DNA of 64,000 nt, from the NCBI GenBank assembly GCA_947489085.1, contig CANLCJ010000006.1, forward strand, positions 1 to 64,000. The letters are read 5' to 3'. The notes below the pieces were generated by a model. That model saw only the letters and a program-made list of their open reading frames with translations. It did not search any database and was not told where the DNA came from. Origin of the DNA: an uncultured Flavobacteriaceae bacterium. GTDB taxonomy: Bacteria; Bacteroidota; Bacteroidia; Flavobacteriales; Flavobacteriaceae. The position numbers were made by a program, and so were the translations under genes. Shown here in pieces: positions 1-64,000 of the stretch. The first letter of the stretch is position 1. The number at the start of each line of letters is the position of its first letter.

Positions 1-243
1 TAAAGTCCATCTACGCCGCTTAATATGAAGGAGTACTGATTTGCCTCGAAGTGGAAAGTCTTCAACTGTTATTTCGGGAGAAAACCCTTTTGATCTTGTT
101 TTAGAGGCTTTAAACTCATCTGGAACGCTATTTTTTTCTTCTAAATAGAAATGTACTTTTGATGCTTCCATTTTGTGAGAAACAATATCAAAATAGTCTA
201 ATAATCCGTCTGGTAAAAAACAATTCGCTAATGAGGTATCCAA
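1..243 (-). CDS. ISAon1-type transposase, N-terminal region (partial, cut by left edge)
   Basis: An open frame of 81 codons runs off the left edge without a stop. It reads as the N-terminal part of ISAon1-family transposases: a short leader, the block LPDGLLDYFDIV, then FYLEEKN, SKGF, DFPLRGK and the basic end KRRRW. In these elements this small domain precedes, or is encoded separately from, the DDE catalytic domain, which would lie outside the window. No ATG lies between the upstream in-frame TGA and the conserved block. The best start is TTG at 243 (reads M-D-T-S); otherwise the true start has been lost and this is a remnant. The family call rests on remembered similarity of the motif pattern. 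Intactness cannot be judged from this fragment. Confidence 0.7.
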   Translation of the reverse strand, partial: MDTSLANCFLPDGLLDYFDIVSHKMEASKVHFYLEEKNSVPDEFKASKTRSKGFSPEITVEDFPLRGKSVLLHIKRRRWTL

Positions 244-377
244 GGCTAAGCTAGTATGTGTATAATTTATTCAAAACTATGAATTTATATATTGATCCCC
301 AAGTTTTACTCTTGATGCATTTTTCACCCCTTTTTAAAAGGATTGGTTTAAATACCGTAAATGTTGTAATCCAGAAT

Positions 378-1448
378 TTAGTTTTCGGTAACACTGTATA
401 TTAGTAACGCATTTGCTTTACCTTTTAAAGGAATATCACCCAGCAATTCTACTTTGTATTTTAATGTAATTAAAGAGCGCTCTAATAACTCTTGAGAAAC
501 CAATAGTTGCACATTATATGAGTTGCATAACCCCTGTATTCGAGATGCCGTATTTATTACGTCACCATGATAAGCCAATTCTTTTTTAATTGTACCTACT
601 TCTGCTATCATTAATTTACCGCAATGTATCCCTGCTTTAAATTCTGGTATTGTATTGTATGTTTTGGCATAATGCGCTTCACGCTTTTTTAGTTCTTTAA
701 TGAATGTAAAAAATAAATTGACTGCATTATTTTTTCTAAATCCTTTTTTGGTAGTCCAACTTAAAACAGCTTCGTCTCCTACGTATTGGTATACTTCTGC
801 TTCGTGTTTATTTAATACGCTGTTTAAATCACTAAAACAATCTTGTATAAATTTACTATATACTTCATGGCCTAATTGCTCTGCTATTGTGGTAGAGTCT
901 TTTAAATCCAAGAACATCAATATACGTGTTTCTTCTTTTGGCTTTTTGTAAGTACCTAATAACATATTTATAAATACTCCAGATCCAAATTTATCGTTGG
1001 TTATTTTTAGAAGAGAAAATACTATAAATGCTAATATAAAATACAAAATAGTATTCCAAAAGAATAAATTTTTGTACCACCACCCTCTTTCATTATGTAG
1101 GTCTATATCTATTAACTCCTCGATAAAAACTGAAAAAAAACTTAATAATGCTACTATAATTATAAAATATGTGATTGCCTTTATTAGCATTATAAGACCA
1201 AGCGCTAAACGCTTTCCAAAAACAGCATCGAATAATACTTCTATAAATGCATGGCACACCCCTATTATAACACCTAGTATGAGAGCATATTTATAATATT
1301 CTAATACTGGTAAATACAATTTTTCTGCTGTATATACTTTTAATTCTTGTTCTAGACCGTTGTATTTTATAAAAGCATAAATAAAGAAGGCAAACATCCA
1401 AAATACAATGGCCTTTAGGGTAGATAGTAATGGTCTTTTTAAAAACAT
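378..1448 (-). CDS. Membrane-anchored class III adenylate/guanylate cyclase
   Basis: A 356-residue protein with four predicted membrane segments (about 9-29, 51-73, 80-112, 125-147) followed by a class III nucleotide cyclase domain (about 172-356) facing the cytoplasm. Metal-binding aspartates are visible in FLDLKDST (Asp181) and YVGDEAV (Asp225). The later block HGDVINTASR supplies a base-selecting Asp296 and the transition-state Asn299/Arg303 pair, so the domain should be catalytically competent and ATP is the likelier substrate. The product would be a cyclic nucleotide; no effector is encoded nearby. The gene starts 3 bases after the yjbQ stop, so the two are probably co-transcribed. They sit downstream of sprF in the same direction, but a role in gliding is only a guess. 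Confidence 0.85.
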   Translation of the reverse strand: MFLKRPLLSTLKAIVFWMFAFFIYAFIKYNGLEQELKVYTAEKLYLPVLEYYKYALILGVIIGVCHAFIEVLFDAVFGKRLALGLIMLIKAITYFIIIVALLSFFSVFIEELIDIDLHNERGWWYKNLFFWNTILYFILAFIVFSLLKITNDKFGSGVFINMLLGTYKKPKEETRILMFLDLKDSTTIAEQLGHEVYSKFIQDCFSDLNSVLNKHEAEVYQYVGDEAVLSWTTKKGFRKNNAVNLFFTFIKELKKREAHYAKTYNTIPEFKAGIHCGKLMIAEVGTIKKELAYHGDVINTASRIQGLCNSYNVQLLVSQELLERSLITLKYKVELLGDIPLKGKANALLIYSVTEN

Positions 1449-1451
1449 ATA

Positions 1452-1877
1452 TTATAAGCCAAAAGCTGTTAATACCAAATTGCGTTTTCCGCCATAATTT
1501 CTGTGCTCGCTTAAATAGATGCCTTGCCAAATGCCTAAATTTAATTTGCCATTTGTAATAGGTATTTGCACTGATGCACCCAGTAAGGAAGATTTAATGT
1601 GCGCTGGCATATCGTCTGCCCCTTCATAAGTGTGTTTGTAATAAGGCGCGTTTTCAGGCACCATTGTATTAAAATGACTTTCGAAATCTATTCTTACTGT
1701 AGGATCTGCGTTTTCATTTATTGTAAGACTTGCTGAAGTATGCTTTATAAACACATTTAACATTCCTGCTTGTATTTGGCGTATTTCTGGAAGTGCTTCT
1801 ACAACATTTTGCGTTATTATATGAAAGCCTCTCTTATAGGGTTTTAATTGTATTTCTTTTTGAAAACATTTCATCAT
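1452..1877 (-). CDS. yjbQ: YjbQ/UPF0047 family protein (secondary thiamine-phosphate synthase type)
   Basis: A 141-residue single-domain protein of full family length. The signature HTSASLTINENADP is near residue 67, with conserved histidines and the C-terminal stretch LGIWQGIYLSEHR. The family is a compact beta-rich fold; a weak thiamine-phosphate synthase activity has been reported for the E. coli member, but the physiological role is not settled. The frame opens with two consecutive ATG codons (1877 and 1874) and either could be used. It is the upstream partner of the cyclase gene, with 3 bases between them. It lies 103 bases after the sprF stop, and I see no clear terminator in that gap, so read-through from the spr operon is possible. 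Confidence 0.88.
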   Translation of the reverse strand: MMKCFQKEIQLKPYKRGFHIITQNVVEALPEIRQIQAGMLNVFIKHTSASLTINENADPTVRIDFESHFNTMVPENAPYYKHTYEGADDMPAHIKSSLLGASVQIPITNGKLNLGIWQGIYLSEHRNYGGKRNLVLTAFGL

Positions 1878-1980
1878 TTGTTATTTCTGTTGTATGCCCA
1901 CAACATGTTTACAAGCGATCGAATTTAGACAAAAAAATTCAGTATAACTCCTAAGGATAACTAATTTTGTAAAAATGGTA

Positions 1981-3012
1981 TTAGTTGTGTACTGGATCTT
2001 GCGTACAAGGGCAATTGCTTATGCCTTGTAAAAAGTTTATTCCTACTGTAACCACATGTGTTCCAGAATTAAATGCTGATAATGAGTTTGTCGTTATTTG
2101 GTACGCATATCCAAAATAAAATAATGATTTTTGGAAGCCAAACATTGGTCCAACATTTAATGGTCTTAAAAACTGATCGTTTAAAAAGCGGTAAGACACC
2201 CCTGCCCAGTAGTAATCTCCTAACCTATTGTATTTACGAAATTTAAAGTTTAAATCGGTAGCAGAACGGCTATCACTAGTAAATAACTGGTAAAACAAAG
2301 ATGGCTCATACTCTATACGGCTTTTTTTAGGGCCTTTAATGGTATAACCTGCATATAATTGAAAGTTAAGGAGTAAACTTGGCTCTAAAGATTCTCTAAA
2401 ATTATCTACGGATAGGTCTAATTCATCAAAATCTTTTGGTAAAATATTATTACCGTTTAAACTTACAAAAAGCCCTCCATACCTATATAGTATACCCACA
2501 TCGAAGTTATTATTTGTTGTTCTTCTATCGTCTCCAACTATTGGTAAGTCTAAGGGGTTGCCATTTCTGGTATTTTGTTCGTTTAAATTTTCAATATCTA
2601 ATCTAAAGTTATTCAAATTATAAGATATACCAAAGGATAAATACTGTTTAGAATAGTAGTCTAATATAATATGGTGCGCGAACGATACGCGCGCTCCTGT
2701 TTGTATGGTGTTTCCGTTTCTATCGTTAAAAAAAGATAAACCTACACCTGTTCTATTTGCTATACGCACGTCTCCAAAAACCGATTGGTTATCTGGAGCG
2801 TCTCTAATACCCACCCATTGTGTTAAACCATTTGCTCTTATTTTAACATTGTCTCCTATACCTGCAAATGTGGGAGACACTACAAAGTTATTGTCTGCCA
2901 GATATTGTGTAAATACTGGCAGATTTAATTCTTGTCCATAACTCTTAATAATAAAAAAGAGGACAACGTATATAATTGTTTTTCGCATTTTAACTTGTTT
3001 TTTAAAAAGCAT
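1981..3012 (-). CDS. sprF: SprF-like PorP/SprF family outer-membrane protein
   Basis: A 343-residue PorP/SprF-family protein (322 or so after signal removal). The family forms a 14-strand-type outer-membrane barrel; SprF of F. johnsoniae is needed for secretion of the SprB adhesin by the type IX system. Visible family features are the opening LPVFTQYLADNNFVVSPTFAG and closing barrel strands ending in VTVGINFLQG. The first ATG is at 3012, but the ATG at 2988 (MRKTIIYVV...YGQ) gives a cleaner signal peptide and is probably the true start. It follows the giant sprB gene by about 20-45 bases, which fixes its identity as the sprF position of the operon. Confidence 0.9.
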   Translation of the reverse strand: MLFKKQVKMRKTIIYVVLFFIIKSYGQELNLPVFTQYLADNNFVVSPTFAGIGDNVKIRANGLTQWVGIRDAPDNQSVFGDVRIANRTGVGLSFFNDRNGNTIQTGARVSFAHHIILDYYSKQYLSFGISYNLNNFRLDIENLNEQNTRNGNPLDLPIVGDDRRTTNNNFDVGILYRYGGLFVSLNGNNILPKDFDELDLSVDNFRESLEPSLLLNFQLYAGYTIKGPKKSRIEYEPSLFYQLFTSDSRSATDLNFKFRKYNRLGDYYWAGVSYRFLNDQFLRPLNVGPMFGFQKSLFYFGYAYQITTNSLSAFNSGTHVVTVGINFLQGISNCPCTQDPVHN

Positions 3013-3031
3013 TTGCTCTCTTTATTATTTA

Positions 3032-6000
3032 TTATCTGTAAAGCGTAAAGTGCCCCACAAACTCTCTATCGTCATTTTCATCATTTAACTTAACTATGTA
3101 CCAATAATCTCCTGTTGGTAATTCACTTCCATTGTAGGTACCATCCCAAGTGCTATTAATATCTATACTGGCTATTCTTCGTCCGTACCTATCAAAAATA
3201 TCAAGTTCTAAATTTTCAAATTGATCTGCACATCCAGGACCAAAACCTTCCTGAATTGACGGGTTGAAAATATTTGGTATACATATATCTATAAACTCTA
3301 GAGGAATTGATGCCGAAACTGTACAACCATTACTATCTGTAACTACAACTGTAAAGGTTCCAGATTCGGAGATAAAGAAACTGTTTTCGTTCCCTTCTGG
3401 TTCTCCTTCAAAACTAAACTGATAGTTCCCTGTACCTCCAGATGCATTGGCTATAATTTCGTTTATACGTCCTTCTTCTAAGTTTAGCGTTAATGGTTCG
3501 ATATTATCGATATCGAATAACTCTGTTCTTCTAACACAACCATTTACGTGTCTTACGTCTACGAAGTGGTCTAGACCTGGCGCCACATTAAAGAACATAT
3601 TACCTGGTTGGAAAGCGCCTCCATCTAAAGCATACTCTACGTCTGCTGGATTTGTAGTACTCGCCTCTAATAATTCTACCGTTACGATATTAGTTGATAA
3701 ATTAGCCTCACAACCATAGCTTACCACTACAGATGGTGTAATATCTACTGAAAGTGGAAAGTCTATTTCGAAATCTACAATACACCTATTAGCATCTCTA
3801 ATATACACGGTGTGGTTTCCTCCTGCTAAGTTCTCAAAATCGAATTGTGTTTGTATTGGCGTTCCTGCCTCAAAATCTGTTTCTTCATTACTATCTAAAC
3901 TAACGCTGTAAGGTGGTACACCTCCTGCAACCTGTACGCTAAATGCTCCGTTTTCGTCTCCACTACATAATTCTGGAATTATGGAATTTTCGACTACTGT
4001 TAGTGTTATAGGATCTGGTGTAGTTATTGTAAAATCTAGAGTCATGAAACATCCATTTTCGTCTTGAGCTACAGCTTGATAAGTTCCAGGTGCTAAATTT
4101 TCGAAAATTGGATCTTCTACAAATTGGTCTAGTCTAGGAGAAATGGCATATTTTATAATACCTGTTCCTCCTGTCGCTATAATTTCTACGGAACCATCAT
4201 CGTCGCCAGCACACACTACTGGAGTAGTATCTGCTGTGGCTGATAATGCTAAAGGCGGCTCTGTTATTGTAACCTGTTGCGAAGCTACTGTACAATCTAT
4301 ACCACTTTCTACAAATACACTGTATGTTCCTGCTTGAAGGTCTGTAAACACGCCTGGACTATTTTGAATAGCAGACGGTACGGCATTACCTTGAGCATCT
4401 AACAGCGTATAAGTATAATCTCCCAAACCTCCTGTTGCTTCTGCTATAATAGCTCCAGAAGTATCTCCTGTACATAATATAGTTGCATTTCTGGCATCGA
4501 TAGCTACAGTTAATGGTGTAAATACAGGTATCGTAACTTGGTTGGATAGGTTTAGGCTACAATCGTTACTATCGACAACTCTTGCCAAATAATCTCCCGA
4601 TTGTACTGGTATGCTCTCTTGACCTCCGCTTAAAGCTATTATTCCTGTAAATGCGGTTGGCACTTCTTCGTCTGGTGTTGTTATGTTATTATCTGTGTCT
4701 TCTAAAGTAATGATAGTGTAATTGTAAGGTGGTGTACCTCCAGATGCACTTACTATAATTTCTGCGGAATTTATACAGGTTTCTGTTCTTCCTAGAATTA
4801 AAGTAGATTGTACTGGCTGTGGTTCGCTTATTGTAACATCTGCTGTTGTAAATGTACAATTGAGACCATCTGTTACAGTTACATTATATGTTCCTGCCGA
4901 TAGGTTGTTGAATTCAACATCGGTTTGCGGTCCTGATGAAGCAACATTTGGTGACAATTGGTTTAGTGTATATGTATAGTTTTCACCTTGACCACCCGAA
5001 GTACTTGTTACTGTAATAGTACCATTAGTATCATTAAAACAGTTTAGCAGTGGAGTGTGTACAATAGTTGCTACTATTGGAGGAGGCAACGTTAGGTTTA
5101 ATGTTGCCGACTCTATACATCCTCTATTGTCTCTCACTTCTACTGTATATGTGCCTGCAGCCAAATCTGTAAATGTGCTTGTTGAACCAAATGGAACGCT
5201 AGGTACAGATGGCACAGTACTTATTAACTGGTAAGTGTAAGGCGCTTCTCCTCCTGTAGCTTCGGCTGTTATGGCGCCTCTGTTATTATCACAAGTTACA
5301 TTTGCCGTTTCTGTTAGCGTAAGTGCTAATGCTGCTGTTGGCGAATCTATAGTTTCTACATTAGATACTGTAGTACAGAATGGACTCTCTAATTGCACAA
5401 CTTGTACTTGATAACGTCCTCCTGATAATCCTGTTATTTCTTCCGGATTATTGGTATTGGTATTTGCGTTAGTTACAGGTCCGAATGGTGTACTGTTATT
5501 ATCTAAAAATTGATAAGTATAGGCACCAGTATAATTTTCGATGTTAAGTGCTATAGCTCCTAAACCATCGTCGAAACAGGTTACGGCGGTAGTTGCTGTT
5601 AATGTTGCTCTACCGGTATCGAAAGGTTGTACGGTAAATTCTGTTGTCTCGAAACACCCTGTAGTAAGATCGTTTACTCTAAAGAAATATGTGCCTGGTT
5701 CTGTTATGGCAAATGTATTCGATGCTTGTGCTCCACTACTTGGTAGCTGCTCGAAACTAAAACTACCTGAGCCACCCGTTACATTTATTTGTACACTACC
5801 CGTACCATTACAATCTATTGGAGTGGCCTCTACAGCGGTAACTGCTGTTATGGTCGGTAATGGATTTACTATAACCGTGTTTGTAGCAATACATCCATTA
5901 CCATCTCTTACAGATACTGTAATAGTTTGTGTGCTTCCTGTATCTGCGATAGGGAATTCGTTATCGGGCACAAAGTTAACGCCGTCTATACTATATCTGT

Positions 6001-9000
6001 ATGGCGATGTTCCCGTAGCGGCGCCTTCTGTTACAGTTAAGATAGCTGTGCTTACACTATTGTCTGGATTACAGGCAAAAGGTGTAGCCGCACCAGATAC
6101 CGTTAATTCTGTAGGCTCTGTTATTGTTACAATCTGATCTTCTGTACAGCTTCTTCCTGATGTTACTCTAATAGTGTACTCTCCTGCTGGTAAGTTTTCG
6201 AAAATATTAGAGTTTTGCTGTGGTCTAGTTATAGCTGGTCTACCTTGTGTAGGAGTTCCTGCTGTAATCTCATACTGATATATTGGATTATCATTACTTG
6301 GCAATGGTTCCAAATTAACTGTAATTCTTCCGTTTGATTCTCCAAAACATCTCACAGGCTCGATACTTGGGGCTGTAAAGGTTACAGGTGTTGCTGCTGG
6401 TAAATTAATAACAACTTGGGTACTACAATTGCTCAATCCTGGTATGGTATTGGCATCTGTAATTTCGAATGTGTAATTACCAGAGTCTAATCCTGTAAAT
6501 ACACCATCATTTACTCCTGTAGTATTTGCAGTGGCACTAGCCGGTGCTACAATTGTATAGGTATAATTGGTTGGAGTGTTTGTTCCTCCTGCTCCAGTTA
6601 CAGTAATCTCGCCATCACCTTCATTACAAGATGGTAATTCTTGTATTTCTGCTGTTACTGTTAACGGGGGTAATACCTCTATTTCATCGAATGCAGTACA
6701 TCCATTTTCGTCCATAACAGTAACTCTGTGCGTTGTGGCCACAGATGGTACAGCTACAGTAAATGTAGTTGCTGCACCGAATGCGTTACCGTTTAAAGCG
6801 TACGTTAATGTTCCTTGTCCTGTAGAAGCTACAATACTAAACGTATATTCGTCTCCTGTTGTATTACATTGGTTTGCTGCAAACTCTGGTAATGTTATAG
6901 TGGGCAAAGGATCGTCCTGAACTGGAACAGGTAATACTGTTGCTGTACAACCGTTAATGTCTCTTACATGTACATCCCAATTGGTATTAACTCCTGGATC
7001 TACAAATGCAAACGTGTTTGTTGTAAAGTCTGAAGCTACTGGTACTGTACCTTGTTCTACAAATGCGAACGTGTAACCTGGTGTACCACCAGAGGCCGCT
7101 ACTTCAATTCTTGCATCGTCCTCACAATTTCCATTCACGGTATCTACCAATGTTAATACAACTTCTGTTGGTTCTGGTACAAATACCGTTGCAGTGGCTG
7201 TACAATTAGTAATATCGTCTGTTATTGAAATATTAACATTTCCTTCTGGTAAGCCTGTTAAGGGAATAGTGCTCGCAGATTGAGAGATTGGTCCTAAAGT
7301 TCTTGTCCCAGATAAGGTATACGTGTATGTGCCTGTAAAATCTCCTACATTAAATGTTACAGCACCGTCGTCTACCAAAGTACCCGAATCGTTATTACAT
7401 GTAACTCCATTTATTAACTGTCCTGATACGGTAACGTTTGTTACTGGGTCTATAGTAAAAGCTTCTTGATAAGTACATGAGTTTGCATCTGTAACCTCAA
7501 ATAGGTACGTATCTGGTGCCAAAGCGGTAAATACACCTGTGCCAGCACCTGAGGTGTTAGATGTTGCACTTGCTGGCGCTAAAATAGCGTAGGTTAAAGT
7601 ACCCACCCCGTCTATTGCTGTTAGAGTTACGTCGCTAGTTGTAGCGGTACAATTAACTGTTGTTGCACTAAAACTTAAGTCGCTTGGCGGATTTAATGGC
7701 GCAATGGTTTCTGTAATTAGCCCACTGGTACAACCGTTGGAATCCATAATAAAAATATTAATTGTACCGGCTGTACTTGTAGTAAACGTATTGTCTGGAG
7801 TAAAACTTACTCCGTTATCAAAACTATAAGTATAAGTTCCTGTTCCTCCACCTGCTGATACAGAAATCGTTGCACTTTGCGTTGCGTTACCTGGCCCACA
7901 CGTTAATGTTGCTGGCGTTACTGTACCCGTAACAGCAGAAGGTTCATTTATATTAACTACGGTACTGGCAGAAGGACAACTTCTCGCATCTCTTACTTGT
8001 ACATTATAGGTGTTTACTGCTAAACCAGTAAACGTATTGGTACCTACAAATGTTCCCCCCCCATCTATACTGTACTCGTATGGCGGTTGCCCATTAGCTG
8101 CAGTAATAGTAATCGTACCATCACTGTCTCCATTACAAGTAACATCTGTACTAACTTCTGTTAATGTTGGTGTTGTATTGGGGGTTATTGTTACAATATT
8201 TGATAGTGCTTGACATCCTCCTGCTGGGTTAGTAGCTTGGTCGTCTGACACCCTAAATTGATAATTTCCTGCTACACTTGTAGTAAATGGCGAAGTTGCT
8301 GCAGAAAAAGCGCCTCCATTAAAACTCACTTCAAAGCCTCCGTAAGTACCCGATCCGCCAGAAGCTGTTAAGGTAATACTTGCATCTGCTATACAAGTTA
8401 AATCTTGCACTGCTGTAGTTAAGAAAATTTGAGGCTCTATAATAAACGTATTTGTAGCTGTACATCCATTGGTGTCTTGTATAGTTGCCGTGTAAGTATC
8501 TGGTCCATTAATTGTAAATACAGGACTTGCTTGGAATGCGCCACCAAGGCTATACATTGCAGGACCTGCACTAGCATCTACTGTACCTGATAAGGTAATG
8601 TTAAATGGTGCTCCAGTATAACACTCTTGAGGTACTGGGTCTATTGTAGGCATTGCCGTTCTCGAAATCGTTACTGGTAATCTAAATGGACAACCGTTGG
8701 CATCTTCTACTAAAATTTCCCAATTTAAACCTGTTATTGGGTTTAATTCTAAAACGTTAGAAGTAGAAAATGTTGCTGATCCTGCTGGGAAACCTGAAGT
8801 AACGTCTGCCGCATAGCGGTAAGGGGGTGTTCCTCCTGTAGCTGTTACTGTTACCTGCGCACCTGCATTACAATTTGCTGGAATATTTGCCGTTACCGAA
8901 GCTGTTACCGCTTGTATGGGTTGCGAAATGGTAAACGAAAAACTTGCTGGACATTCTGTTCCAGTAGCTTCACGCACTTGCAAAACATAACTTCCAGATG

Positions 9001-12000
9001 GTATTCCTGATACTGTGGTTGGTGGTGTTGGGCCTCCTGCTGGCCCTGAAATGGTTCCATCAATAGCTGGTACCACAGGATTTAATGTTAATTGATCTAG
9101 GATTTCATAGTCGATATCTGTTACTGAAGGGTCGAAATTATCTACAGTAAAAGTGAGTGATCCATTATCTGCGCCATTACATGTTACGTCTGTGGTACTA
9201 GTACCCGTAATTTCTATAGTCGATGGTGCTGGCGGTGTTGTTTCTTCTATTACTCCTATACAGTTATTAGCATCTTGAACTTGTAAGAAAAACGTAGTAT
9301 TATGTAACAATCCAGTAAACACAAAAGTGTTACTAGCTTGCGGTGCTGATTGAGTCTGACCAAAAATAGAAAACCTGTATGGAGGCTGTCCTCCTGAAAC
9401 TGTTACTTCAATATCTACTCCTGCGGAACAAGTATTAGAGTTTACAGTACTTGTTACACCTATAATTGGAGGTGTATCTATCCGTTGTAGTCCACTGTTG
9501 TATTCACAACCATTAGCATCTACAATAGTAATAATGTAATCTCCAAACGTTAACCCTGGAAACGTATGCGATGTTGCAGAGGTAGGTCCAGAGGTAGCTA
9601 TTTGGTTTGAGTTTCTATCAAATAATGTATACGTAAAGTCTGCAACACCTCCTGAATTTATAGTTGCGGTAAAACTTCCTAAAGTATTCACGTTACACAC
9701 TATTCCTGTAGATGTTAATGTAACATCGATAGGCGCAGGGTCTGTAAGAGTTATAAAATCTCTAACAGTACATCCTCTGGCATCCCTTACTTGATAAGTG
9801 TAAGTAGCTGCTACCAAACCTCCAAATACATTGGAGCTAACAAATGTTAATCCATCGTTTATGCTGTATTCAAAAGGTGCTTCGCCAGACGTTGGTGTTA
9901 ACGTTATGGAACCATCGTTAAATCCGTTACACGTAGGGTCAACACTAGCTTCTGTAACATCCACAACAGCTGTTGGTGTTACTGTAACCGTATTGGTATC
10001 TACCGTACATGGGATATCTGTTCTGTTGTCGGTAATTCTAAATACATAAGTTCCTGCATTACCAGTTGTAACAGGGAAAGTTCCACCCGCAAAAGACGTT
10101 GAAAGCGTTGTAAACGGCCCTCCATTAAAGGATTGTTCTACTGTAAAGTCGTTAGATCCTCCAAAAGTTGTAACTTCTATACTGGCGTCTGTGGGCACGC
10201 TACAGGTTAAATCTTTAGTTAAAACGGCATTGGCGTTTAACGGTGAAAACACTTCTGTATTAGTTGGACTTGTTGCTGTACAACCGTTGGCGTCTCTTAC
10301 GGTTACTATAAAAGTTCCTGCAGTATTTACTGTAAATATAGGGCTAGATTGAAATGATACACCATCTATACTGTATTCTAATGGTGCTAAACCACCTGAG
10401 CCTTGTGCTTCAAATGTAAAATTTGATGTTGCTGTACATTGATTGGAAACTACTGGAGGTGTTGTAACCGTTGGTGCTCCGTTATTGGTAATTGTTATCG
10501 GAAATTCAAAACTACAATCGTTAGCGTCTAAAACATAAACTTGCCAGTCTAAATTTGCTCCATTACTTGTGTTTCTCGTTATCACGTTACTTGTAACGTA
10601 ATCACTTATTGCAGGAGCTGGATCAGTTTGTAAAACTGCTGCATATCTGTAGTTTGGTGTTCCTCCTGTTGCTGTTATTGTTATCTGTGTATCTTGTGTT
10701 GTACAAAATACTGCTGTACTTGATGCTGACGCACTCAAAGGTGTTGCAGGTTCACTAATTGTAATGGTATCATCGTCAATACATCCTGTAGTGTTATCCG
10801 TAACTTCTAAAGTATATGTCCCGGCAGGTAAGCCCGTGATATTAATAGTATTTCCAGTTTGTACTGTTGTTCCTGCCGCTGGGCTAAAATTGCTAATAGT
10901 AAATCCGCCAGACGATACACCAGAAACGGTGTAGCGTATAGATCCTGTACTTTCACCTTCACATAATACATTAGAAGTTAATTGCCCTATAACTTCTATT
11001 GGAGTTACTGGGGCTACTGTATGCGATTGGGTTACAAAGCATCCATTAGCGTCTGTAACTCGAAATACGTAGGTGTCTGGTGTTAAACCTGTAAACATTC
11101 CTGTAGCATTGGTAGTTACTGCACTGGAAGGTGCTGTAATTTCAAAAGAAAGTGGTGCTACTCCTCCTGTGGTATTTACAGTGACATCGCTAGCTGTTGT
11201 GGTACAGGTTACTGGTGGTGCATTAGTTATAGATGTAATTACTGGTGGGTTTAATGCATTTAACGTTTCACTACCTGCCGTGATACAACCATTAGCATCT
11301 CTCACTTGCCAATTGATAGTTTGGTCTGCACCATTATCGTTTACAGTTAATACATTGTTGGCACTAAAACCAGAACCATTGAAACTAAATTGATAAGGTG
11401 GTGTACCTCCTGTTGGGGTGTTAATTGTTACACTCCCTGCTACATTTGCATTAGACGCGTCGCAACTAAACGGTGTAGTGTTAACCGTAGCTGCGATAGC
11501 AGCAGGTTCTGTTAAAGTTATTCTACCTGTTACAAAACAGGAATTTGCGTCGGTTATTGTATAATCATAATTACCTTCTACTAATCCGGTATACGAGAAT
11601 ATTGAACTTGGTGCACTACCATTAAATACAATAGTATATGGTGGTTCTCCTCCTGCAGGTGTAAATTCTATACTGCCATTAGCGTCACCATCGTCATCAT
11701 TACAAAGTGGGTTTATGTCCACTATCGTTACTGTTGGTACTTCAATTGGCGGTACTGTAATTACTGAAGATTCTACGGTACATCCGTTAGCATCTGTAAT
11801 TAAAAATTGATAACTGTCTGGGTTTGCAGTAGGGGTTGTATACACAAATGTATTTCCTGTTACAGCAATTGGCGTTCCTGTAAATCCACTTCCATTAATA
11901 TTAACATCGAAAGTAAAAGGTGCTGTACCTCCACCAATTGTACCTGTTATTTCTGCTTCAGGAGACGTTGTACAATCTAAACCATCTGTTACAGATGCAT

Positions 12001-15000
12001 CTATTGTTAATTGAGGTGCTACCGTTACCGAAATTGGCGCATCTGCTGTACACCCAAAGCTGTCTCTAACTACAACAGTATAGGTGTTGGGTGCTAAGTT
12101 TGTAAATGTGCTATTTGCATCAAAAGCGCCACCATTAATACTGTATTGGTACGGTGGGTTGCCACCACTTGCCGTTACGGCTATGGTCGCGCCACCATTA
12201 GCAGGATCGAAACATACATCTGTAGCTGCATCTAACGCTGCTGTAGGGTTTAAAGGCGCAGCTAAACTAAATGTTGTTGTTTCGTCACAACCATTGGCAT
12301 CTCTAACCGTTGCCGTATAGTTTCCTGCTTGTGTTAAACCTGTAAATGTGTTGTTTGTGTTAGTTGCCCCTCCCAAAGGTGTCCCATCAGGTTGCACTAA
12401 CTCGTATGTATAACCGCCTACACCTCCATTAGCTGTTATGGTTACAGATCCATCTGTAGCACATGTTATGGGTGTTGGCACATTTGTTGCTGTTAGTCTG
12501 GCCGGGGCTGGAGCTATTGTTGCAGTAGCTGTTTCTGTACAATTTGTATCGATATCTGTAGCAATAATAGTATAGTTGCCTTCGGCTAAATTTGTAATGT
12601 CTATAACTGGAGTTCCAGGTATAGAAGCTCCTCCATTTATTGTATATGTAAAGTTGTTGGTACCAGATACTGTAAAACGTATGGCACCATCGGTTTCTCC
12701 AAAACAGCTGATCTCACTTACTGTAGTTCCAACTATACTTAGTGCTGGTAATGGCTGTACATCGAATATCTCTGTGTAGGTACAGTTATCTTCGTCTCTA
12801 ACTTCGAAGGTATAAGTATCTGGATTAAGATCTTCGAAAACAGTACTGGTTTGGAAACCGGTAGCTGCACCTGCAGGTGCAATTATACGGTATTCTAGGT
12901 CTCCTCTTCCTCCTGTTGTGGCTGTAATAGATATATCTGTGGTTAACTCTGGACAAGATAATGCAGTGTTAGCAAACTCTAAATCTGTTGGTGGATCTAA
13001 AGGGGCTATTACTATAATATCTGTTATGCTACATAAGTTTGCATCTCTTATGATTATTGTATAATCTCCATCTACCAAGTTAGAGAATGTTGTTGTAGAT
13101 TGAAAGTTTATGCCATCAATGCTATATTCGTAAGGTGGTGTTCCGTTTTGAGCGTTAGAGACTGTTATTTCTCCGTTACCTAAACACGAATAAGGTGTAG
13201 TAAGCGCCACATCTGCTGTAAGCTGTGGTACTGTAGAAATTGTTTCTGTTTGTGCATCTGTAAAACAGATTTGACTTCCCGTAGTGTACTCTACAACGAC
13301 TTGATAGTCTCCTGCTGTTAAACTTGTAAAGCTTGGTGCAGTTTGAAATGTTGTACCGTTATCTATACTATAACGTATAGTGTTGCCATTTGCGTTAGAA
13401 ACATTTATATCTAAACGTCCTGAGTTTGGTTGGTCTGCACATAATATGTTCGTTATAGCTACTGTAAAATCTGGAGGTGCTATAGCATCTACATCGATAG
13501 TCGTTTCAACTTCACAATTGTTAAAATCTACAACACGAACCGTATATGTTCCAGCTATAGGAATAGCAAATGTGTTTTCGTTTTGAAATGTTGAGGCATT
13601 GTTTACAAAGTAAAAATATGGAGGAGTACCTCCTGTAGCTGTTATTGTAATCTCACCGTCCTCACAGGTTAGCGGAGTTGTTAAGGCTGAAGTTGCTTGC
13701 AACAACGGTGGCGCTATAATTTCTACGTCTTCTGTTTCAAGGCAGCCATCTTCACTTGTAACAGTAACAGTATATGTTCCTTCTGCTAAATTTTCGAATG
13801 TAAAATTATTAGCAACTAACGGCCCTACTGTATTTATAACATTGCTATTTTGGGCTATACTGAAAGTATATTGAGGCTCTGCATCTAATAAAGCTACTCT
13901 AACGCTGCCCAAATCGTCATTACATAGGGGTTGTATAACGTTAGTATTTATAGCAACGTCTCGTTCTCTAATTTGAACGTTTGGCACTGTAAATATACAG
14001 GGATTAGGGCTTACATTTAATTGTCTTGTTGAAACAGTATAGATACCTGGTACTGTTACCGAAAAAGTATTACTAGGTTGATAATTAACACCGTCTATAC
14101 TATACTCGTAGTCGTTAGGTACGCCCCCAACTACAATTTCTCCTGGTGTAGAACAAATAATATCTCTAGCCGTTGCTGTGGGTGTTAGTAGGTTTTCGAA
14201 AACATTGAAGTAAAACTGCTCAAAACATCCTCCTGGATAGTTAAGCGTTAGTCTGTATTGCCCTGCTGTATCTACTAGGTAATTTGGTCCTGTTTCTACT
14301 TGATTCCACACACAAGTTGGACTGGTATTTGCACAATTTGGATTAAGAACGGCATCGCAACTTGTTTCGTCTAATAGTTCCCAAATTATGGAAGATGTAT
14401 CTGTAATATTAGTTTGAAAAAATCTTGAATCTTCAGAGCCACATAAAAATATATTGGTTAGTTCGTCTCCATCATCTGGACAGATTACAATTTGATCTGC
14501 GAACTGTAATAGTGGATCTTGATCGTTAGAGCCAAATAAGGTTACGTTAAATTCTTGGGTGGTAGATTGGCAAGGTGCTTCTGCTGTATTAAAAGAAAAA
14601 TACGTTCTTGTTTCGTCTACAGTAATGGATTGTGTTGTTGCTATAACTGGGGTTCCTGTTGGGCTTGTAGACCAAGAATAAGAATCGAAACCATCTGCTG
14701 CTGTTAGAACGGTAGTGTCGCCACATAATGTTACTTCTTCTGTAAAAGTACAATCTAAATCTGTTAAAAAGTTAGTTGAACTTGGTACAATTAAACACCC
14801 CGTATTCGTACTGAAACTAGGATCGTCTGTTATTGTAAATTCTGTATTTAATGTCCCTTGATACGTGCTGAAAGCTTGATTTTCAACAATATTGGAACAA
14901 GCGTTAGTTAAAAGACTACAATCTGATACCACTCTAACTCTAAAGCGAATAGCCTGCGCTACATCTCCTACCTCTACTACATCGTTATCTACAGCGAAAA

Positions 15001-16330
15001 TAAGCTCTCGTGTAGCCACGTCGTAACTTTGTACTGTAACTCCAGGCGGTAAAAACTCAATGTCGTTATCGATATCAAACTGAATATTTACTGGTAATAC
15101 GTCTCTTATGGTAAAATTCGTTGCATCGTCATTTCCTGTATTTTGAAAACCGATAACATAATTAAGTTCATCGCCCAGATCTACCAAGGTGCCTTCAATA
15201 TCGTTTCCAGAAGTATCTTCTACAATTTTTGTAAGTACAATGTTGGGTTCTATAATGTCTACAGATAAGGCATAAAAATATGGAAAATACGTGTCTCGAG
15301 ATGTTGTGAGGTTTACATTTGCCGACGTTGCTCCATTTGCTATGACTACATTACTAGGGTTGGGTACAGTAATTACACCTGTATCAAACCCCAAGGTATT
15401 AAGACTGTTAGGAGTTCTTGCTGCAGGCAATCCATTAAGTTGAGAAACAGAACTATTAAAGAAGTTAAAAAATGGACGGTTTGGTGCAGATAAATTTTGC
15501 CCATTTAAACTTAACCTGTCTCCTGAAATACCTCTATCGCCTTCTAGAGCTGCAAAAGCAAAATTTGCTCTTACAGGACCAACTGGAATTGTGGTAAACC
15601 CTGAGACAGGGACGTTTAAAACAGGATTTCCTCCTGCAACACTAATAGCACTAAAACCATCGAAACTGGTAATACGTCTTCCTGTAATCGTAGGATCTTC
15701 ATAAACAATAAATAAAGACCATCCTGCAGAGTGCCCTGTACCGTTTCCAAAATCGGATGTTCTTCCTTCGGCACTCGATACATTGGCTACGGTATATGTT
15801 CCTAAAGTAGTTCCTAAATTTCTAATTACATTTGTAATGTCTGCGTAACAAGCATAAGGAAAACTATTACCTCCATCTACAGAGTTTCCATTGTTACCCG
15901 TATTGGGGTCTGCACTATTAGCATCAAAGATAACTATACCTGAAATATCATTATAACCTCCTGTAGGCCCCATTAATCGTACTTGATTTATAGGAGATGT
16001 TCCTGCGTTAACCGCACTCCAATACAAGCCTGCATGTATAATTTCGAAACAGTTAGGGTTAGGAATGGCTAGATCTGCACTAGTAGAACTAAACGTAGTA
16101 TCATCGTCATCAATGTCAATATGACGCATAAATACGTTGTTATTAGTTTCATCTGAATTAAAAGGGTTTTCGTCTTGCCCTAAAGTATTATTACCAATTA
16201 ATACGATATCTCCACTTACAGCTTGGTTAAATCTAGGTGTGAAGGGCACGAAATTTTGAGCTAACACGGGCAAACTCAATAAAAACACTAACACGGTAGC
16301 GTAGAAGGTAGTGTGAGTAGGTTTTTTCAT
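3032..16330 (-). CDS. sprB: Giant SprB-like gliding-motility adhesin (SprB repeats, T9SS type B sorting domain)
   Basis: A 4432-residue cell-surface protein, the mobile gliding adhesin by position and architecture. Order: signal peptide (about 1-25, ending VLAQ); a non-repetitive head with GLYWSA-type blocks (to about 350); a DUF11-like domain (about 360-480); a Cys-rich linker; then more than thirty degenerate SprB repeats of about 80-100 residues, each opening near a Cys and a GGTPPY-like turn and closing with NGC; last a gliding-motility-associated type B sorting domain (about 4349-4432, from CIPNIFNP to HFTLYR). In F. johnsoniae SprB is carried along the cell by the gliding motor after T9SS export. 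The repeats are diverged at DNA level, so the frame is stable. It lies between sprD (65 bases upstream) and sprF. Confidence 0.92.
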   Translation of the reverse strand: MKKPTHTTFYATVLVFLLSLPVLAQNFVPFTPRFNQAVSGDIVLIGNNTLGQDENPFNSDETNNNVFMRHIDIDDDDTTFSSTSADLAIPNPNCFEIIHAGLYWSAVNAGTSPINQVRLMGPTGGYNDISGIVIFDANSADPNTGNNGNSVDGGNSFPYACYADITNVIRNLGTTLGTYTVANVSSAEGRTSDFGNGTGHSAGWSLFIVYEDPTITGRRITSFDGFSAISVAGGNPVLNVPVSGFTTIPVGPVRANFAFAALEGDRGISGDRLSLNGQNLSAPNRPFFNFFNSSVSQLNGLPAARTPNSLNTLGFDTGVITVPNPSNVVIANGATSANVNLTTSRDTYFPYFYALSVDIIEPNIVLTKIVEDTSGNDIEGTLVDLGDELNYVIGFQNTGNDDATNFTIRDVLPVNIQFDIDNDIEFLPPGVTVQSYDVATRELIFAVDNDVVEVGDVAQAIRFRVRVVSDCSLLTNACSNIVENQAFSTYQGTLNTEFTITDDPSFSTNTGCLIVPSSTNFLTDLDCTFTEEVTLCGDTTVLTAADGFDSYSWSTSPTGTPVIATTQSITVDETRTYFSFNTAEAPCQSTTQEFNVTLFGSNDQDPLLQFADQIVICPDDGDELTNIFLCGSEDSRFFQTNITDTSSIIWELLDETSCDAVLNPNCANTSPTCVWNQVETGPNYLVDTAGQYRLTLNYPGGCFEQFYFNVFENLLTPTATARDIICSTPGEIVVGGVPNDYEYSIDGVNYQPSNTFSVTVPGIYTVSTRQLNVSPNPCIFTVPNVQIRERDVAINTNVIQPLCNDDLGSVRVALLDAEPQYTFSIAQNSNVINTVGPLVANNFTFENLAEGTYTVTVTSEDGCLETEDVEIIAPPLLQATSALTTPLTCEDGEITITATGGTPPYFYFVNNASTFQNENTFAIPIAGTYTVRVVDFNNCEVETTIDVDAIAPPDFTVAITNILCADQPNSGRLDINVSNANGNTIRYSIDNGTTFQTAPSFTSLTAGDYQVVVEYTTGSQICFTDAQTETISTVPQLTADVALTTPYSCLGNGEITVSNAQNGTPPYEYSIDGINFQSTTTFSNLVDGDYTIIIRDANLCSITDIIVIAPLDPPTDLEFANTALSCPELTTDISITATTGGRGDLEYRIIAPAGAATGFQTSTVFEDLNPDTYTFEVRDEDNCTYTEIFDVQPLPALSIVGTTVSEISCFGETDGAIRFTVSGTNNFTYTINGGASIPGTPVIDITNLAEGNYTIIATDIDTNCTETATATIAPAPARLTATNVPTPITCATDGSVTITANGGVGGYTYELVQPDGTPLGGATNTNNTFTGLTQAGNYTATVRDANGCDETTTFSLAAPLNPTAALDAATDVCFDPANGGATIAVTASGGNPPYQYSINGGAFDANSTFTNLAPNTYTVVVRDSFGCTADAPISVTVAPQLTIDASVTDGLDCTTSPEAEITGTIGGGTAPFTFDVNINGSGFTGTPIAVTGNTFVYTTPTANPDSYQFLITDANGCTVESSVITVPPIEVPTVTIVDINPLCNDDDGDANGSIEFTPAGGEPPYTIVFNGSAPSSIFSYTGLVEGNYDYTITDANSCFVTGRITLTEPAAIAATVNTTPFSCDASNANVAGSVTINTPTGGTPPYQFSFNGSGFSANNVLTVNDNGADQTINWQVRDANGCITAGSETLNALNPPVITSITNAPPVTCTTTASDVTVNTTGGVAPLSFEITAPSSAVTTNATGMFTGLTPDTYVFRVTDANGCFVTQSHTVAPVTPIEVIGQLTSNVLCEGESTGSIRYTVSGVSSGGFTISNFSPAAGTTVQTGNTINITGLPAGTYTLEVTDNTTGCIDDDTITISEPATPLSASASSTAVFCTTQDTQITITATGGTPNYRYAAVLQTDPAPAISDYVTSNVITRNTSNGANLDWQVYVLDANDCSFEFPITITNNGAPTVTTPPVVSNQCTATSNFTFEAQGSGGLAPLEYSIDGVSFQSSPIFTVNTAGTFIVTVRDANGCTATSPTNTEVFSPLNANAVLTKDLTCSVPTDASIEVTTFGGSNDFTVEQSFNGGPFTTLSTSFAGGTFPVTTGNAGTYVFRITDNRTDIPCTVDTNTVTVTPTAVVDVTEASVDPTCNGFNDGSITLTPTSGEAPFEYSINDGLTFVSSNVFGGLVAATYTYQVRDARGCTVRDFITLTDPAPIDVTLTSTGIVCNVNTLGSFTATINSGGVADFTYTLFDRNSNQIATSGPTSATSHTFPGLTFGDYIITIVDANGCEYNSGLQRIDTPPIIGVTSTVNSNTCSAGVDIEVTVSGGQPPYRFSIFGQTQSAPQASNTFVFTGLLHNTTFFLQVQDANNCIGVIEETTPPAPSTIEITGTSTTDVTCNGADNGSLTFTVDNFDPSVTDIDYEILDQLTLNPVVPAIDGTISGPAGGPTPPTTVSGIPSGSYVLQVREATGTECPASFSFTISQPIQAVTASVTANIPANCNAGAQVTVTATGGTPPYRYAADVTSGFPAGSATFSTSNVLELNPITGLNWEILVEDANGCPFRLPVTISRTAMPTIDPVPQECYTGAPFNITLSGTVDASAGPAMYSLGGAFQASPVFTINGPDTYTATIQDTNGCTATNTFIIEPQIFLTTAVQDLTCIADASITLTASGGSGTYGGFEVSFNGGAFSAATSPFTTSVAGNYQFRVSDDQATNPAGGCQALSNIVTITPNTTPTLTEVSTDVTCNGDSDGTITITAANGQPPYEYSIDGGGTFVGTNTFTGLAVNTYNVQVRDARSCPSASTVVNINEPSAVTGTVTPATLTCGPGNATQSATISVSAGGGTGTYTYSFDNGVSFTPDNTFTTSTAGTINIFIMDSNGCTSGLITETIAPLNPPSDLSFSATTVNCTATTSDVTLTAIDGVGTLTYAILAPASATSNTSGAGTGVFTALAPDTYLFEVTDANSCTYQEAFTIDPVTNVTVSGQLINGVTCNNDSGTLVDDGAVTFNVGDFTGTYTYTLSGTRTLGPISQSASTIPLTGLPEGNVNISITDDITNCTATATVFVPEPTEVVLTLVDTVNGNCEDDARIEVAASGGTPGYTFAFVEQGTVPVASDFTTNTFAFVDPGVNTNWDVHVRDINGCTATVLPVPVQDDPLPTITLPEFAANQCNTTGDEYTFSIVASTGQGTLTYALNGNAFGAATTFTVAVPSVATTHRVTVMDENGCTAFDEIEVLPPLTVTAEIQELPSCNEGDGEITVTGAGGTNTPTNYTYTIVAPASATANTTGVNDGVFTGLDSGNYTFEITDANTIPGLSNCSTQVVINLPAATPVTFTAPSIEPVRCFGESNGRITVNLEPLPSNDNPIYQYEITAGTPTQGRPAITRPQQNSNIFENLPAGEYTIRVTSGRSCTEDQIVTITEPTELTVSGAATPFACNPDNSVSTAILTVTEGAATGTSPYRYSIDGVNFVPDNEFPIADTGSTQTITVSVRDGNGCIATNTVIVNPLPTITAVTAVEATPIDCNGTGSVQINVTGGSGSFSFEQLPSSGAQASNTFAITEPGTYFFRVNDLTTGCFETTEFTVQPFDTGRATLTATTAVTCFDDGLGAIALNIENYTGAYTYQFLDNNSTPFGPVTNANTNTNNPEEITGLSGGRYQVQVVQLESPFCTTVSNVETIDSPTAALALTLTETANVTCDNNRGAITAEATGGEAPYTYQLISTVPSVPSVPFGSTSTFTDLAAGTYTVEVRDNRGCIESATLNLTLPPPIVATIVHTPLLNCFNDTNGTITVTSTSGGQGENYTYTLNQLSPNVASSGPQTDVEFNNLSAGTYNVTVTDGLNCTFTTADVTISEPQPVQSTLILGRTETCINSAEIIVSASGGTPPYNYTIITLEDTDNNITTPDEEVPTAFTGIIALSGGQESIPVQSGDYLARVVDSNDCSLNLSNQVTIPVFTPLTVAIDARNATILCTGDTSGAIIAEATGGLGDYTYTLLDAQGNAVPSAIQNSPGVFTDLQAGTYSVFVESGIDCTVASQQVTITEPPLALSATADTTPVVCAGDDDGSVEIIATGGTGIIKYAISPRLDQFVEDPIFENLAPGTYQAVAQDENGCFMTLDFTITTPDPITLTVVENSIIPELCSGDENGAFSVQVAGGVPPYSVSLDSNEETDFEAGTPIQTQFDFENLAGGNHTVYIRDANRCIVDFEIDFPLSVDITPSVVVSYGCEANLSTNIVTVELLEASTTNPADVEYALDGGAFQPGNMFFNVAPGLDHFVDVRHVNGCVRRTELFDIDNIEPLTLNLEEGRINEIIANASGGTGNYQFSFEGEPEGNENSFFISESGTFTVVVTDSNGCTVSASIPLEFIDICIPNIFNPSIQEGFGPGCADQFENLELDIFDRYGRRIASIDINSTWDGTYNGSELPTGDYWYIVKLNDENDDREFVGHFTLYR

Positions 16331-16395
16331 AATATTTGGTTTTTATCATTTTCAATACAGTGGGGCACTTTATTAAAAATTTATTTAGTTGCTTA

Positions 16396-19300
16396 TTAGT
16401 TGTCTATTTTAACTAGACTCATTTTGCTATTATATGGTACGTCTTTCTTATTTAGCAATGCTTTTCTAGCACCGTCAATAGAATTGTATTTATTTACATA
16501 GATAAAATACTTATTTGTATTCACATCAAAAAAGAAATTAACATTTTTCTCTCCAGACTCTACCACTTTGGTTACAAAAGCATCTCTTTTATTTACGTCT
16601 GTGTGTACTGCTAAAACCATGTAATACCCTGGTTTCTCATTTAAAATATTCTTAACGATCTGAATATTAGTAGATTTTTCTTGTCCAAAATCGAAATCTG
16701 CTTCAGTATACTGTACATCTTTAGTTGCAGCTGTTTGCTTGATTCTAGCTAATGCAGCTTTGTCTTTGTTATATCGGTCTTGTTGGTTATCGAATGCTGC
16801 TTTTCTAATACGTCTGCTTCTTTCAAAATCTATAGCGGCTTTAATATCATTTAAATTAGATATTAATTTTGCTCTGGTTTCGAGAATTTTAGCTTGTTCA
16901 GCCTTTAGACGTACTAGGTTTTGCTCATAGAACGTATTTATAGGATCGTCTTTTGCTTTTACCTTTTTCTTTCTTTTTTCATAAAGTGCTTCTAATTCTG
17001 CTATTTTAGACTCTTGATCTTTTAAAGCGTCGTCTAATCGTATTTTTACACTTTCTAAAGCCTGATTTTCGGCAGAAACACTCTTAAACGGTTTAGGTGC
17101 GAGATAAATGCCTTGTTCACTCAAGTCATTTTCTTCTTTTAAATCATCTAAATCTTTTTGCTTGTTGGCTATTTTTTCAGACAATCTACTTAAAAGGTTC
17201 TCTTGAGATTTTATAGACTTATTCGTTCGTTTTGCTAATTCGTTCATTGCTTGAGATGTTTCGTCTGTAGCTTCTGGAATTTCTTGTGCTTTCCTACGAG
17301 CTTCGGCCAAACGTCTTCTCTCTTCTAATTCTCTCTGACTTTTTTCATCTTCAGCTCTTTTCTTAGCTGCTTCTTGCTCGATTCTTAAGCGTTCAGCTTC
17401 CTCGGCTTTACGCTTTTCTTCTGCTAACCTGTCCTGCTCAGCTTTCAATTTAGCGGCAGCTTCTGCTCTCAACCTTTCTTCAGCTTCTGCTTTAGCTTTG
17501 GCTGCAGCTTCAACTTTACGTTTCTCTTCTGCTAAACGTTCTTGCTCTGCCTTTAAGCGTGCTGCTTCTTCAGCTTCTGCCTTCGCTTTTGCCAAACGTT
17601 CTTGTTCAGCTTTTAAACGAGCGGCTTCCTCTGCTTCTGCTTTTGCTTTTGCTGCCGCTTCCCGTTTGGCTTGTGCAGCTTTTACAGCAGCTAACCTCTC
17701 TGCTTCTGCTTTGGCTCTTGCTTCGGCTTCTGCCTTCGCCTTTGCTGCAGCTTCTGCTCTACGTCTTTCTTCTTCTAAACGTTCCTGCTCTGCTTTTAAA
17801 CGAGCGGCTTCCTCTGCTTCTGCTTTTGCTTTTGCTTCTGCTTCTCGTTTGGCTTGTGCGGCTCTTACAGCAGCCAATCTCTCTGCTTCGGCTTTGGCTC
17901 TTGCTTCGGCTTCTGCCTGAGCTTTTGCTGCAGCTTCTTCTCTGCGTCTTTCCTCTTCTAAACGTTCCTGCTCTGCTTTTAAACGAGCGGCTTCTTCGGC
18001 CTCTGCTTTAGCTTTTGCTTCCGCTTCTCGTTTTGCTTGTGCGGCTCTTACTGCTGCCAATCTTTCTGCCTCTGCTTTGGCTCTTGCTTCAGCTTCTGCC
18101 TGAGCTTTAGCTGCAGCGTCTGCTCTGCGTTTTTCTTCTGCTATACGTTCTTGTTCTGCTTTTAAGCGAGCGGCCTCCTCAGCTTCGGCTTTGGCTTTTG
18201 CTTCAGCTTCTGCTTTACGTTTTTCCTCTGCTATGCGCTCTTGCTCTGCTTTTAAACGAGCGGCTTCTTCAGCCTCCGCTTTGGCTTTTGCAGCTGCTTC
18301 TGCTTTGCGTTTCTCCTCTGCTATACGTTCTTGTTCTGCTTTTAAACGGGCAGATTCTTCAGCCTCTGCTTTAGCTTTTGCTTCGGCTTCACGTTTAGCT
18401 TGTGCGGCTCTTACTGCTGCCAATCTTTCTGCTTCTGATTTGGCTCTTGCCTCGGCTTCTGCCTGAGCTTTTGCTGCGGCGTCTGCTCTACGCTTTTCTT
18501 CTGCTATACGTTCTTGTTCTGCTTTTAAACGGGCAGCTTCTTCAGCTTCTGCTTTAGCTTTTGCTTCGGCTTCACGTTTAGCTTGTGCGGCTCTTACTGC
18601 TGCCAATCTTTCTGCTTCTGATTTGGCTCTTGCCTCGGCTTCTGCCTGAGCTTTTACTGCGGCGTCTGCTCTACGCTTTTCTTCTGCTATACGTTCTTGT
18701 TCTGCTTTTAAACGGGCAGCTTCTTCAGCTTCTGCTTTAGCTTTTGCTTCGGCTTCACGTTTGGCTTGTGCGGCTCTTACTGCTGCCAATCTTTCTGCTT
18801 CTGATTTGGCTCTTGCCTCGGCTTCTGCCTGAGCTTTTGCTGCGGCGTCTGCTCTGCGTTTTTCTTCTGCTATACGTTCTTGTTCTGCTTTTAAACGGGC
18901 AGCTTCTTCAGCTTCTGCTTTAGCTTTTGCATCTGCTCTACGCCTTTCTTCCTCTATACGCTCCTGTGCAGCTCTTAAACGATCAGCTTCCTCGGCTTCA
19001 GCTTTGGCTCTCGCTTCTGCTTTGCGCTTCGCCTGCGCTGTTCGAACAGCTGCAAGTCTATTTGCCTCCGTTTTTGCTCTTGCCTCGGCTTCTGCCTGAG
19101 CTTTTGCTGCGGCGTCTGCCCTACGTTTGTCTTCTGCTATACGTTCTTGCTCTGCTTTTAAGCGGGCAGCGGCTTCGGCATCTGCTTTCGCCTTGGCTTC
19201 GGCGGCTTCTGTTTTAGCTTTAGCTGCTGCATCTCGTTTGGCTTGTGCAGCTCGTACTGCTGCTAATCTATCTGCTTCTGTTTTTGTTCTTGTGTCTGCT

Positions 19301-20712
19301 TCTGCTGCAGCTTTAGTTGCTGCTTCTGCTCTACGTTTATCTTCAGCTATGCGTTCTTGTTCTGCTTTTAAACGGGCTGCGGCTTCGGCATCTGCTTTGG
19401 CTTTAGCTGCTGCATCTCGTTTGGCTTGTGCAGCTCGTACTGCTGCTAGTCTATCTGCTTCTGTTCTAGATCTAGCTTCTACCAGAGCTTCTCTTTTATC
19501 TTTTGCTGCTTGTAAAGCTGCTAAGCGATTTTCTTGAGCCTTCTTCTGAAAAGCTGCCCTTCTTTCTTTTGCTTCTTGTATTCTTTTTTGTGATGCTTCT
19601 GCTTGCTGTCTTAACTTTTCTTCACGTTCAGAATTTTTAAGCTGCGCTTCGGCTTTACGCTCTTCTGCAATTCTAATTCTTCGCTCCTCCATAACTTGCC
19701 GATCTGATTCTGAAATAGTATTGGCTTTAACTTTTTTCCTTTTTACGTCAAAAAGAGAAGCTTCTTCATCATCGGCACCATAATTATAGTTGTATTTCTT
19801 GGTAAATTTATAAGCTAATGTAATTTCGTGAGAGCTTCCAAACTCAGCAAAATTTCCTGTAGATTGCTCAAAATTGTATTCTATTGCTACACCTAGCGCT
19901 AAATTAAGACCTACACCTGCAGAAATTCCATATAGTGTATTATAACTTGCTTGCGCCCATACGCCTTTAGGCACTGTGAGCATTGCTAAACCAGACAAAA
20001 CGGTTTGGCCTTGCTTTAGTTCTCCTCTAACTAAACCTGTAAACTTACTTTCGTCTAAAAAGCCACTAGCATCCATATATCCTGTATAAATTACGTGGGC
20101 TTGCAGTGCTTGTTCTGGATTATCTTCTATTACTTGCGCATCTGTTATGCTGTAAGATACTAAATTTTTAACGGATAAACCTAAATCGAAAAACTCTGTT
20201 CCGTAGTTAATACCTGGATCTACTGTTACTATTAAGCTAGATGGTAAACCGGCAAGAAAAGGGTCGCTAGCTTCTGGACTATTAAAAATAACGTTTCCTT
20301 CGTTTATTCCACTTTGATATACACCTAAGTTAAGGCCAAAAGTTAAATTACTGTTTCTATTAAAATTGGCGTTGTAAGCAAAATTTGCAACTCCACCAAA
20401 CGTAGTTAATATTCCAAAATTTTGTTGAAACAAGCCTAAACCAGCTCCTATTTTTTCCGAAAATCGGCCTGAATAGCTAAACAAGAATGTTTGCGGGCCT
20501 TCATCTAACTGTAATAATTGCCTTTTGTTTGTAAATGTTAAGTATTTATTTTGCTCCCTAACTAAACTAAATGTGGGATTTAAGATATACTTATTAAACT
20601 TGAATGAGTTTCTAACTGGTAGCGCTAAAGCAGAAATTGCATTCCCTTCTTGAGAATGAAATTGCTGTATAGTACAGAAAATTAGAAACATATAGAGTAG
20701 GTATTTATTCAT
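16396..20712 (-). CDS. sprD: SprD-like protein: PorP/SprF domain fused to a long Ala/Glu/Lys/Arg coiled coil
   Basis: A 1438-residue protein. Signal peptide about 1-20 (ends FHSQ); a PorP/SprF-type barrel domain about 25-310; then about 800 residues (roughly 338-1145) of uninterrupted helix rich in Ala, Glu, Lys and Arg built of 61-residue units; a second, less regular coiled coil (about 1150-1330); and a C-terminal globular segment (about 1340-1438, GYYMVLAVHTD...YFIYVNKY) that resembles a SPOR-like peptidoglycan-binding fold. Anchored in the outer membrane, the helix could span the periplasm and reach the wall; that is inference. In F. johnsoniae SprD assists SprB-dependent gliding. Start is 1 base after the sprC stop, so translation is probably coupled. 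Confidence 0.88.
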   Translation of the reverse strand: MNKYLLYMFLIFCTIQQFHSQEGNAISALALPVRNSFKFNKYILNPTFSLVREQNKYLTFTNKRQLLQLDEGPQTFLFSYSGRFSEKIGAGLGLFQQNFGILTTFGGVANFAYNANFNRNSNLTFGLNLGVYQSGINEGNVIFNSPEASDPFLAGLPSSLIVTVDPGINYGTEFFDLGLSVKNLVSYSITDAQVIEDNPEQALQAHVIYTGYMDASGFLDESKFTGLVRGELKQGQTVLSGLAMLTVPKGVWAQASYNTLYGISAGVGLNLALGVAIEYNFEQSTGNFAEFGSSHEITLAYKFTKKYNYNYGADDEEASLFDVKRKKVKANTISESDRQVMEERRIRIAEERKAEAQLKNSEREEKLRQQAEASQKRIQEAKERRAAFQKKAQENRLAALQAAKDKREALVEARSRTEADRLAAVRAAQAKRDAAAKAKADAEAAARLKAEQERIAEDKRRAEAATKAAAEADTRTKTEADRLAAVRAAQAKRDAAAKAKTEAAEAKAKADAEAAARLKAEQERIAEDKRRADAAAKAQAEAEARAKTEANRLAAVRTAQAKRKAEARAKAEAEEADRLRAAQERIEEERRRADAKAKAEAEEAARLKAEQERIAEEKRRADAAAKAQAEAEARAKSEAERLAAVRAAQAKREAEAKAKAEAEEAARLKAEQERIAEEKRRADAAVKAQAEAEARAKSEAERLAAVRAAQAKREAEAKAKAEAEEAARLKAEQERIAEEKRRADAAAKAQAEAEARAKSEAERLAAVRAAQAKREAEAKAKAEAEESARLKAEQERIAEEKRKAEAAAKAKAEAEEAARLKAEQERIAEEKRKAEAEAKAKAEAEEAARLKAEQERIAEEKRRADAAAKAQAEAEARAKAEAERLAAVRAAQAKREAEAKAKAEAEEAARLKAEQERLEEERRREEAAAKAQAEAEARAKAEAERLAAVRAAQAKREAEAKAKAEAEEAARLKAEQERLEEERRRAEAAAKAKAEAEARAKAEAERLAAVKAAQAKREAAAKAKAEAEEAARLKAEQERLAKAKAEAEEAARLKAEQERLAEEKRKVEAAAKAKAEAEERLRAEAAAKLKAEQDRLAEEKRKAEEAERLRIEQEAAKKRAEDEKSQRELEERRRLAEARRKAQEIPEATDETSQAMNELAKRTNKSIKSQENLLSRLSEKIANKQKDLDDLKEENDLSEQGIYLAPKPFKSVSAENQALESVKIRLDDALKDQESKIAELEALYEKRKKKVKAKDDPINTFYEQNLVRLKAEQAKILETRAKLISNLNDIKAAIDFERSRRIRKAAFDNQQDRYNKDKAALARIKQTAATKDVQYTEADFDFGQEKSTNIQIVKNILNEKPGYYMVLAVHTDVNKRDAFVTKVVESGEKNVNFFFDVNTNKYFIYVNKYNSIDGARKALLNKKDVPYNSKMSLVKIDN
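18298..18930 (-). repeat. Near-identical 183-bp tandem repeats inside sprD
   Basis: Blocks starting at 18298, 18481, 18664 and 18847 (the last partial) share almost every base over 183 bp, encoding a 61-residue helical unit (EEAARLKAEQER...AAQAKREAEAKAK). Related but more diverged units extend on both sides, from about 17390 to 19480. The near-identity of the central copies, against diverged flanking ones, points to recent duplication or gene conversion in the middle of the array. The unit is in frame, so copy-number change would alter helix length without breaking the protein. Confidence 0.9.
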
Positions 20713-20713
20713 T

Positions 20714-22165
20714 TTACTTTACAACTGTAATAGAGCCTTTTAAGGGGGTTTGGTTCTGTTTTCTAATTATGTAATAGTAAACCGAAGTTACATTGGGTAA
20801 GTTATTTGAGTCTGTAGGCCAAGTGTTTTGATAGTTGGTTGTATCTAAAACAACTTCGCCTTGCATACTTATTATCATTACTCGGGTATCTGGAGTGTTT
20901 ACAAATTCTCTTGGAATTACCCAATTTTGATTATTTGCATCTCCATTTGGTGTTACAACATTTGGTATTCTTGGTACATCTGGAAATGGTTCTGTTACTG
21001 TAAACGTAAATATCTCTGATGCTAAACATTCTTCTGTTTCTGTTATAGTAACCGTATATTCTCCACCTTGGGTAACTAGAAAACTATTTTCTGTAGCATC
21101 TTGGATACTATTACCATTTAAAGTCCATTCAAATTCTGGCGCTATGGCATTTTCTAAAGTTAAAGACACTAATAACTCATCATCGGTTCCTAATGCTACT
21201 GGATTTTCTGTGTCTATATCTATGGATGCTGTAAAACTGGTAGTTACTAAATCTATGGAGGCAGAAGCTGTACAACCTTGCAATTCTATACTCACTGAAA
21301 ACAGTCCTGAATCATTAGTTTCTAATGTTTGGTTTGTCGCGCCTAGTATGGCTTCTCCGTCTCTAAACCATTGGTAACTTTCGGCCATAGTAGTGCTTAA
21401 TATTGTCGGACCATCTGCGGCACAATAAGGGTTACCCAAACTGGACTCTATAGTCGCTAAATCTTCGCCAGATTCTACTTGTGTTACCGTTACTCTATTA
21501 GAAAAAGATCTTGATGTTGCACTACAAGAACCGTAATTGGTTTCTACAAAATAAACTCCTGGAACTGTAACAGAAAGGCTATTTCCTTCTGAAACGAATT
21601 CTGAAGTTGTTTCGCTGGTTTCAATAAACCACCTGTAAGTTAAACTTGGAAACTGTAATGGAGATATGTTTGGTGCTTCTCCTGGATTATCTATAGTTAA
21701 AAGAAAACTACCTCCTGCACAAAACACAGCGTTTTCTTCTAAACCATTAATAGTAAACGGACTGTCTTGAATTCTAAAATAACCTGCGAAATTATTTGAT
21801 GAGCTACTTGTAGACGCTGGGGAGGTTGTTCTAACTCTTACTCTGTAATTTTCTCCTGCGGCGTCTTCTGGCATTTGAAATGTTAGTGTGGCAGGTGAAC
21901 TTGTTATCTCTCCTGGTTCTGAAATAAACACCGTTTCGGGAGCAGAAAAACTTCCTGTAGGATCGGACAACTCAATGAAAAAACGATTTGAAGACCCTAA
22001 ACTGGATTCTCCCGTAAAGGTTATTGTTACATCGTATGTATTGAAATTGTTACCAGCACAAGCATTGTTGAAGCCCAAATTTGGTCTACTAATTGCTACT
22101 TGCGATTGGGCTATTTCACATAGAGAACATAATACTATAAAACAAAAAATGGTAAAATTTTTCAT
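20714..22165 (-). CDS. sprC: SprC-like secreted protein with T9SS type B sorting domain
   Basis: A 483-residue secreted protein at the head of the spr operon. Signal peptide about 1-21 (ends IAQSQ); several immunoglobulin/PKD-like beta-sandwich modules (about 25-395), including YQWFRDGE and FEWTLNGN strands; then a gliding-motility-associated type B sorting domain (about 397-483: IPNVVTPNGDANN, then the final strand SITVVK). In F. johnsoniae SprC is encoded with SprD, SprB and SprF and supports normal SprB function. The orthology call rests on gene order plus architecture, since Ig-like modules alone are not diagnostic. The stop codon is 1 base from the sprD start. Confidence 0.85.
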   Translation of the reverse strand: MKNFTIFCFIVLCSLCEIAQSQVAISRPNLGFNNACAGNNFNTYDVTITFTGESSLGSSNRFFIELSDPTGSFSAPETVFISEPGEITSSPATLTFQMPEDAAGENYRVRVRTTSPASTSSSSNNFAGYFRIQDSPFTINGLEENAVFCAGGSFLLTIDNPGEAPNISPLQFPSLTYRWFIETSETTSEFVSEGNSLSVTVPGVYFVETNYGSCSATSRSFSNRVTVTQVESGEDLATIESSLGNPYCAADGPTILSTTMAESYQWFRDGEAILGATNQTLETNDSGLFSVSIELQGCTASASIDLVTTSFTASIDIDTENPVALGTDDELLVSLTLENAIAPEFEWTLNGNSIQDATENSFLVTQGGEYTVTITETEECLASEIFTFTVTEPFPDVPRIPNVVTPNGDANNQNWVIPREFVNTPDTRVMIISMQGEVVLDTTNYQNTWPTDSNNLPNVTSVYYYIIRKQNQTPLKGSITVVK

Positions 22166-22209
22166 GCAAAGTTTATTTGTCTTATTGAATCTATGGTAAC
22201 TCTATTATT

Positions 22210-22261
22210 AAATGTTGCCATAAAACAATAACTTTACTAGTATTATTGGATGGCAACATTT
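22210..22261. repeat. 52-bp interrupted palindrome between the beta-helix gene and sprC
   Basis: Arms AAATGTTGCCAT (22210-22221) and ATGGCAACATTT (22250-22261) are perfect 12-base inverted repeats, and an inner pair CAATAA/TTATTG (22226-22231, 22243-22248) can extend the stem. It lies 45 bases upstream of the sprC start and 85 bases after the beta-helix gene stop. No run of T follows on either strand, so it is not a typical intrinsic terminator. It could be a regulator-binding site, a structured sprC leader or an RNA-processing hairpin. Confidence 0.75.
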
Positions 22262-22345
22262 GATCTGTTTTGTATTTAGAATTAACTTATGAATATGGTA
22301 TCCGTAATAATTCTAACAACAGTAATATAAAGTTTTATGTTTTTA

Positions 22346-23680
22346 TTATTTACCCTGTTGTGTATTCGTGTTTATATCAGGTATATTAGTTGCTATAATT
22401 TTATTTATTCTCAATCTAAAATCTGGCTTTTTATAACCTTCAGAAGATATAAAAGTCTCTTTATTACTACTTTTAGCGTATACATTAAAGAAACCTCTAT
22501 TACCGTACCAGTTCTCTAAATCGTCGTTATTACTATTACCGTCTACAAAAATATTTCCTTTACAGTTATTAAAATACATTTCTGTTAACGCTACTCTTTC
22601 TAAGCTTTCTTGGTTTACTATTGTATTTTTATCTAATACTACAGCTGGATTAAATCCTGATAAAACAGACTTGGTCATTTTTAATTTAGCACCATCTCCT
22701 ATATATACTGCTTCATGAATTAAGTTCATTTCTATAGCTGCTTCTAAATCTTCACTATCTGTTAAAAACGTTAGATTGTTAGCATCTATCGCTGTTTTTG
22801 TTTTTGTATAATCGAAATCTTTAGCATCTTCAGACAACACAACGTCCAAGCATCTTGCACCTTTACCATTAGAAGTATAAGGTGAGCGTATTGCTAAAGA
22901 ATTGTTTATAGATGAATGTGTACCATAACTAAATTTAAAATCGCTCCCTTTAGCTTTAAAAGACACTAAGTTATTTAATGCAATATTTCCTCCCCAAACT
23001 AAAAACGCATCGTCTCCAGAATTACTTACCATAATGTGTTCTAAAACAGTTCCTGTACCTACACTTGCTAAAAGCAGTCCACTAAAGTAAATATCCTGAG
23101 ACACTCTTTTACCTGCATATTCAATACGTACATACTTCATCGTTCCAGAATTACCTTCTATATTATCTCCTCCATAGTTAGTGTTTTGGTAATCTGACCC
23201 ATTCAAGTAAGGAAAGTGTGTTGCTATAGACCCAGAACCGTATCTATTGATAGGTGCATCTCCCAATATAATAACACCTCCCCAGTCTCCAGCACGTTTT
23301 ACACTTCTATTGGAAGTAAACACAATTGGGTCTGTTTTATAACCTTCTGCCGAAATTTTCGAACCTCTAGAAATTGTTAAAGATCCGTTTGTTTCAAAAT
23401 CTCCGAGTATTACTGCTCCTGGCTCAATTGTTAAAGTAGCGTTGTTAGTAACAAACACACTTCCTAGCAACAGATAAACTTCTCCTTTAGTTAGTGTTGT
23501 GTTTTCAGATATGTTACCTGCTAAGATTTGAGTTGGCTCGCCATAGTCCGTTCTGTTAGTTTCAAACTCAGTCCAATTATTCAACCAGTTTGTTTTACCC
23601 ACGATACCTTTCTCTTGTTGGGCGAAGACAACTTGAACGGCTAAGATGAGCGTAACAGTTATTAATATTATTTTTTTCAT
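22346..23680 (-). CDS. Secreted right-handed beta-helix-type protein of unknown function
   Basis: A 444-residue protein with a signal peptide (about 1-21, ending VVFAQ) and no T9SS sorting domain at its C-terminus. The body shows the short repeated strands typical of parallel beta-helix surface proteins, for example the TLTIEPGAVILGD and SLTISRGSKI turns, then GDWGGVIILGDAP, which occurs in a widespread Bacteroidota family of secreted proteins of unknown role. It should be periplasmic or surface exposed. It lies upstream of sprC in the same direction but is separated by 180 bases holding a palindrome, so it is probably its own unit, driven by the promoter at 23728-23760. Confidence 0.75.
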   Translation of the reverse strand: MKKIILITVTLILAVQVVFAQQEKGIVGKTNWLNNWTEFETNRTDYGEPTQILAGNISENTTLTKGEVYLLLGSVFVTNNATLTIEPGAVILGDFETNGSLTISRGSKISAEGYKTDPIVFTSNRSVKRAGDWGGVIILGDAPINRYGSGSIATHFPYLNGSDYQNTNYGGDNIEGNSGTMKYVRIEYAGKRVSQDIYFSGLLLASVGTGTVLEHIMVSNSGDDAFLVWGGNIALNNLVSFKAKGSDFKFSYGTHSSINNSLAIRSPYTSNGKGARCLDVVLSEDAKDFDYTKTKTAIDANNLTFLTDSEDLEAAIEMNLIHEAVYIGDGAKLKMTKSVLSGFNPAVVLDKNTIVNQESLERVALTEMYFNNCKGNIFVDGNSNNDDLENWYGNRGFFNVYAKSSNKETFISSEGYKKPDFRLRINKIIATNIPDINTNTQQGK

Positions 23681-23727
23681 AATTACGTAAGTTTAAGGGA
23701 TGGATTCTAACTCTATATAATATTAGT

Positions 23728-23760
23728 CAAAAATACGGTAACTATCTACGAAATACACAA
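23728..23760 (-). promoter_or_regulatory. Promoter of the beta-helix protein gene
   Basis: On the minus strand TTG (23760-23758) is followed after 22 bases by TATTTTTG (23735-23728), an exact fit to the Bacteroidota consensus TTG-N17-23-TAnnTTTG. Transcription would start near 23722, giving a leader of about 40 bases before the ATG at 23680. Confidence 0.6.
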
Positions 23761-23966
23761 TATTTCGACGAAATGCATGTTTTAAATCGGATTTTGAGTA
23801 AAAAACATCGATGAAATACAATAAAACACTTGATAATTCAATTTACTTTTGCAATACTATTTCTGAACAAGCTAAATACATTTGTATGTTTGGTTTGCAT
23901 GTGGAGCCTGTTTTTATCTGTAAAATCAAACTCCATTGCATGTATTGCTTTTTTCAAGAATTCGTT

Positions 23967-24410
23967 TTAGTGAAATTTACCGTACTCATGTAGAGATTTA
24001 ATAACTTCCTCGTAGAATATTATGGCAGATACTAAATCGTCTGTATCTGAGTAGGGAAGTAATCGTCTTTGAAAATCAGAGTTTACCGCTAAAAATTCAG
24101 CTGTAGCCTCGTATTGATTGTCTAAGGCTTTTCTATTATCACCATTATCAGGAATACCTAAAGTCGTCATTGTTATACCTGGCTTTGTTGCAAAAGCGAT
24201 ATAAGGCATCAACTTTATGAGCTTTTCGATTCGTTCGATGTATAAACCTAACAACAAGCCTTTAGCCATATCGTCTAGTTCTTCTTTATTATGGTATTTA
24301 CGAATGCCCACATTAGTGTCTATAATACTTTTAGGCTGTTTTTTTTGAGCATATCCAATTCCTGAGATTAATATGAATAGGAAACAAAGAGAGAGTAAAT
24401 TTGATTTCAT
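23967..24410 (-). CDS. Secreted protein of unknown function, conserved in Flavobacteriaceae
   Basis: A 147-residue protein with a clear signal peptide (about 1-22, ending GIGYAQ) and a predicted all-helical mature part. Noticeable blocks are ELDDMAKGLLLGLYIERI, LMPYIAFATKPGITM and FYEEVIKSLHEYGKF. I recall similar short exported proteins in other flavobacteria but no assigned function. It has no lipobox, no membrane segment after the signal and no recognisable catalytic motif. It stands alone, 286 bases upstream of the beta-helix gene and facing away from the HAD gene across a 567-base gap. Confidence 0.7.
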   Translation of the reverse strand: MKSNLLSLCFLFILISGIGYAQKKQPKSIIDTNVGIRKYHNKEELDDMAKGLLLGLYIERIEKLIKLMPYIAFATKPGITMTTLGIPDNGDNRKALDNQYEATAEFLAVNSDFQRRLLPYSDTDDLVSAIIFYEEVIKSLHEYGKFH

Positions 24411-24977
24411 TGTTTTATATTTTAATTCATTTGGCTAATTTATGTAATTTGACGTGAAAAACAATCATTTTGTCGACTTTTTTTTCACTTCATCCGTTTT
24501 TTAGCAAAATGGAGTTACTTAATAATTTAATTTGGTAAAAGTAATCGATTTTTTGACTTAAGCTCGATTTTAGGCTTATTAAAAATAGAATTCTTACAAA
24601 AAAGTTTGCTTTGTCGGTTTTTTTGTAATTTCTTTAAGTTTTCATAATTTTTTTCAATTTAGGGCTTTAAATATAAGGTTTATAGATATCTATTATTTAG
24701 ACACTTTTTGTTTAAAATAGGTCACTCTTTTTACAGAGTTTCACGTTAAATTTCCATGTCTTCTCTTAGCTAAAACCAAATAGCGTGCCGAAATTAATTT
24801 GAAACAAAAAAAACAATAGCGCCTAAGTTAGTGCAGAATACAAAAACCACTTATTAAAAAATTGACAATCAATTACTTAATAACAAAATAGACTTAACAA
24901 ATAGTTTTTATTTATTTAATATATTTTATCTGTTTTTTTTGTAAAATAAAATTAACTTTGAGAATTATTATGCAGCT
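24411..24977. other. 567-bp AT-rich divergent intergenic region
   Basis: No gene is supported here. It separates the minus-strand 147-residue protein gene from the plus-strand HAD gene. It contains two AT-rich inverted repeats: GTGAAAAA/TTTTTCAC (24454-24461 and 24481-24488) and TTACAAAAAA/TTTTTTGTAA (24594-24603 and 24619-24628). Either could be a chance product of base composition. The HAD promoter element is at its right end. Confidence 0.6.
24953..24960 (+). promoter_or_regulatory. -7 element of the HAD phosphatase gene
   Basis: TAACTTTG matches TAnnTTTG exactly and ends 17 bases before the ATG, so the transcript would have a leader of only about 10 bases. No TTG lies at the right distance upstream; the nearest candidate is CTG about 20 bases upstream. 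The call therefore rests on the -7 box alone. Confidence 0.45.
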
Positions 24978-25793
24978 ATGGACTTTTCTAAAGTGAAATT
25001 AGTAGTATCTGATATGGATGGTACTCTACTAAACTCTAATCACAAATTAAGCAATCATTTTTTTAATTTATTTGAAAAAATGCGCGCTCACGGTATTATT
25101 TTTGTCGCAGCTAGTGGCAGGCCTTTCTACAGTATAGTAGACAAGTTTAATACTATTAAAGATGAAATTATTATAGTTGCTGAAAATGGTGGTTTAGTTA
25201 TTAAAGATGATGAAATACTACTTTCTACACCTTTAGAAAAAGAAAATCTGTTTAAAATCACCTCTGTATTACCTTCTCTTAGCAATGCTCATCCTGTATT
25301 TTGTTCTAAAAACAAGGCTTTTGTTATGAGTAAATCTGAAAAATTCCTCAATTTACTTTCTGAATATTACGCCAATTACGAGCTCATCTCGTCTCCAGAA
25401 AGCATTACTGAGGAGATTTATAAAGTTGCCCTGTATCACGAGAAAAGTTCGGAAACTTGCATTTATCCTCATGTAAAACATTTGGAAGCTGATTTTAAAG
25501 TAAAATTATCTGCCACACATTGGGTTGATATTTCTGAAAATGATGGCAATAAAGGTAATGCTGTAAATTACATTCAAGATATTTATAACATTTCTGAAGC
25601 AGAAACGCTCGTTTTTGGCGATTATAATAACGATTTAGAAATGCTGGATAAAGCTTACTTTAGTTACGCTATGGCAAATGCGCATCCAGACGTGAAAGCT
25701 GCTGCTAAATTTAGCACTAAAAGTAATAACGATTTTGGTGTAGAACTCATACTTGAAGCGCTTGTTAGCGCCAAAGAAACCTTATCTTCCTAA
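24978..25793 (+). CDS. Cof-type HAD-superfamily sugar-phosphate phosphatase
   Basis: A 271-residue cytoplasmic hydrolase of the Cof/YidA (HAD-IIB) subfamily, of usual length. The four motifs are visible: VSDMDGTLLNS (nucleophile Asp11, acid/base Asp13), AASGR (motif II), a Lys in the NDGNKGNAV-like loop (motif III) and FGDYNNDLEML (motif IV). Family members dephosphorylate sugar phosphates, nucleotides or flavin precursors; the substrate cannot be read from the sequence. The gene is monocistronic, divergent from the 147-residue secreted protein and convergent with the next gene, whose stop is 18 bases away. A weak AT-rich hairpin at 25792-25807 overlaps the stop. Confidence 0.88.
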   Translation: MDFSKVKLVVSDMDGTLLNSNHKLSNHFFNLFEKMRAHGIIFVAASGRPFYSIVDKFNTIKDEIIIVAENGGLVIKDDEILLSTPLEKENLFKITSVLPSLSNAHPVFCSKNKAFVMSKSEKFLNLLSEYYANYELISSPESITEEIYKVALYHEKSSETCIYPHVKHLEADFKVKLSATHWVDISENDGNKGNAVNYIQDIYNISEAETLVFGDYNNDLEMLDKAYFSYAMANAHPDVKAAAKFSTKSNNDFGVELILEALVSAKETLSS

Positions 25794-25810
25794 CAAACAT
25801 ATTTGTTTCT

Positions 25811-27070
25811 TTAGGTTTTTTGTTTCTTCTTTTTGGCTGCTGGAAACAATACATTATTTAATATTAAGCGGTAACCAGGAGATGTAGGGTGTAAATCTAA
25901 TTCTGTTTTAGGATCTCCTACTCTGTGCTGGTAATCTTCAGGATCGTGCCCCCCATAAAAAGTAAAAAACCCTTTACCTTTTATACCGTGAATGTATTTT
26001 GCTTCTCCATTAGTTTTATTTTCGCCCAACACCAATACGTTAGATTTTATTTCTTCTCTGGAAAATGCTGTAGTTTGCCCCATAAACCCTTTTACGAGTG
26101 CAGTGTGGTTCTGGCACAACATAGTAGGTATTGGATCCCATTTTGCAGAAAACTCCATTAAAGAAAAATAATCTGTAGTTTTAGATATGGCGCGTTTTCT
26201 AGTGGTATCTATGGAAGAGAACTCATAAACTAAAGGACTTCGTTCTAAAACATAGTTTGTAAAAGCAAACGTTTTATTAAAGTCTATTTTATTTTGGTAT
26301 GCTGGACTGCTACCATCTCCATCGAACATCGTTTCGCAAATATCTACGCCCTCTGCAGATAATGCTATGTCGAAACTGTCTGTTGCACTACACATGGCAA
26401 ACATAAAACCGCCACCTATTACGTAATCTCGTATTTTTAAGGCTACAGCTAATTTTTCTTGAGATACTTTTTGATAGCCTAAGCTATTGGCTAATGCTTC
26501 TGCTTGTTGCTTTTCCTTAACGTACCATGATGCCGATCTATATATACTGTAAAACTTGCCGTATTGCCCTGTAAAATCTTCGTGATGTAAATGCAACCAA
26601 TCGAATAGTAATAAGCTATCTCCTAAAACTTCTTCATCATACACCGTTTCGTATGGTATTTCTGCATACTTTAATACCATAGTTACAGCATCATCCCAAG
26701 GCAACTTACTTTTTGGGGTGTATACTGCTACTTTAGGGGCTTTTTCTAGTACTACGGCTTCCATGTTCTGGCTAGGACTAGCTATAGTTTCTAAAATTTC
26801 GGCTGTTTTAGCATTGGATATTACTTCGAAAGACACGCCTCTTATTTTGCATTCTTGCTGTATCGCTTCTGTATCTGGTAACAAAAACGAGCCACCCCTG
26901 TAATTGAGTAACCATTTTACTTTCAACTCTTTTTTAAGAGTCCAATAGGTAATGCCATAGGCTTTTAAATGGTTTTTTTGAGTTTCTACATCCATTGGTA
27001 TCAATATATAGGATGCATAGCTTTGAGCTACCAAAAAAAACAATACAACAGTTGCTAGACTTTTTTTCAT
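25811..27070 (-). CDS. Secreted protein of the family labelled asparagine synthetase B in Bacteroidota
   Basis: A 419-residue protein with an N-terminal signal peptide (about 1-19, ending QSYAS). Notable blocks are ILIPMD just after cleavage, LNYRGGSFLLPD, LHHEDFTGQYGKF, GGGFMFAMCSATDSFDIAL, FYGGHDPEDYQHR and a basic C-terminus. Close relatives are named asparagine synthetase B in databases. The glutamine-hydrolysing N-terminal Cys and the ATP-pyrophosphatase SGGxDS loop of real AsnB are absent, and export makes that activity implausible. The GGGF/CSATDS segments recall class-I glutamine-amidotransferase-like or gliding-GldG-like folds, but I do not assign a function. It is separated from dnaB by 47 bases, same direction. 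Confidence 0.75.
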   Translation of the reverse strand: MKKSLATVVLFFLVAQSYASYILIPMDVETQKNHLKAYGITYWTLKKELKVKWLLNYRGGSFLLPDTEAIQQECKIRGVSFEVISNAKTAEILETIASPSQNMEAVVLEKAPKVAVYTPKSKLPWDDAVTMVLKYAEIPYETVYDEEVLGDSLLLFDWLHLHHEDFTGQYGKFYSIYRSASWYVKEKQQAEALANSLGYQKVSQEKLAVALKIRDYVIGGGFMFAMCSATDSFDIALSAEGVDICETMFDGDGSSPAYQNKIDFNKTFAFTNYVLERSPLVYEFSSIDTTRKRAISKTTDYFSLMEFSAKWDPIPTMLCQNHTALVKGFMGQTTAFSREEIKSNVLVLGENKTNGEAKYIHGIKGKGFFTFYGGHDPEDYQHRVGDPKTELDLHPTSPGYRLILNNVLFPAAKKKKQKT

Positions 27071-27117
27071 AGACTTAAAGGTACTTAAAAAATTAAGTGC
27101 ATTACTTTAATCATTTG

Positions 27118-28659
27118 TTAAAAAGGCACATCGTTATCATCGTCTTCGTTAAAAGCGCTACCAAAGGCCTGATCTGGACTGGCTGTAAAATTATCTGCTT
27201 TAAACGTATCGTCGTTAGCTGCAGCATTCATTTTACTGTGAAATTCGAAAGGCGAATCGAAATCGTCTAAATTATCAAACTTACCTAAATGTCCTAAAAA
27301 TTTAAGCCTTATGTTTTCTAACCCACCATTTCTGTGTTTAGCTATAATAAATTCTGCTTGTCCCTCTGTGGGCGAACGTTCTTCGTCGTCCCACTCGTCT
27401 ATCTTATAATACTCTGGTCTATAAATAAAACTTACAATATCTGCATCTTGTTCAATAGCTCCAGATTCACGTAAATCTGAAAGTAAAGGCCTTTTACTAC
27501 CACCACGTGTTTCTACAGCACGAGACAATTGAGACAGTGCAATTACTGGTACGTTAAGCTCTTTGGCTAAGGCTTTTAAATTTCTGGAAATCATAGATAT
27601 TTCCTGCTCACGGTTACCGCCATGATTGCTTCCACCCGTCATTAATTGCAAATAATCTATCATGATAAGTTTTATACCATGTTGGGAAGATAGTCGCCTG
27701 GCTTTTGCTCTTAAATCGAAGATAGAAAGCGAAGGTGTATCGTCTATAAAAAGCGGTGCTTTTTCCAAATCTTTAACCTTTACGTTAAGCTGTTCCCACT
27801 CATGTTTTTCTAACTTTCCTGTTCTTAATTTTTCTGAAGACAATCCTGTTTCGCTAGATATTAATCTTGTAATTAGCTGTACAGAGGCCATCTCTAAAGA
27901 GAAAAAAGCTACTGGCATATTTTGATCTACAGCGATATTACGAGCCATAGAAAGTGTTAGGGCTGTTTTACCCATACCTGGTCTTGCTGCTACAATAATT
28001 AAATCTGAAGGCTGCCAACCTGAGGTTAATTTATCTAACTTATGAAACCCTGTTGCTATGCCACTTAAACCTTCTTTATTTGAAATTTCTTCAATTTTCT
28101 TTTTGGCTTGTATAACAAGATCTTGAGCTGTTTCACTAGATTTTTTGATATTTCCTTGTGTAACTTCGTAAAGTTTAGATTCTGCTTTATCTAACAAATC
28201 GAAAACATCCTTAGTTTCGTCGTAAGAGTCTTCTATTATTTCGTTAGAAATCTTTATCAGGCTTCGCTGAATGAATTTTTGAAGTATAATGCGTGCATGG
28301 AATTCAATGTGTGCAGACGATGATACCTTTTGGGTTAGTGAAATAAGGTAAAAGTCTCCCCCTACCATCTCTAACTTAGCGTTTTTCTTTAACTGTGTAG
28401 AAACGGTTAATAAGTCTACAGGTTCACTACCTTCAAAAAGCTCGAATATAGCTTCGAATATAAATTTATGGGCTTCTTTGTAGAATGCATCTGGGCTAAG
28501 AATGTCTATAACCTCATCTACACCCTTTTTATCAATCATCATCGCACCTAACACAACCTCCTCTAAATCAATTGCTTGAGGTGGTATTTTCCCTCTTTCG
28601 AGGTTTATCAAAGTGCTTTTATCAACTTTATATCCTGAGACTTGGTTTGGCTGTTTCAT
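27118..28659 (-). CDS. dnaB: Replicative DNA helicase DnaB
   Basis: A 513-residue hexameric replicative helicase of the normal DnaB size. It has the N-terminal primase-interaction domain (about 20-125: AIDLEEVVLGAMM), a linker helix region and a RecA-like motor domain (about 195-460). Walker A is ARPGMGKTALTLS, the H1a and Walker B areas are FSLEM and LIMIDYLQLM, and the arginine finger region follows SQLSRAVE and SDLRESGAIEQDAD. A low-complexity acidic C-terminus ends DDDNDVPF. It unwinds DNA ahead of the polymerase and loads primase. Directly upstream of the ATG is TATTTTCG, one mismatch from the -7 consensus. No intein is present. Confidence 0.97.
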   Translation of the reverse strand: MKQPNQVSGYKVDKSTLINLERGKIPPQAIDLEEVVLGAMMIDKKGVDEVIDILSPDAFYKEAHKFIFEAIFELFEGSEPVDLLTVSTQLKKNAKLEMVGGDFYLISLTQKVSSSAHIEFHARIILQKFIQRSLIKISNEIIEDSYDETKDVFDLLDKAESKLYEVTQGNIKKSSETAQDLVIQAKKKIEEISNKEGLSGIATGFHKLDKLTSGWQPSDLIIVAARPGMGKTALTLSMARNIAVDQNMPVAFFSLEMASVQLITRLISSETGLSSEKLRTGKLEKHEWEQLNVKVKDLEKAPLFIDDTPSLSIFDLRAKARRLSSQHGIKLIMIDYLQLMTGGSNHGGNREQEISMISRNLKALAKELNVPVIALSQLSRAVETRGGSKRPLLSDLRESGAIEQDADIVSFIYRPEYYKIDEWDDEERSPTEGQAEFIIAKHRNGGLENIRLKFLGHLGKFDNLDDFDSPFEFHSKMNAAANDDTFKADNFTASPDQAFGSAFNEDDDNDVPF

Positions 28660-28773
28660 GGTAGCGAAAATAGAGAATTATTATCTCGTGAAGTATTGGT
28701 TTGCTGTTGTGTTGTAAACCTTTCTTCAACAAAATAACTGTTAATAACTTAAAAGTATTGTGAATAACTGCAA

Positions 28774-28806
28774 AAAAAATCTGAAGATGGTCTCTTCAGA
28801 TTTTTT
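28774..28806 (-). terminator. Intrinsic terminator after accA
   Basis: Perfect 14-base arms AAAAAATCTGAAGA (28774-28787) and TCTTCAGATTTTTT (28793-28806) enclose a 5-base loop. The A/T ends provide a U-run on the minus strand, 20 bases past the accA stop. The U-run exists on both strands, but only accA points into it. Confidence 0.85.
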
Positions 28807-28825
28807 GTCCTGCAAAACACACCTT

Positions 28826-29779
28826 TTATCCTTTATACACCCCCATATTGGAATATTTTTCCATACGTTGGTTTACTAATTCCGTTGGTGATAAGTTTTT
28901 TAACTCTGCAAAATGCTTTTCTATAGTATTTGCTACGGCTTTAAATGTTTTGGCTCTATCTCTGTGAGCACCACCTAGAGGTTCTTTTATAATACCATCT
29001 ATTAGTTTCAATTTTTTCATATCTGTAGCAGTAAGTTTTAAGGCTTCTGCTGCAGTTTCTTTGTATTCCCAACTACGCCATAAAATTGACGAACAGGATT
29101 CTGGAGATATTACAGAATACCATGTGTTTTCTAACATGAGTACTTTATCTCCAACACCTATACCTAATGCACCTCCTGAGGCACCTTCTCCAATAACAAT
29201 TGTAATTACTGGTACTTTAAGGCGTGTCATCTCTAAAATATTTCTTGCAATGGCTTCCCCTTGTCCTCTTTCTTCGGCTTCTAGCCCTGGATATGCCCCG
29301 GGTGTATCTAGGAAGGAGATGACTGGAATTCCAAATTTTTCTGCAGATTTCATTAAACGCAATGCTTTTCTGTAGCCTTCTGGATTTGCCATACCAAAAT
29401 TTCTGTATTGGCGTGTTTTGGTGTTATATCCTTTTTGCTGCCCAATAAACATATAACTCTGGTCTCCTATTTTACCCAACCCACCAATCATGGCTTTATC
29501 GTCTTTAAAATTTCTATCGCCATGTAGTTCTAAAAAAGATGTACCGCATATAGCGTTTATGTAATCTAATGTATAGGGTCTATCTGGATGTCTCGATAAT
29601 TGTACACGTTGCCACGGTGTTAAGTTCTTATATATATCTGTGGTGGTATCTTTTAACTTTTTCTCAATTTGATCGCAAGTTTCTGTGACATCTACTTCGC
29701 TTTCTTCCCCAATAACCTTGCACTTTTTAAGTTGATCTTCAAGTTCCTTTATTGGTAATTCAAATTCTAAATATTCCAT
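28826..29779 (-). CDS. accA: Acetyl-CoA carboxylase carboxyltransferase subunit alpha
   Basis: A 317-residue AccA of normal length. With AccD it transfers the carboxyl group from carboxybiotin to acetyl-CoA, giving malonyl-CoA for fatty-acid synthesis. The N-terminal helical part ([11 protein letters not shown]) is followed by the crotonase-like carboxyltransferase core: [38 protein letters not shown], and the oxyanion-forming [15 protein letters not shown]. As usual in Bacteroidota accA stands apart from accB, accC and accD. A -7 box lies upstream at 29816-29823 and a strong terminator downstream. Confidence 0.97.
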
Positions 29780-29815
29780 AAGAATTTAATTGGATTAAAA
29801 TATTCTGTTAGCTTA

Positions 29816-29823
29816 CAAAACTA
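29816..29823 (-). promoter_or_regulatory. -7 element of accA
   Basis: The minus strand reads TAGTTTTG, an exact TAnnTTTG match, 37 bases upstream of the accA ATG. I find no TTG at the -33 distance, so only the proximal box is supported. Confidence 0.45.
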
Positions 29824-30491
29824 AGGAATTTATTTTGTTTGAAATTTAGAATGCTTTGCATTTCTAGCCTTTTTAGGACTTATACAGTATAAACCGCTAT
29901 TCGCATTAAATTATGCAAAGAAAGTGAACTTTAAAAGCTTAAAAAATAATAGTAAAACTTAGCTTGTTTGAATGTGTAATATGGTAGTATTAAAACGAGA
30001 GATAGTCTATCTTGCCTACTAAAACTAAAAAATGCAAAACTTATTCTAGACTAAGTTTTACATATTGTTAGTTTAAATAATTGAAATTATAAACAATATC
30101 AAATCAATTAAAAACTTAGCAAGTGTCATCATATCTCTTTATACTTTAGGGTTAATATTACTAATGTTTTCCTAAGATATAAAAGAGGCAATAGTGTTTC
30201 CTAAAGAATTATATCAAATTAATGAATTTGAATATCAACTTATAACAAATAAAACACTTTAAGTTTCGATTTAAAAGTGACATATCTTAATATAAGTTAT
30301 AATTTACAACAACAAAATGCTTTAAACATAATAATTTACAATAAGTGAAGGCACTTTTTAGCTTTACATTAATTTACCTAAGGCGTTTTTGGTTTGTGTT
30401 TTACATTTTTTAAGGTGTTTCGTCTTTGAACGCCATTTAAATATTGAATTGGGACTGCTATAGTTAGAAACAAAAAATTAAAAATGAGTTC

Positions 30492-30520
30492 TTGTTAATT
30501 TTAACTTTAGATTATCTTCG
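30492..30520 (+). promoter_or_regulatory. Promoter of the Na+/Ca2+ antiporter gene
   Basis: TTG at 30492-30494, an 18-base spacer and TATCTTCG at 30513-30520 (one mismatch from TAnnTTTG) precede the ATG at 30536 by 15 bases. The predicted leader is under 12 bases. Confidence 0.55.
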
Positions 30521-30535
30521 CAAAAAATAATTTTT

Positions 30536-31480
30536 ATGAGTATCCTTTGGGTTGTTCTTGGCTTCATACTTTTAGTAATAGGCGGTGAGTATTTGGTACG
30601 TGCCTCTGTGGCATTATCCTTTAAATTTAATATTTCGAAAATGGTTATTGGTATGACGGTGGTTTCCTTTGCTACCTCTGCTCCAGAATTGTTAGTAAGC
30701 TTGCAAGCTGCGCTTTCTGGTTCTCCAGAAATTGCCATAAACAATGTTATTGGATCTAACATTGCCAATATTGGTTTGGTTTTAGGTATTACTGCTTTGT
30801 TAGGCCCTATAGCAGTAGATCAATCGTTTTACAAGCTTAACTGGCCTGTAATGCTATTGTTTTCTATAGTGCTATACTTTTTTCTAAAAAACGATAGCAC
30901 ACTTGATGCTTTAGAGGGGGGTATTTTATTTGGTGGGCTCGTTATCTTCTTAATTGTGCTTATTAGAAGTGCAAAAAAAGATGCTATTCCCGAAGAGGTA
31001 GACGATAAGCTTGCTACTGTATCGAATTTTAAAATACTTATTTGGCTGGCTATTGGTGCTGCTGCTCTTTATTTTGGTAGCGAGTGGTTAGTAGACGGTT
31101 CTAAAACCATTGCACGATCTATTGGAGTTAGCGAGGCTATTATTGGCGTTTCATTAATTGCCATAGGTACTAGTGTGCCAGAATTAGCGGCTTCTGTTAT
31201 TGCTGCTGCTAAACAGGAAAAGGCTATCTCTTTAGGAAATTTGATAGGTTCGAATATTTTTAACATAGCCTCTGTACTAGGCCTTACCGCTATGGTAAAA
31301 CCTATACAGATTAGAGCGTATCAAATACTTAATAATGATATATTTTGGATGTTGGGTTTTGCTGCCATACTATTACCTATGATATTTATTCCAAAACAAA
31401 TGCAAATTAGCAGATATAAGGGTTTAATTTTGGTAATAGGTTACGCCGCATTTATGGTATTTATATTCACAAACAAATAA
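30536..31480 (+). CDS. Calcium/sodium antiporter, CaCA family (YrbG-like)
   Basis: A 314-residue inner-membrane antiporter with about ten transmembrane helices in two inverted halves. The two alpha repeats that form the ion pathway are clear: SFATSAPELLVSL...IGSNIANIGLVLG in the first half and AIGTSVPELAASV...IGSNIFNIASVLG in the second, each with the essential acidic Glu of the PE motif. The halves are joined by a short hydrophilic loop (about 140-160), as in prokaryotic YrbG/Maeda-type members, without the long regulatory loop of animal exchangers. It exchanges Na+ (or H+) for Ca2+. It is monocistronic and ends 9 bases from the convergent pepD stop. Confidence 0.93.
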   Translation: MSILWVVLGFILLVIGGEYLVRASVALSFKFNISKMVIGMTVVSFATSAPELLVSLQAALSGSPEIAINNVIGSNIANIGLVLGITALLGPIAVDQSFYKLNWPVMLLFSIVLYFFLKNDSTLDALEGGILFGGLVIFLIVLIRSAKKDAIPEEVDDKLATVSNFKILIWLAIGAAALYFGSEWLVDGSKTIARSIGVSEAIIGVSLIAIGTSVPELAASVIAAAKQEKAISLGNLIGSNIFNIASVLGLTAMVKPIQIRAYQILNNDIFWMLGFAAILLPMIFIPKQMQISRYKGLILVIGYAAFMVFIFTNK

Positions 31481-31489
31481 CAGCTAAAT

Positions 31490-32950
31490 TTAACGTGTTG
31501 GCGTTTGTTTTAAAACTTCTAAAACAAACTTCCAATACTTTTGTACTGATGAAATTTGGGCACGCTCGTCTGGTGAGTGTGCGCCTCTAATATTTGGCCC
31601 AAAACTTATCATATCCATATCTGGGTAGTGCTGCCCTAATATGCCACATTCTAAACCAGCGTGGCATGCGGCCACATGAGGTTGCTCATTATTTAAATCC
31701 TTGTAGACTTTTGTTAGTACTTTTAAAATTGGAGAATCCATATTTGGTGTCCACCCTGGATAATCGCCAGAATACTCTACCTCGCAACCTGTTAGTTCGA
31801 AAGTGGCTCTAAGTGCATTTGCCAAATCTGTTTTAGAACTTTCTACGGAAGATCGTGTTAAACATGCTATTTCAATATTTCCATCTTTTATACGTACACT
31901 GGCAATGTTGTTCGAGGTTTCTACCAAATTTGGAATATCTGCACTCATTTTGTAAACACCATTAATAGCCGCATAAATAGCTCTGGTAACACCTTCTTGC
32001 ACTCCTAAGTCCATTATTAACGCAGGTGTTTCTATTTTTAGAACCTCTATAATTAAATCTGGCTCTGTTGTTTTAAATTCTTTTTTAATAGTATTTGCCA
32101 GTACGTTTATTTCCAATAAAAATGCGTCTTCGTGCATAGCATCTATAGCTACTATTGCCTTACTTTCTCTTGGTATCGCGTTACGGAGTCCGCCGCCTGT
32201 TAACTCAGAAATACGCAATCCAAAATTTTGAAATCCATCAAATAATAAACGGTTCATTATTTTATTAGCATTGCCTAAACCCTCATGAATTTGCATTCCA
32301 GAATGCCCACCTTGCAAGCCTTTAACTAAAATTTCGAATCCTATTTTAAATTCTGGTGTGTCTTCTTCTTTGTAAGTGCGTAATGCTGTAACGTCCATGC
32401 CTCCAGCACACCCTACCCCAATTTCGTTGTCTTCCTCCGTATCTAAATTAAGTAGAATATTTCCTGTTAGTATTCCTGGTTTTAAGCCCATAGCCCCCGT
32501 CATTCCTGTTTCTTCATCTATAGTAAATAGAGCTTCGATTGCAGGATGAACAATAGTTGTACTCTCTAAAATTGCCACAATAGTAGCTACACCCAAACCA
32601 TTATCTGCTCCTAAGGTTGTACCTTTTGCTTTAACCCAGTCGCCTTCTACCAACATTTCTATGCCTTGACTCTCGAAATCGAAATTGGTATCATTATTTT
32701 TTTGGTGTACCATGTCTAAATGCGATTGCATTACAACAGTTTCTCTAGTTTCCATGCCTTGTGTGGCCGGTTTTCTAATAATTACATTTCCAACCTCATC
32801 CTCTATGGTCTCCAAACCCAATTGTTTACCAAAATCTTTCATAAACGTAATAATACGTTCTTCTTTTTTAGAGGGTCTTGGTACAGCATTTAAGTCTGCA
32901 AACTTATTCCATAATTGTTTTGGTTCTAACGCTCTTACCGCTTGGCTCAT
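31490..32950 (-). CDS. pepD: Aminoacyl-histidine dipeptidase (peptidase D, M20 family)
   Basis: A 486-residue cytosolic dinuclear-zinc dipeptidase of the M20 family and normal PepD length. Metal-binding and catalytic blocks are MQSHLDMVHQKN (His/Asp), KGTTLGADNGLGVA (bridging Asp), FTIDEETGMTGA (catalytic Glu pair), LNLDTEEDNEIGVGCAGG and, near the C-terminus, SFGPNIRGAHSPDE (His). A lid/dimerisation domain occupies about 190-390. It hydrolyses Xaa-His dipeptides such as carnosine. No signal peptide. It is convergent with the antiporter and divergent from the DUF3810 gene. Confidence 0.95.
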   Translation of the reverse strand: MSQAVRALEPKQLWNKFADLNAVPRPSKKEERIITFMKDFGKQLGLETIEDEVGNVIIRKPATQGMETRETVVMQSHLDMVHQKNNDTNFDFESQGIEMLVEGDWVKAKGTTLGADNGLGVATIVAILESTTIVHPAIEALFTIDEETGMTGAMGLKPGILTGNILLNLDTEEDNEIGVGCAGGMDVTALRTYKEEDTPEFKIGFEILVKGLQGGHSGMQIHEGLGNANKIMNRLLFDGFQNFGLRISELTGGGLRNAIPRESKAIVAIDAMHEDAFLLEINVLANTIKKEFKTTEPDLIIEVLKIETPALIMDLGVQEGVTRAIYAAINGVYKMSADIPNLVETSNNIASVRIKDGNIEIACLTRSSVESSKTDLANALRATFELTGCEVEYSGDYPGWTPNMDSPILKVLTKVYKDLNNEQPHVAACHAGLECGILGQHYPDMDMISFGPNIRGAHSPDERAQISSVQKYWKFVLEVLKQTPTR

Positions 32951-33170
32951 ATTTTTAGAAAATTTATTTTATGCTAAATTAATGAAGAATTACTTTGTTT
33001 CAATAGCTATCGCTCTTGCGTTTCATTTTTTTATGTCTTAGAGCACACAAGAACCTACTAAAATTTTCAACAAAACACATTTAAATTTAGCTATTAACTG
33101 TAACTAATTTTAAAAAGCAAGAACCATAAATCTAAAGTTTTATGCTTCTCGATTATTTATATCTATTTAT

Positions 33171-33178
33171 TACTTTTG
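33171..33178 (+). promoter_or_regulatory. -7 element immediately before the DUF3810 gene
   Basis: TACTTTTG is an exact TAnnTTTG match ending only 4 bases before the ATG at 33183. The predicted start of transcription coincides with the start codon, so the mRNA would be leaderless or nearly so. No TTG at -33 spacing is visible. Confidence 0.5.
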
Positions 33179-33182
33179 GTAA

Positions 33183-34247
33183 ATGCAAAATAATAAGAAA
33201 CTAATTATTGCTCTGGGATTAATTCCTCAAATTATTTTTATAAAGTTAATTTCTAAATACCCTGTTCTTGTAGAACACTACTATAGCAAAACATTTTATC
33301 CCATTATCTCTAAAGGTTTCCGTTTTACGCTTGGCTGGTTACCATTTTCTTTTGGAGATTTGGTATACGCGCTTGGTGGCTTTTACATTATTTGGTGGAG
33401 TGTTAAAAACAGAAAACGTTTAAGAAAAGACACTAAAAATTATATAGTGGACGTAGGTGCTGCACTTTCAATTCTTTATTTTGCATTTCATCTTTTTTGG
33501 GGTATGAATTATTACAGATTGCCCTTGCACAAAAACCTTAATTTAGATTATAAATATACCACCGAGCAATTGGTTAAAATTACAGAGCAGTTAACCGAAA
33601 CAGCCAATGCTTTACATTTAAATGTCGCTGAAACAGATACTACCGAAGTACTAGTACCATACACAAAAAGCACTATTTATACTTTGGTGCCCAACGGATA
33701 CAAGAATATAAAAACAACCTTCCCACATTTAAAGTATACTCCAGAAAGCATAAAGCATTCTATATTTAGTTTACCTTTAAGTTATATGGGCTTTAGTGGT
33801 TATTTAAATCCTTTAACTAACGAAGCCCAAGTAAATGGACGAATACCTTTGTTTAAATTCCCTACTACAGCATCTCATGAAATTGCCCACCAATTGGGCT
33901 ACGCCGCAGAAAACGAGGCTAATTTTATTGGTTTTTTAGCTGCGTCTCATAACAACGATCCCTACATAAAGTATTGTGGATATACCTTTGGCTTGCGTTT
34001 TTGTTTAAATGAAATTTACAATAGAGACGAATGCTTGTATCAGGATTTAGTAGCCGATGTCAACAAAGGCATTCTAAAAAATTACAGAGCATCTAGATTG
34101 TTTTGGAGGAGACATGAAAACCCTTTAGAACCTATATTTAAAGTTATTTATGGTAATTTTTTAAAGGCTAACAATCAATCTAAAGGCATAGAGAGTTATA
34201 GCTATGTTGTGGCACTATTAGTAAACTACTTAGAACATCAACCATAG
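33183..34247 (+). CDS. DUF3810 family membrane protein with HExxH zinc-protease-like motif
   Basis: A 354-residue protein with three hydrophobic segments near the N-terminus (about 8-25, 55-75, 95-115), then a soluble domain outside the membrane. The family signature is an HEIAHQLGYAAENEANFIG block (about 235-255), which has the HExxH zinc-binding form plus downstream glutamates, so a zinc metallopeptidase activity is plausible but unproven for DUF3810. Preceding conserved text is LSYMGFSGYLNPLTNEAQVN. Widespread in Bacteroidota and Firmicutes. It lies next to an RNA methyltransferase gene in the same direction, which has its own promoter. Confidence 0.9.
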   Translation: MQNNKKLIIALGLIPQIIFIKLISKYPVLVEHYYSKTFYPIISKGFRFTLGWLPFSFGDLVYALGGFYIIWWSVKNRKRLRKDTKNYIVDVGAALSILYFAFHLFWGMNYYRLPLHKNLNLDYKYTTEQLVKITEQLTETANALHLNVAETDTTEVLVPYTKSTIYTLVPNGYKNIKTTFPHLKYTPESIKHSIFSLPLSYMGFSGYLNPLTNEAQVNGRIPLFKFPTTASHEIAHQLGYAAENEANFIGFLAASHNNDPYIKYCGYTFGLRFCLNEIYNRDECLYQDLVADVNKGILKNYRASRLFWRRHENPLEPIFKVIYGNFLKANNQSKGIESYSYVVALLVNYLEHQP

Positions 34248-34353
34248 CAATCTAGATTACTTGGCAAAACAACTGGCAAGCGCATTATAAACGCCATTTT
34301 AATCACAAAATTTATAACTGTATTTAAACTCTAAGACGTAAAGCAAACACTAA

Positions 34354-34387
34354 TTGAGTTTATTTAAAAATCAAAACATTACTTTTG
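34354..34387 (+). promoter_or_regulatory. Promoter of the rRNA/tRNA methyltransferase gene
   Basis: TTG at 34354-34356 (within TAATTGAG), a 23-base spacer and TACTTTTG at 34380-34387 fit TTG-N17-23-TAnnTTTG exactly. The in-frame TTG at 34385 overlaps the -7 box and so cannot be the start codon; this decides for the ATG at 34397, leaving a leader of only a few bases. Confidence 0.6.
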
Positions 34388-34396
34388 CTGTGCAGT

Positions 34397-35191
34397 ATGA
34401 AACACATTTCGAGTATACAAAATCCGGTAGTTAAGCAACTTGTTCAGCTTAAAGAAAAATCGCGAGAGCGTAAAAAAACTGGTTTGTTTTTAATAGAAGG
34501 ACAAAGAGAAATCTGCCTAGCCATTAAAGGAGGTTACGCCATAGAAACCTTGATAGTTTATCCCGACTTGTGTACAGAAAACCAACTTGAATCATTTAAA
34601 TGTAACTCTGCCAACGTTATAGAAGTTTCTAAAGCAGTTTATGAAAAATTAGCGTACAGATCTACTACCGAAGGCCTCTTGGCCGTGGCAAAATCGAAAA
34701 AGCAAACACTAGAAACTTTAAAATTTAAAACAGAAACACCCCTAATACTTGTTGCAGAAGCTCCTGAAAAACCAGGTAATATAGGTGCCTTATTGAGAAC
34801 GGCAGATGCTGCCAATGTGGATGCCGTAATTATAGCCAATCCTAAAACCGATTTATACAACCCTAACATTATTCGCTCTAGTGTGGGCTGTGTGTTTACC
34901 AACGAGGTTGTTTTTGAGAGCACATCTACAATTTTAAATTTTTTACAACAAAATGGTATTAAAATTTATTGCGCTGCCTTACAAGCATCTGTTAACTACC
35001 ACACACAGGATTATACAGAAGCTACAGCAATAGTTGTTGGTACAGAAGCTTCTGGCTTAAGCGAATCGTGGCTAGAGCATGCCTCTCAAAATATAATTAT
35101 ACCCATGCAAGGTGTAATCGATTCTATGAATGTTTCTGTTGCTGCTGGCATTCTTATTTTTGAAGCCAAACGCCAACGCAATTTCATTTAA
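34397..35191 (+). CDS. SPOUT-family RNA 2'-O-methyltransferase (SpoU/RlmB-like)
   Basis: A 264-residue methyltransferase. An N-terminal RNA-binding (SpoU substrate-binding) domain (about 1-95: IQNPVVKQLVQLKEKSRERKK, FLIEGQREI) precedes the knotted SPOUT catalytic domain. Its three motifs are visible: EKPGNIGALLRTADA, VVGTEASGLSESWLEHA, and IPMQGVIDSMNVSVAAGILIFEA, which makes the trefoil knot holding S-adenosylmethionine. It methylates ribose 2'-OH in rRNA or tRNA; the target base cannot be read off. The start at 34397 is preferred over an upstream TTG because that TTG lies inside the promoter. The M48 protease gene follows after 36 bases, probably in the same transcript. Confidence 0.92.
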   Translation: MKHISSIQNPVVKQLVQLKEKSRERKKTGLFLIEGQREICLAIKGGYAIETLIVYPDLCTENQLESFKCNSANVIEVSKAVYEKLAYRSTTEGLLAVAKSKKQTLETLKFKTETPLILVAEAPEKPGNIGALLRTADAANVDAVIIANPKTDLYNPNIIRSSVGCVFTNEVVFESTSTILNFLQQNGIKIYCAALQASVNYHTQDYTEATAIVVGTEASGLSESWLEHASQNIIIPMQGVIDSMNVSVAAGILIFEAKRQRNFI

Positions 35192-35227
35192 AACCACCTG
35201 TAGTAACCCCTAAACCCTATTTAAACG

Positions 35228-36463
35228 ATGTCTGCTACTTCTCTTTTTTACATTATAATTGCCATTATTGGCACAAATTTTATTGTAGATAAACTTTTAA
35301 ACACTCTAAATGCTAAGCGCTTTAACGACGATTTACCCGAAGAGTTAAAAGATGTTTACGATACAGAAGCTTACAAAACATCTCAAACCTACAAAGCCAC
35401 TAAATACAAGTTTAATGTGCTTACATCTGTGTTTTCTATAGTATTAACTTTAGCGTTTTTAGCTTTAGATGGCTTTGCATTTGTAGATACCATAGCTAGA
35501 AGCTACAGCAATAACCCTATAATTGTTGCTTTACTTTTTTTTGGTATTGTAATGATTGGCAGCGATATTATTACCACTCCGTTTTCGTATTACAGTACTT
35601 TTGTTATCGAAGAAAAGTTTGGGTTTAATACCTCTTCTAAAAAAACTTTTTTTCTGGATAAAATTAAAGGTTGGGCTATGATGGCTGTAGTTGGAAGCTT
35701 ATTAATTACTATAATTATTTGGTTTTACCAATATACAGGAACATATTTTTGGCTTTACGCGTGGGCTTTAATAACTGCTTTTACGTTGTTTATGAATATG
35801 TTTTATGCCAAACTTATTGTACCCTTATTTAATAAACAAACTCCTTTAGAGGCTGGAGAACTTCGCAATAAAATTGCTGCCTATGCTAAAACAGTAGGCT
35901 TTAAATTAGATAAGATTTTTGTAATAGATGGTTCTAAACGCAGTACAAAAGCAAACGCTTACTTTTCTGGTTTTGGAAGCGAAAAACGTGTTACACTTTA
36001 CGACACACTAATAAACGATTTAAACGATGAAGAAATAGTAGCTGTTTTGGCTCATGAAGTTGGCCATTACAAAAAGAAACACATCGTATTTAACGTAATA
36101 ACCTCTATTTTACTAACAGGGGTAATGTTATATGTATTATCGCTATTTATATCTAACCCCTTATTATCTAAAGCACTAGGAGTTTCTACACCTAGCTTTC
36201 ATATTGGTTTAATTGCTTTTGGATTACTTTACACGCCCATATCTGAAATTACAGGTTTGATTATGAATGTATTTTCCAGAAAGTTTGAATATCAGGCTGA
36301 TGATTATGCTAAAAACACCTATGCAGGTACACCTTTAATTACTGCATTAAAAAAACTATCTAAAAATAGCTTAAGCAATTTAACACCTCATCCTGCTTAT
36401 GTATTTATGTATTACTCTCATCCTACATTATTGCAGCGCATTAAAAATTTAAATCCTAACTAG
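35228..36463 (+). CDS. M48-family membrane zinc metallopeptidase (Ste24/CAAX-protease type)
   Basis: A 411-residue integral membrane protease of Ste24p architecture rather than the shorter HtpX. About seven hydrophobic segments; the catalytic zinc site HEVGHYKKKH is near residue 280, and the third ligand Glu lies in KFEYQADDYA (about 356-365). The conserved KRSTKANAYFSG block before the active site is typical of the family. In eukaryotes Ste24 cleaves CAAX and other proteins inside a membrane chamber; bacterial homologues are thought to take part in membrane-protein quality control. It follows the RNA methyltransferase by 36 bases and is ended by the hairpin at 36487-36526. Confidence 0.93.
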   Translation: MSATSLFYIIIAIIGTNFIVDKLLNTLNAKRFNDDLPEELKDVYDTEAYKTSQTYKATKYKFNVLTSVFSIVLTLAFLALDGFAFVDTIARSYSNNPIIVALLFFGIVMIGSDIITTPFSYYSTFVIEEKFGFNTSSKKTFFLDKIKGWAMMAVVGSLLITIIIWFYQYTGTYFWLYAWALITAFTLFMNMFYAKLIVPLFNKQTPLEAGELRNKIAAYAKTVGFKLDKIFVIDGSKRSTKANAYFSGFGSEKRVTLYDTLINDLNDEEIVAVLAHEVGHYKKKHIVFNVITSILLTGVMLYVLSLFISNPLLSKALGVSTPSFHIGLIAFGLLYTPISEITGLIMNVFSRKFEYQADDYAKNTYAGTPLITALKKLSKNSLSNLTPHPAYVFMYYSHPTLLQRIKNLNPN

Positions 36464-36486
36464 TTTAATACTTTACATTATATAAG

Positions 36487-36526
36487 ATAACAAAGCTTAA
36501 GCGTATTACCACTTAAGCCTTGTTAT
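36487..36526. terminator. Bidirectional hairpin between convergent M48 and M57 genes
   Basis: Arms ATAACAAAGCTTAAG (36487-36501) and CTTAAGCCTTGTTAT (36512-36526) pair over 15 positions with one A/C mismatch on the plus strand that becomes a G-U wobble on the minus strand. The loop is 10 bases. U-richness after the stem is only moderate on both sides, but the location between two converging stops fits a shared terminator. Confidence 0.65.
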
Positions 36527-36544
36527 TTCAATTATTCTGCAAAA

Positions 36545-37279
36545 TTAATTTCTACAACTGCCATATAAAATAGTTAAGGCTTCTCTATCTCCATTCGAGA
36601 TGCAACATCCTGTTGTACCTCCACTATTCATTACAGAATCGCTATCTTCTCGTTGAGAACCCGTAATAAAACTTCCTGAGCTAGAATTGGTATGTGCAAA
36701 ACCAATAGCATGCCCCAATTCGTGTGTTAAAATGGTAGACCAAGGTCTATTTCTAATTGTAAAAGATCTGTTTACTCGAACAAGTGCCCCTGCTCTTCCT
36801 CTTCCATCAGGTGTGCGCGCTGTTGCTGCCGTACCTGGACGCAAGCCATCTGCTTCTGTAGCAAATCTTACATTTATATCTTGATTGTTGGTAACAATAG
36901 TAAAACTTACAAGATTGTTAGAATTGGAATTCCAATTGCTTACTGCTGTAACTAATGCTGTACTGTGTACACCGCTTAAACGGTTTCGAACTCTTATATT
37001 CATACGATTACCACAACTGAGAATGTTTCTAGATCTTCTTTGCTTTTCTGTAGTATCACCAAATACAACTTCTTTTGTTAAAGCAATATCATTCTCCACA
37101 ATGTAATCGTCTCCAACAGTGTAAACAGGTGTACTCGTAGTATCAAACCCTAAAGCTTCAATTTTGTTTAAAATAGCAGGATCTAGCGTCTGCTGCTCTA
37201 AATTATCTCCATTTTCGTTTAAATCGTCTTGGCAATTAAACAGGGTTAGTGCCATTGCAAATACTAATAATTTTTTCAT
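36545..37279 (-). CDS. Secreted M57-type (HELGH) zinc metalloprotease, lipoprotein
   Basis: A 244-residue protein with a lipoprotein signal (MKKLLVFAM...FNCQDD, lipid-attached Cys16). A short linker is followed by a metzincin-like catalytic domain (about 95-244). The zinc site is HELGHAIGFAHT, a full HExxHxxxxxH, and the Met-turn is SVMNSG. The paired CGNR and GCC/GSC cysteines probably form disulfides. This matches the Bacteroidota M57 (HEIGH) protease family, which is exported and often abundant near surface-protein genes; substrates are unknown. It should be on the periplasmic or outer face of the envelope. Upstream 288 bases separate it from the divergent helicase gene. Confidence 0.9.
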   Translation of the reverse strand: MKKLLVFAMALTLFNCQDDLNENGDNLEQQTLDPAILNKIEALGFDTTSTPVYTVGDDYIVENDIALTKEVVFGDTTEKQRRSRNILSCGNRMNIRVRNRLSGVHSTALVTAVSNWNSNSNNLVSFTIVTNNQDINVRFATEADGLRPGTAATARTPDGRGRAGALVRVNRSFTIRNRPWSTILTHELGHAIGFAHTNSSSGSFITGSQREDSDSVMNSGGTTGCCISNGDREALTILYGSCRN

Positions 37280-37428
37280 ATTTATCTTAGTTTAGTTTAA
37301 TAATAATACAATTATAAGGAAAATTCTTATTACACATGTGCTTTTAAGCTATTTAATTGCGAATATCGCATGTGTTGTGTTTGTAAAATTAACAGCATAA
37401 GCAACTCTTAAAATCCCAAATTTTAATG

Positions 37429-37536
37429 TATCTTTGCCGCTTAAATCTTCCAAAGATTTAAGTATAAATTCCTCAGAGAGAGGATGTGTTGCTAGAAGTT
37501 TAGGTTAAGTATGTCGATTCGCTTCTTATGTAACAC
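37429..37536 (+). promoter_or_regulatory. -7 box and structured 5' leader of the DEAD-box helicase gene
   Basis: TATCTTTG (37429-37436) exactly fits TAnnTTTG; no TTG sits at the -33 distance. The predicted transcript starts about 37441 and has a leader near 125 bases, unusually long for this window. It begins with a perfect 9-bp hairpin, TTAAATCTT/AAGATTTAA (37441-37449, 37453-37461). A second stem follows, with GTGTT-AGAAG (37486-37498) facing CTTCT-AACAC (37522-37536). Such leaders often regulate cold-shock helicase mRNAs. Confidence 0.5.
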
Positions 37537-37567
37537 TACAAGATAAATCGCATACATACATTTACTT

Positions 37568-39322
37568 ATGAGTACATTTAATGATTTAGGTCTTAATGAA
37601 GACCTTTTACACGCTATTACCGATTTGGGTTTCGAAAAACCCAGTGAAGTTCAAGAAAAAGCAATTCCTTTACTTTTAAACTCTGAAGACGACCTTGTTG
37701 CTCTGGCACAAACTGGTACTGGTAAAACTGCTGCTTTTGGTTTTCCCATGTTACAAAAGATAGATATTGATAGCCGAACAACACAAGGCTTAATACTATC
37801 GCCTACTAGAGAACTCTGTTTACAAATCACCAACGAATTAAAACTTTATGGAAAGTATTGTAAAGGCTTAAACGTTGTTGCTATTTACGGAGGCGCAAGC
37901 ATTACAGACCAAGCTAGAGATGTAAAACGTGGTGCTCAAATTATTGTAGCTACACCGGGCCGTATGAAGGATATGATAAGCAGACGTATGGTAGACATTT
38001 CTAAGATAGAATATGCTGTCTTAGATGAAGCTGATGAGATGCTTAATATGGGATTTAAAGAAGATATTACTGCTATTTTATCGCACACTCCAGACGATAA
38101 AAACACGTGGTTATTCTCTGCAACAATGCCCAAAGAAGTTGCTGCCATAGCAAAAAACTTTATGCACGCACCGCAAGAAATTACGGTTGGCCATAAAAAC
38201 GAAGGCAGTAAAAACGTAACTCACGAATACTATTTAGTAAATTCTAGAGACCGTTATCAAGCCTTAAAACGTTTAGCAGATGCTAATCCAGATATTTTCT
38301 CTGTAGTATTTTGTCGTACAAAACGCGATACTCAAAAAGTAGCTGAAAAACTTATTGAAGATGGGTACAGCGCAGGTGCACTCCATGGCGACCTAAGCCA
38401 AAATCAACGAGATTTGGTTATGAAATCTTTTAGAAACAACCAAATACAAATGCTAGTGGCTACAGATGTTGCTGCTCGAGGTATAGACGTAGATGATATT
38501 ACACATGTTATAAATTACCAATTGCCTGATGAAATAGAAACGTATACACACCGTTCTGGTAGAACTGGGCGTGCTGGTAAAACAGGAGTTTCTATGGTTA
38601 TTGTATCTAAAAGCGAAGTGCGTAAAATTAAAAGTATAGAACGCATTATAAAGAAGGAGTTTCAGAAGAAAGACATTCCAGATGGCATGCAAATTTGCGA
38701 AGTACAATTAATGTCTCTTGCAAAAAAAGTACACCATACCGAGGTTAACGATGATATTGAAACTTATTTAGGAGACATTAACACTTTGTTTGAAGATACG
38801 ACTAAAGACGAGTTGATTAAAAAGTTTTTCTCTGTAGAGTTTTCTCGTTTCTACAATTATTACCAAAAATCGGCAGATTTAAATGTTTCTGCTTCTTTTG
38901 ACGATAGCAGGTCTAGTTCTGGTAATTCTACACGCTACTTTATTAACGTTGGTAAAAAAGATGGGTACGATTGGATGAGCTTAAAAGATTTCTTAAAAGA
39001 AATCTTAGAACTTGGCAGAGACGATGTATTTAAAGTGGAAGTAAAAGACAGTTTCTCCTTCTTTAATACCGAAAATAACTTAAAAGAGAAAGTATTGGCT
39101 TTCTTTACCGACTTTAAACATGACGGTCGTTTTGTTAATGTTGAAGTATCTGAAAACCGCGGAAGAAGCGGCGGAGGTAGAAGAGACCGTAACAGAGGCG
39201 GCAGCAAACGTCGAGACGATAGAAAAAACAGTAGTTCGCGAAGAAGCGACAGTAAATCGAAACCAAGACGCTCTAACTCTGGAGAATTTGCAAATTCCAG
39301 ACCTAGACGTTCAAGACGCTAA
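37568..39322 (+). CDS. DEAD-box ATP-dependent RNA helicase (CsdA/DbpA-like)
   Basis: A 584-residue RNA helicase. The Q motif (FNDLGL, then EKPSEVQEKAIP) is followed by Walker A AQTGTGKTAAFGFP (about 47-60), PTREL, DEAD (about 155), SATMP, and in the second RecA domain VFCRTKRD, ATDVAARGID and HRSGRTGRAG. A linker and a DbpA-type RNA-binding domain come next (about 440-535: FINVGKKDGYDWMSLKDFL). The tail is Arg/Ser/Gly-rich with RRSRR at the end, a non-specific RNA contact. Such helicases assist ribosome assembly and mRNA unwinding, often at low temperature. A structured leader precedes it and a clean terminator follows. It is monocistronic. Confidence 0.95.
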   Translation: MSTFNDLGLNEDLLHAITDLGFEKPSEVQEKAIPLLLNSEDDLVALAQTGTGKTAAFGFPMLQKIDIDSRTTQGLILSPTRELCLQITNELKLYGKYCKGLNVVAIYGGASITDQARDVKRGAQIIVATPGRMKDMISRRMVDISKIEYAVLDEADEMLNMGFKEDITAILSHTPDDKNTWLFSATMPKEVAAIAKNFMHAPQEITVGHKNEGSKNVTHEYYLVNSRDRYQALKRLADANPDIFSVVFCRTKRDTQKVAEKLIEDGYSAGALHGDLSQNQRDLVMKSFRNNQIQMLVATDVAARGIDVDDITHVINYQLPDEIETYTHRSGRTGRAGKTGVSMVIVSKSEVRKIKSIERIIKKEFQKKDIPDGMQICEVQLMSLAKKVHHTEVNDDIETYLGDINTLFEDTTKDELIKKFFSVEFSRFYNYYQKSADLNVSASFDDSRSSSGNSTRYFINVGKKDGYDWMSLKDFLKEILELGRDDVFKVEVKDSFSFFNTENNLKEKVLAFFTDFKHDGRFVNVEVSENRGRSGGGRRDRNRGGSKRRDDRKNSSSRRSDSKSKPRRSNSGEFANSRPRRSRR

Positions 39323-39377
39323 TTACCTTTAAAAACGCAAATTAGCCCTTAAGGTTTTGTTAATATTAGTACAAATT

Positions 39378-39407
39378 AAAACAGTAACGCACAGACGTTA
39401 CTGTTTT
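39378..39407 (+). terminator. Intrinsic terminator of the DEAD-box helicase gene
   Basis: Perfect 12-base arms AAAACAGTAACG (39378-39389) and CGTTACTGTTTT (39396-39407) with a 6-base loop, followed by CTTTAGT and further T-rich sequence. It lies 56 bases after the helicase stop. Confidence 0.9.
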
Positions 39408-39446
39408 CTTTAGTATTTTTATAATTAATTAACTTATATCTTTTAT

Positions 39447-40220
39447 ATGAAACGTTATTTTGTAGTATATTTTTTCTTTTTCGCCACTGCGATTTGGGGG
39501 CAAGACACTACTACTAATGTTACAGGGCATATAATTGATGCATCTACCAGTAAGCCATTAGAAAGTGTAAACATCGTTAACCTTAATCAAGTTATTGGTA
39601 CTACCACAAATGCTAAAGGACAATTTGCAATAAAAGCCAAAGTTAACGACACACTACATTTATCTTATCTAGGTTTTAAATCCATTAAAGTTAGAGTTAC
39701 TAACGACTGGTTAAAATACGGCGATTCTAAAATTGAATTAACAGAGTTGGCTTTAGCTTTAGAAAAAGTTGTAGTTAATCAATTAAAGCTTACAGGATAT
39801 TTAGAAGTAGATATTAAGCAACTCCCTACCGTTAATAACAATTACAGGTATCAAATCTCTGGTCTTGGTGGCGGTTACGAAGCTGGTAAAACATCTGGAC
39901 TTACCAAAGTTATAGGTTCCATATTTAATCCTGCCGATTTTTTACACCGCATGTTTAGTAAAAGGCATACAGAATTGCGCAAGCTTAAAAGAATGAAAGA
40001 AGACGACGAGATTAGAAATCTTTTAGCATCTAAATTCGATAGAGAAACGCTTACAGCACTCTTAAACTTAGAGCGTGTAGATTTAGATGAAATTGTTTCG
40101 CAATGCAACTACTCCAAAGGGTTTATAAATAAGGCAAACGATTTGCAAATATTAGATGCCATTAACGATTGTTACGAAGAATACAAAGTACTTAGTAAAA
40201 GCCGCAAAAAGAGAATTTAG
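39447..40220 (+). CDS. Exported protein with carboxypeptidase-regulatory-like (CarboxypepD_reg) domain
   Basis: A 257-residue protein with a signal peptide (about 1-19, ending AIWGQD). The first half (about 22-110) is a CarboxypepD_reg-like beta-sandwich: VTGHIIDASTSKPLESVNIV, GTTTNAKGQFAIKAK, LHLSYLGFKSI. This module is common at the start of SusC-type TonB receptors, but here no plug or barrel follows. The second half is basic and helical (about 150-257: FLHRMFSKRHTELRKLKRMKE) with no family I can name. It is likely periplasmic. A TATCTTTT box just before the ATG is one mismatch from the -7 consensus. It converges on the trmH gene 9 bases away. Confidence 0.8.
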   Translation: MKRYFVVYFFFFATAIWGQDTTTNVTGHIIDASTSKPLESVNIVNLNQVIGTTTNAKGQFAIKAKVNDTLHLSYLGFKSIKVRVTNDWLKYGDSKIELTELALALEKVVVNQLKLTGYLEVDIKQLPTVNNNYRYQISGLGGGYEAGKTSGLTKVIGSIFNPADFLHRMFSKRHTELRKLKRMKEDDEIRNLLASKFDRETLTALLNLERVDLDEIVSQCNYSKGFINKANDLQILDAINDCYEEYKVLSKSRKKRI

Positions 40221-40229
40221 GGCTACTTA

Positions 40230-40880
40230 CTATTCATTTAGAAAACGTTCCACAATAGCCTCGAAGCTTTTTATTGTTTTTTTACACCAATCCAACCTTT
40301 TATCGAAAAGTTGTGGCGCAGTAAGCTGCCAATTAATGTCTGTTTGCTTTAACTTAGAGGTAACATGCTGTAAAATAATAGCGGCAGATACCGAAATGTT
40401 TAAACTCTCTGTAAACCCTACCATTGGTATTTTTAAAAACACATCTGCTGCATTTAAAACCTCTTGAGATAAGCCTTCTGTTTCCCTACCAAAAAAGAAA
40501 CACGATTTTTTAGACACATCAAAATCTTCAAGGTCGCAATCGTTAGTATGCGGTGTTGTAGCTACAATTTGATAGCCTTTAACCTTTAAATCTGTAATAC
40601 AAGACTTTACAGAATTGTAACGGTTTAAATCTACCCATTTCTGCGCACCCATAGCAATCTCTCTATCAATGCGCTTAGTGTTTTGCTCCTCTACGATACT
40701 AACCTCTTGTATGCCAAACACATCACAACTTCGTATTACTGCACTGGTATTATGTAACTGGTAAACATCTTCTGTAGCTACAGTAAAATGCATAGTACGT
40801 TGCGCCAATACACGTTTAAACTTTTCTTGCCTAGATGGCGTTAGGTAAGACTCTAAATGTTCTAACAATGCTGTATTCAT
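40230..40880 (-). CDS. trmH: TrmH-family tRNA/rRNA guanosine 2'-O-methyltransferase
   Basis: A 216-residue SPOUT methyltransferase of the TrmH type, which in model bacteria makes Gm18 in tRNA. Motif 1 is VYQLHNTSAVIRSCDVFG, motif 2 FFGRETEGLSQEVLNAAD and motif 3 IPMVGFTESLNISVSAAIIL; the catalytic Arg in VIRSCD is present. Short N- and C-terminal helical extensions (TPSRQEKFKRVLAQR and LFDKRLDWCKK) match TrmH rather than RlmB, which has an extra N-terminal domain. It is cytoplasmic. Divergent from the sirtuin gene with 61 bases between them; this is the second SPOUT 2'-O-methyltransferase in the window. Confidence 0.9.
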   Translation of the reverse strand: MNTALLEHLESYLTPSRQEKFKRVLAQRTMHFTVATEDVYQLHNTSAVIRSCDVFGIQEVSIVEEQNTKRIDREIAMGAQKWVDLNRYNSVKSCITDLKVKGYQIVATTPHTNDCDLEDFDVSKKSCFFFGRETEGLSQEVLNAADVFLKIPMVGFTESLNISVSAAIILQHVTSKLKQTDINWQLTAPQLFDKRLDWCKKTIKSFEAIVERFLNE

Positions 40881-40941
40881 AGGGCTAAAAGTACTAAAGT
40901 TTTAAAAGCCATTACTTATAATTTGTTAGTATATTTAGGTT

Positions 40942-41622
40942 ATGAAAAAACATATTGTAGCACTTACAGGTGCAGGAATAAGTGCAGAAAGTGGTATAAA
41001 AACCTTTAGAGACGCTAATGGCTTGTGGGAAGGACACAACGTTATGGATGTGGCAACACCAGAGGGCTTCGCCAAAAACCCAGAATTAGTTTTAGAGTTT
41101 TACAACCAAAGACGCCAACAACTTCAGGAAGTAACGCCAAATGCTGCGCATTATAAACTGGCAGCATTAGAAGCACATTTTAACGTAAGCATTATTACCC
41201 AAAATGTAGACGACTTGCACGAGCGAGCTGGAAGCAGTTCCATTATTCATTTACACGGAGAATTGTTAAAAGCTAGAAGCACAGGAAATGCACAGGACAT
41301 TAAATTATGGAAAAAAGACATCCAATTGGGCGATGTATGCAGTAAAGGGTACCAAATGCGCCCTCACATTGTGTGGTTTGGAGAAGATGTTCCTATGATA
41401 GATAAAGCCATGACCATATGTGCAACTGCTGATGTATTAATTATTATTGGAACCTCCATGCAAGTGTATCCTGCAGCAGGTCTTTTAGAATACGCTCCAA
41501 AAAATATTCCCATATATTTTATAGACCCTAAGCCTAATCTAAAAGCCTCCAATCGTCTTAATATTATAGCCAAAAATGCAACCGAGGGTATGGCTACTCT
41601 GTACAACACGCTTACAAACTAA
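40942..41622 (+). CDS. cobB: NAD-dependent protein deacylase (sirtuin), zinc-cysteine-free type
   Basis: A 226-residue sirtuin. The NAD-binding motif GAGISAESGIKTFRD (10-24), TQNVDDLHERAG (86-97), catalytic His105 in HLHGEL, and the GTSMQVYPAAG block are all present. Tyr54 and Arg57 (FYNQRR) form the YxxR pair that in SIRT5 and E. coli CobB favours removal of succinyl or malonyl groups. The two CxxC zinc pairs of most sirtuins are missing; only Cys133 remains in that region, as I recall for other Bacteroidota sirtuins. It is cytoplasmic. It has an imperfect -7 box (TATATTTA) before the ATG and is separate from the egt operon by 118 bases. Confidence 0.9.
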   Translation: MKKHIVALTGAGISAESGIKTFRDANGLWEGHNVMDVATPEGFAKNPELVLEFYNQRRQQLQEVTPNAAHYKLAALEAHFNVSIITQNVDDLHERAGSSSIIHLHGELLKARSTGNAQDIKLWKKDIQLGDVCSKGYQMRPHIVWFGEDVPMIDKAMTICATADVLIIIGTSMQVYPAAGLLEYAPKNIPIYFIDPKPNLKASNRLNIIAKNATEGMATLYNTLTN

Positions 41623-41725
41623 GCATTTTTATAATAGCCTTAGCTGTATCGCTATAATGATTTTAAAATTACATTTTTTACACAAATGTAATTGCAATTT
41701 TAGCAAGCTCCTTAAATAACATTAG

Positions 41726-41733
41726 TATATTTG
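41726..41733 (+). promoter_or_regulatory. -7 element of the egtB-egtD operon
   Basis: TATATTTG is an exact TAnnTTTG match ending 7 bases before the egtB ATG, implying a leader of almost zero length. A TTG at 41692-41694 is 31 bases away, too far for the standard spacing. Confidence 0.5.
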
Positions 41734-41740
41734 AAAAGAC

Positions 41741-42886
41741 ATGACGTTATTAGAACACTACACCCATACACGGCAGTATACCGAGGCCCTTTGCAAGCCT
41801 TTACATATTGAAGATTACACACCGCAGTCGGTAGCATTTGCCAGTCCACCCAAATGGCATATTGCACATACCACTTGGTTCTTCGAGACCATGATTCTTA
41901 AGGAATATGCCGCAAATTATACTGAATTTGATGCCGCGTTTCCCTTTCTCTTTAACAGCTATTACAACAGTTTAGGAGAGCGAATAGAACGCCATAACAG
42001 AGGGCTAATTACACGCCCCTCTACAGAAGAAGTTTATGCCTATCGCGCGCATGTGGATAAACACATGGTACAACTTTTAAACGCTAACCCTTCTCCTGAA
42101 GTTTGCGAATTGGTAACTCTGGGCATTCACCACGAACAACAGCACCAAGAATTACTAATAACCGATCTTAAATATACATTTTCGCTAAATCCAACTTATC
42201 CTAAATTTTCAGATAAGGATTATACCAACGCTACCAATACAGTTTCAGGATGGCATACCATGGCAGAAGGCATTTACAATATTGGCTACCGTGGTAATAA
42301 CTTTTGTTTCGATAATGAGCTACAACCACATCGTGTGTTTTTAGAGCCTTATAGCATTTCCAAACACTTGGTAACTAATGGCGATTTTATAACATTTATA
42401 GAAGCAGGAGGATACAACAACCCTGCATATTGGTTAGATGCAGGTTGGGCATGGTTGCAAACACACGCCGTAACACACCCATTGTATTGGAAACATACAG
42501 AGGCAACTTGGCAGCACTACACCTTATCGGGTTTAAAACCCATTAATGCAAATGCTATCTTGTGTCACATTTCATTTTTTGAAGCTGCTGCTTATGCCGC
42601 TTGGGCAGGCTACAGACTGCCTACAGAATTTGAATGGGAAGCTGCTTCCCCGCATTTAGAATGGGGCAACCGTTGGGAATGGACAAATTCTGCCTATCTC
42701 CCCTACCCCAAATTTAAAATAACCGAAGGTGCTGTTGGCGAGTACAACGGCAAATTTATGATGAATCAAATGGTATTAAGAGGCGCCTCTACGGCAACTT
42801 CTAAAAACCACAGTAGAACAACATATCGCAATTTTTTTCCAGCAGAAACGCAATGGCAATTCTCCGGCATACGATTAGCGAAGTAA
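41741..42886 (+). CDS. egtB: Ergothioneine biosynthesis sulfoxide synthase EgtB
   Basis: A 381-residue non-haem iron enzyme that joins hercynine (trimethylhistidine) to a thiol with O2. The N-terminal DinB-like domain (about 1-150) supplies the iron histidines: PKWHIAHTTWFFE (His43) and HHEQQHQEL (His131, His135). The C-terminal formylglycine-generating-enzyme-like domain (about 165-381) ends with the family block RTTYRNFF...WQFSGIRLA and contains GNRWEWTNSAY. It is somewhat shorter than mycobacterial EgtB, and no egtA or egtC is nearby, so whether cysteine or gamma-glutamylcysteine is the thiol donor is open. First gene of a three-gene operon, 12 bases before egtD. Confidence 0.9.
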   Translation: MTLLEHYTHTRQYTEALCKPLHIEDYTPQSVAFASPPKWHIAHTTWFFETMILKEYAANYTEFDAAFPFLFNSYYNSLGERIERHNRGLITRPSTEEVYAYRAHVDKHMVQLLNANPSPEVCELVTLGIHHEQQHQELLITDLKYTFSLNPTYPKFSDKDYTNATNTVSGWHTMAEGIYNIGYRGNNFCFDNELQPHRVFLEPYSISKHLVTNGDFITFIEAGGYNNPAYWLDAGWAWLQTHAVTHPLYWKHTEATWQHYTLSGLKPINANAILCHISFFEAAAYAAWAGYRLPTEFEWEAASPHLEWGNRWEWTNSAYLPYPKFKITEGAVGEYNGKFMMNQMVLRGASTATSKNHSRTTYRNFFPAETQWQFSGIRLAK

Positions 42887-42898
42887 AACAAATACATT

Positions 42899-43867
42899 TT
42901 GAGTAACACACTACACGTAATTAATACCACTTTTAAAAACGACGTTTGTAAAGGCCTCTCTGCAACGCATAAATACTTAGACTCTAAATATTTTTACGAT
43001 GAGATAGGAGATGATTTGTTTATACAAATTATGAACATGCCAGAATACTACCTTACCAGAGCAGAATTCGATATTTTTAAACACAAAACCCGACACCTCA
43101 TACAAGCTTTGGGTGTACATCCTGAAACACATTTCGATGTTATAGAATTAGGTGCAGGAGACGGCACGAAAACAAAAGCACTTTTAGAGGTGCTACACCA
43201 CACTAATTTTAAGTTCTCGTACCTTCCAGTAGATATTTCTGCTAATGCCCTTTCTATCCTTAAGCACAACATTACAATGGCTCTGCCAGAGGTAAGCATA
43301 TACCCCCAAGAAGGCGATTATTTTAATATTTTAAAAGACATTAAACGTACAAAAACACCTAAGGTGGTGTTGTTTTTGGGGTCTAATATTGGAAATTTAA
43401 CAGATCTTGAAGCCAAAGGTTTTATAAGTAAATTAAGTGCTGCTCTTAACCCTAAAGACAAAGTTATTTTAGGAACAGATCTTATAAAGTCTAAATCTAT
43501 AGTTTTGCCAGCCTATAGTGATGCCGCAGGAATTACAAAACAGTTTAATCTTAACATTTTACACCGTATAAACAAAGAACTGCAAGGCAATTTTAATATA
43601 GATGCTTTTGTACACGAAGCCGAGTATACTGAGGAAGAGGGTATTGCTAAGAGTTTTTTAAAAAGTACAAAAACACAAAGTGTTTACGTAGAAGCCCTAG
43701 AAAAAGCATTTCATTTTAATAAAGGCGAGCGCATACACACCGAAATTTCAAGAAAGTACAATGATACCATTTTGGCTGAAATTTTAGAAGGCTCGTCGCT
43801 TAAAATAACAGACAAACTAACCGATAGTAATGGGGTGTTTGCAGATTATATTTTAGAAAAAGTATAA
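42899..43867 (+). CDS. egtD: L-histidine N(alpha)-methyltransferase EgtD
   Basis: A 322-residue SAM-dependent methyltransferase that trimethylates histidine to hercynine, the EgtB substrate. The typical start region KYLDSKYFYDEIGDDLF and MPEYYLTRAEFDIF is followed by the SAM-binding loop VIELGAGDGTKTKALL, LPVDIS, and LFLGSNIGNL. The C-terminal lid (HTEISRKY) contributes to histidine binding. The frame begins with TTG at 42899, 12 bases after the egtB stop; no ATG is available before the conserved region, so TTG initiation is likely. Overall length is that of mycobacterial EgtD. Confidence 0.92.
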   Translation: MSNTLHVINTTFKNDVCKGLSATHKYLDSKYFYDEIGDDLFIQIMNMPEYYLTRAEFDIFKHKTRHLIQALGVHPETHFDVIELGAGDGTKTKALLEVLHHTNFKFSYLPVDISANALSILKHNITMALPEVSIYPQEGDYFNILKDIKRTKTPKVVLFLGSNIGNLTDLEAKGFISKLSAALNPKDKVILGTDLIKSKSIVLPAYSDAAGITKQFNLNILHRINKELQGNFNIDAFVHEAEYTEEEGIAKSFLKSTKTQSVYVEALEKAFHFNKGERIHTEISRKYNDTILAEILEGSSLKITDKLTDSNGVFADYILEKV

Positions 43868-43869
43868 AT

Positions 43870-44547
43870 TTGAGTTTGGCAAGCACACATATTGCGCTTT
43901 TAGGTTTGGGCAGCCAAAGTACTTTGTTTTATTTGGAAACGCTTAACGCTAAATACAATGCGTTACATGGCGAGTACCACACCTTTCCCTGCATACTGTT
44001 TAATGTAGATTTCAATACGCTAAATCCGTTTTTACCGCAGCAATTCGATACGCTTATTCCCGCGTTAAAAGCACATTTAGAGGCCTGTTTCATACTTCCT
44101 ATTCGTAGCGTACTCATTCCTAACATCACCTTACACGAAACCTACGATAGAGGTCTATTACAATTCCCTATCATTCACCCACTAAAATTACTCGTCGATC
44201 GTTTAACAGCAGAAGGTGTTACGGCTGTTACCCTTTTTGGATCGGCATATACTATGAACTCCCCATACATTCGATCTTACTTAACACCACTGGGCATTAC
44301 AGTACACACACCAGAAGCTAATGCGCTTACTGCTATAGACGCTTTAAGACAAGCCTTGTATGCTGGTCATGCTACCGAAACTGCTATCGCAGACTATAAA
44401 AGATTTATCGTTACATACTCGAAAACTACTAAAGTAGTTATCGCCTGTACTGAGCTCTCTATGCTCTATTCTCAAATTTTAGAATTACCCGCTGTTATAG
44501 ATCTTGCGCTGCTTCAAATTGAAGCGGCTTTAGCCCTATCTGAGTAA
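43870..44547 (+). CDS. Asp/Glu/hydantoin racemase-superfamily protein with a single catalytic cysteine
   Basis: A 225-residue protein of the aspartate/glutamate racemase fold (two similar alpha/beta halves). LGLGSQSTLFYLETLN is the nucleotide-loop-like start and FGSAYTM (123-129) is a mid-protein signature. Racemases use two cysteines. The second is present (Cys193 in ACTEL), but at the first site, usually CNT or CTNT before H, the protein reads IPNITLH (83-89) with no Cys. It may thus be a decarboxylase, isomerase or lyase rather than a racemase; arylmalonate decarboxylase is a single-cysteine member of this superfamily. It starts at TTG 2 bases after egtD, so it is almost certainly in the egt operon. 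Its role in ergothioneine metabolism is inferred. Confidence 0.8.
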   Translation: MSLASTHIALLGLGSQSTLFYLETLNAKYNALHGEYHTFPCILFNVDFNTLNPFLPQQFDTLIPALKAHLEACFILPIRSVLIPNITLHETYDRGLLQFPIIHPLKLLVDRLTAEGVTAVTLFGSAYTMNSPYIRSYLTPLGITVHTPEANALTAIDALRQALYAGHATETAIADYKRFIVTYSKTTKVVIACTELSMLYSQILELPAVIDLALLQIEAALALSE

Positions 44548-44595
44548 TTTATATTTTTAGTCTTATGTATTTTACATGGGGAAGTCTACGCCTCC

Positions 44596-45837
44596 TTAAT
44601 CCACCTTATTCTTCGCTTCTATCCATTTGCTCAAGTACTTTGTACTTTGCAGGGTATGGTGCATAAGCATTGCTCCTGTAAAATTAGCATCGCGTTTTTC
44701 TTGTAAGTGGTTTAAGGTCTCTCGTATTAAATTGTTAAAAATAGGCACGTGTTGGTTTACGCTTAGATAAGTAGTAATGCTTTCTGGCATTTTTTGGTGT
44801 TTAGCATCCCAATGCGATGCATTAGCATATAGTGCAACCGCTGCGTCTATAAAAGCCTCTGGGGTCTCTGCTATAGTACCGCTTGTGGTTACAGGTTGTA
44901 TTAAACCTTCTGCCCCAACTGCTGTGGTTATCACAGGCGTTCCATTTAACATAGCATCTACCAACTTGCCTTTTAAACCAGCACCAAAACGTACAGGCAC
45001 TAAACATACTCTAGCCTGTTGCATTACCGTATGCACATTTTCAGCAAAACCTTTTACAAGAAATCCTGCTTTAGTATTATGCAGTTGTTTTACTTTTTGC
45101 GGGGTGTATGCGCCATAAATATGCAATTCTGCCTTGGGTAACTTTTGACGTATTCTTGGCCAAAGGGTCTGTTTTAAATACATTACAGCATCGTAATTGG
45201 GGGCGTGCATAAAATTACCTATAAATATAAAGTGTTGTCGCGCTTCGAAAGCAGGCAAGGTTTGAGTTGTTAGAAGAGATTCGTCTATTAAAAACGGTAA
45301 ATAATGCAGTAGTGATGGCGGAATACTAAATTGATTTTTAAGCAAATGCATCTCATAGGTAGAAATAATCAAACTGATATCTGAGCGGTATATACTGGCT
45401 ATTTCACGTTTTGCCATATCCCCTTTTAAATAAGTAGCAATAGGCGCATTGGCTTTAAAGGCTTGTTGTCTGGCTTTACGTAAAAAGTGTAAATCTTCGG
45501 TATCTAATACGCGTAGAGCTTCGGGGCAATGTGCTGCAACACGCCAACTGTATTGTTCTTCCATCATAAAACGATCGAACATAACAATATTAGGTTGTAA
45601 TGTTTTAATAAAAGTATCGAAACTCGAGTCGTTTAAAACAATGGTTTCTTGAGATACTCCAAGTGTTTCTAAAGGATAGGCATTGTCTGTTTTTGCACAA
45701 GAACTTGCAAATGTAATGGCGTAACCTTCGGCTTTAAAAATGTGAATTAATTGTAACATTCTACTACCAGCAGCAGAACTTCTAGGCTCTGGCCAAACAT
45801 ATCCTATAATAAGCAGTGTTTTTTGCTTTTTTACCAT
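44596..45837 (-). CDS. Glycosyltransferase, GT4-type
   Basis: A 413-residue cytoplasmic glycosyltransferase of GT-B fold. The N-terminal half begins KTLLIIGYVWPEPRSSAAGSR, as in group 1 (GT4) enzymes that accept surface sugars. The C-terminal nucleotide-sugar half has FIGNFMHAPNYDAV and VCLVPVRFGAGLKGKLVDAM, with the LVDAML...PVITTAVGAEGL segment near the active site. A longer frame begins with GTG at 45861, but the ATG at 45837 (MVKKQKTLL) fits the family start better. It stands alone between the egt operon and the CHRD gene; no polysaccharide cluster is here. The acceptor and sugar cannot be predicted. Confidence 0.87.
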   Translation of the reverse strand: MVKKQKTLLIIGYVWPEPRSSAAGSRMLQLIHIFKAEGYAITFASSCAKTDNAYPLETLGVSQETIVLNDSSFDTFIKTLQPNIVMFDRFMMEEQYSWRVAAHCPEALRVLDTEDLHFLRKARQQAFKANAPIATYLKGDMAKREIASIYRSDISLIISTYEMHLLKNQFSIPPSLLHYLPFLIDESLLTTQTLPAFEARQHFIFIGNFMHAPNYDAVMYLKQTLWPRIRQKLPKAELHIYGAYTPQKVKQLHNTKAGFLVKGFAENVHTVMQQARVCLVPVRFGAGLKGKLVDAMLNGTPVITTAVGAEGLIQPVTTSGTIAETPEAFIDAAVALYANASHWDAKHQKMPESITTYLSVNQHVPIFNNLIRETLNHLQEKRDANFTGAMLMHHTLQSTKYLSKWIEAKNKVD

Positions 45838-45960
45838 ATCTATTTTTACTAGGGCACGCACGCTTGCATGCTTTCTTTATGCGAAATCGTTTTACAACGA
45901 ACTTACTAAAAATAGACCACATAGATTTTAGGTTTCTTACAGGTATTTGATAGTACCCTA

Positions 45961-45993
45961 AAAAAGAAAAGCCACCTCATAAATGAGATGGCC
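45961..45993 (-). terminator. Intrinsic terminator of the CHRD repeat-protein gene
   Basis: On the minus strand GCCATCTCAT (45993-45984), a 2-base loop and ATGAGGTGGC (45981-45972) form a 10-bp stem with one G-U pair, followed by TTTTCTTTTTT (45971-45961). It lies 43 bases after the stop at 46036. Confidence 0.9.
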
Positions 45994-46035
45994 CTTCAAA
46001 TTAACAAAATTCAACAAAAATAAACAGATAATTAA

Positions 46036-49000
46036 TTAGTTCTTAATAATCCTTTTTGTGATGACTTTACCATTATCTAAATCGTTAATGTTTAATAAAT
46101 AAACACCTTGTGCTAAAGAAGATATGTTAACGCGTTCTACTGAATTACTCATGTTTAATGTTTTACCATACAATTGCTTTCCTGTGATATCAAACAACTG
46201 GATGTTTACATTTTGTGAGTTCGTATTAGAATTAATTGAGATTACATCTCTAGCTGGGTTAGGGAACACGCTAAATGTAATTCCTTCATCGAAAGTATTT
46301 ACATTTAATGTTGCATCTCTTGTTAGTATGATGGTGAATGCTTCACTTGGTGTAAATACACTACCATCTGAAGCTAATACTCTATGGTATAACTCCACTG
46401 AATCTCCATCTGCTATACCTGCATTTTCCAATAATGTACTTATACTAGCATTATCTGTAACAAAGCTTAATGCTGTTCCTACTTTATCGTTTACTAATAA
46501 AGTTTCGAATGTAGCATCTGTAGCCAATTGGAACGTGTATACTAAAAGATCATTATTACGATCGGTCGCTGTTGTCCATGACACTTCAAAAGGTGTATCA
46601 TCTTCACTGCTAATAACTACAGTTTCGTTATTTTCTGGGCTTTCAATCTCAGATGCTGTAGGGAATGCATTATCATCTCTTAACACCTGTCCTCTTAATT
46701 CTCCAGAAGCATGAGCTGTAGTGTGGATGTTCACATAAATATTTCCTTCTAATAAAGCTGCTCTTTGTAGCTCGTCGATTGTAAAGGTATTATCAGCCGC
46801 GTTGTAAACACCGCTTCTTAAATCTGATGCTACAGTAGCATTTAATATGATAGTAACATCTCCATTATTTGCTGCATCAGCAATATGTAAATGAGAACCA
46901 CCTGCTATCGAAGCGTCAAAATCTCCTTCTAAACCGCTAAATCCACCTGTTACAGTTAATTGATCTCCTGTAAGTTCGAATTGTAAGTTTCCAACAGCTT
47001 GCGTAATTACTGGCTGTACTTCGTTAGCACCAGATAAATTAGTACCTAAATACGTATTTGCCAATGGTAATACTTGTCCTCTCAATTCACCTGGAACAAA
47101 GTTTAAACTGTGTACGTTTACATAATATCCTCTACTAAACAGTTGTTCTATTTGTTCTGGAGACAATGTAAATGTGTTGTCTGCTGGTAACAGTACCGCA
47201 TTTCTATTATCTGCTGCCAATGTAGGGGTTAATATAAAATCTACACCTGCATTAGTTCCTGCAATACCAGGGTGTAAATGTATACCACCTGCTAATTCTG
47301 TATTTAAATCTGATGATAGGTTATTAAATGAACCACTAACTGTGATTGTACCAAAACCATCATGCGTAATTACTAATCGTCCAGTAGCATCTGTATTAAT
47401 TGCTGGCACTTCTTGTGCTCCAGTTAATTCTGCTCTAAATACTGCTGCTGCTAAAGGTGTAATTTGTCCTCTTAATTCACCTGGCATAAATGCTGTTGAA
47501 TGTATGTTAACATAATTCCCTTGTGCCAGTAATAAGGCTACTTGAGCATCTGTTAATGTAAATGAATTGTTAGCAGCTTCTAGTACTGCACCTCTGTTAT
47601 CTTCGTCTGCTGTTAGATTTAAAATAATAGATATCCCTCCATTTCTTCCTGCTTCTGCATCGTGAATATGTGCACCTCCTGCTAATTCTACAGCGATGTC
47701 TCCCGATAAATCATCGAACGATCCTGAAACCGTAAGTTGGTTTCCATCTAATTCCATAACAAGGTTACCACTAGCTTCAGAGCTAATTGATGGTACTTCG
47801 TTACTTCCTAATAAATTAGTTTGTAAATACTGATCTACTGTTGGTAGTATTTGTCCTCTCAATTCTCCTCCAGGGAATGCTACAGAATGAATATTAACAT
47901 ATAATTCTCTTGCATTTAATGCTGCCAATTGGGCTTCTGTAAGCGTGAATGTATTATTTACGGCCTCATACGTTCCAGATCTTAAATCTCCAGATATTGT
48001 TGTTGCCAATAATAATTCTACCCCACCGTTACGACCAGCAATAGCTTGGTGTATGTGAGCTCCACCTGCTACTGTAGCATCGAAATCACTTGTTAATCCT
48101 GAGAATGATCCAGTAACTGTTAACACGTTTTCATTTAAAGTGGCACTTATGTTACCATAAGCTGTAGTTAAAGCTACAGGGTTTTCTTGAGTACCAGTTA
48201 ATGTTGCTGTAAAGTCTGTAATAGGCGCAGCAGCATTTCTAACTACTGTTATTGCCATTGTAGATACGTCTGAACAGGTTTCTAGAGCACGTAATGCTGA
48301 TAATGGACCTCCTATAAAGCTCGCGCCGTTATCGGCTAAACCTCTGTAAGACCATCCCCAGATTTGACATGTTCCTGCAAATACACCTTCTAAATCTATT
48401 ACACTGCTGTTCGTAATATTTAAAATCTCTGATGCATCTTCGTTTGTTATTACATAACGGTAAGACAAGTTTGTTGCCCCTGGGTTATCATGTGTTACAA
48501 TGATAGGGTTTGCAATATTATCTCCAGTTATTATTTGTGCTGAAGTTTCATTTTCTATAATAGTAGTTCCATTAGCACCGCTAGTGTTCTCTACATCAAT
48601 TGCTATAGTTCCTGCATCGGCAGCTTCTCTTATTACTGTAATTGCCATTGTTGACACGTCTGAACATGTTTCTACAGCGCGTAATGCTGATAATGGACCT
48701 CCTATAAAGCTTGCTCCGTTATCGGCTAAGCCTCTGTAAGACCAGCCCCAGATTTGGCATGTTCCTGTTCCTGCTACGCTTAAGTCGATTGAACTGCTGT
48801 TCGTAATGTTTAAGATCTCTGATGCATCTTCGTTTGTTATTACATAACGGTAAGATAAATTCTCTGCACCTGGGTTATCGTGTGTTACTACTAATGGATC
48901 GCCTACGTTATCGATACAGATTACGGCACTTAATCCATCTTCTGCTATTGATGTTGTATTGTTTGGGTTTCCTGTTGCGTCTATATCTATTGCTATAGTA

Positions 49001-52000
49001 CCTGCATCGGCAGCTTCTCTTATTACTGTAATTGCCATTGTTGACACGTCTGAACATGTTTCTACAGCGCGTAATGCTGATAATGGACCTCCTATAAAGC
49101 TTGCTCCGTTATCGGCTAAGCCTCTGTAAGACCATCCCCAGATTTGGCATGTTCCTGTTCCTGCTACGCTTAAGTCGATTGAACTGCTGTTCGTAATGTT
49201 TAAGATCTCTGATGCATCTTCGTTTGTTATTACATAACGGTAAGATAAATTCTCTGCACCTGGGTTATCGTGTGTTACTACTAATGGATCGCCTACGTTA
49301 TCGATACAGATTACGGCACTTAATCCATCTTCTGCTATTGATGTTGTATTGTTTGGGTTTCCTGTTGCTTCTATATCTATTGCTATAGTACCTGCATCGG
49401 CAGCTTCTCTTATTACTGTAATTGCCATTGTTGACACGTCTGAACATGTTTCTACGGCACGTAATGCTGATAATGGACCTCCTATAAAGCTTGCTCCGTT
49501 ATCGGCTAAGCCTCTGTAAGACCAGCCCCAGATTTGGCATGTTCCTGTTCCTGCTACGCTTAAGTCGATTGAACTGCTGTTCGTAATGTTTAAGATCTCT
49601 GATGCATCTTCGTTTGTTATTACATAACGGTAAGATAAATTCTCTGCACCTGGGTTATCGTGTGTTACTACTAATGGATCGCCTACGTTATCGATACAGA
49701 TTACGGCACTTAATCCGTCTTCTGCTATTGATGTTGTATTGTTTGGGTTTCCTGTTGCGTCTATATCTATTGCTATAGTTCCTGCATCGGCAGCTTCTCT
49801 TATTACTGTAATTGCCATTGTTGATACATCTGAACAGGTTTCTACAGCGCGTAATGCTGATAATGGACCTCCTATAAAGCTTGCTCCGTTATCGGCTAAG
49901 CCTCTGTAAGACCAGCCCCAGATTTGGCATGTTCCTGTTCCTGCTACGCTTAAGTCGATTGAACTGCTGTTCGTAATGTTTAAGATCTCTGATGCATCTT
50001 CGTTTGTTATTACATAACGGTAAGATAAATTCTCTGCACCTGGGTTGTCGTGTGTTACTACTAATGGATCACCTACGTTATCGATACAGATTACGGCACT
50101 TAATCCGTCTTCTGCTATTGATGTTGTATTGTTTGGGTTTCCTGTTGCTTCTATATCTATTGCTATAGTTCCTGCATCGGCAGCTTCTCTTATTACTGTA
50201 ATTGCCATTGTTGATACATCTGAACATGTTTCTACAGCGCGTAATGCTGATAATGGACCTCCTATAAAGCTTGCTCCGTTATCGGCTAAGCCTCTGTAAG
50301 ACCAGCCCCAGATTTGGCATGTTCCTGTTCCTGCTACGCTTAAGTCGATTGAACTGCTGTTCGTGATGTTTAAGATCTCTGATGCATCTTCGTTTGTTAT
50401 TACATAACGGTAAGATAAATTCTCTGCACCTGGGTTATCGTGTGTTACTACTAATGGATCGCCTACGTTATCGATACAGATTACAGCACTTAATCCGTCT
50501 TCTGCTATTGATGTTGTATTGTTTGGGTTTCCTGTTGCGTCTATATCTATTGCTATAGTTCCTGCATCGGCAGCTTCTCTTATTACTGTAATTGCCATTG
50601 TTGATACATCTGAACATGTTTCTACAGCGCGTAATGCTGATAATGGACCTCCTATAAAGCTTGCTCCGTTATCGGCTAAGCCTCTGTAAGACCAGCCCCA
50701 GATTTGGCATGTTCCTGTTCCTGCTACGCTTAAGTCGATTGAACTGCTGTTCGTAATGTTTAAGATCTCTGATGCATCTTCGTTTGTTATTACATAACGG
50801 TAAGATAAATTCTCTGCACCTGGGTTATCGTGTGTTACTACTAATGGATCGCCTACGTTATCGATACAGATTACAGCACTTAATCCGTCTTCTGCTATTG
50901 ATGTTGTATTGTTTGGGTTTCCTGTTGCTTCTATATCTATTGCTATAGTTCCTGCATCGGCAGCTTCTCTTATTACTGTAATTGCCATTGTTGACACGTC
51001 TGAACATGTTTCTACGGCACGTAATGCTGATAATGGACCTCCTATAAAGCTTGCTCCGTTATCGGCTAAGCCTCTGTAAGACCAGCCCCAGATTTGGCAT
51101 GTTCCTGTTCCTGCTACGCTTAAGTCGATTGAACTACTATTCGTGATGTTTAAGATCTCTGATGCATCTTCGTTTGTTATTACATAACGGTAAGATAAAT
51201 TCTCTGCACCTGGGTTGTCGTGTGTTACTACTAATGGATCGCCTACGTTATCGATACAGATTACAGCACTTAATCCGTCTTCTGCTATTGATGTTGTATT
51301 GTTTGGGTTTCCTGTTGCGTCTATATCTATTGCTATAGTTCCTGCATCGGCAGCTTCTCTTATTACAGATACCGGGTTAGATAAATCAAAACAACCTTCT
51401 AAATCTGATAAATTATTTCCAACTATATTTCCTGTAAAACCATCTTCGTATCTCACATACCAGATTTCACAAGTTCCAGTTCCTGCACCATTTAAATCGA
51501 AAGGACCGTTAGCACTTACGGCTAAAATAGCATCTGTAGCAGCATCTGTAACTAAAAAACCAAAGTTGCTCCCTACACCAGCAGATATAATATCTACACC
51601 AATGTTATCTGCTTGGTTATCTACACATGTTACTGCACTAAGTCCATCTTGAGCAATGCTAGTGGTATTACTGGCACTATCTCCACTAATAATAATGTTT
51701 CCTGCTTCTACATTACAAACGTTAGCATTAGCTTGTCCTAGTGTTGGTGTATTTGCTGCAAAACTAGATGGAGCGTTACCTTCTCCTGAATATTGTAAAG
51801 ACAAATTAGCATCGAATGCTGGAATAAAGTCTGATACTGAAGGCCAAATACCTGCTGCTACAGCTACACTTGCTCTACCTTGAGCGCCACTACCCCATTG
51901 TAAATAATCGACAATTGCGTCAGAACTTCCAAAACTACCTGTTCTGTACAATCCTAGTTCGCCATCGTCGCTGTCTATAAAATTAAAACCGCTTACCACT

Positions 52001-52236
52001 ACAATAGCGTTAGGCGCTAAATTTAAACTTCCAGACTCTACTGTAATGCTGGAAGAACTTAATTGCCTATAGGAAGGCCTGTCGCACAACCAGTACGATG
52101 AAACATCTACGGTTGTACTACCTAAATTTCTAAGCTCTACAGAGCCTGTTTCCTGTACTTCGTTTATCACGATTTGGCCATGTACTAGACCAAAACATGA
52201 TAGAAGTAATAATGATAGTAATTTTTTCATTTTCAT
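46036..52236 (-). CDS. Large T9SS-secreted protein: lamin-tail domain, 130-residue repeats, four CHRD domains, type A sorting domain
   Basis: About 2066 residues. Signal peptide (about 1-20, ends GLVHGQ); a lamin-tail-like domain (IVINEVQ, VELRNLG) to about 150; nine beta-rich 130-residue repeats (about 165-1330), the first divergent, seven near-identical, the last divergent; four CHRD domains (about 1350-1870: GNISATL, HIHQAIAGRNGG, YVNIHSVAFPGGELRGQ); a fibronectin-like segment; and a type A T9SS sorting domain (VFPNPARDVI, ending KRIIKN). The protein should be exported and attached to, or released from, the surface. CHRD domains occur in chordin and many bacterial surface proteins with unclear function. 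A GTG opens the frame at 52263, but the ATG at 52236 or 52230 gives a proper signal peptide. Confidence 0.9.
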   Translation of the reverse strand: MKMKKLLSLLLLSCFGLVHGQIVINEVQETGSVELRNLGSTTVDVSSYWLCDRPSYRQLSSSSITVESGSLNLAPNAIVVVSGFNFIDSDDGELGLYRTGSFGSSDAIVDYLQWGSGAQGRASVAVAAGIWPSVSDFIPAFDANLSLQYSGEGNAPSSFAANTPTLGQANANVCNVEAGNIIISGDSASNTTSIAQDGLSAVTCVDNQADNIGVDIISAGVGSNFGFLVTDAATDAILAVSANGPFDLNGAGTGTCEIWYVRYEDGFTGNIVGNNLSDLEGCFDLSNPVSVIREAADAGTIAIDIDATGNPNNTTSIAEDGLSAVICIDNVGDPLVVTHDNPGAENLSYRYVITNEDASEILNITNSSSIDLSVAGTGTCQIWGWSYRGLADNGASFIGGPLSALRAVETCSDVSTMAITVIREAADAGTIAIDIEATGNPNNTTSIAEDGLSAVICIDNVGDPLVVTHDNPGAENLSYRYVITNEDASEILNITNSSSIDLSVAGTGTCQIWGWSYRGLADNGASFIGGPLSALRAVETCSDVSTMAITVIREAADAGTIAIDIDATGNPNNTTSIAEDGLSAVICIDNVGDPLVVTHDNPGAENLSYRYVITNEDASEILNITNSSSIDLSVAGTGTCQIWGWSYRGLADNGASFIGGPLSALRAVETCSDVSTMAITVIREAADAGTIAIDIEATGNPNNTTSIAEDGLSAVICIDNVGDPLVVTHDNPGAENLSYRYVITNEDASEILNITNSSSIDLSVAGTGTCQIWGWSYRGLADNGASFIGGPLSALRAVETCSDVSTMAITVIREAADAGTIAIDIDATGNPNNTTSIAEDGLSAVICIDNVGDPLVVTHDNPGAENLSYRYVITNEDASEILNITNSSSIDLSVAGTGTCQIWGWSYRGLADNGASFIGGPLSALRAVETCSDVSTMAITVIREAADAGTIAIDIEATGNPNNTTSIAEDGLSAVICIDNVGDPLVVTHDNPGAENLSYRYVITNEDASEILNITNSSSIDLSVAGTGTCQIWGWSYRGLADNGASFIGGPLSALRAVETCSDVSTMAITVIREAADAGTIAIDIDATGNPNNTTSIAEDGLSAVICIDNVGDPLVVTHDNPGAENLSYRYVITNEDASEILNITNSSSIDLSVAGTGTCQIWGWSYRGLADNGASFIGGPLSALRAVETCSDVSTMAITVIREAADAGTIAIDVENTSGANGTTIIENETSAQIITGDNIANPIIVTHDNPGATNLSYRYVITNEDASEILNITNSSVIDLEGVFAGTCQIWGWSYRGLADNGASFIGGPLSALRALETCSDVSTMAITVVRNAAAPITDFTATLTGTQENPVALTTAYGNISATLNENVLTVTGSFSGLTSDFDATVAGGAHIHQAIAGRNGGVELLLATTISGDLRSGTYEAVNNTFTLTEAQLAALNARELYVNIHSVAFPGGELRGQILPTVDQYLQTNLLGSNEVPSISSEASGNLVMELDGNQLTVSGSFDDLSGDIAVELAGGAHIHDAEAGRNGGISIILNLTADEDNRGAVLEAANNSFTLTDAQVALLLAQGNYVNIHSTAFMPGELRGQITPLAAAVFRAELTGAQEVPAINTDATGRLVITHDGFGTITVSGSFNNLSSDLNTELAGGIHLHPGIAGTNAGVDFILTPTLAADNRNAVLLPADNTFTLSPEQIEQLFSRGYYVNVHSLNFVPGELRGQVLPLANTYLGTNLSGANEVQPVITQAVGNLQFELTGDQLTVTGGFSGLEGDFDASIAGGSHLHIADAANNGDVTIILNATVASDLRSGVYNAADNTFTIDELQRAALLEGNIYVNIHTTAHASGELRGQVLRDDNAFPTASEIESPENNETVVISSEDDTPFEVSWTTATDRNNDLLVYTFQLATDATFETLLVNDKVGTALSFVTDNASISTLLENAGIADGDSVELYHRVLASDGSVFTPSEAFTIILTRDATLNVNTFDEGITFSVFPNPARDVISINSNTNSQNVNIQLFDITGKQLYGKTLNMSNSVERVNISSLAQGVYLLNINDLDNGKVITKRIIKN
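48621..51360 (-). repeat. Seven tandem 390-bp repeats, nearly identical, in a dimeric pattern
   Basis: The marker cagcttctct recurs at 48621, 49011, 49401, 49791, 50181, 50571, 50961 and 51351, exactly 390 bp apart. Each unit encodes 130 residues (AIDI[D/E]ATGNPNNTTSIAEDG...CSDVSTMAITV) with few base differences. One GCG/GCT variant at the [D/E] codon alternates strictly D-E-D-E-D-E-D along the seven copies, indicating a 780-bp higher-order unit. Other variants (ACGGCACG at 49453 and 51013; ATTACGGC versus ATTACAGC) do not follow that alternation. A more diverged copy lies at about 48240-48620. Confidence 0.95.
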
Positions 52237-52263
52237 TTCTTTAATTAATTGTTTTACGAGCAC

Positions 52264-53181
52264 AAAGAAACGTTAAACCACTACCTGTTACCCATTAAAA
52301 CATAGCGAAACGGAAAATATGGGTTTAAAAAGGAATGCCCTTAACCCTTGTTTTTACTGGGTTTTTCAACAAAAACCGCTCTCAACCGAGACATACAGGC
52401 ACTTAGATATAGCTAAGGCTTATTAATACTCTAAACTGCTATTTTACGGGTTTTACGAACAAAAAAAACCGATATATTGCCATATCGGTTTCATGTTATG
52501 TCTGTTTTTCCTTTTTGTAAAACACCAATATGGGTAATTATTTCGACATCTAGATGCAACACATTTATTGTAATTACAGCTACAAATTACCATTCTCTTT
52601 CATCTGTGTTTTTTGTAGTACTTATCGATTTCATCCCACACTTATTTTCTCCAATGAAAAATGAATAAAATGTGATGAAGGATTCTGATACGTTTTGGTA
52701 TGTAATCTTGTTTAGCAGAGGTAAAAATAAACTTTTGCCCTTGAAAACTGAATTTGTTGTAATTTTCAAGATGAACAATTTTAATCTCATATTTGTTAAC
52801 GCTGCGAACACCTATTATTTTATAATGTTCCGCTGTAATAAATAATCTCTAAAAAACGAATTCTCGGTAATTGCTTATCTTTCTATACGAGTTTTGGTCT
52901 TGATCTCCAAAGTATATAAAATGCCAATAGAAGAATAGAGATATCCTATATTACTCTTCAAATAATAGTACACTAAAAGTCTTGTGTCCAAAAAAGAAAT
53001 AATGTGCAGAACAGGTAGATGTGTAGACTTTTAAAATTATTTTTTGTTACTATCATTTTTATACTGGTGCTAAATAATTTTAAAAAGCATTACTTGACAT
53101 TTTTCTTTTTCTTCTTAATTATTTTAATCAGTATTTTTCTTACTTAAATTAAATTTGATCTTTTATTGATAAAAGAAGTGT
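52264..53181. other. 918-bp intergenic region with no convincing gene
   Basis: AT-rich sequence between the CHRD gene start and the haem-binding-protein stop, both on the minus strand. The left part must hold the CHRD promoter, but I find no exact consensus. A minus-strand terminator sits at 52461-52491. A further inverted repeat is CTTGAAAA (52740-52747)/TTTTCAAG (52763-52770). Short open frames of 63 and 74 codons occur but lack any sign of being real. A small RNA on the minus strand is possible. Confidence 0.55.
52461..52491 (-). terminator. Strong minus-strand intrinsic terminator without an adjacent gene
   Basis: Minus strand: AAACCGATAT (52491-52482), loop GGCAAT, ATATCGGTTT (52475-52466), then TTTTT to 52461. 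A perfect 10-bp stem with an eight-base U run including the stem end. The nearest upstream minus-strand gene ends at 53182, 690 bases away. Confidence 0.85.
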
Positions 53182-53655
53182 TTATTCTGGTTTCGAAGCT
53201 AAACCATATTTAACACGCGCCAATGTAGCCCAATTTATAATTGCCGTTATGTCCTCTTGAGACAATCTAGCGTTGCCATGTACTATTTTATAAGAACTTA
53301 AAGGCATTTCCCCTTCTTCTACCTCTTCTATTAACTCGTCTAATTTATGGTCTTTACGCCCCGCAGCTAAACCTTCCCATTTTGAAACATTAAAATGTTC
53401 TTTCCCTTCTTCTATATGCGAGTTTAACCAAAAGTTAACTGGAGTAATCGCGTTATACCAAGGGTAATTGGTGTTATTGCTGTGGCAATCGTAACAGGTG
53501 GCTCTTAAAATGTGTTTTACATTTTCTGGTACATTTGTTTCTGCTTCGAAGCTTTCTACTAATGTAACATCTCCAGAATTTTTTTCAGGTCTAAAAAATT
53601 GCCCAATACCAAAAACAATTAAAACTGCTATACCTATTTTTTTTGTAATTTTCAT
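53182..53655 (-). CDS. Membrane-anchored haem-binding domain protein
   Basis: A 157-residue protein with one N-terminal hydrophobic segment (about 5-20), which anchors it or serves as an uncleaved signal, and a periplasmic haem-binding domain (Haem_bd type). A c-type haem motif CYDCHS (CxxCH, about 52-56) is followed by conserved NNTNYPWYNAITPVNFW, where axial ligands are expected, and by HIEEGKEHFN and PLSSYKIVHGNA. The family is common in Bacteroidota, probably with a redox role, but no partner oxidoreductase is encoded nearby. Divergent from the next gene with 39 bases between the starts. Confidence 0.88.
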   Translation of the reverse strand: MKITKKIGIAVLIVFGIGQFFRPEKNSGDVTLVESFEAETNVPENVKHILRATCYDCHSNNTNYPWYNAITPVNFWLNSHIEEGKEHFNVSKWEGLAAGRKDHKLDELIEEVEEGEMPLSSYKIVHGNARLSQEDITAIINWATLARVKYGLASKPE

Positions 53656-53694
53656 ATTTCTACTTTAGAAGCCTTAAAAATAGTAAATCCTTTT

Positions 53695-54252
53695 TTGACT
53701 GTAACAGAACTTTATAACGAATTGCAACATGCGAATCATTCTCGTAAGAGTCGCCTCTATTTTTCTAAACTTATTAAAAACAATTTAAAACTAACTCATG
53801 CCCTTTTGTTGCTTGTATATAAGACAGAACATCCACTTTCAATTCGCGCCGCTTGGGTATTAGAGTTTACTTGTAGCGCTACTATTACCTTTATAATTCC
53901 TCATTTAGATGTTTTTACTAAAAACTTACATCTTGTCTGTAATGATAGTGCTTTGCGGCCCTTGGCTAAAATTTGCGAAACATTAACTTTAGCATCTCAG
54001 AAAAATAGCGCTATTAGAGACAAACTAACAGAAGTTTATGTAGAGCGGATAATTTCGTTTTGTTTCGATATGTTAATTAAGGATGTTAAGGTAGCTACGA
54101 AAGCCTATAGCATGGTAGCGCTGTTTATACTTGGTAAAAACGAAAAATGGATACATTACGAGCTAAAATTGATTTTGGAGAAGGACTATGCCTCTCAAAG
54201 TGCCGTTTTTAAGGCGAGAGCCAGATGTATTTTGGCTAAAATGAAAGCGTAA
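53695..54252 (+). CDS. HEAT-like helical protein upstream of purB, function unknown
   Basis: A 185-residue, almost entirely helical cytoplasmic protein, with paired helices like HEAT or ARM repeats (HPLSIRAAWVLEFTC, NDSALRPLAKICETL, VATKAYSMVALFILG, FKARARCILAKM). No signal, no membrane segment, no catalytic motif. Similar proteins next to purB in flavobacteria have sometimes been called adenylosuccinate lyase by association, which the sequence does not support. The frame opens with TTG at 53695; no ATG precedes the conserved helices. It is 211 bases before purB, which has its own promoter. Confidence 0.75.
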   Translation: MTVTELYNELQHANHSRKSRLYFSKLIKNNLKLTHALLLLVYKTEHPLSIRAAWVLEFTCSATITFIIPHLDVFTKNLHLVCNDSALRPLAKICETLTLASQKNSAIRDKLTEVYVERIISFCFDMLIKDVKVATKAYSMVALFILGKNEKWIHYELKLILEKDYASQSAVFKARARCILAKMKA

Positions 54253-54407
54253 ACGCAAGCTGCCGAATTGTGTTTGCTTCTAAAAAAGTAAAACACACCT
54301 CATTTATAAAACAAACATAGCGCGGAGCTAGTGTTTGCAGCAGTTTAAAGCTCTAATAAATTTTCTTATTAATAAGTTTGGGTTAAAAGCACCTAAATAA
54401 AGTTCTA

Positions 54408-54440
54408 TTGTATGAATGAGGTTAAAATAAACTATATTTG
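54408..54440 (+). promoter_or_regulatory. Promoter of purB
   Basis: TTG at 54408-54410, a 22-base spacer and TATATTTG at 54433-54440 match TTG-N17-23-TAnnTTTG exactly. Transcription would begin about 54446, 18 bases before the purB ATG. Confidence 0.65.
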
Positions 54441-54463
54441 CATCCTTAAAATTCAAAACAAAT

Positions 54464-55807
54464 ATGTCATTATCACCACTTAACGCCATATCGCCAATAG
54501 ATGGGCGCTATAGAAATAAAGTAGATGCGCTTGCGCCTTATTTTTCTGAAGAAGCATTGATTAAATACCGTGTTTTAGTAGAAATAGAATACTTTATTGC
54601 ACTATGTGAAGTGCCTTTACCTCAATTAGAAACGGTTGATGCTTCTATTTTCGATGCACTTAGAGCTATTTACAAGTCGTTTTCTTCGGAAGATGCCTTG
54701 GCTATAAAAGCTATTGAAAGCGTTACGAACCACGATGTTAAGGCTGTTGAGTATTTTATTAAAGAAAAATTTGATGCTTTAGGGCTTTCGGCATATAAAG
54801 AGTTTATTCATTTTGGATTAACCTCTCAAGATATTAATAATACAGCTATTCCTTTAAGTATAAAGGAGGCCTTAAACGCTGTTTATGTACCTGAGTATCT
54901 TATAATTTTGGACAAGCTTAAAACATTGGTTAACGATTGGGCTGCTGTACCTATGCTAGCAAGAACACATGGGCAACCTGCTTCTCCAACACGCTTAGGC
55001 AAAGAAATTGAAGTTTTTGTAGTTCGTTTAGAAGCGCAATTTAACTTGCTTAACGACATCCCTAGTGCTGCAAAATTTGGCGGTGCTACAGGTAATTTTA
55101 ATGCACACCATGTGGCATACCCTAATATAGACTGGAAACACTTTGGTAGTACATTTGTACAGGAAAAATTAGGCTTGCACCATTCTTTCCCTACCACACA
55201 AATAGAACACTACGACCATATGGCAGCGCTTTTTGATACTTTAAAGCGTATAAATACCATACTTATAGATTTAGATAGAGACATCTGGACTTATGTATCT
55301 ATGGATTATTTTAAGCAGAAAATTAAAAAAGGAGAAGTTGGCAGCTCTGCAATGCCTCATAAAGTAAACCCTATAGATTTTGAAAACTCTGAAGGTAATT
55401 TAGGTATTGCTAATGCTATTTTTGAACATCTTTCTGCCAAGCTTCCTATATCTAGATTGCAACGTGATTTAACAGACAGTACTGTTTTAAGAAATGTAGG
55501 GGTGCCTTTTGGACATACCATTATAGGCTTTAAATCTACACTTAAAGGGTTAAATAAACTATTGTTAAACGAAAGTAAATTTAACGACGATCTAGAAAAT
55601 AATTGGGCTGTAGTTGCAGAGGCTATACAAACTATATTAAGGCGAGAGGCCTACCCTAACCCATACGAGGCTTTAAAAGGTTTAACTAGAACAAACGAAA
55701 AGATTAACCAAAACTCTATTTCAAACTTTATCGATACTTTATCTGTTTCTGATGCTATAAAGGCAGAATTAAAGCAAATAACACCTAGCAATTATACTGG
55801 TATTTAA
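54464..55807 (+). CDS. purB: Adenylosuccinate lyase
   Basis: A 447-residue fumarase/aspartase-superfamily enzyme that releases fumarate in two purine steps, SAICAR to AICAR and adenylosuccinate to AMP. The superfamily signature is GSSAMPHKVNPIDFEN (about 299-314), with the catalytic Ser in its flexible loop. Other active-site blocks are HFGLTSQDINNTA, ARTHGQPASPTRLGKE (general acid/base His) and TQIEHYDHMA. Length and the helical tail (LEHL...ALKGLTR) are typical of the E. coli-like PurB subgroup rather than the shorter Bacillus type. Transcribed from its own promoter and followed after 13 bases by a small membrane-protein gene. Confidence 0.97.
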   Translation: MSLSPLNAISPIDGRYRNKVDALAPYFSEEALIKYRVLVEIEYFIALCEVPLPQLETVDASIFDALRAIYKSFSSEDALAIKAIESVTNHDVKAVEYFIKEKFDALGLSAYKEFIHFGLTSQDINNTAIPLSIKEALNAVYVPEYLIILDKLKTLVNDWAAVPMLARTHGQPASPTRLGKEIEVFVVRLEAQFNLLNDIPSAAKFGGATGNFNAHHVAYPNIDWKHFGSTFVQEKLGLHHSFPTTQIEHYDHMAALFDTLKRINTILIDLDRDIWTYVSMDYFKQKIKKGEVGSSAMPHKVNPIDFENSEGNLGIANAIFEHLSAKLPISRLQRDLTDSTVLRNVGVPFGHTIIGFKSTLKGLNKLLLNESKFNDDLENNWAVVAEAIQTILRREAYPNPYEALKGLTRTNEKINQNSISNFIDTLSVSDAIKAELKQITPSNYTGI

Positions 55808-55820
55808 ATTTAAATAAACA

Positions 55821-56018
55821 ATGTTGTTAAACGATAAACAGTCTATTATCTTAACGGGGCTTTTAGCTGGAGGGTTATTTATTTTCGGGATATTAGATAT
55901 TTTAGAGAACTTTTTGGTATTAACTATACTTACAGTAATTTTTATTGTAATTGTATTTAATCTTTTATACGTGCACGTACTAATACGCAAAGAACACGAT
56001 AAGAAAAACGTACAGTAA
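55821..56018 (+). CDS. Small membrane protein co-transcribed with purB
   Basis: A 65-residue frame starting 13 bases after purB. It has two hydrophobic helices (about 8-24 and 30-52), a short acidic turn (DILENF) and a basic tail (IRKEHDKKNV), consistent with both ends facing the cytoplasm. The purB terminator comes after it, not before it, which supports it being a real part of the transcript. No family is recognised, and the low-complexity hydrophobic content makes the coding call less than certain. Confidence 0.6.
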   Translation: MLLNDKQSIILTGLLAGGLFIFGILDILENFLVLTILTVIFIVIVFNLLYVHVLIRKEHDKKNVQ

Positions 56019-56036
56019 TTGTTTTATAAAATCTAA

Positions 56037-56079
56037 AGTCAAGTTTGAGTATTTAAATATTCGAACTTGGCTTTTTTTA
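56037..56079 (+). terminator. Terminator of the purB transcript
   Basis: AGTCAAGTTTGAGTATTT (56037-56054) pairs with AAATATTCGAACTTGGCT (56055-56072); the outer 14 or so positions pair with only G-U wobbles, then seven T (56073-56079). Confidence 0.85.
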
Positions 56080-56293
56080 TGCTTAAATCGTAAGTTCTAG
56101 AACTAATAATTTGGTGTAGATATGTTGAATTGTTTTTTGCTAGTCTAAGGCTATAACCCAAAGCTTAGTCGTAGTTAAGACTCTATTTTTAATGTAGAAA
56201 CAGCAAAAAAGAAACCTCATTGTAATGTAAATCGTATCATACCCTGCTCACCTTACTGTAACTCCTTTTTGGTTCAATAAGGCTTTAAAAGCA

Positions 56294-56328
56294 AAAATGC
56301 ACTCTAAATTAATATTAGAATGCATTTT
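56294..56328 (-). terminator. Terminator of the LytTR/histidine-kinase operon
   Basis: Minus strand AAAATGCATTCTAA (56328-56315) and TTAGAGTGCATTTT (56307-56294) form a 14-bp stem with one G-U pair and a 7-base loop, followed by T-G-C-TTTT. It lies 168 bases after the kinase stop. Confidence 0.75.
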
Positions 56329-56495
56329 AATGGTTTTAATGTAATAATACTTAATCTCAAAGAAAATTTGCTAGTTGTTGCTTAGTGTTTTCCTCTTCCT
56401 CTTAGCAATTACTATACTGCAAATATATAAGAACTGTTTATGGAGACATGTGATTATAGGTGAACGTCTTTGTTTTTTAGGTAAAACAACTGTTT

Positions 56496-58472
56496 TTATC
56501 CCTTTTTTATTAAAGTAGCGCTATTGAAATTTGCAGTTTTATGAATTTTTGGAAGTACTAACATTACTTCTGTGCCCTTAGGATTACCTTCATCATCTTT
56601 TAGATCTATAATTGTAATGGAAGCCTCTTTTTTTAATTGCTTCTGTATAATTTTAATTCTTTCATCTAAGTTTCTTGAAGAGACTGATAGGTGGTGCGAG
56701 GATTGTTTTACTTTTTGGGCCTGTACTCTCCCAACACCATTGTCTTTAATTCTGCATTTTATGTAATCTGTATTAAGTGTATTCTTGAAGCTTATTTCTA
56801 AGTTATACACTTTATCTTTTTCGGTAAAAGCGTGCTTAAATGCATTTTCAACTATAGGTTGTATTAACATAGAAGGGATAAAAAATTGTTCTTCTTTTAA
56901 GTCGTGAGACACTGTAATGGTATAAGAGAACTCTTTATGTTGCCTTAAAGCTTCTAGCTTACAGTAAGATTCTAAAATTTCAATTTCTTTTTGAAAAGGT
57001 ATGTTTATATGCTCGAAAGAGTAGAAAAAATGCCTGATTAATCGGGCTAAATTGGCCATATAATTGTTGGCTGCTATGGTATCGTTATTCAATATTAAGT
57101 TTTGAAGCGCACTAAAACTATTAAATAAAAAATGAGGATTCATTGCAGCAGTAAGGTTTTGCAATTGGTTTAAGTTAAGGGCTTGCTTTATTCTTATTTG
57201 TCGCAGTTTTGCAAAAGCATAGAGACCAAATGCAACTACTATTAAAAATACCAGAAAAAACAGTAGCAATGTTAAACGGCTTACTGTTACGTTTATTTTG
57301 GCATTCTCTACTGTAAGTGCTTTTACAACCTTTTTTTCTTTCTTTAATAAATTTTCACTTTGCTTCTTTTTAACTTGCTTTTCTATTTCTTTAGCTGCTA
57401 AACTGTCTGCATAAGCTTTTAATGGTAACAAGACCTTAAAGCCCCTATCGTAATCTTTTGTAATTTTACATATACTAGCTATTTCTCTGGAGTAATCTAT
57501 AATATCTTCGTAGTCGTTACGCATTTTGGCAATATCTAAAGCCAAATTAAAACATTTTAAAGCTATTTCGTAATTGCCAAGTGCCCTCTCTATAGCACCT
57601 GTAGTATGGTAATAGTAAGCTCCAAAATGCTGTTCGCAACCTTTAAAATCGTTTACTAAACTGCACCAAGGTAGGTTTTCTTCTAAAATTGCTTTTGCTT
57701 CTTTTGCCCTGTTGTTTTCTAAATAGGCATAAGCCAAATTATTGTAATAAGAAACAGCTTGTTTTTTATCTCCTTCTATATCGCTATACGCTTTTAACAA
57801 TTCAAAATAAGGTCGTGTTTGTTCTAATGGTAAATGAGATAAAACAGCCGTCATTGTTAAATAATACCTGTTTTTTCTGGCGTCGTTTACAAAAGGAACA
57901 AATTGTTCTGCCGCTTTATAGTGTTCTATAGCTTCTTTTCTATTAAAAGAAGAGGTAGAGCGCCCCAATTGGTAATAAATTTCAAAAGCTTTATCTTTTA
58001 TTTTTGTTGTATCCAAGACATGCATGGCCTCGTTTAAATAGAGCACACTGTTAACAAAGTCGTTAACATAGTAACAAGATTTTCCTAAATTAAAATAGAT
58101 ATCTACCAGTGCTAATGTATCTCTTAATTTTAGTGCACTTGGTAATATGCTTTTAGCAACGTTTATGTTTAGCGAGTCCTTTCTATTCGAGTTGTCTACC
58201 AGTTTTTTTAAATAAGGAACACCATACTTTAGTGCTAGAGCATTGTTATTGGCTTTTAAGCTTTTGTCTAAATTATGTTCAAGTTTTTTGCAGATAATTG
58301 CATTATAATAAAGTACACTATCGCTCTCTTTCGATACATTAAACTTTTGTGTCTTGTCTTCTAAAAACAATATATCTTCTAAGGGATAATAACTTTGGCT
58401 GTATAGCTTGGCGACAAGGCAAATGTAAAAGAAAATAAATGCTATTAATTTTCTGGAGAATGCTAATTTCAC
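56496..58472 (-). CDS. LytS-type sensor histidine kinase with periplasmic TPR repeats
   Basis: A 658-residue sensor. Signal peptide (about 1-25, ends AKLYSQ), a periplasmic region of about 330 residues with TPR-like helical repeats (about 80-350), a short coiled coil (360-395), one membrane helix (about 399-421) and a cytoplasmic HisKA_7TM-like/HATPase part. The phosphoacceptor block is MNPHFLFNS (444-452, His447), the hallmark of LytS/AgrC-type kinases, and the ATP-binding domain has PSMLIQPIVENAFKHAF (N box) and IKDNGVGR (G1). It should phosphorylate the LytTR regulator encoded 46 bases upstream. The stimulus is unknown. Last gene of the operon. Confidence 0.92.
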   Translation of the reverse strand: MKLAFSRKLIAFIFFYICLVAKLYSQSYYPLEDILFLEDKTQKFNVSKESDSVLYYNAIICKKLEHNLDKSLKANNNALALKYGVPYLKKLVDNSNRKDSLNINVAKSILPSALKLRDTLALVDIYFNLGKSCYYVNDFVNSVLYLNEAMHVLDTTKIKDKAFEIYYQLGRSTSSFNRKEAIEHYKAAEQFVPFVNDARKNRYYLTMTAVLSHLPLEQTRPYFELLKAYSDIEGDKKQAVSYYNNLAYAYLENNRAKEAKAILEENLPWCSLVNDFKGCEQHFGAYYYHTTGAIERALGNYEIALKCFNLALDIAKMRNDYEDIIDYSREIASICKITKDYDRGFKVLLPLKAYADSLAAKEIEKQVKKKQSENLLKKEKKVVKALTVENAKINVTVSRLTLLLFFLVFLIVVAFGLYAFAKLRQIRIKQALNLNQLQNLTAAMNPHFLFNSFSALQNLILNNDTIAANNYMANLARLIRHFFYSFEHINIPFQKEIEILESYCKLEALRQHKEFSYTITVSHDLKEEQFFIPSMLIQPIVENAFKHAFTEKDKVYNLEISFKNTLNTDYIKCRIKDNGVGRVQAQKVKQSSHHLSVSSRNLDERIKIIQKQLKKEASITIIDLKDDEGNPKGTEVMLVLPKIHKTANFNSATLIKKG

Positions 58473-58518
58473 GTGTTTGGAACTAAGGTATTTGTGGTTG
58501 ATTTAGGTTTTCTATTTC

Positions 58519-59313
58519 CTATTCTATGTGTACTAGAGACACCAAGTCTTTTTTGTAATTTTTGGACACAGGAATCTGTAAATCGTTGTTTAAAAATACC
58601 GAATACCCGTCGTCTCGGGAAAAAGATGTTATGTGAGAGGTATTTATAATATAAGAACGATGCACCCTCAAAAACTTGTCTTTAGTTAGTTGCTTTTCGA
58701 AATCTTTTAGTTTTTGTATTGTTACTATTTCTGTTTTATCTAATAATTTTACTGTAGTGTAATTTCGTCCTCCAATAAAACACAGTATGTTTTCCGTTTT
58801 AATTAAATACACATTTTTGCCATCCTTAATATGGATTTTAGTATCTGCTTTTTTCTCGTACATAGCGCTAATACTTTCAATCATTTTTTCGCTGGCTACG
58901 CCATTATTTGCAATCAATTGTTTTGCTTTGTGTACAACCTTAATTAATTGTTCTGGAAGTATAGGCTTTAAAATATAATCTATACCATTATAACTGTAAC
59001 CTTTAATGGCATAATTTTCAGATCCTGTAACAAATATTATTTTAAAATCCATTGTTTGTAAACCTAGATCGTCTATAATATCAAAACACGTGCTTTTACC
59101 AATTTCAATATCGAGAAAAATAACATCTGGCTTGTTACAACTTAAAACTTTGCTAAGAGAAATTTTATCGTTAGCTTCTGCCAAGACGTCTACATCTGGG
59201 CAGTATGTTTTTAAGAGAAGTCTTAAATTTTCCCTATCCCTCTCTTGATCGTCAACAATAATACACTTTAGCATGTTTTCGTTTTTAGTTTTACTACAAT
59301 TACTCGACGGCAT
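58519..59313 (-). CDS. LytTR-family response regulator
   Basis: A 264-residue transcriptional regulator. Receiver domain (about 14-130): acidic pair Asp21-Asp22 in CIIVDDQERD, phosphoacceptor Asp68 in VIFLDIEIG, the Thr/Lys switch in FVTGS and YILKPI. After a linker, a LytTR DNA-binding domain (about 165-264): IHIKDGKNVYLIKTENILCF, FLRVHRSYIINTSHI. The first ATG is at 59313; the ATG at 59274 (MLKCIIVDD) gives the usual receiver start and may be the real one. Paired with the LytS-type kinase 46 bases downstream. Such pairs often control surface or polysaccharide genes, but no target is identifiable. Confidence 0.92.
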   Translation of the reverse strand: MPSSNCSKTKNENMLKCIIVDDQERDRENLRLLLKTYCPDVDVLAEANDKISLSKVLSCNKPDVIFLDIEIGKSTCFDIIDDLGLQTMDFKIIFVTGSENYAIKGYSYNGIDYILKPILPEQLIKVVHKAKQLIANNGVASEKMIESISAMYEKKADTKIHIKDGKNVYLIKTENILCFIGGRNYTTVKLLDKTEIVTIQKLKDFEKQLTKDKFLRVHRSYIINTSHITSFSRDDGYSVFLNNDLQIPVSKNYKKDLVSLVHIE

Positions 59314-59954
59314 TTAAACCCGTACTAAAAAACATTTACAACTAACACTTAAGTAATTGTAAATAAATTAATTATGTTTTTTTTTAAGATGTAATTTTTT
59401 GCAAATTTATATAATCTTTTATCTATACCTTACTTTTTAGCCCAGACTTATCTTTTTATCGAGCATCTGCCTGTAAATGCTCCAGATTTTATGATGACTT
59501 TAGTCGAAATTGCAGACTTCTATTACACGTTAAGCATAACTTATACTTATAATTTAATAGAAAAATAAAGCGGTTGTATCTTTTGTATTTAAATCTTCTA
59601 AATTCAGGAAATACACTATAATAGAACTCTAATACGAGTTTAAAGGAATTAGCAGAACTCTAATCTCTAAACATTAGTTTTTTAAAGTATATCCCATAAA
59701 AACGTACACGATAAATTATGGGAATTTTAGCTTAGACAAATGTTTCTAAACTTAATTTTATAAAAACTACTTAAATTTATCAGATGTACTAATATAGAAC
59801 TCATCTTAACTTTATCTATTTCCTAAAAAATGACTGAAATTCACCGATTTTTCGTTACTTTTTTCGTTCGTAACGCTGCTATGAACTTCAAAAAACACCT
59901 CATCTGGTTAAATTTCAACTTATTTTCGGTTAAAAACAAAAGTCAAGATCAGTC
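59314..59954. other. 641-bp AT-rich intergenic region
   Basis: Lies between the start of the LytTR regulator gene and the stop of the DUF4252 gene, both on the minus strand. I see no gene. A 6-bp inverted repeat CGTTAC/GTAACG (59853-59858, 59870-59875) has no U run and is not a convincing terminator. The regulator promoter should lie in its left part, but no exact consensus was found. Confidence 0.55.
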
Positions 59955-60497
59955 TCATTGTTTTAAATGTTCTCCTCCAGGAATATTCATTTTTTGAGCA
60001 AGCTTAAAAACCTGACTAAGGTCTATATTACCCGTCATGGCAACAACAATAGTTTCTGCCTTGTATTTGCCATCTTTTGTTTTATAATCTGCTGCCATAG
60101 TTTGGGCGTTTACAAAAATTAAAAGCTCTTTCACATGGTTGGAATCATTGCCTGATTTTACATAAAAATTCACTTTAGCACCGTCTTCTTTAAATTCCAT
60201 TAAAGCTTCTAAGTTGTTAGATCGAGAGCCAACCCATTTAGACATTTCTAGAGCGATAGTTTTATTTTGAGTAACCATTGTTTTAAAACTGGTTATGCTC
60301 TTAACCATATCCATATATAACTTTGCCTCAGGATCGTCTGTATCAATGCCTATATTAGCAATCATTTGAAACATTTTAGGTTTAATGTTTACATAAGTAA
60401 CTTCAGGACTGTTACTATATGTTTCAAAAATGGTATTTTGAGCCAAAACAGAAATTGGCAGCCAAAACATCGCAATTATAAAAAGTAGTGTTCTCAT
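59955..60497 (-). CDS. DUF4252 domain-containing exported protein
   Basis: About 180 residues with a signal peptide (MRTLLFIIAM...VLAQN). The mature part is a compact mixed alpha/beta domain of the DUF4252 family: AKLYMDMVKSITSFKTMVTQN, MEFKEDGAKVNFYVKS, and a C-terminal TGNIDLSQVFKLAQKM. Similar proteins in Bacteroidota are periplasmic, with no known function. The frame can be extended to an ATG at 60524 (MPPNLKQILM), but the ATG at 60497 yields a normal signal peptide. The 95-residue gene upstream is in the same direction and probably co-transcribed. Confidence 0.85.
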   Translation of the reverse strand: MRTLLFIIAMFWLPISVLAQNTIFETYSNSPEVTYVNIKPKMFQMIANIGIDTDDPEAKLYMDMVKSITSFKTMVTQNKTIALEMSKWVGSRSNNLEALMEFKEDGAKVNFYVKSGNDSNHVKELLIFVNAQTMAADYKTKDGKYKAETIVVAMTGNIDLSQVFKLAQKMNIPGGEHLKQ

Positions 60498-60584
60498 TAG
60501 TATTTGTTTTAGGTTTGGAGGCATGTTAATTAGAAGTTTATGGCTTTCTAATAGAGACTTAATATAGTGATTTTAAGATTAATC

Positions 60585-60872
60585 TCACTCTGTAATAGGT
60601 TTGAAAATTATTTGTACAGCATTTTCGACTTTATTTAAATGCCTGAAACTTTTTTGACCTTCGTCTAATTTTCCGAGGTAATTAAAAGTTTTTGAGGCTT
60701 TATTCATGTACAACGAAATCATTTTTAATGCTTTTGTAACCTCTTCTACAGCATCCTCAGGTGTACTAACCGTACCCAATTTATTAGCGGCATACTTCGG
60801 TTTGTTATAGCTTAAAAACACTGTCATTACCAGCAGTATAACAACCAATGTAACACCTAATCGTTTATGCAT
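60585..60872 (-). CDS. Small exported or membrane-anchored protein paired with DUF4252
   Basis: A 95-residue protein with one N-terminal hydrophobic helix (about 5-22, VTLVVILLVMTVFLSY) and a soluble helical tail (about 38-90: DAVEEVTKALKMISLYMNK...LGKLDEGQKSF). No family recognised. It lies 60-90 bases upstream of the DUF4252 gene, same strand, which suggests a joint transcript. Composition and a clean membrane-anchor-plus-helix layout support a real gene. Confidence 0.65.
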   Translation of the reverse strand: MHKRLGVTLVVILLVMTVFLSYNKPKYAANKLGTVSTPEDAVEEVTKALKMISLYMNKASKTFNYLGKLDEGQKSFRHLNKVENAVQIIFKPITE

Positions 60873-61152
60873 TTTTTCTATAAGTATTTGTGTTTATACT
60901 TGTAAAGCTTAAAATCATAGATTGCATGCACATAAATTACATATTACAACCCCTAATTTAAGAGGATAAATATACTCTTTTTTAAATTGCTTACTAAATA
61001 ATGTAACGTTCTAACACGCTTTAAACTCGACTTTACTTAAAATAAAGTTAAGTTTTATGCCTGTACATAGAGTATTCTTGTTATTATTTTTTATTGTACA
61101 ATAATGTGAGTAATTTTAAGGTTTTGTAGATTGGAATTATAAAGCTGTTAAA

Positions 61153-62595
61153 ATGAAAAAGATATACCCATTACTATTACTACTAACCTTAGTTACAACA
61201 AGTTGTTTTGAAGATAGAGACGACGAACCTATAGAAACCAGTAGCGTTAACGATTTTGTGTGGCAGGCAATGAATCAATTTTACCTGTATAAAAGTGAAA
61301 TACCCGATTTAGCAGACGACAGATTTCCAAGTACAAGCAGCAGTGCTTATCTTGAATACTTAAATAGTTTTGAATCTACAGAAGCTTTATTTAACAGCCT
61401 TATTTTTGATAGACAAAATGTAGACCGTTTTAGCTGGATTGTAGATGATTTTTTCGCCCTTGAACAAAACTTTAGAGGGGTATCTGTTACCAGTGGTATG
61501 GAAATTTACCGTGCTTTTGCACCAAATAGTACTACAGATGTTATCGGGGTTGTTAGGTTGGTATTGCCAGAAAGTAATGCAGACTTAAATGGATTGCAAC
61601 GGGGTGATATATTTTTTGCTGTAAACGGTATAAGACTAACCGAAGATAACATTGCTACGCTACTACAGCCAGATACTTTTACTTTAAATATGGGTGTACT
61701 AGACGATAATGGCACGCCAGAGGACACTAGTGATGATTTTATTAGCCCTACTGGCGAAGATATTACTATTACTAAAACTGAATTTGTAGAGAACCCTATT
61801 TTTAGAGCAGATGTTATAGAAGCACAAGGACAAAACATAGGTTATTTAATGTATAACGGCTTTATTAGAAATTCCGATGAAGCTTTAAATGCAGCTTTTG
61901 CCAACTTTAGGGCAAATAACATACAAGAATTAGTTTTAGATTTAAGATATAACCCTGGAGGCTCCGTTCCTGTAGCAACTGCTTTGGCTAGTATGATTAC
62001 AGGTCAATTTACGGGAGATGTATTTCAGCGTTTGGTGTTTAACGAAACCCAGCAACAAAGCAATACAGATTTTAATTATCTAAATACCTTATCTAGTGGG
62101 GCCAGCATTAACAGTTTGGGGTTAAATACTGTTTATGTTTTAGCTACAGGCCTATCGGCATCTGCAAGCGAAGGCCTAATAAATGGTTTATCCTCTTACG
62201 TAAACGTAATACACATAGGCTCTAACACAAACGGTAAAACACAGGCCTCTCGAACTTTCTACGATTCTCCAGATTTTTCGAGACAAAACCCTAATCCTAA
62301 CCACACATACGCCATACAACCAATTATTGCAAATGGTATAAACAGAGATGGTATTAGCGTGCCTAAAACTGGATTACCTCCAAATATTAGCTATTTTGAA
62401 GACGTTTTTAATCTTGGTACTATTGGTAACGTAAATGAACCTATGTTAGCCATTGCTTTAGAGAATATTCTTGGCCGCACACTAAAATCGTCTTCGTCTT
62501 CAACTAAAAAACAATTGCGAAATGCACCTACTGCTTTCCCTATATTAAATAAAGATGATTTCAATACAAACGAAGGTGGGATGTTTATTGATTAA
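61153..62595 (+). CDS. S41-family peptidase, lipoprotein (C-terminal processing protease type)
   Basis: A 480-residue protein with a lipoprotein signal (MKKIYPLLLLL...TTSC, lipid-attached Cys18), placing it in the envelope. An N-terminal helical region (DFVWQAMNQFYLYKSE) precedes a PDZ domain (about 110-210: GVVRLVLPESNADLNGLQRGDIF) and the S41 catalytic core: IGYLMYNGF, ELVLDLRYNPGGSV and the nucleophile region ATGLSASASEGLIN. The catalytic Lys should lie some 25 residues later in GSNTNGKTQA. It resembles Bacteroidota S41 lipoproteins that degrade or process surface proteins. A Dph6-like gene follows after 21 bases, probably in the same transcript. Confidence 0.92.
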   Translation: MKKIYPLLLLLTLVTTSCFEDRDDEPIETSSVNDFVWQAMNQFYLYKSEIPDLADDRFPSTSSSAYLEYLNSFESTEALFNSLIFDRQNVDRFSWIVDDFFALEQNFRGVSVTSGMEIYRAFAPNSTTDVIGVVRLVLPESNADLNGLQRGDIFFAVNGIRLTEDNIATLLQPDTFTLNMGVLDDNGTPEDTSDDFISPTGEDITITKTEFVENPIFRADVIEAQGQNIGYLMYNGFIRNSDEALNAAFANFRANNIQELVLDLRYNPGGSVPVATALASMITGQFTGDVFQRLVFNETQQQSNTDFNYLNTLSSGASINSLGLNTVYVLATGLSASASEGLINGLSSYVNVIHIGSNTNGKTQASRTFYDSPDFSRQNPNPNHTYAIQPIIANGINRDGISVPKTGLPPNISYFEDVFNLGTIGNVNEPMLAIALENILGRTLKSSSSSTKKQLRNAPTAFPILNKDDFNTNEGGMFID

Positions 62596-62616
62596 TTTAA
62601 CTGCAAATCTTAAGTT

Positions 62617-63336
62617 TTGAAACCACATAAAACGTATTTTAACTGGAGTACAGGTAAAGACTCTGCTCTGGCATTGTACCATTTATTACAAAATAAATCT
62701 TATACAGTAGAAGAACTTGTTACAACGGTAAATAGCCACTATAACAGGGTATCTATGCATGGATTAAGAAATGAATTACTCATTGCGCAAACTAATGCCC
62801 TAGGTATTAAATCTAGCCGTATTGAGCTTCCTGAAATGCCTAGCATGGCACTTTACGAAGACAAAATGAACCAAACAGTTTCTGCGCTAAAGGCTAATGG
62901 TTTTACCCATACCGCCTTTGGAGATATTTTTCTTGAAGATTTGCGAACATACAGGCAAACCCAACTCTCAAAAAAAGGCATTACCGCTATTTTTCCTATT
63001 TGGAAAAGAGATACCAAAGCACTACTTAAAGAATTTTTAGATCTTGGTTTTAAAACCATTGTTGTATGTGCCAACTCAAAATACTTTGGAGAGGATTTTG
63101 TGGGAACAGTAATCGACGAAAACTTTATAAGTTCACTCCCAGAAGGTGTAGACCCCTGTGGCGAAAACGGCGAATTTCATACCTTTTGTTTTGATGGCCC
63201 AATATTTAAAACGCCCATTACATTTACTGTTGGAGAAAAGGTGTTTAGAGAATACAATACGCCCAAGGATGAAGACGATTCAATTTGTAAAGCAGATGCA
63301 TATGGTGTTTGGTATTGCGATTTAGTGCCGAGCTAA
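62617..63336 (+). CDS. Dph6-like ATP pyrophosphatase (diphthine-ammonia ligase family)
   Basis: A 239-residue cytoplasmic protein of the adenine-nucleotide alpha-hydrolase (N-type ATP pyrophosphatase) fold. The ATP loop is NWSTGKDSALALYHL (SGGxDS-like, here STGKDS), with FGDIFLEDLRTYR and FLDLGFKTIVVCANSKYFGEDF as family blocks, and the C-terminal GENGEFHTFCFDGP block shared with archaeal and eukaryotic Dph6. Bacteria have no diphthamide, so the family name is misleading; in Bacteroidota such genes are often next to vitamin B12 uptake genes, which fits the BtuB-like gene next door. The start is TTG at 62617; no ATG precedes the ATP loop. Confidence 0.88.
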   Translation: MKPHKTYFNWSTGKDSALALYHLLQNKSYTVEELVTTVNSHYNRVSMHGLRNELLIAQTNALGIKSSRIELPEMPSMALYEDKMNQTVSALKANGFTHTAFGDIFLEDLRTYRQTQLSKKGITAIFPIWKRDTKALLKEFLDLGFKTIVVCANSKYFGEDFVGTVIDENFISSLPEGVDPCGENGEFHTFCFDGPIFKTPITFTVGEKVFREYNTPKDEDDSICKADAYGVWYCDLVPS

Positions 63337-63387
63337 AAACACAACACTTTTGTAGGTTTTGCTTTAAATTCAAATTGTTGTAATACT

Positions 63388-63416
63388 AAAAAATGCTACG
63401 TTTCCGTAGCATTTTT
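63388..63416. terminator. Bidirectional terminator between convergent Dph6-like and BtuB-like genes
   Basis: Perfect arms AAAAATGCTACG (63389-63400) and CGTAGCATTTTT (63405-63416) with a 4-base loop; the A-rich and T-rich flanks give a U run on either strand. It sits between the stops at 63336 and 63444. Confidence 0.92.
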
Positions 63417-63443
63417 CAGTATTAGTGTTTTAAATAAACTTTA

Positions 63444-64000
63444 TTAAAACGTAAGCTGTAATCCTAATCTAACATTACGCCCTAAAGACGTAAATCCTAG
63501 TACATCTTGGAAATCTTCGTTTAAAACGTTATCAACACCAGCAAAAAACTTTACTGTATTCTCTAATGCCGTATGGCTAGCATACAAATTAAATATGCTA
63601 AAGCTATCTAGCGTGAGTAATGATGTATCTGGGAATGTACTGAAATCTTGAACTAACCTATCATAAGTAAATTGATAAGCTAAGGATGCAAAGGTTTTAT
63701 CTGAAAAATCATATCCAAGATTCAAATTCGCTTTATGTTTTGGTATACGAAATGCTTGTTGCTCATCAAACTCTGTAAATGTGTAATTGGCTGTAATTTG
63801 AAGCTTCTCTATAGGATTTGCTGTTAATTCTATTTCTACACCCCGTGCAGTAACATCTTCTTCTGCATTCGTTAAAATAGTATTACCAAATAATATAGTA
63901 CTTTCCTCGTCTCTTGTAAAAAACAAACCTGAAAGTCTTAAATTAGAGCTTAATTTAAACTCTATCCCGCCCTCTATGGTTGTATTTTCTTCTGGTTCTA
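63444..64000 (-). CDS. TonB-dependent receptor, BtuB-like, C-terminal part (cut by right edge)
   Basis: The C-terminal 185 or so codons of an outer-membrane receptor; the frame stays open to the right edge. Barrel strands are visible: TTIEGGIEFKLSSNLRLSGL, GVEIELTANPIEKLQITANYTF, HKANLNLGYDF, KFFAGVDNVLNEDFQDVLGF and the final strand VRLGLQLTF with a terminal Phe for BAM assembly. This strand pattern, including the DNVLNEDF block, is typical of BtuB-type vitamin B12 receptors. The plug and TonB box would lie outside the window, as would any cobalamin riboswitch. The Dph6-like neighbour supports a B12 locus. Confidence 0.88.
   Translation of the reverse strand, partial: EPEENTTIEGGIEFKLSSNLRLSGLFFTRDEESTILFGNTILTNAEEDVTARGVEIELTANPIEKLQITANYTFTEFDEQQAFRIPKHKANLNLGYDFSDKTFASLAYQFTYDRLVQDFSTFPDTSLLTLDSFSIFNLYASHTALENTVKFFAGVDNVLNEDFQDVLGFTSLGRNVRLGLQLTF

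Follow-up and report, generated by a model that had tools for sequence, protein, structure and literature searches.

The locus described here, in DNA from an uncultured Flavobacteriaceae bacterium, encodes seven near-identical tandem units in which one residue alternates strictly between Asp and Glu, and it raises the question of whether this alternation marks a 780-bp higher-order (two-unit) repeat, as the sequence-only reading had proposed, or a pattern confined to a single site. Throughout, the window is the whole stretch of DNA that was analysed (64,000 nucleotides; contig CANLCJ010000006.1 of assembly GCA_947489085.1), and positions refer to it. The array gene and its parts are as follows.

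46036–52263, minus strand: array gene, as called by the open reading frame (ORF) tool; predicted secreted protein of ~2,075 aa
51982–52179, minus strand: weak Pfam match to a lamin-tail domain (LTD; E 0.005, below the Pfam cut-off), after a signal-peptide-like start
51340–51687, minus strand: diverged N-terminal unit, 43–45% identical to the array units
48621–51350, minus strand: near-identical 390-bp units, seven in all, each encoding a single 130-aa domain
48979, minus strand: base that alternates (unit position 359, here that of unit 1), GAC/GAA (D/E), recurring every 390 bp through unit 7
48229–48609, minus strand: diverged C-terminal (eighth) unit, 74% protein identity to the array units
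46740–48213, minus strand: four CHRD domains (Pfam); far end estimated, best stretch aa 1351–1472
46045–46269, minus strand: T9SS C-terminal sorting domain, type A (Por_Secre_tail / TIGR04183)

The ~130-residue domain is present in nine copies, seven of them near-identical. The ORF tool starts the gene at a GTG; judged by eye, the likelier start is the ATG that opens MKMKKLL, a few codons downstream, and the N-terminus looks like a signal peptide. A Pfam scan of the whole protein returned the CHRD domains, a SusE-like stretch, the sub-threshold LTD and the sorting tail, while no Pfam model matched a single array unit at E values up to 1. Candidate matches to GARS_N, BsuPI, Integrase_Zn, DUF6484 and DUF2624 (Pfam) and to WBM0748_T4SS (NCBIfam) were dropped because no single stretch passes and the scores are sums over the repeats. 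The T9SS sorting domain may place the protein at the cell surface.

The 390-bp repeat itself is certainly beyond chance. TRF reported a period of 390 with 8.0 copies, the diverged eighth unit (48231–48620) included, and similarity extends to 51366, past the seven units, each of which is exactly 390 bp long. Base-by-base comparison bore out the description of seven near-identical copies in strict D-E-D-E-D-E-D order, with a mean DNA identity of 98.3%. The alternation had been attributed to a codon pair; the alternation held, but it lies in a single base of one codon, unit position 359, which reads G-T-G-T-G-T-G on the plus strand (GAC/GAA on the coding strand). There are 15 variable positions among the seven units, all of them third codon positions and 14 of them silent, and site 359 is both the sole amino-acid difference and the sole strictly alternating site (1/15). 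Since each unit offers 298.3 non-silent and 91.7 silent sites in frame, this distribution indicates that the protein is strongly conserved, with selection holding it while silent sites drift; the same distribution means that the earlier description of the array as young needs care. As had also been noted, the ACGGCACG variant (positions 56 and 59) recurs four units apart, in units 3 and 7 only.

How surprising is one alternating site? At least one such site occurred in 8.6% of all 5,040 possible unit orders and in 10.9% of 20,000 independent site shuffles, so that the D/E alternation is only weakly beyond chance. The diverged eighth unit, which was left out of these tests, carries GAG (E) and would lengthen the D/E series by one.

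Amplification of a dimer is expected to leave units two apart more alike than neighbours, at many sites, and this is not what the window array displays. With site 359 set aside, mean differences at distances of one to six units were 4.5, 5.8, 7.25, 5.67, 7.5 and 9.0; neighbours were at least as close as observed in 4.0% of unit orders, and units two apart in 41.6%. Pairs of equal parity differed at 6.11 sites and pairs of unequal parity at 5.92. Among 945 trees the most parsimonious needed 17 steps, compared with 22 (+5) for the best tree that separates odd from even units; when site 359 was included, the figures were 20 and 23. Only two sites separate units 1 and 2, and only two separate units 5 and 6; in both cases one of the two is site 359, such that these neighbours look like copies of one another. 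The lag, parity and parsimony tests thus all speak against a 780-bp higher-order unit, and the alternation is a one-site pattern rather than the mark of a standing dimer, although a two-unit step may have occurred in the past. Because chance produces alternation in only 9–11% of cases, such a step has to be taken seriously, and we return to it below.

That a genuine higher-order array would have been recognised is indicated by other members of the same domain family. The domain is present in 46 of 299 Flavobacteriaceae genomes at E 1e-8 (the genome of the window included), and from 16 of these 46 genomes we took a single stretch each and compared the units within its frames, scoring the 17 frames with at least four units (two further frames, with three units, were not scored). 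Three frames exhibited a clear two-unit pattern: L072 (genome G269), L073 (G281) and L076 (G251), the first two from genomes each listed with one contig. Column counts used the DNA of the first 100 residues of each unit, with diverged end units excluded (5/6, 7/9 and 8/10 units used in L072, L073 and L076, respectively). Strictly alternating columns made up 80 of the 107 variable columns in L072, 20 of 106 in L073 and 18 of 178 in L076, and differences fell from 97.0 at distance one to 10.7 at distance two in L072, from 70.0 to 32.0 in L073 and from 116.9 to 72.0 in L076. These arrays consist of homologous domains in tandem, as in the window array, but alternate across many sites where the window array does so at one. 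Higher-order arrays therefore occur in this family and are recognisable, and the window array is unlike them. Weaker patterns were found in L084 and, in non-strict form, in L038, where units 1 and 3 are closer than units 1 and 2; L078_1 (four units, with a gap inside the array) had 99.0 identity at distance two versus 94.3 at distance one. A homogenised middle between diverged end units, as in the window, is also present in L035, L036, L037 and L039. The L078 locus (G210:C38) has five domain units at 96–100% protein identity within a 1,436-aa open frame. Together, the two-unit arrays of this family provide a yardstick against which one alternating residue among near-identical units, easily over-read as a higher-order unit, can be judged.

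The same lag (autocorrelation) logic was applied by Bjorklund et al. 2006 (PMC1553488), who report that Ig repeats expand chiefly one domain at a time and that peaks at two are weak. In these terms, the window array is without a peak at two, whereas L072, L073 and L076 have one.

Several rounds of exchange or conversion had been suggested for the array, and the four-gamete test points the same way, with 20 of 105 site pairs showing all four combinations. Site 359 conflicts with its flanking sites 317 and 380, which lie 42 and 21 bp away, implying either that any conversion tract around it was short or that site 359 has mutated more than once. We compared exchange models by simulation, using a simple model of our own whose autocorrelated states rank the models only roughly. 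The expectation that unit-by-unit duplication would not give the alternation was upheld: an alternating site arose in 0 of 7,211 accepted states under single-unit exchange only, and in 20 of 7,092 when half of the events were short conversions. Mixtures of one- and two-unit or of one-, two- and three-unit exchanges gave 4–11% alternation. Dimer exchange with 50% conversion gave 93%, yet in the same model differences at lag 1 were at or below those at lag 2 in just 2.6% of states. Dimer exchange free of any conversion left too few states for a score, only 12 of 11,032 seven-unit states having 12–18 variable sites. The exact combination observed was rare whichever model was used, its joint probability never exceeding 3.8%. 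With the four-gamete share added, models were scored on three features together: one and only one alternating site, lag-1 differences no larger than those at lag 2, and 10–30% of site pairs showing all four combinations. The best scores, all at 95% conversion, were 0.028 for dimer, 0.023 for one- and two-unit, 0.014 for one-to-three-unit and 0.010 for single-unit exchange. Within such models, heavy conversion is favoured, and whether two-unit steps are included makes little difference to the fit of the conversion-heavy versions.

These simulations bear on the proposal that a D-E dimer was amplified in the past and its traces later blurred by conversion at every site but one. Single-unit exchange alone never produced alternation, none of the models reproduces the summary better than dimer exchange with 95% conversion, and with the four-gamete share added this dimer model lies slightly above the one- and two-unit model, which counts against our preferred explanation (below). 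The proposal also draws on the real two-unit arrays in the same family, on the eighth unit continuing the series, and on the array of the sister species (genome G006), which has five units: its two-unit difference from the window is a single comparison of drafts. All five of those units carry D (GAC), however, so the sister array is without any such variant, and in the window no second site backs a dimer, lag-2 differences exceed those at lag 1, the odd/even split costs five extra steps once site 359 is removed, and the close pairs of neighbouring units resemble copies of each other. On balance we consider a dimer past unlikely.

The exact order of the units is fragile and, like their number, may depend on assembly. 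The genome is a 135-contig draft, and the array contains exact repeats of up to 266 bp. To gauge how ambiguous the order of such an array is from short k-mers, we counted the distinct sequences sharing all k-mers over 47800–51900: at least 20,000 fit at k=99 and below, 2,640 at k=127 (212 of them alternating), 108 at k=151 (8 alternating), 4 at k=201 (1 alternating) and 2 each at k=231 and k=246 (1 alternating each), and the order was unique at the tried values of 251 and above. Four of 11 related loci (L033, L034, L038 and L040) are gapped or cut inside their arrays. These figures agree with the earlier warning that the array is a likely mis-assembly site. It could follow that the units are real and their order the assembler's choice, as the many orders that fit at k=127 and k=151 would allow; paired or long reads could nevertheless have fixed the order, and the window contains no N. 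We judge an order that is purely an artefact to be improbable.

Recurrent mutation at a loosely constrained residue offers another route to alternation. In L036 the same residue varies (G/V/V), and the only other protein variants there, three in number, fall in the final three codons of its last unit; the residue differs between arrays (D, A, G or V), it lies where the first strand ends, in a region that the structural model predicts with low confidence, and the conflict of site 359 with both of its neighbours is of the kind that repeated mutation would leave. The protein variants of L035, L037 and L039 fall at other residues, however, making loose constraint only a possibility; the sister species has GAC in all five units, and an E codon in three units would require an identical transversion to have happened repeatedly. 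This explanation we regard as very improbable.

Instead, we favour a history in which recombination among units, combined with selection on the protein, made the array, and the D/E alternation is a one-site leftover of that process, or partly the assembler's order, rather than a standing 780-bp unit; we give this reading a probability of roughly 0.6. On this account, a stalk-like run of one beta-rich domain would be carried by a protein with a T9SS sorting signal, and unequal exchange between units would alter copy number. Short-tract gene conversion together with unequal exchange would keep units similar within each species, selection would keep the protein almost unchanged, and the strict alternation would have been left by reshuffling or, in part, by the assembler's choice of order. 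Counting against this reading are the rarity of the observed combination in all of the models, the 9–11% rate of chance alternation, the eighth unit with its E codon and the two-unit difference in copy number from the sister species.

A single unit was modelled as a beta-rich domain (pLDDT 80.8); a two-unit model was of low confidence (pTM 0.60) and does not fix the geometry. One unit had 0 matches among PDB sequences up to E 10, and a fold search gave 514 matches up to E 10 and 0 at 0.001. The best 50 of the 514 include antibody, FnIII, PKD and cadherin entries, in keeping with a likeness, and a likeness only, between the modelled unit and a beta-sandwich. Judging from the layout of the protein alone, the likeliest role of the array is that of a stalk holding an outer domain at a distance from the cell surface.

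Comparable systems are known. The array protein is flavobacterial and T9SS-sorted, unlike the Gram-positive Periscope Proteins. Gram-positive examples of the latter are anchored by sortase. As described in PMC8201768, Periscope Proteins such as SasG, Rib and Sgo_0707 have tandem, near-identical folded domains in a surface protein, and by prediction the array protein is alike, combining 98.3% DNA identity between units with a modelled beta-rich fold. The same source describes repeat number as differing between relatives, as it does here between the window and G006, and high DNA identity as thought to drive changes in copy number. Periscope Proteins are also elongated rods that project a ligand-binding domain at the N-terminus; in the array protein no binding domain was identified. 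Fibrillar adhesin-like proteins likewise contain repeated stalk-like domains, and Por_Secre_tail is reported mostly in Bacteroidetes, according to PMC8286594. A member of that class would carry, in addition to its stalk, one or more known adhesive domains, of which the paper lists 27; CHRD has 0 occurrences in its main text.

Comparison with the sister species supported the expectation of a length-variable array, with seven copies in the window and five in G006, both draft assemblies. The array is present in 2 of 12 genomes of the genus (that of the window included), and in a third, G004, one weak match was obtained. A search with the flanks covered the remaining nine congeners: in each, the 157-aa gene begins no more than 300 bp after the glycosyltransferase match and purB comes next, leaving no room for an array gene. 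The five and seven units are separated by four fixed differences, four sites vary in both arrays, and 11 sites vary only in the window array and seven only in that of G006. Silent divergence is 0.069 and 0.062 within the arrays and 0.158 between them, and between the two genomes it is similarly low for the C-terminal unit (0.164) and from the CHRD domains to the gene end (0.208); it reaches 1.43 in purB and, within the array gene, 1.64 in the N-terminal part. The same contrast is evident in DNA identity.

43820–51357, no strand: raised similarity to G006, strongest (about 94–96%) over array and CHRD part, and lower and irregular in the rest of the stretch

Identity is 94% at 46012–50583, 89% in the glycosyltransferase and 90% at 44002–44540, against 69–81% in the longer pieces matched upstream, from 51893 on, and mostly 72–79% below 41.6 kb. 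Upstream the change is abrupt, at ~51357, where the N-terminal unit joins the first unit of the array. Elsewhere the picture is less regular: identity drops to 78–89% across roughly the final hundred codons of the gene and to 62% across its last seven, the intergenic stretch 45823–46011 does not align with G006, glycosyltransferase windows range from 80 to 97%, an additional ~2.4 kb is present in G006 next to the glycosyltransferase, and outside the raised stretch, at 42.6–42.8 kb, identity climbs to as much as 93% in a small patch. This unevenness makes the lower edge near 43820 uncertain and allows for several events. In the window and its congeners we also observed a ~160-bp stretch (window 59792–59967) with several copies in congeners at 67–86% identity, a possible dispersed element.

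The simplest reading of these alignments is that the array and CHRD part were exchanged between lineages well after their split, with one end at the array edge, in which case turnover within the arrays (silent divergence 0.06–0.07) would be younger than the exchange. More tentatively, and with some doubt, the array may have served as a landing site for between-species exchange, in which the array and at least the CHRD part moved (neighbouring genes perhaps also), the N-terminal part stayed, and the join fell exactly at the first array unit. If so, repeats would allow stalk and base of a surface protein to be swapped without loss of its outer domain, and the sharp break at the array edge, should it be confirmed, would open repeat-guided swapping of parts between surface proteins to testing. 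Among the literature matches listed, nothing concerned the window array or between-species exchange at a repeat edge.

Two further features of the window were observed. A second tandem array, of 183 bp × 7.3, lies at 17596–18937 inside a 1,438-aa ORF (16396–20712), and a 4,432-aa ORF occupies 3032–16330 on the minus strand.
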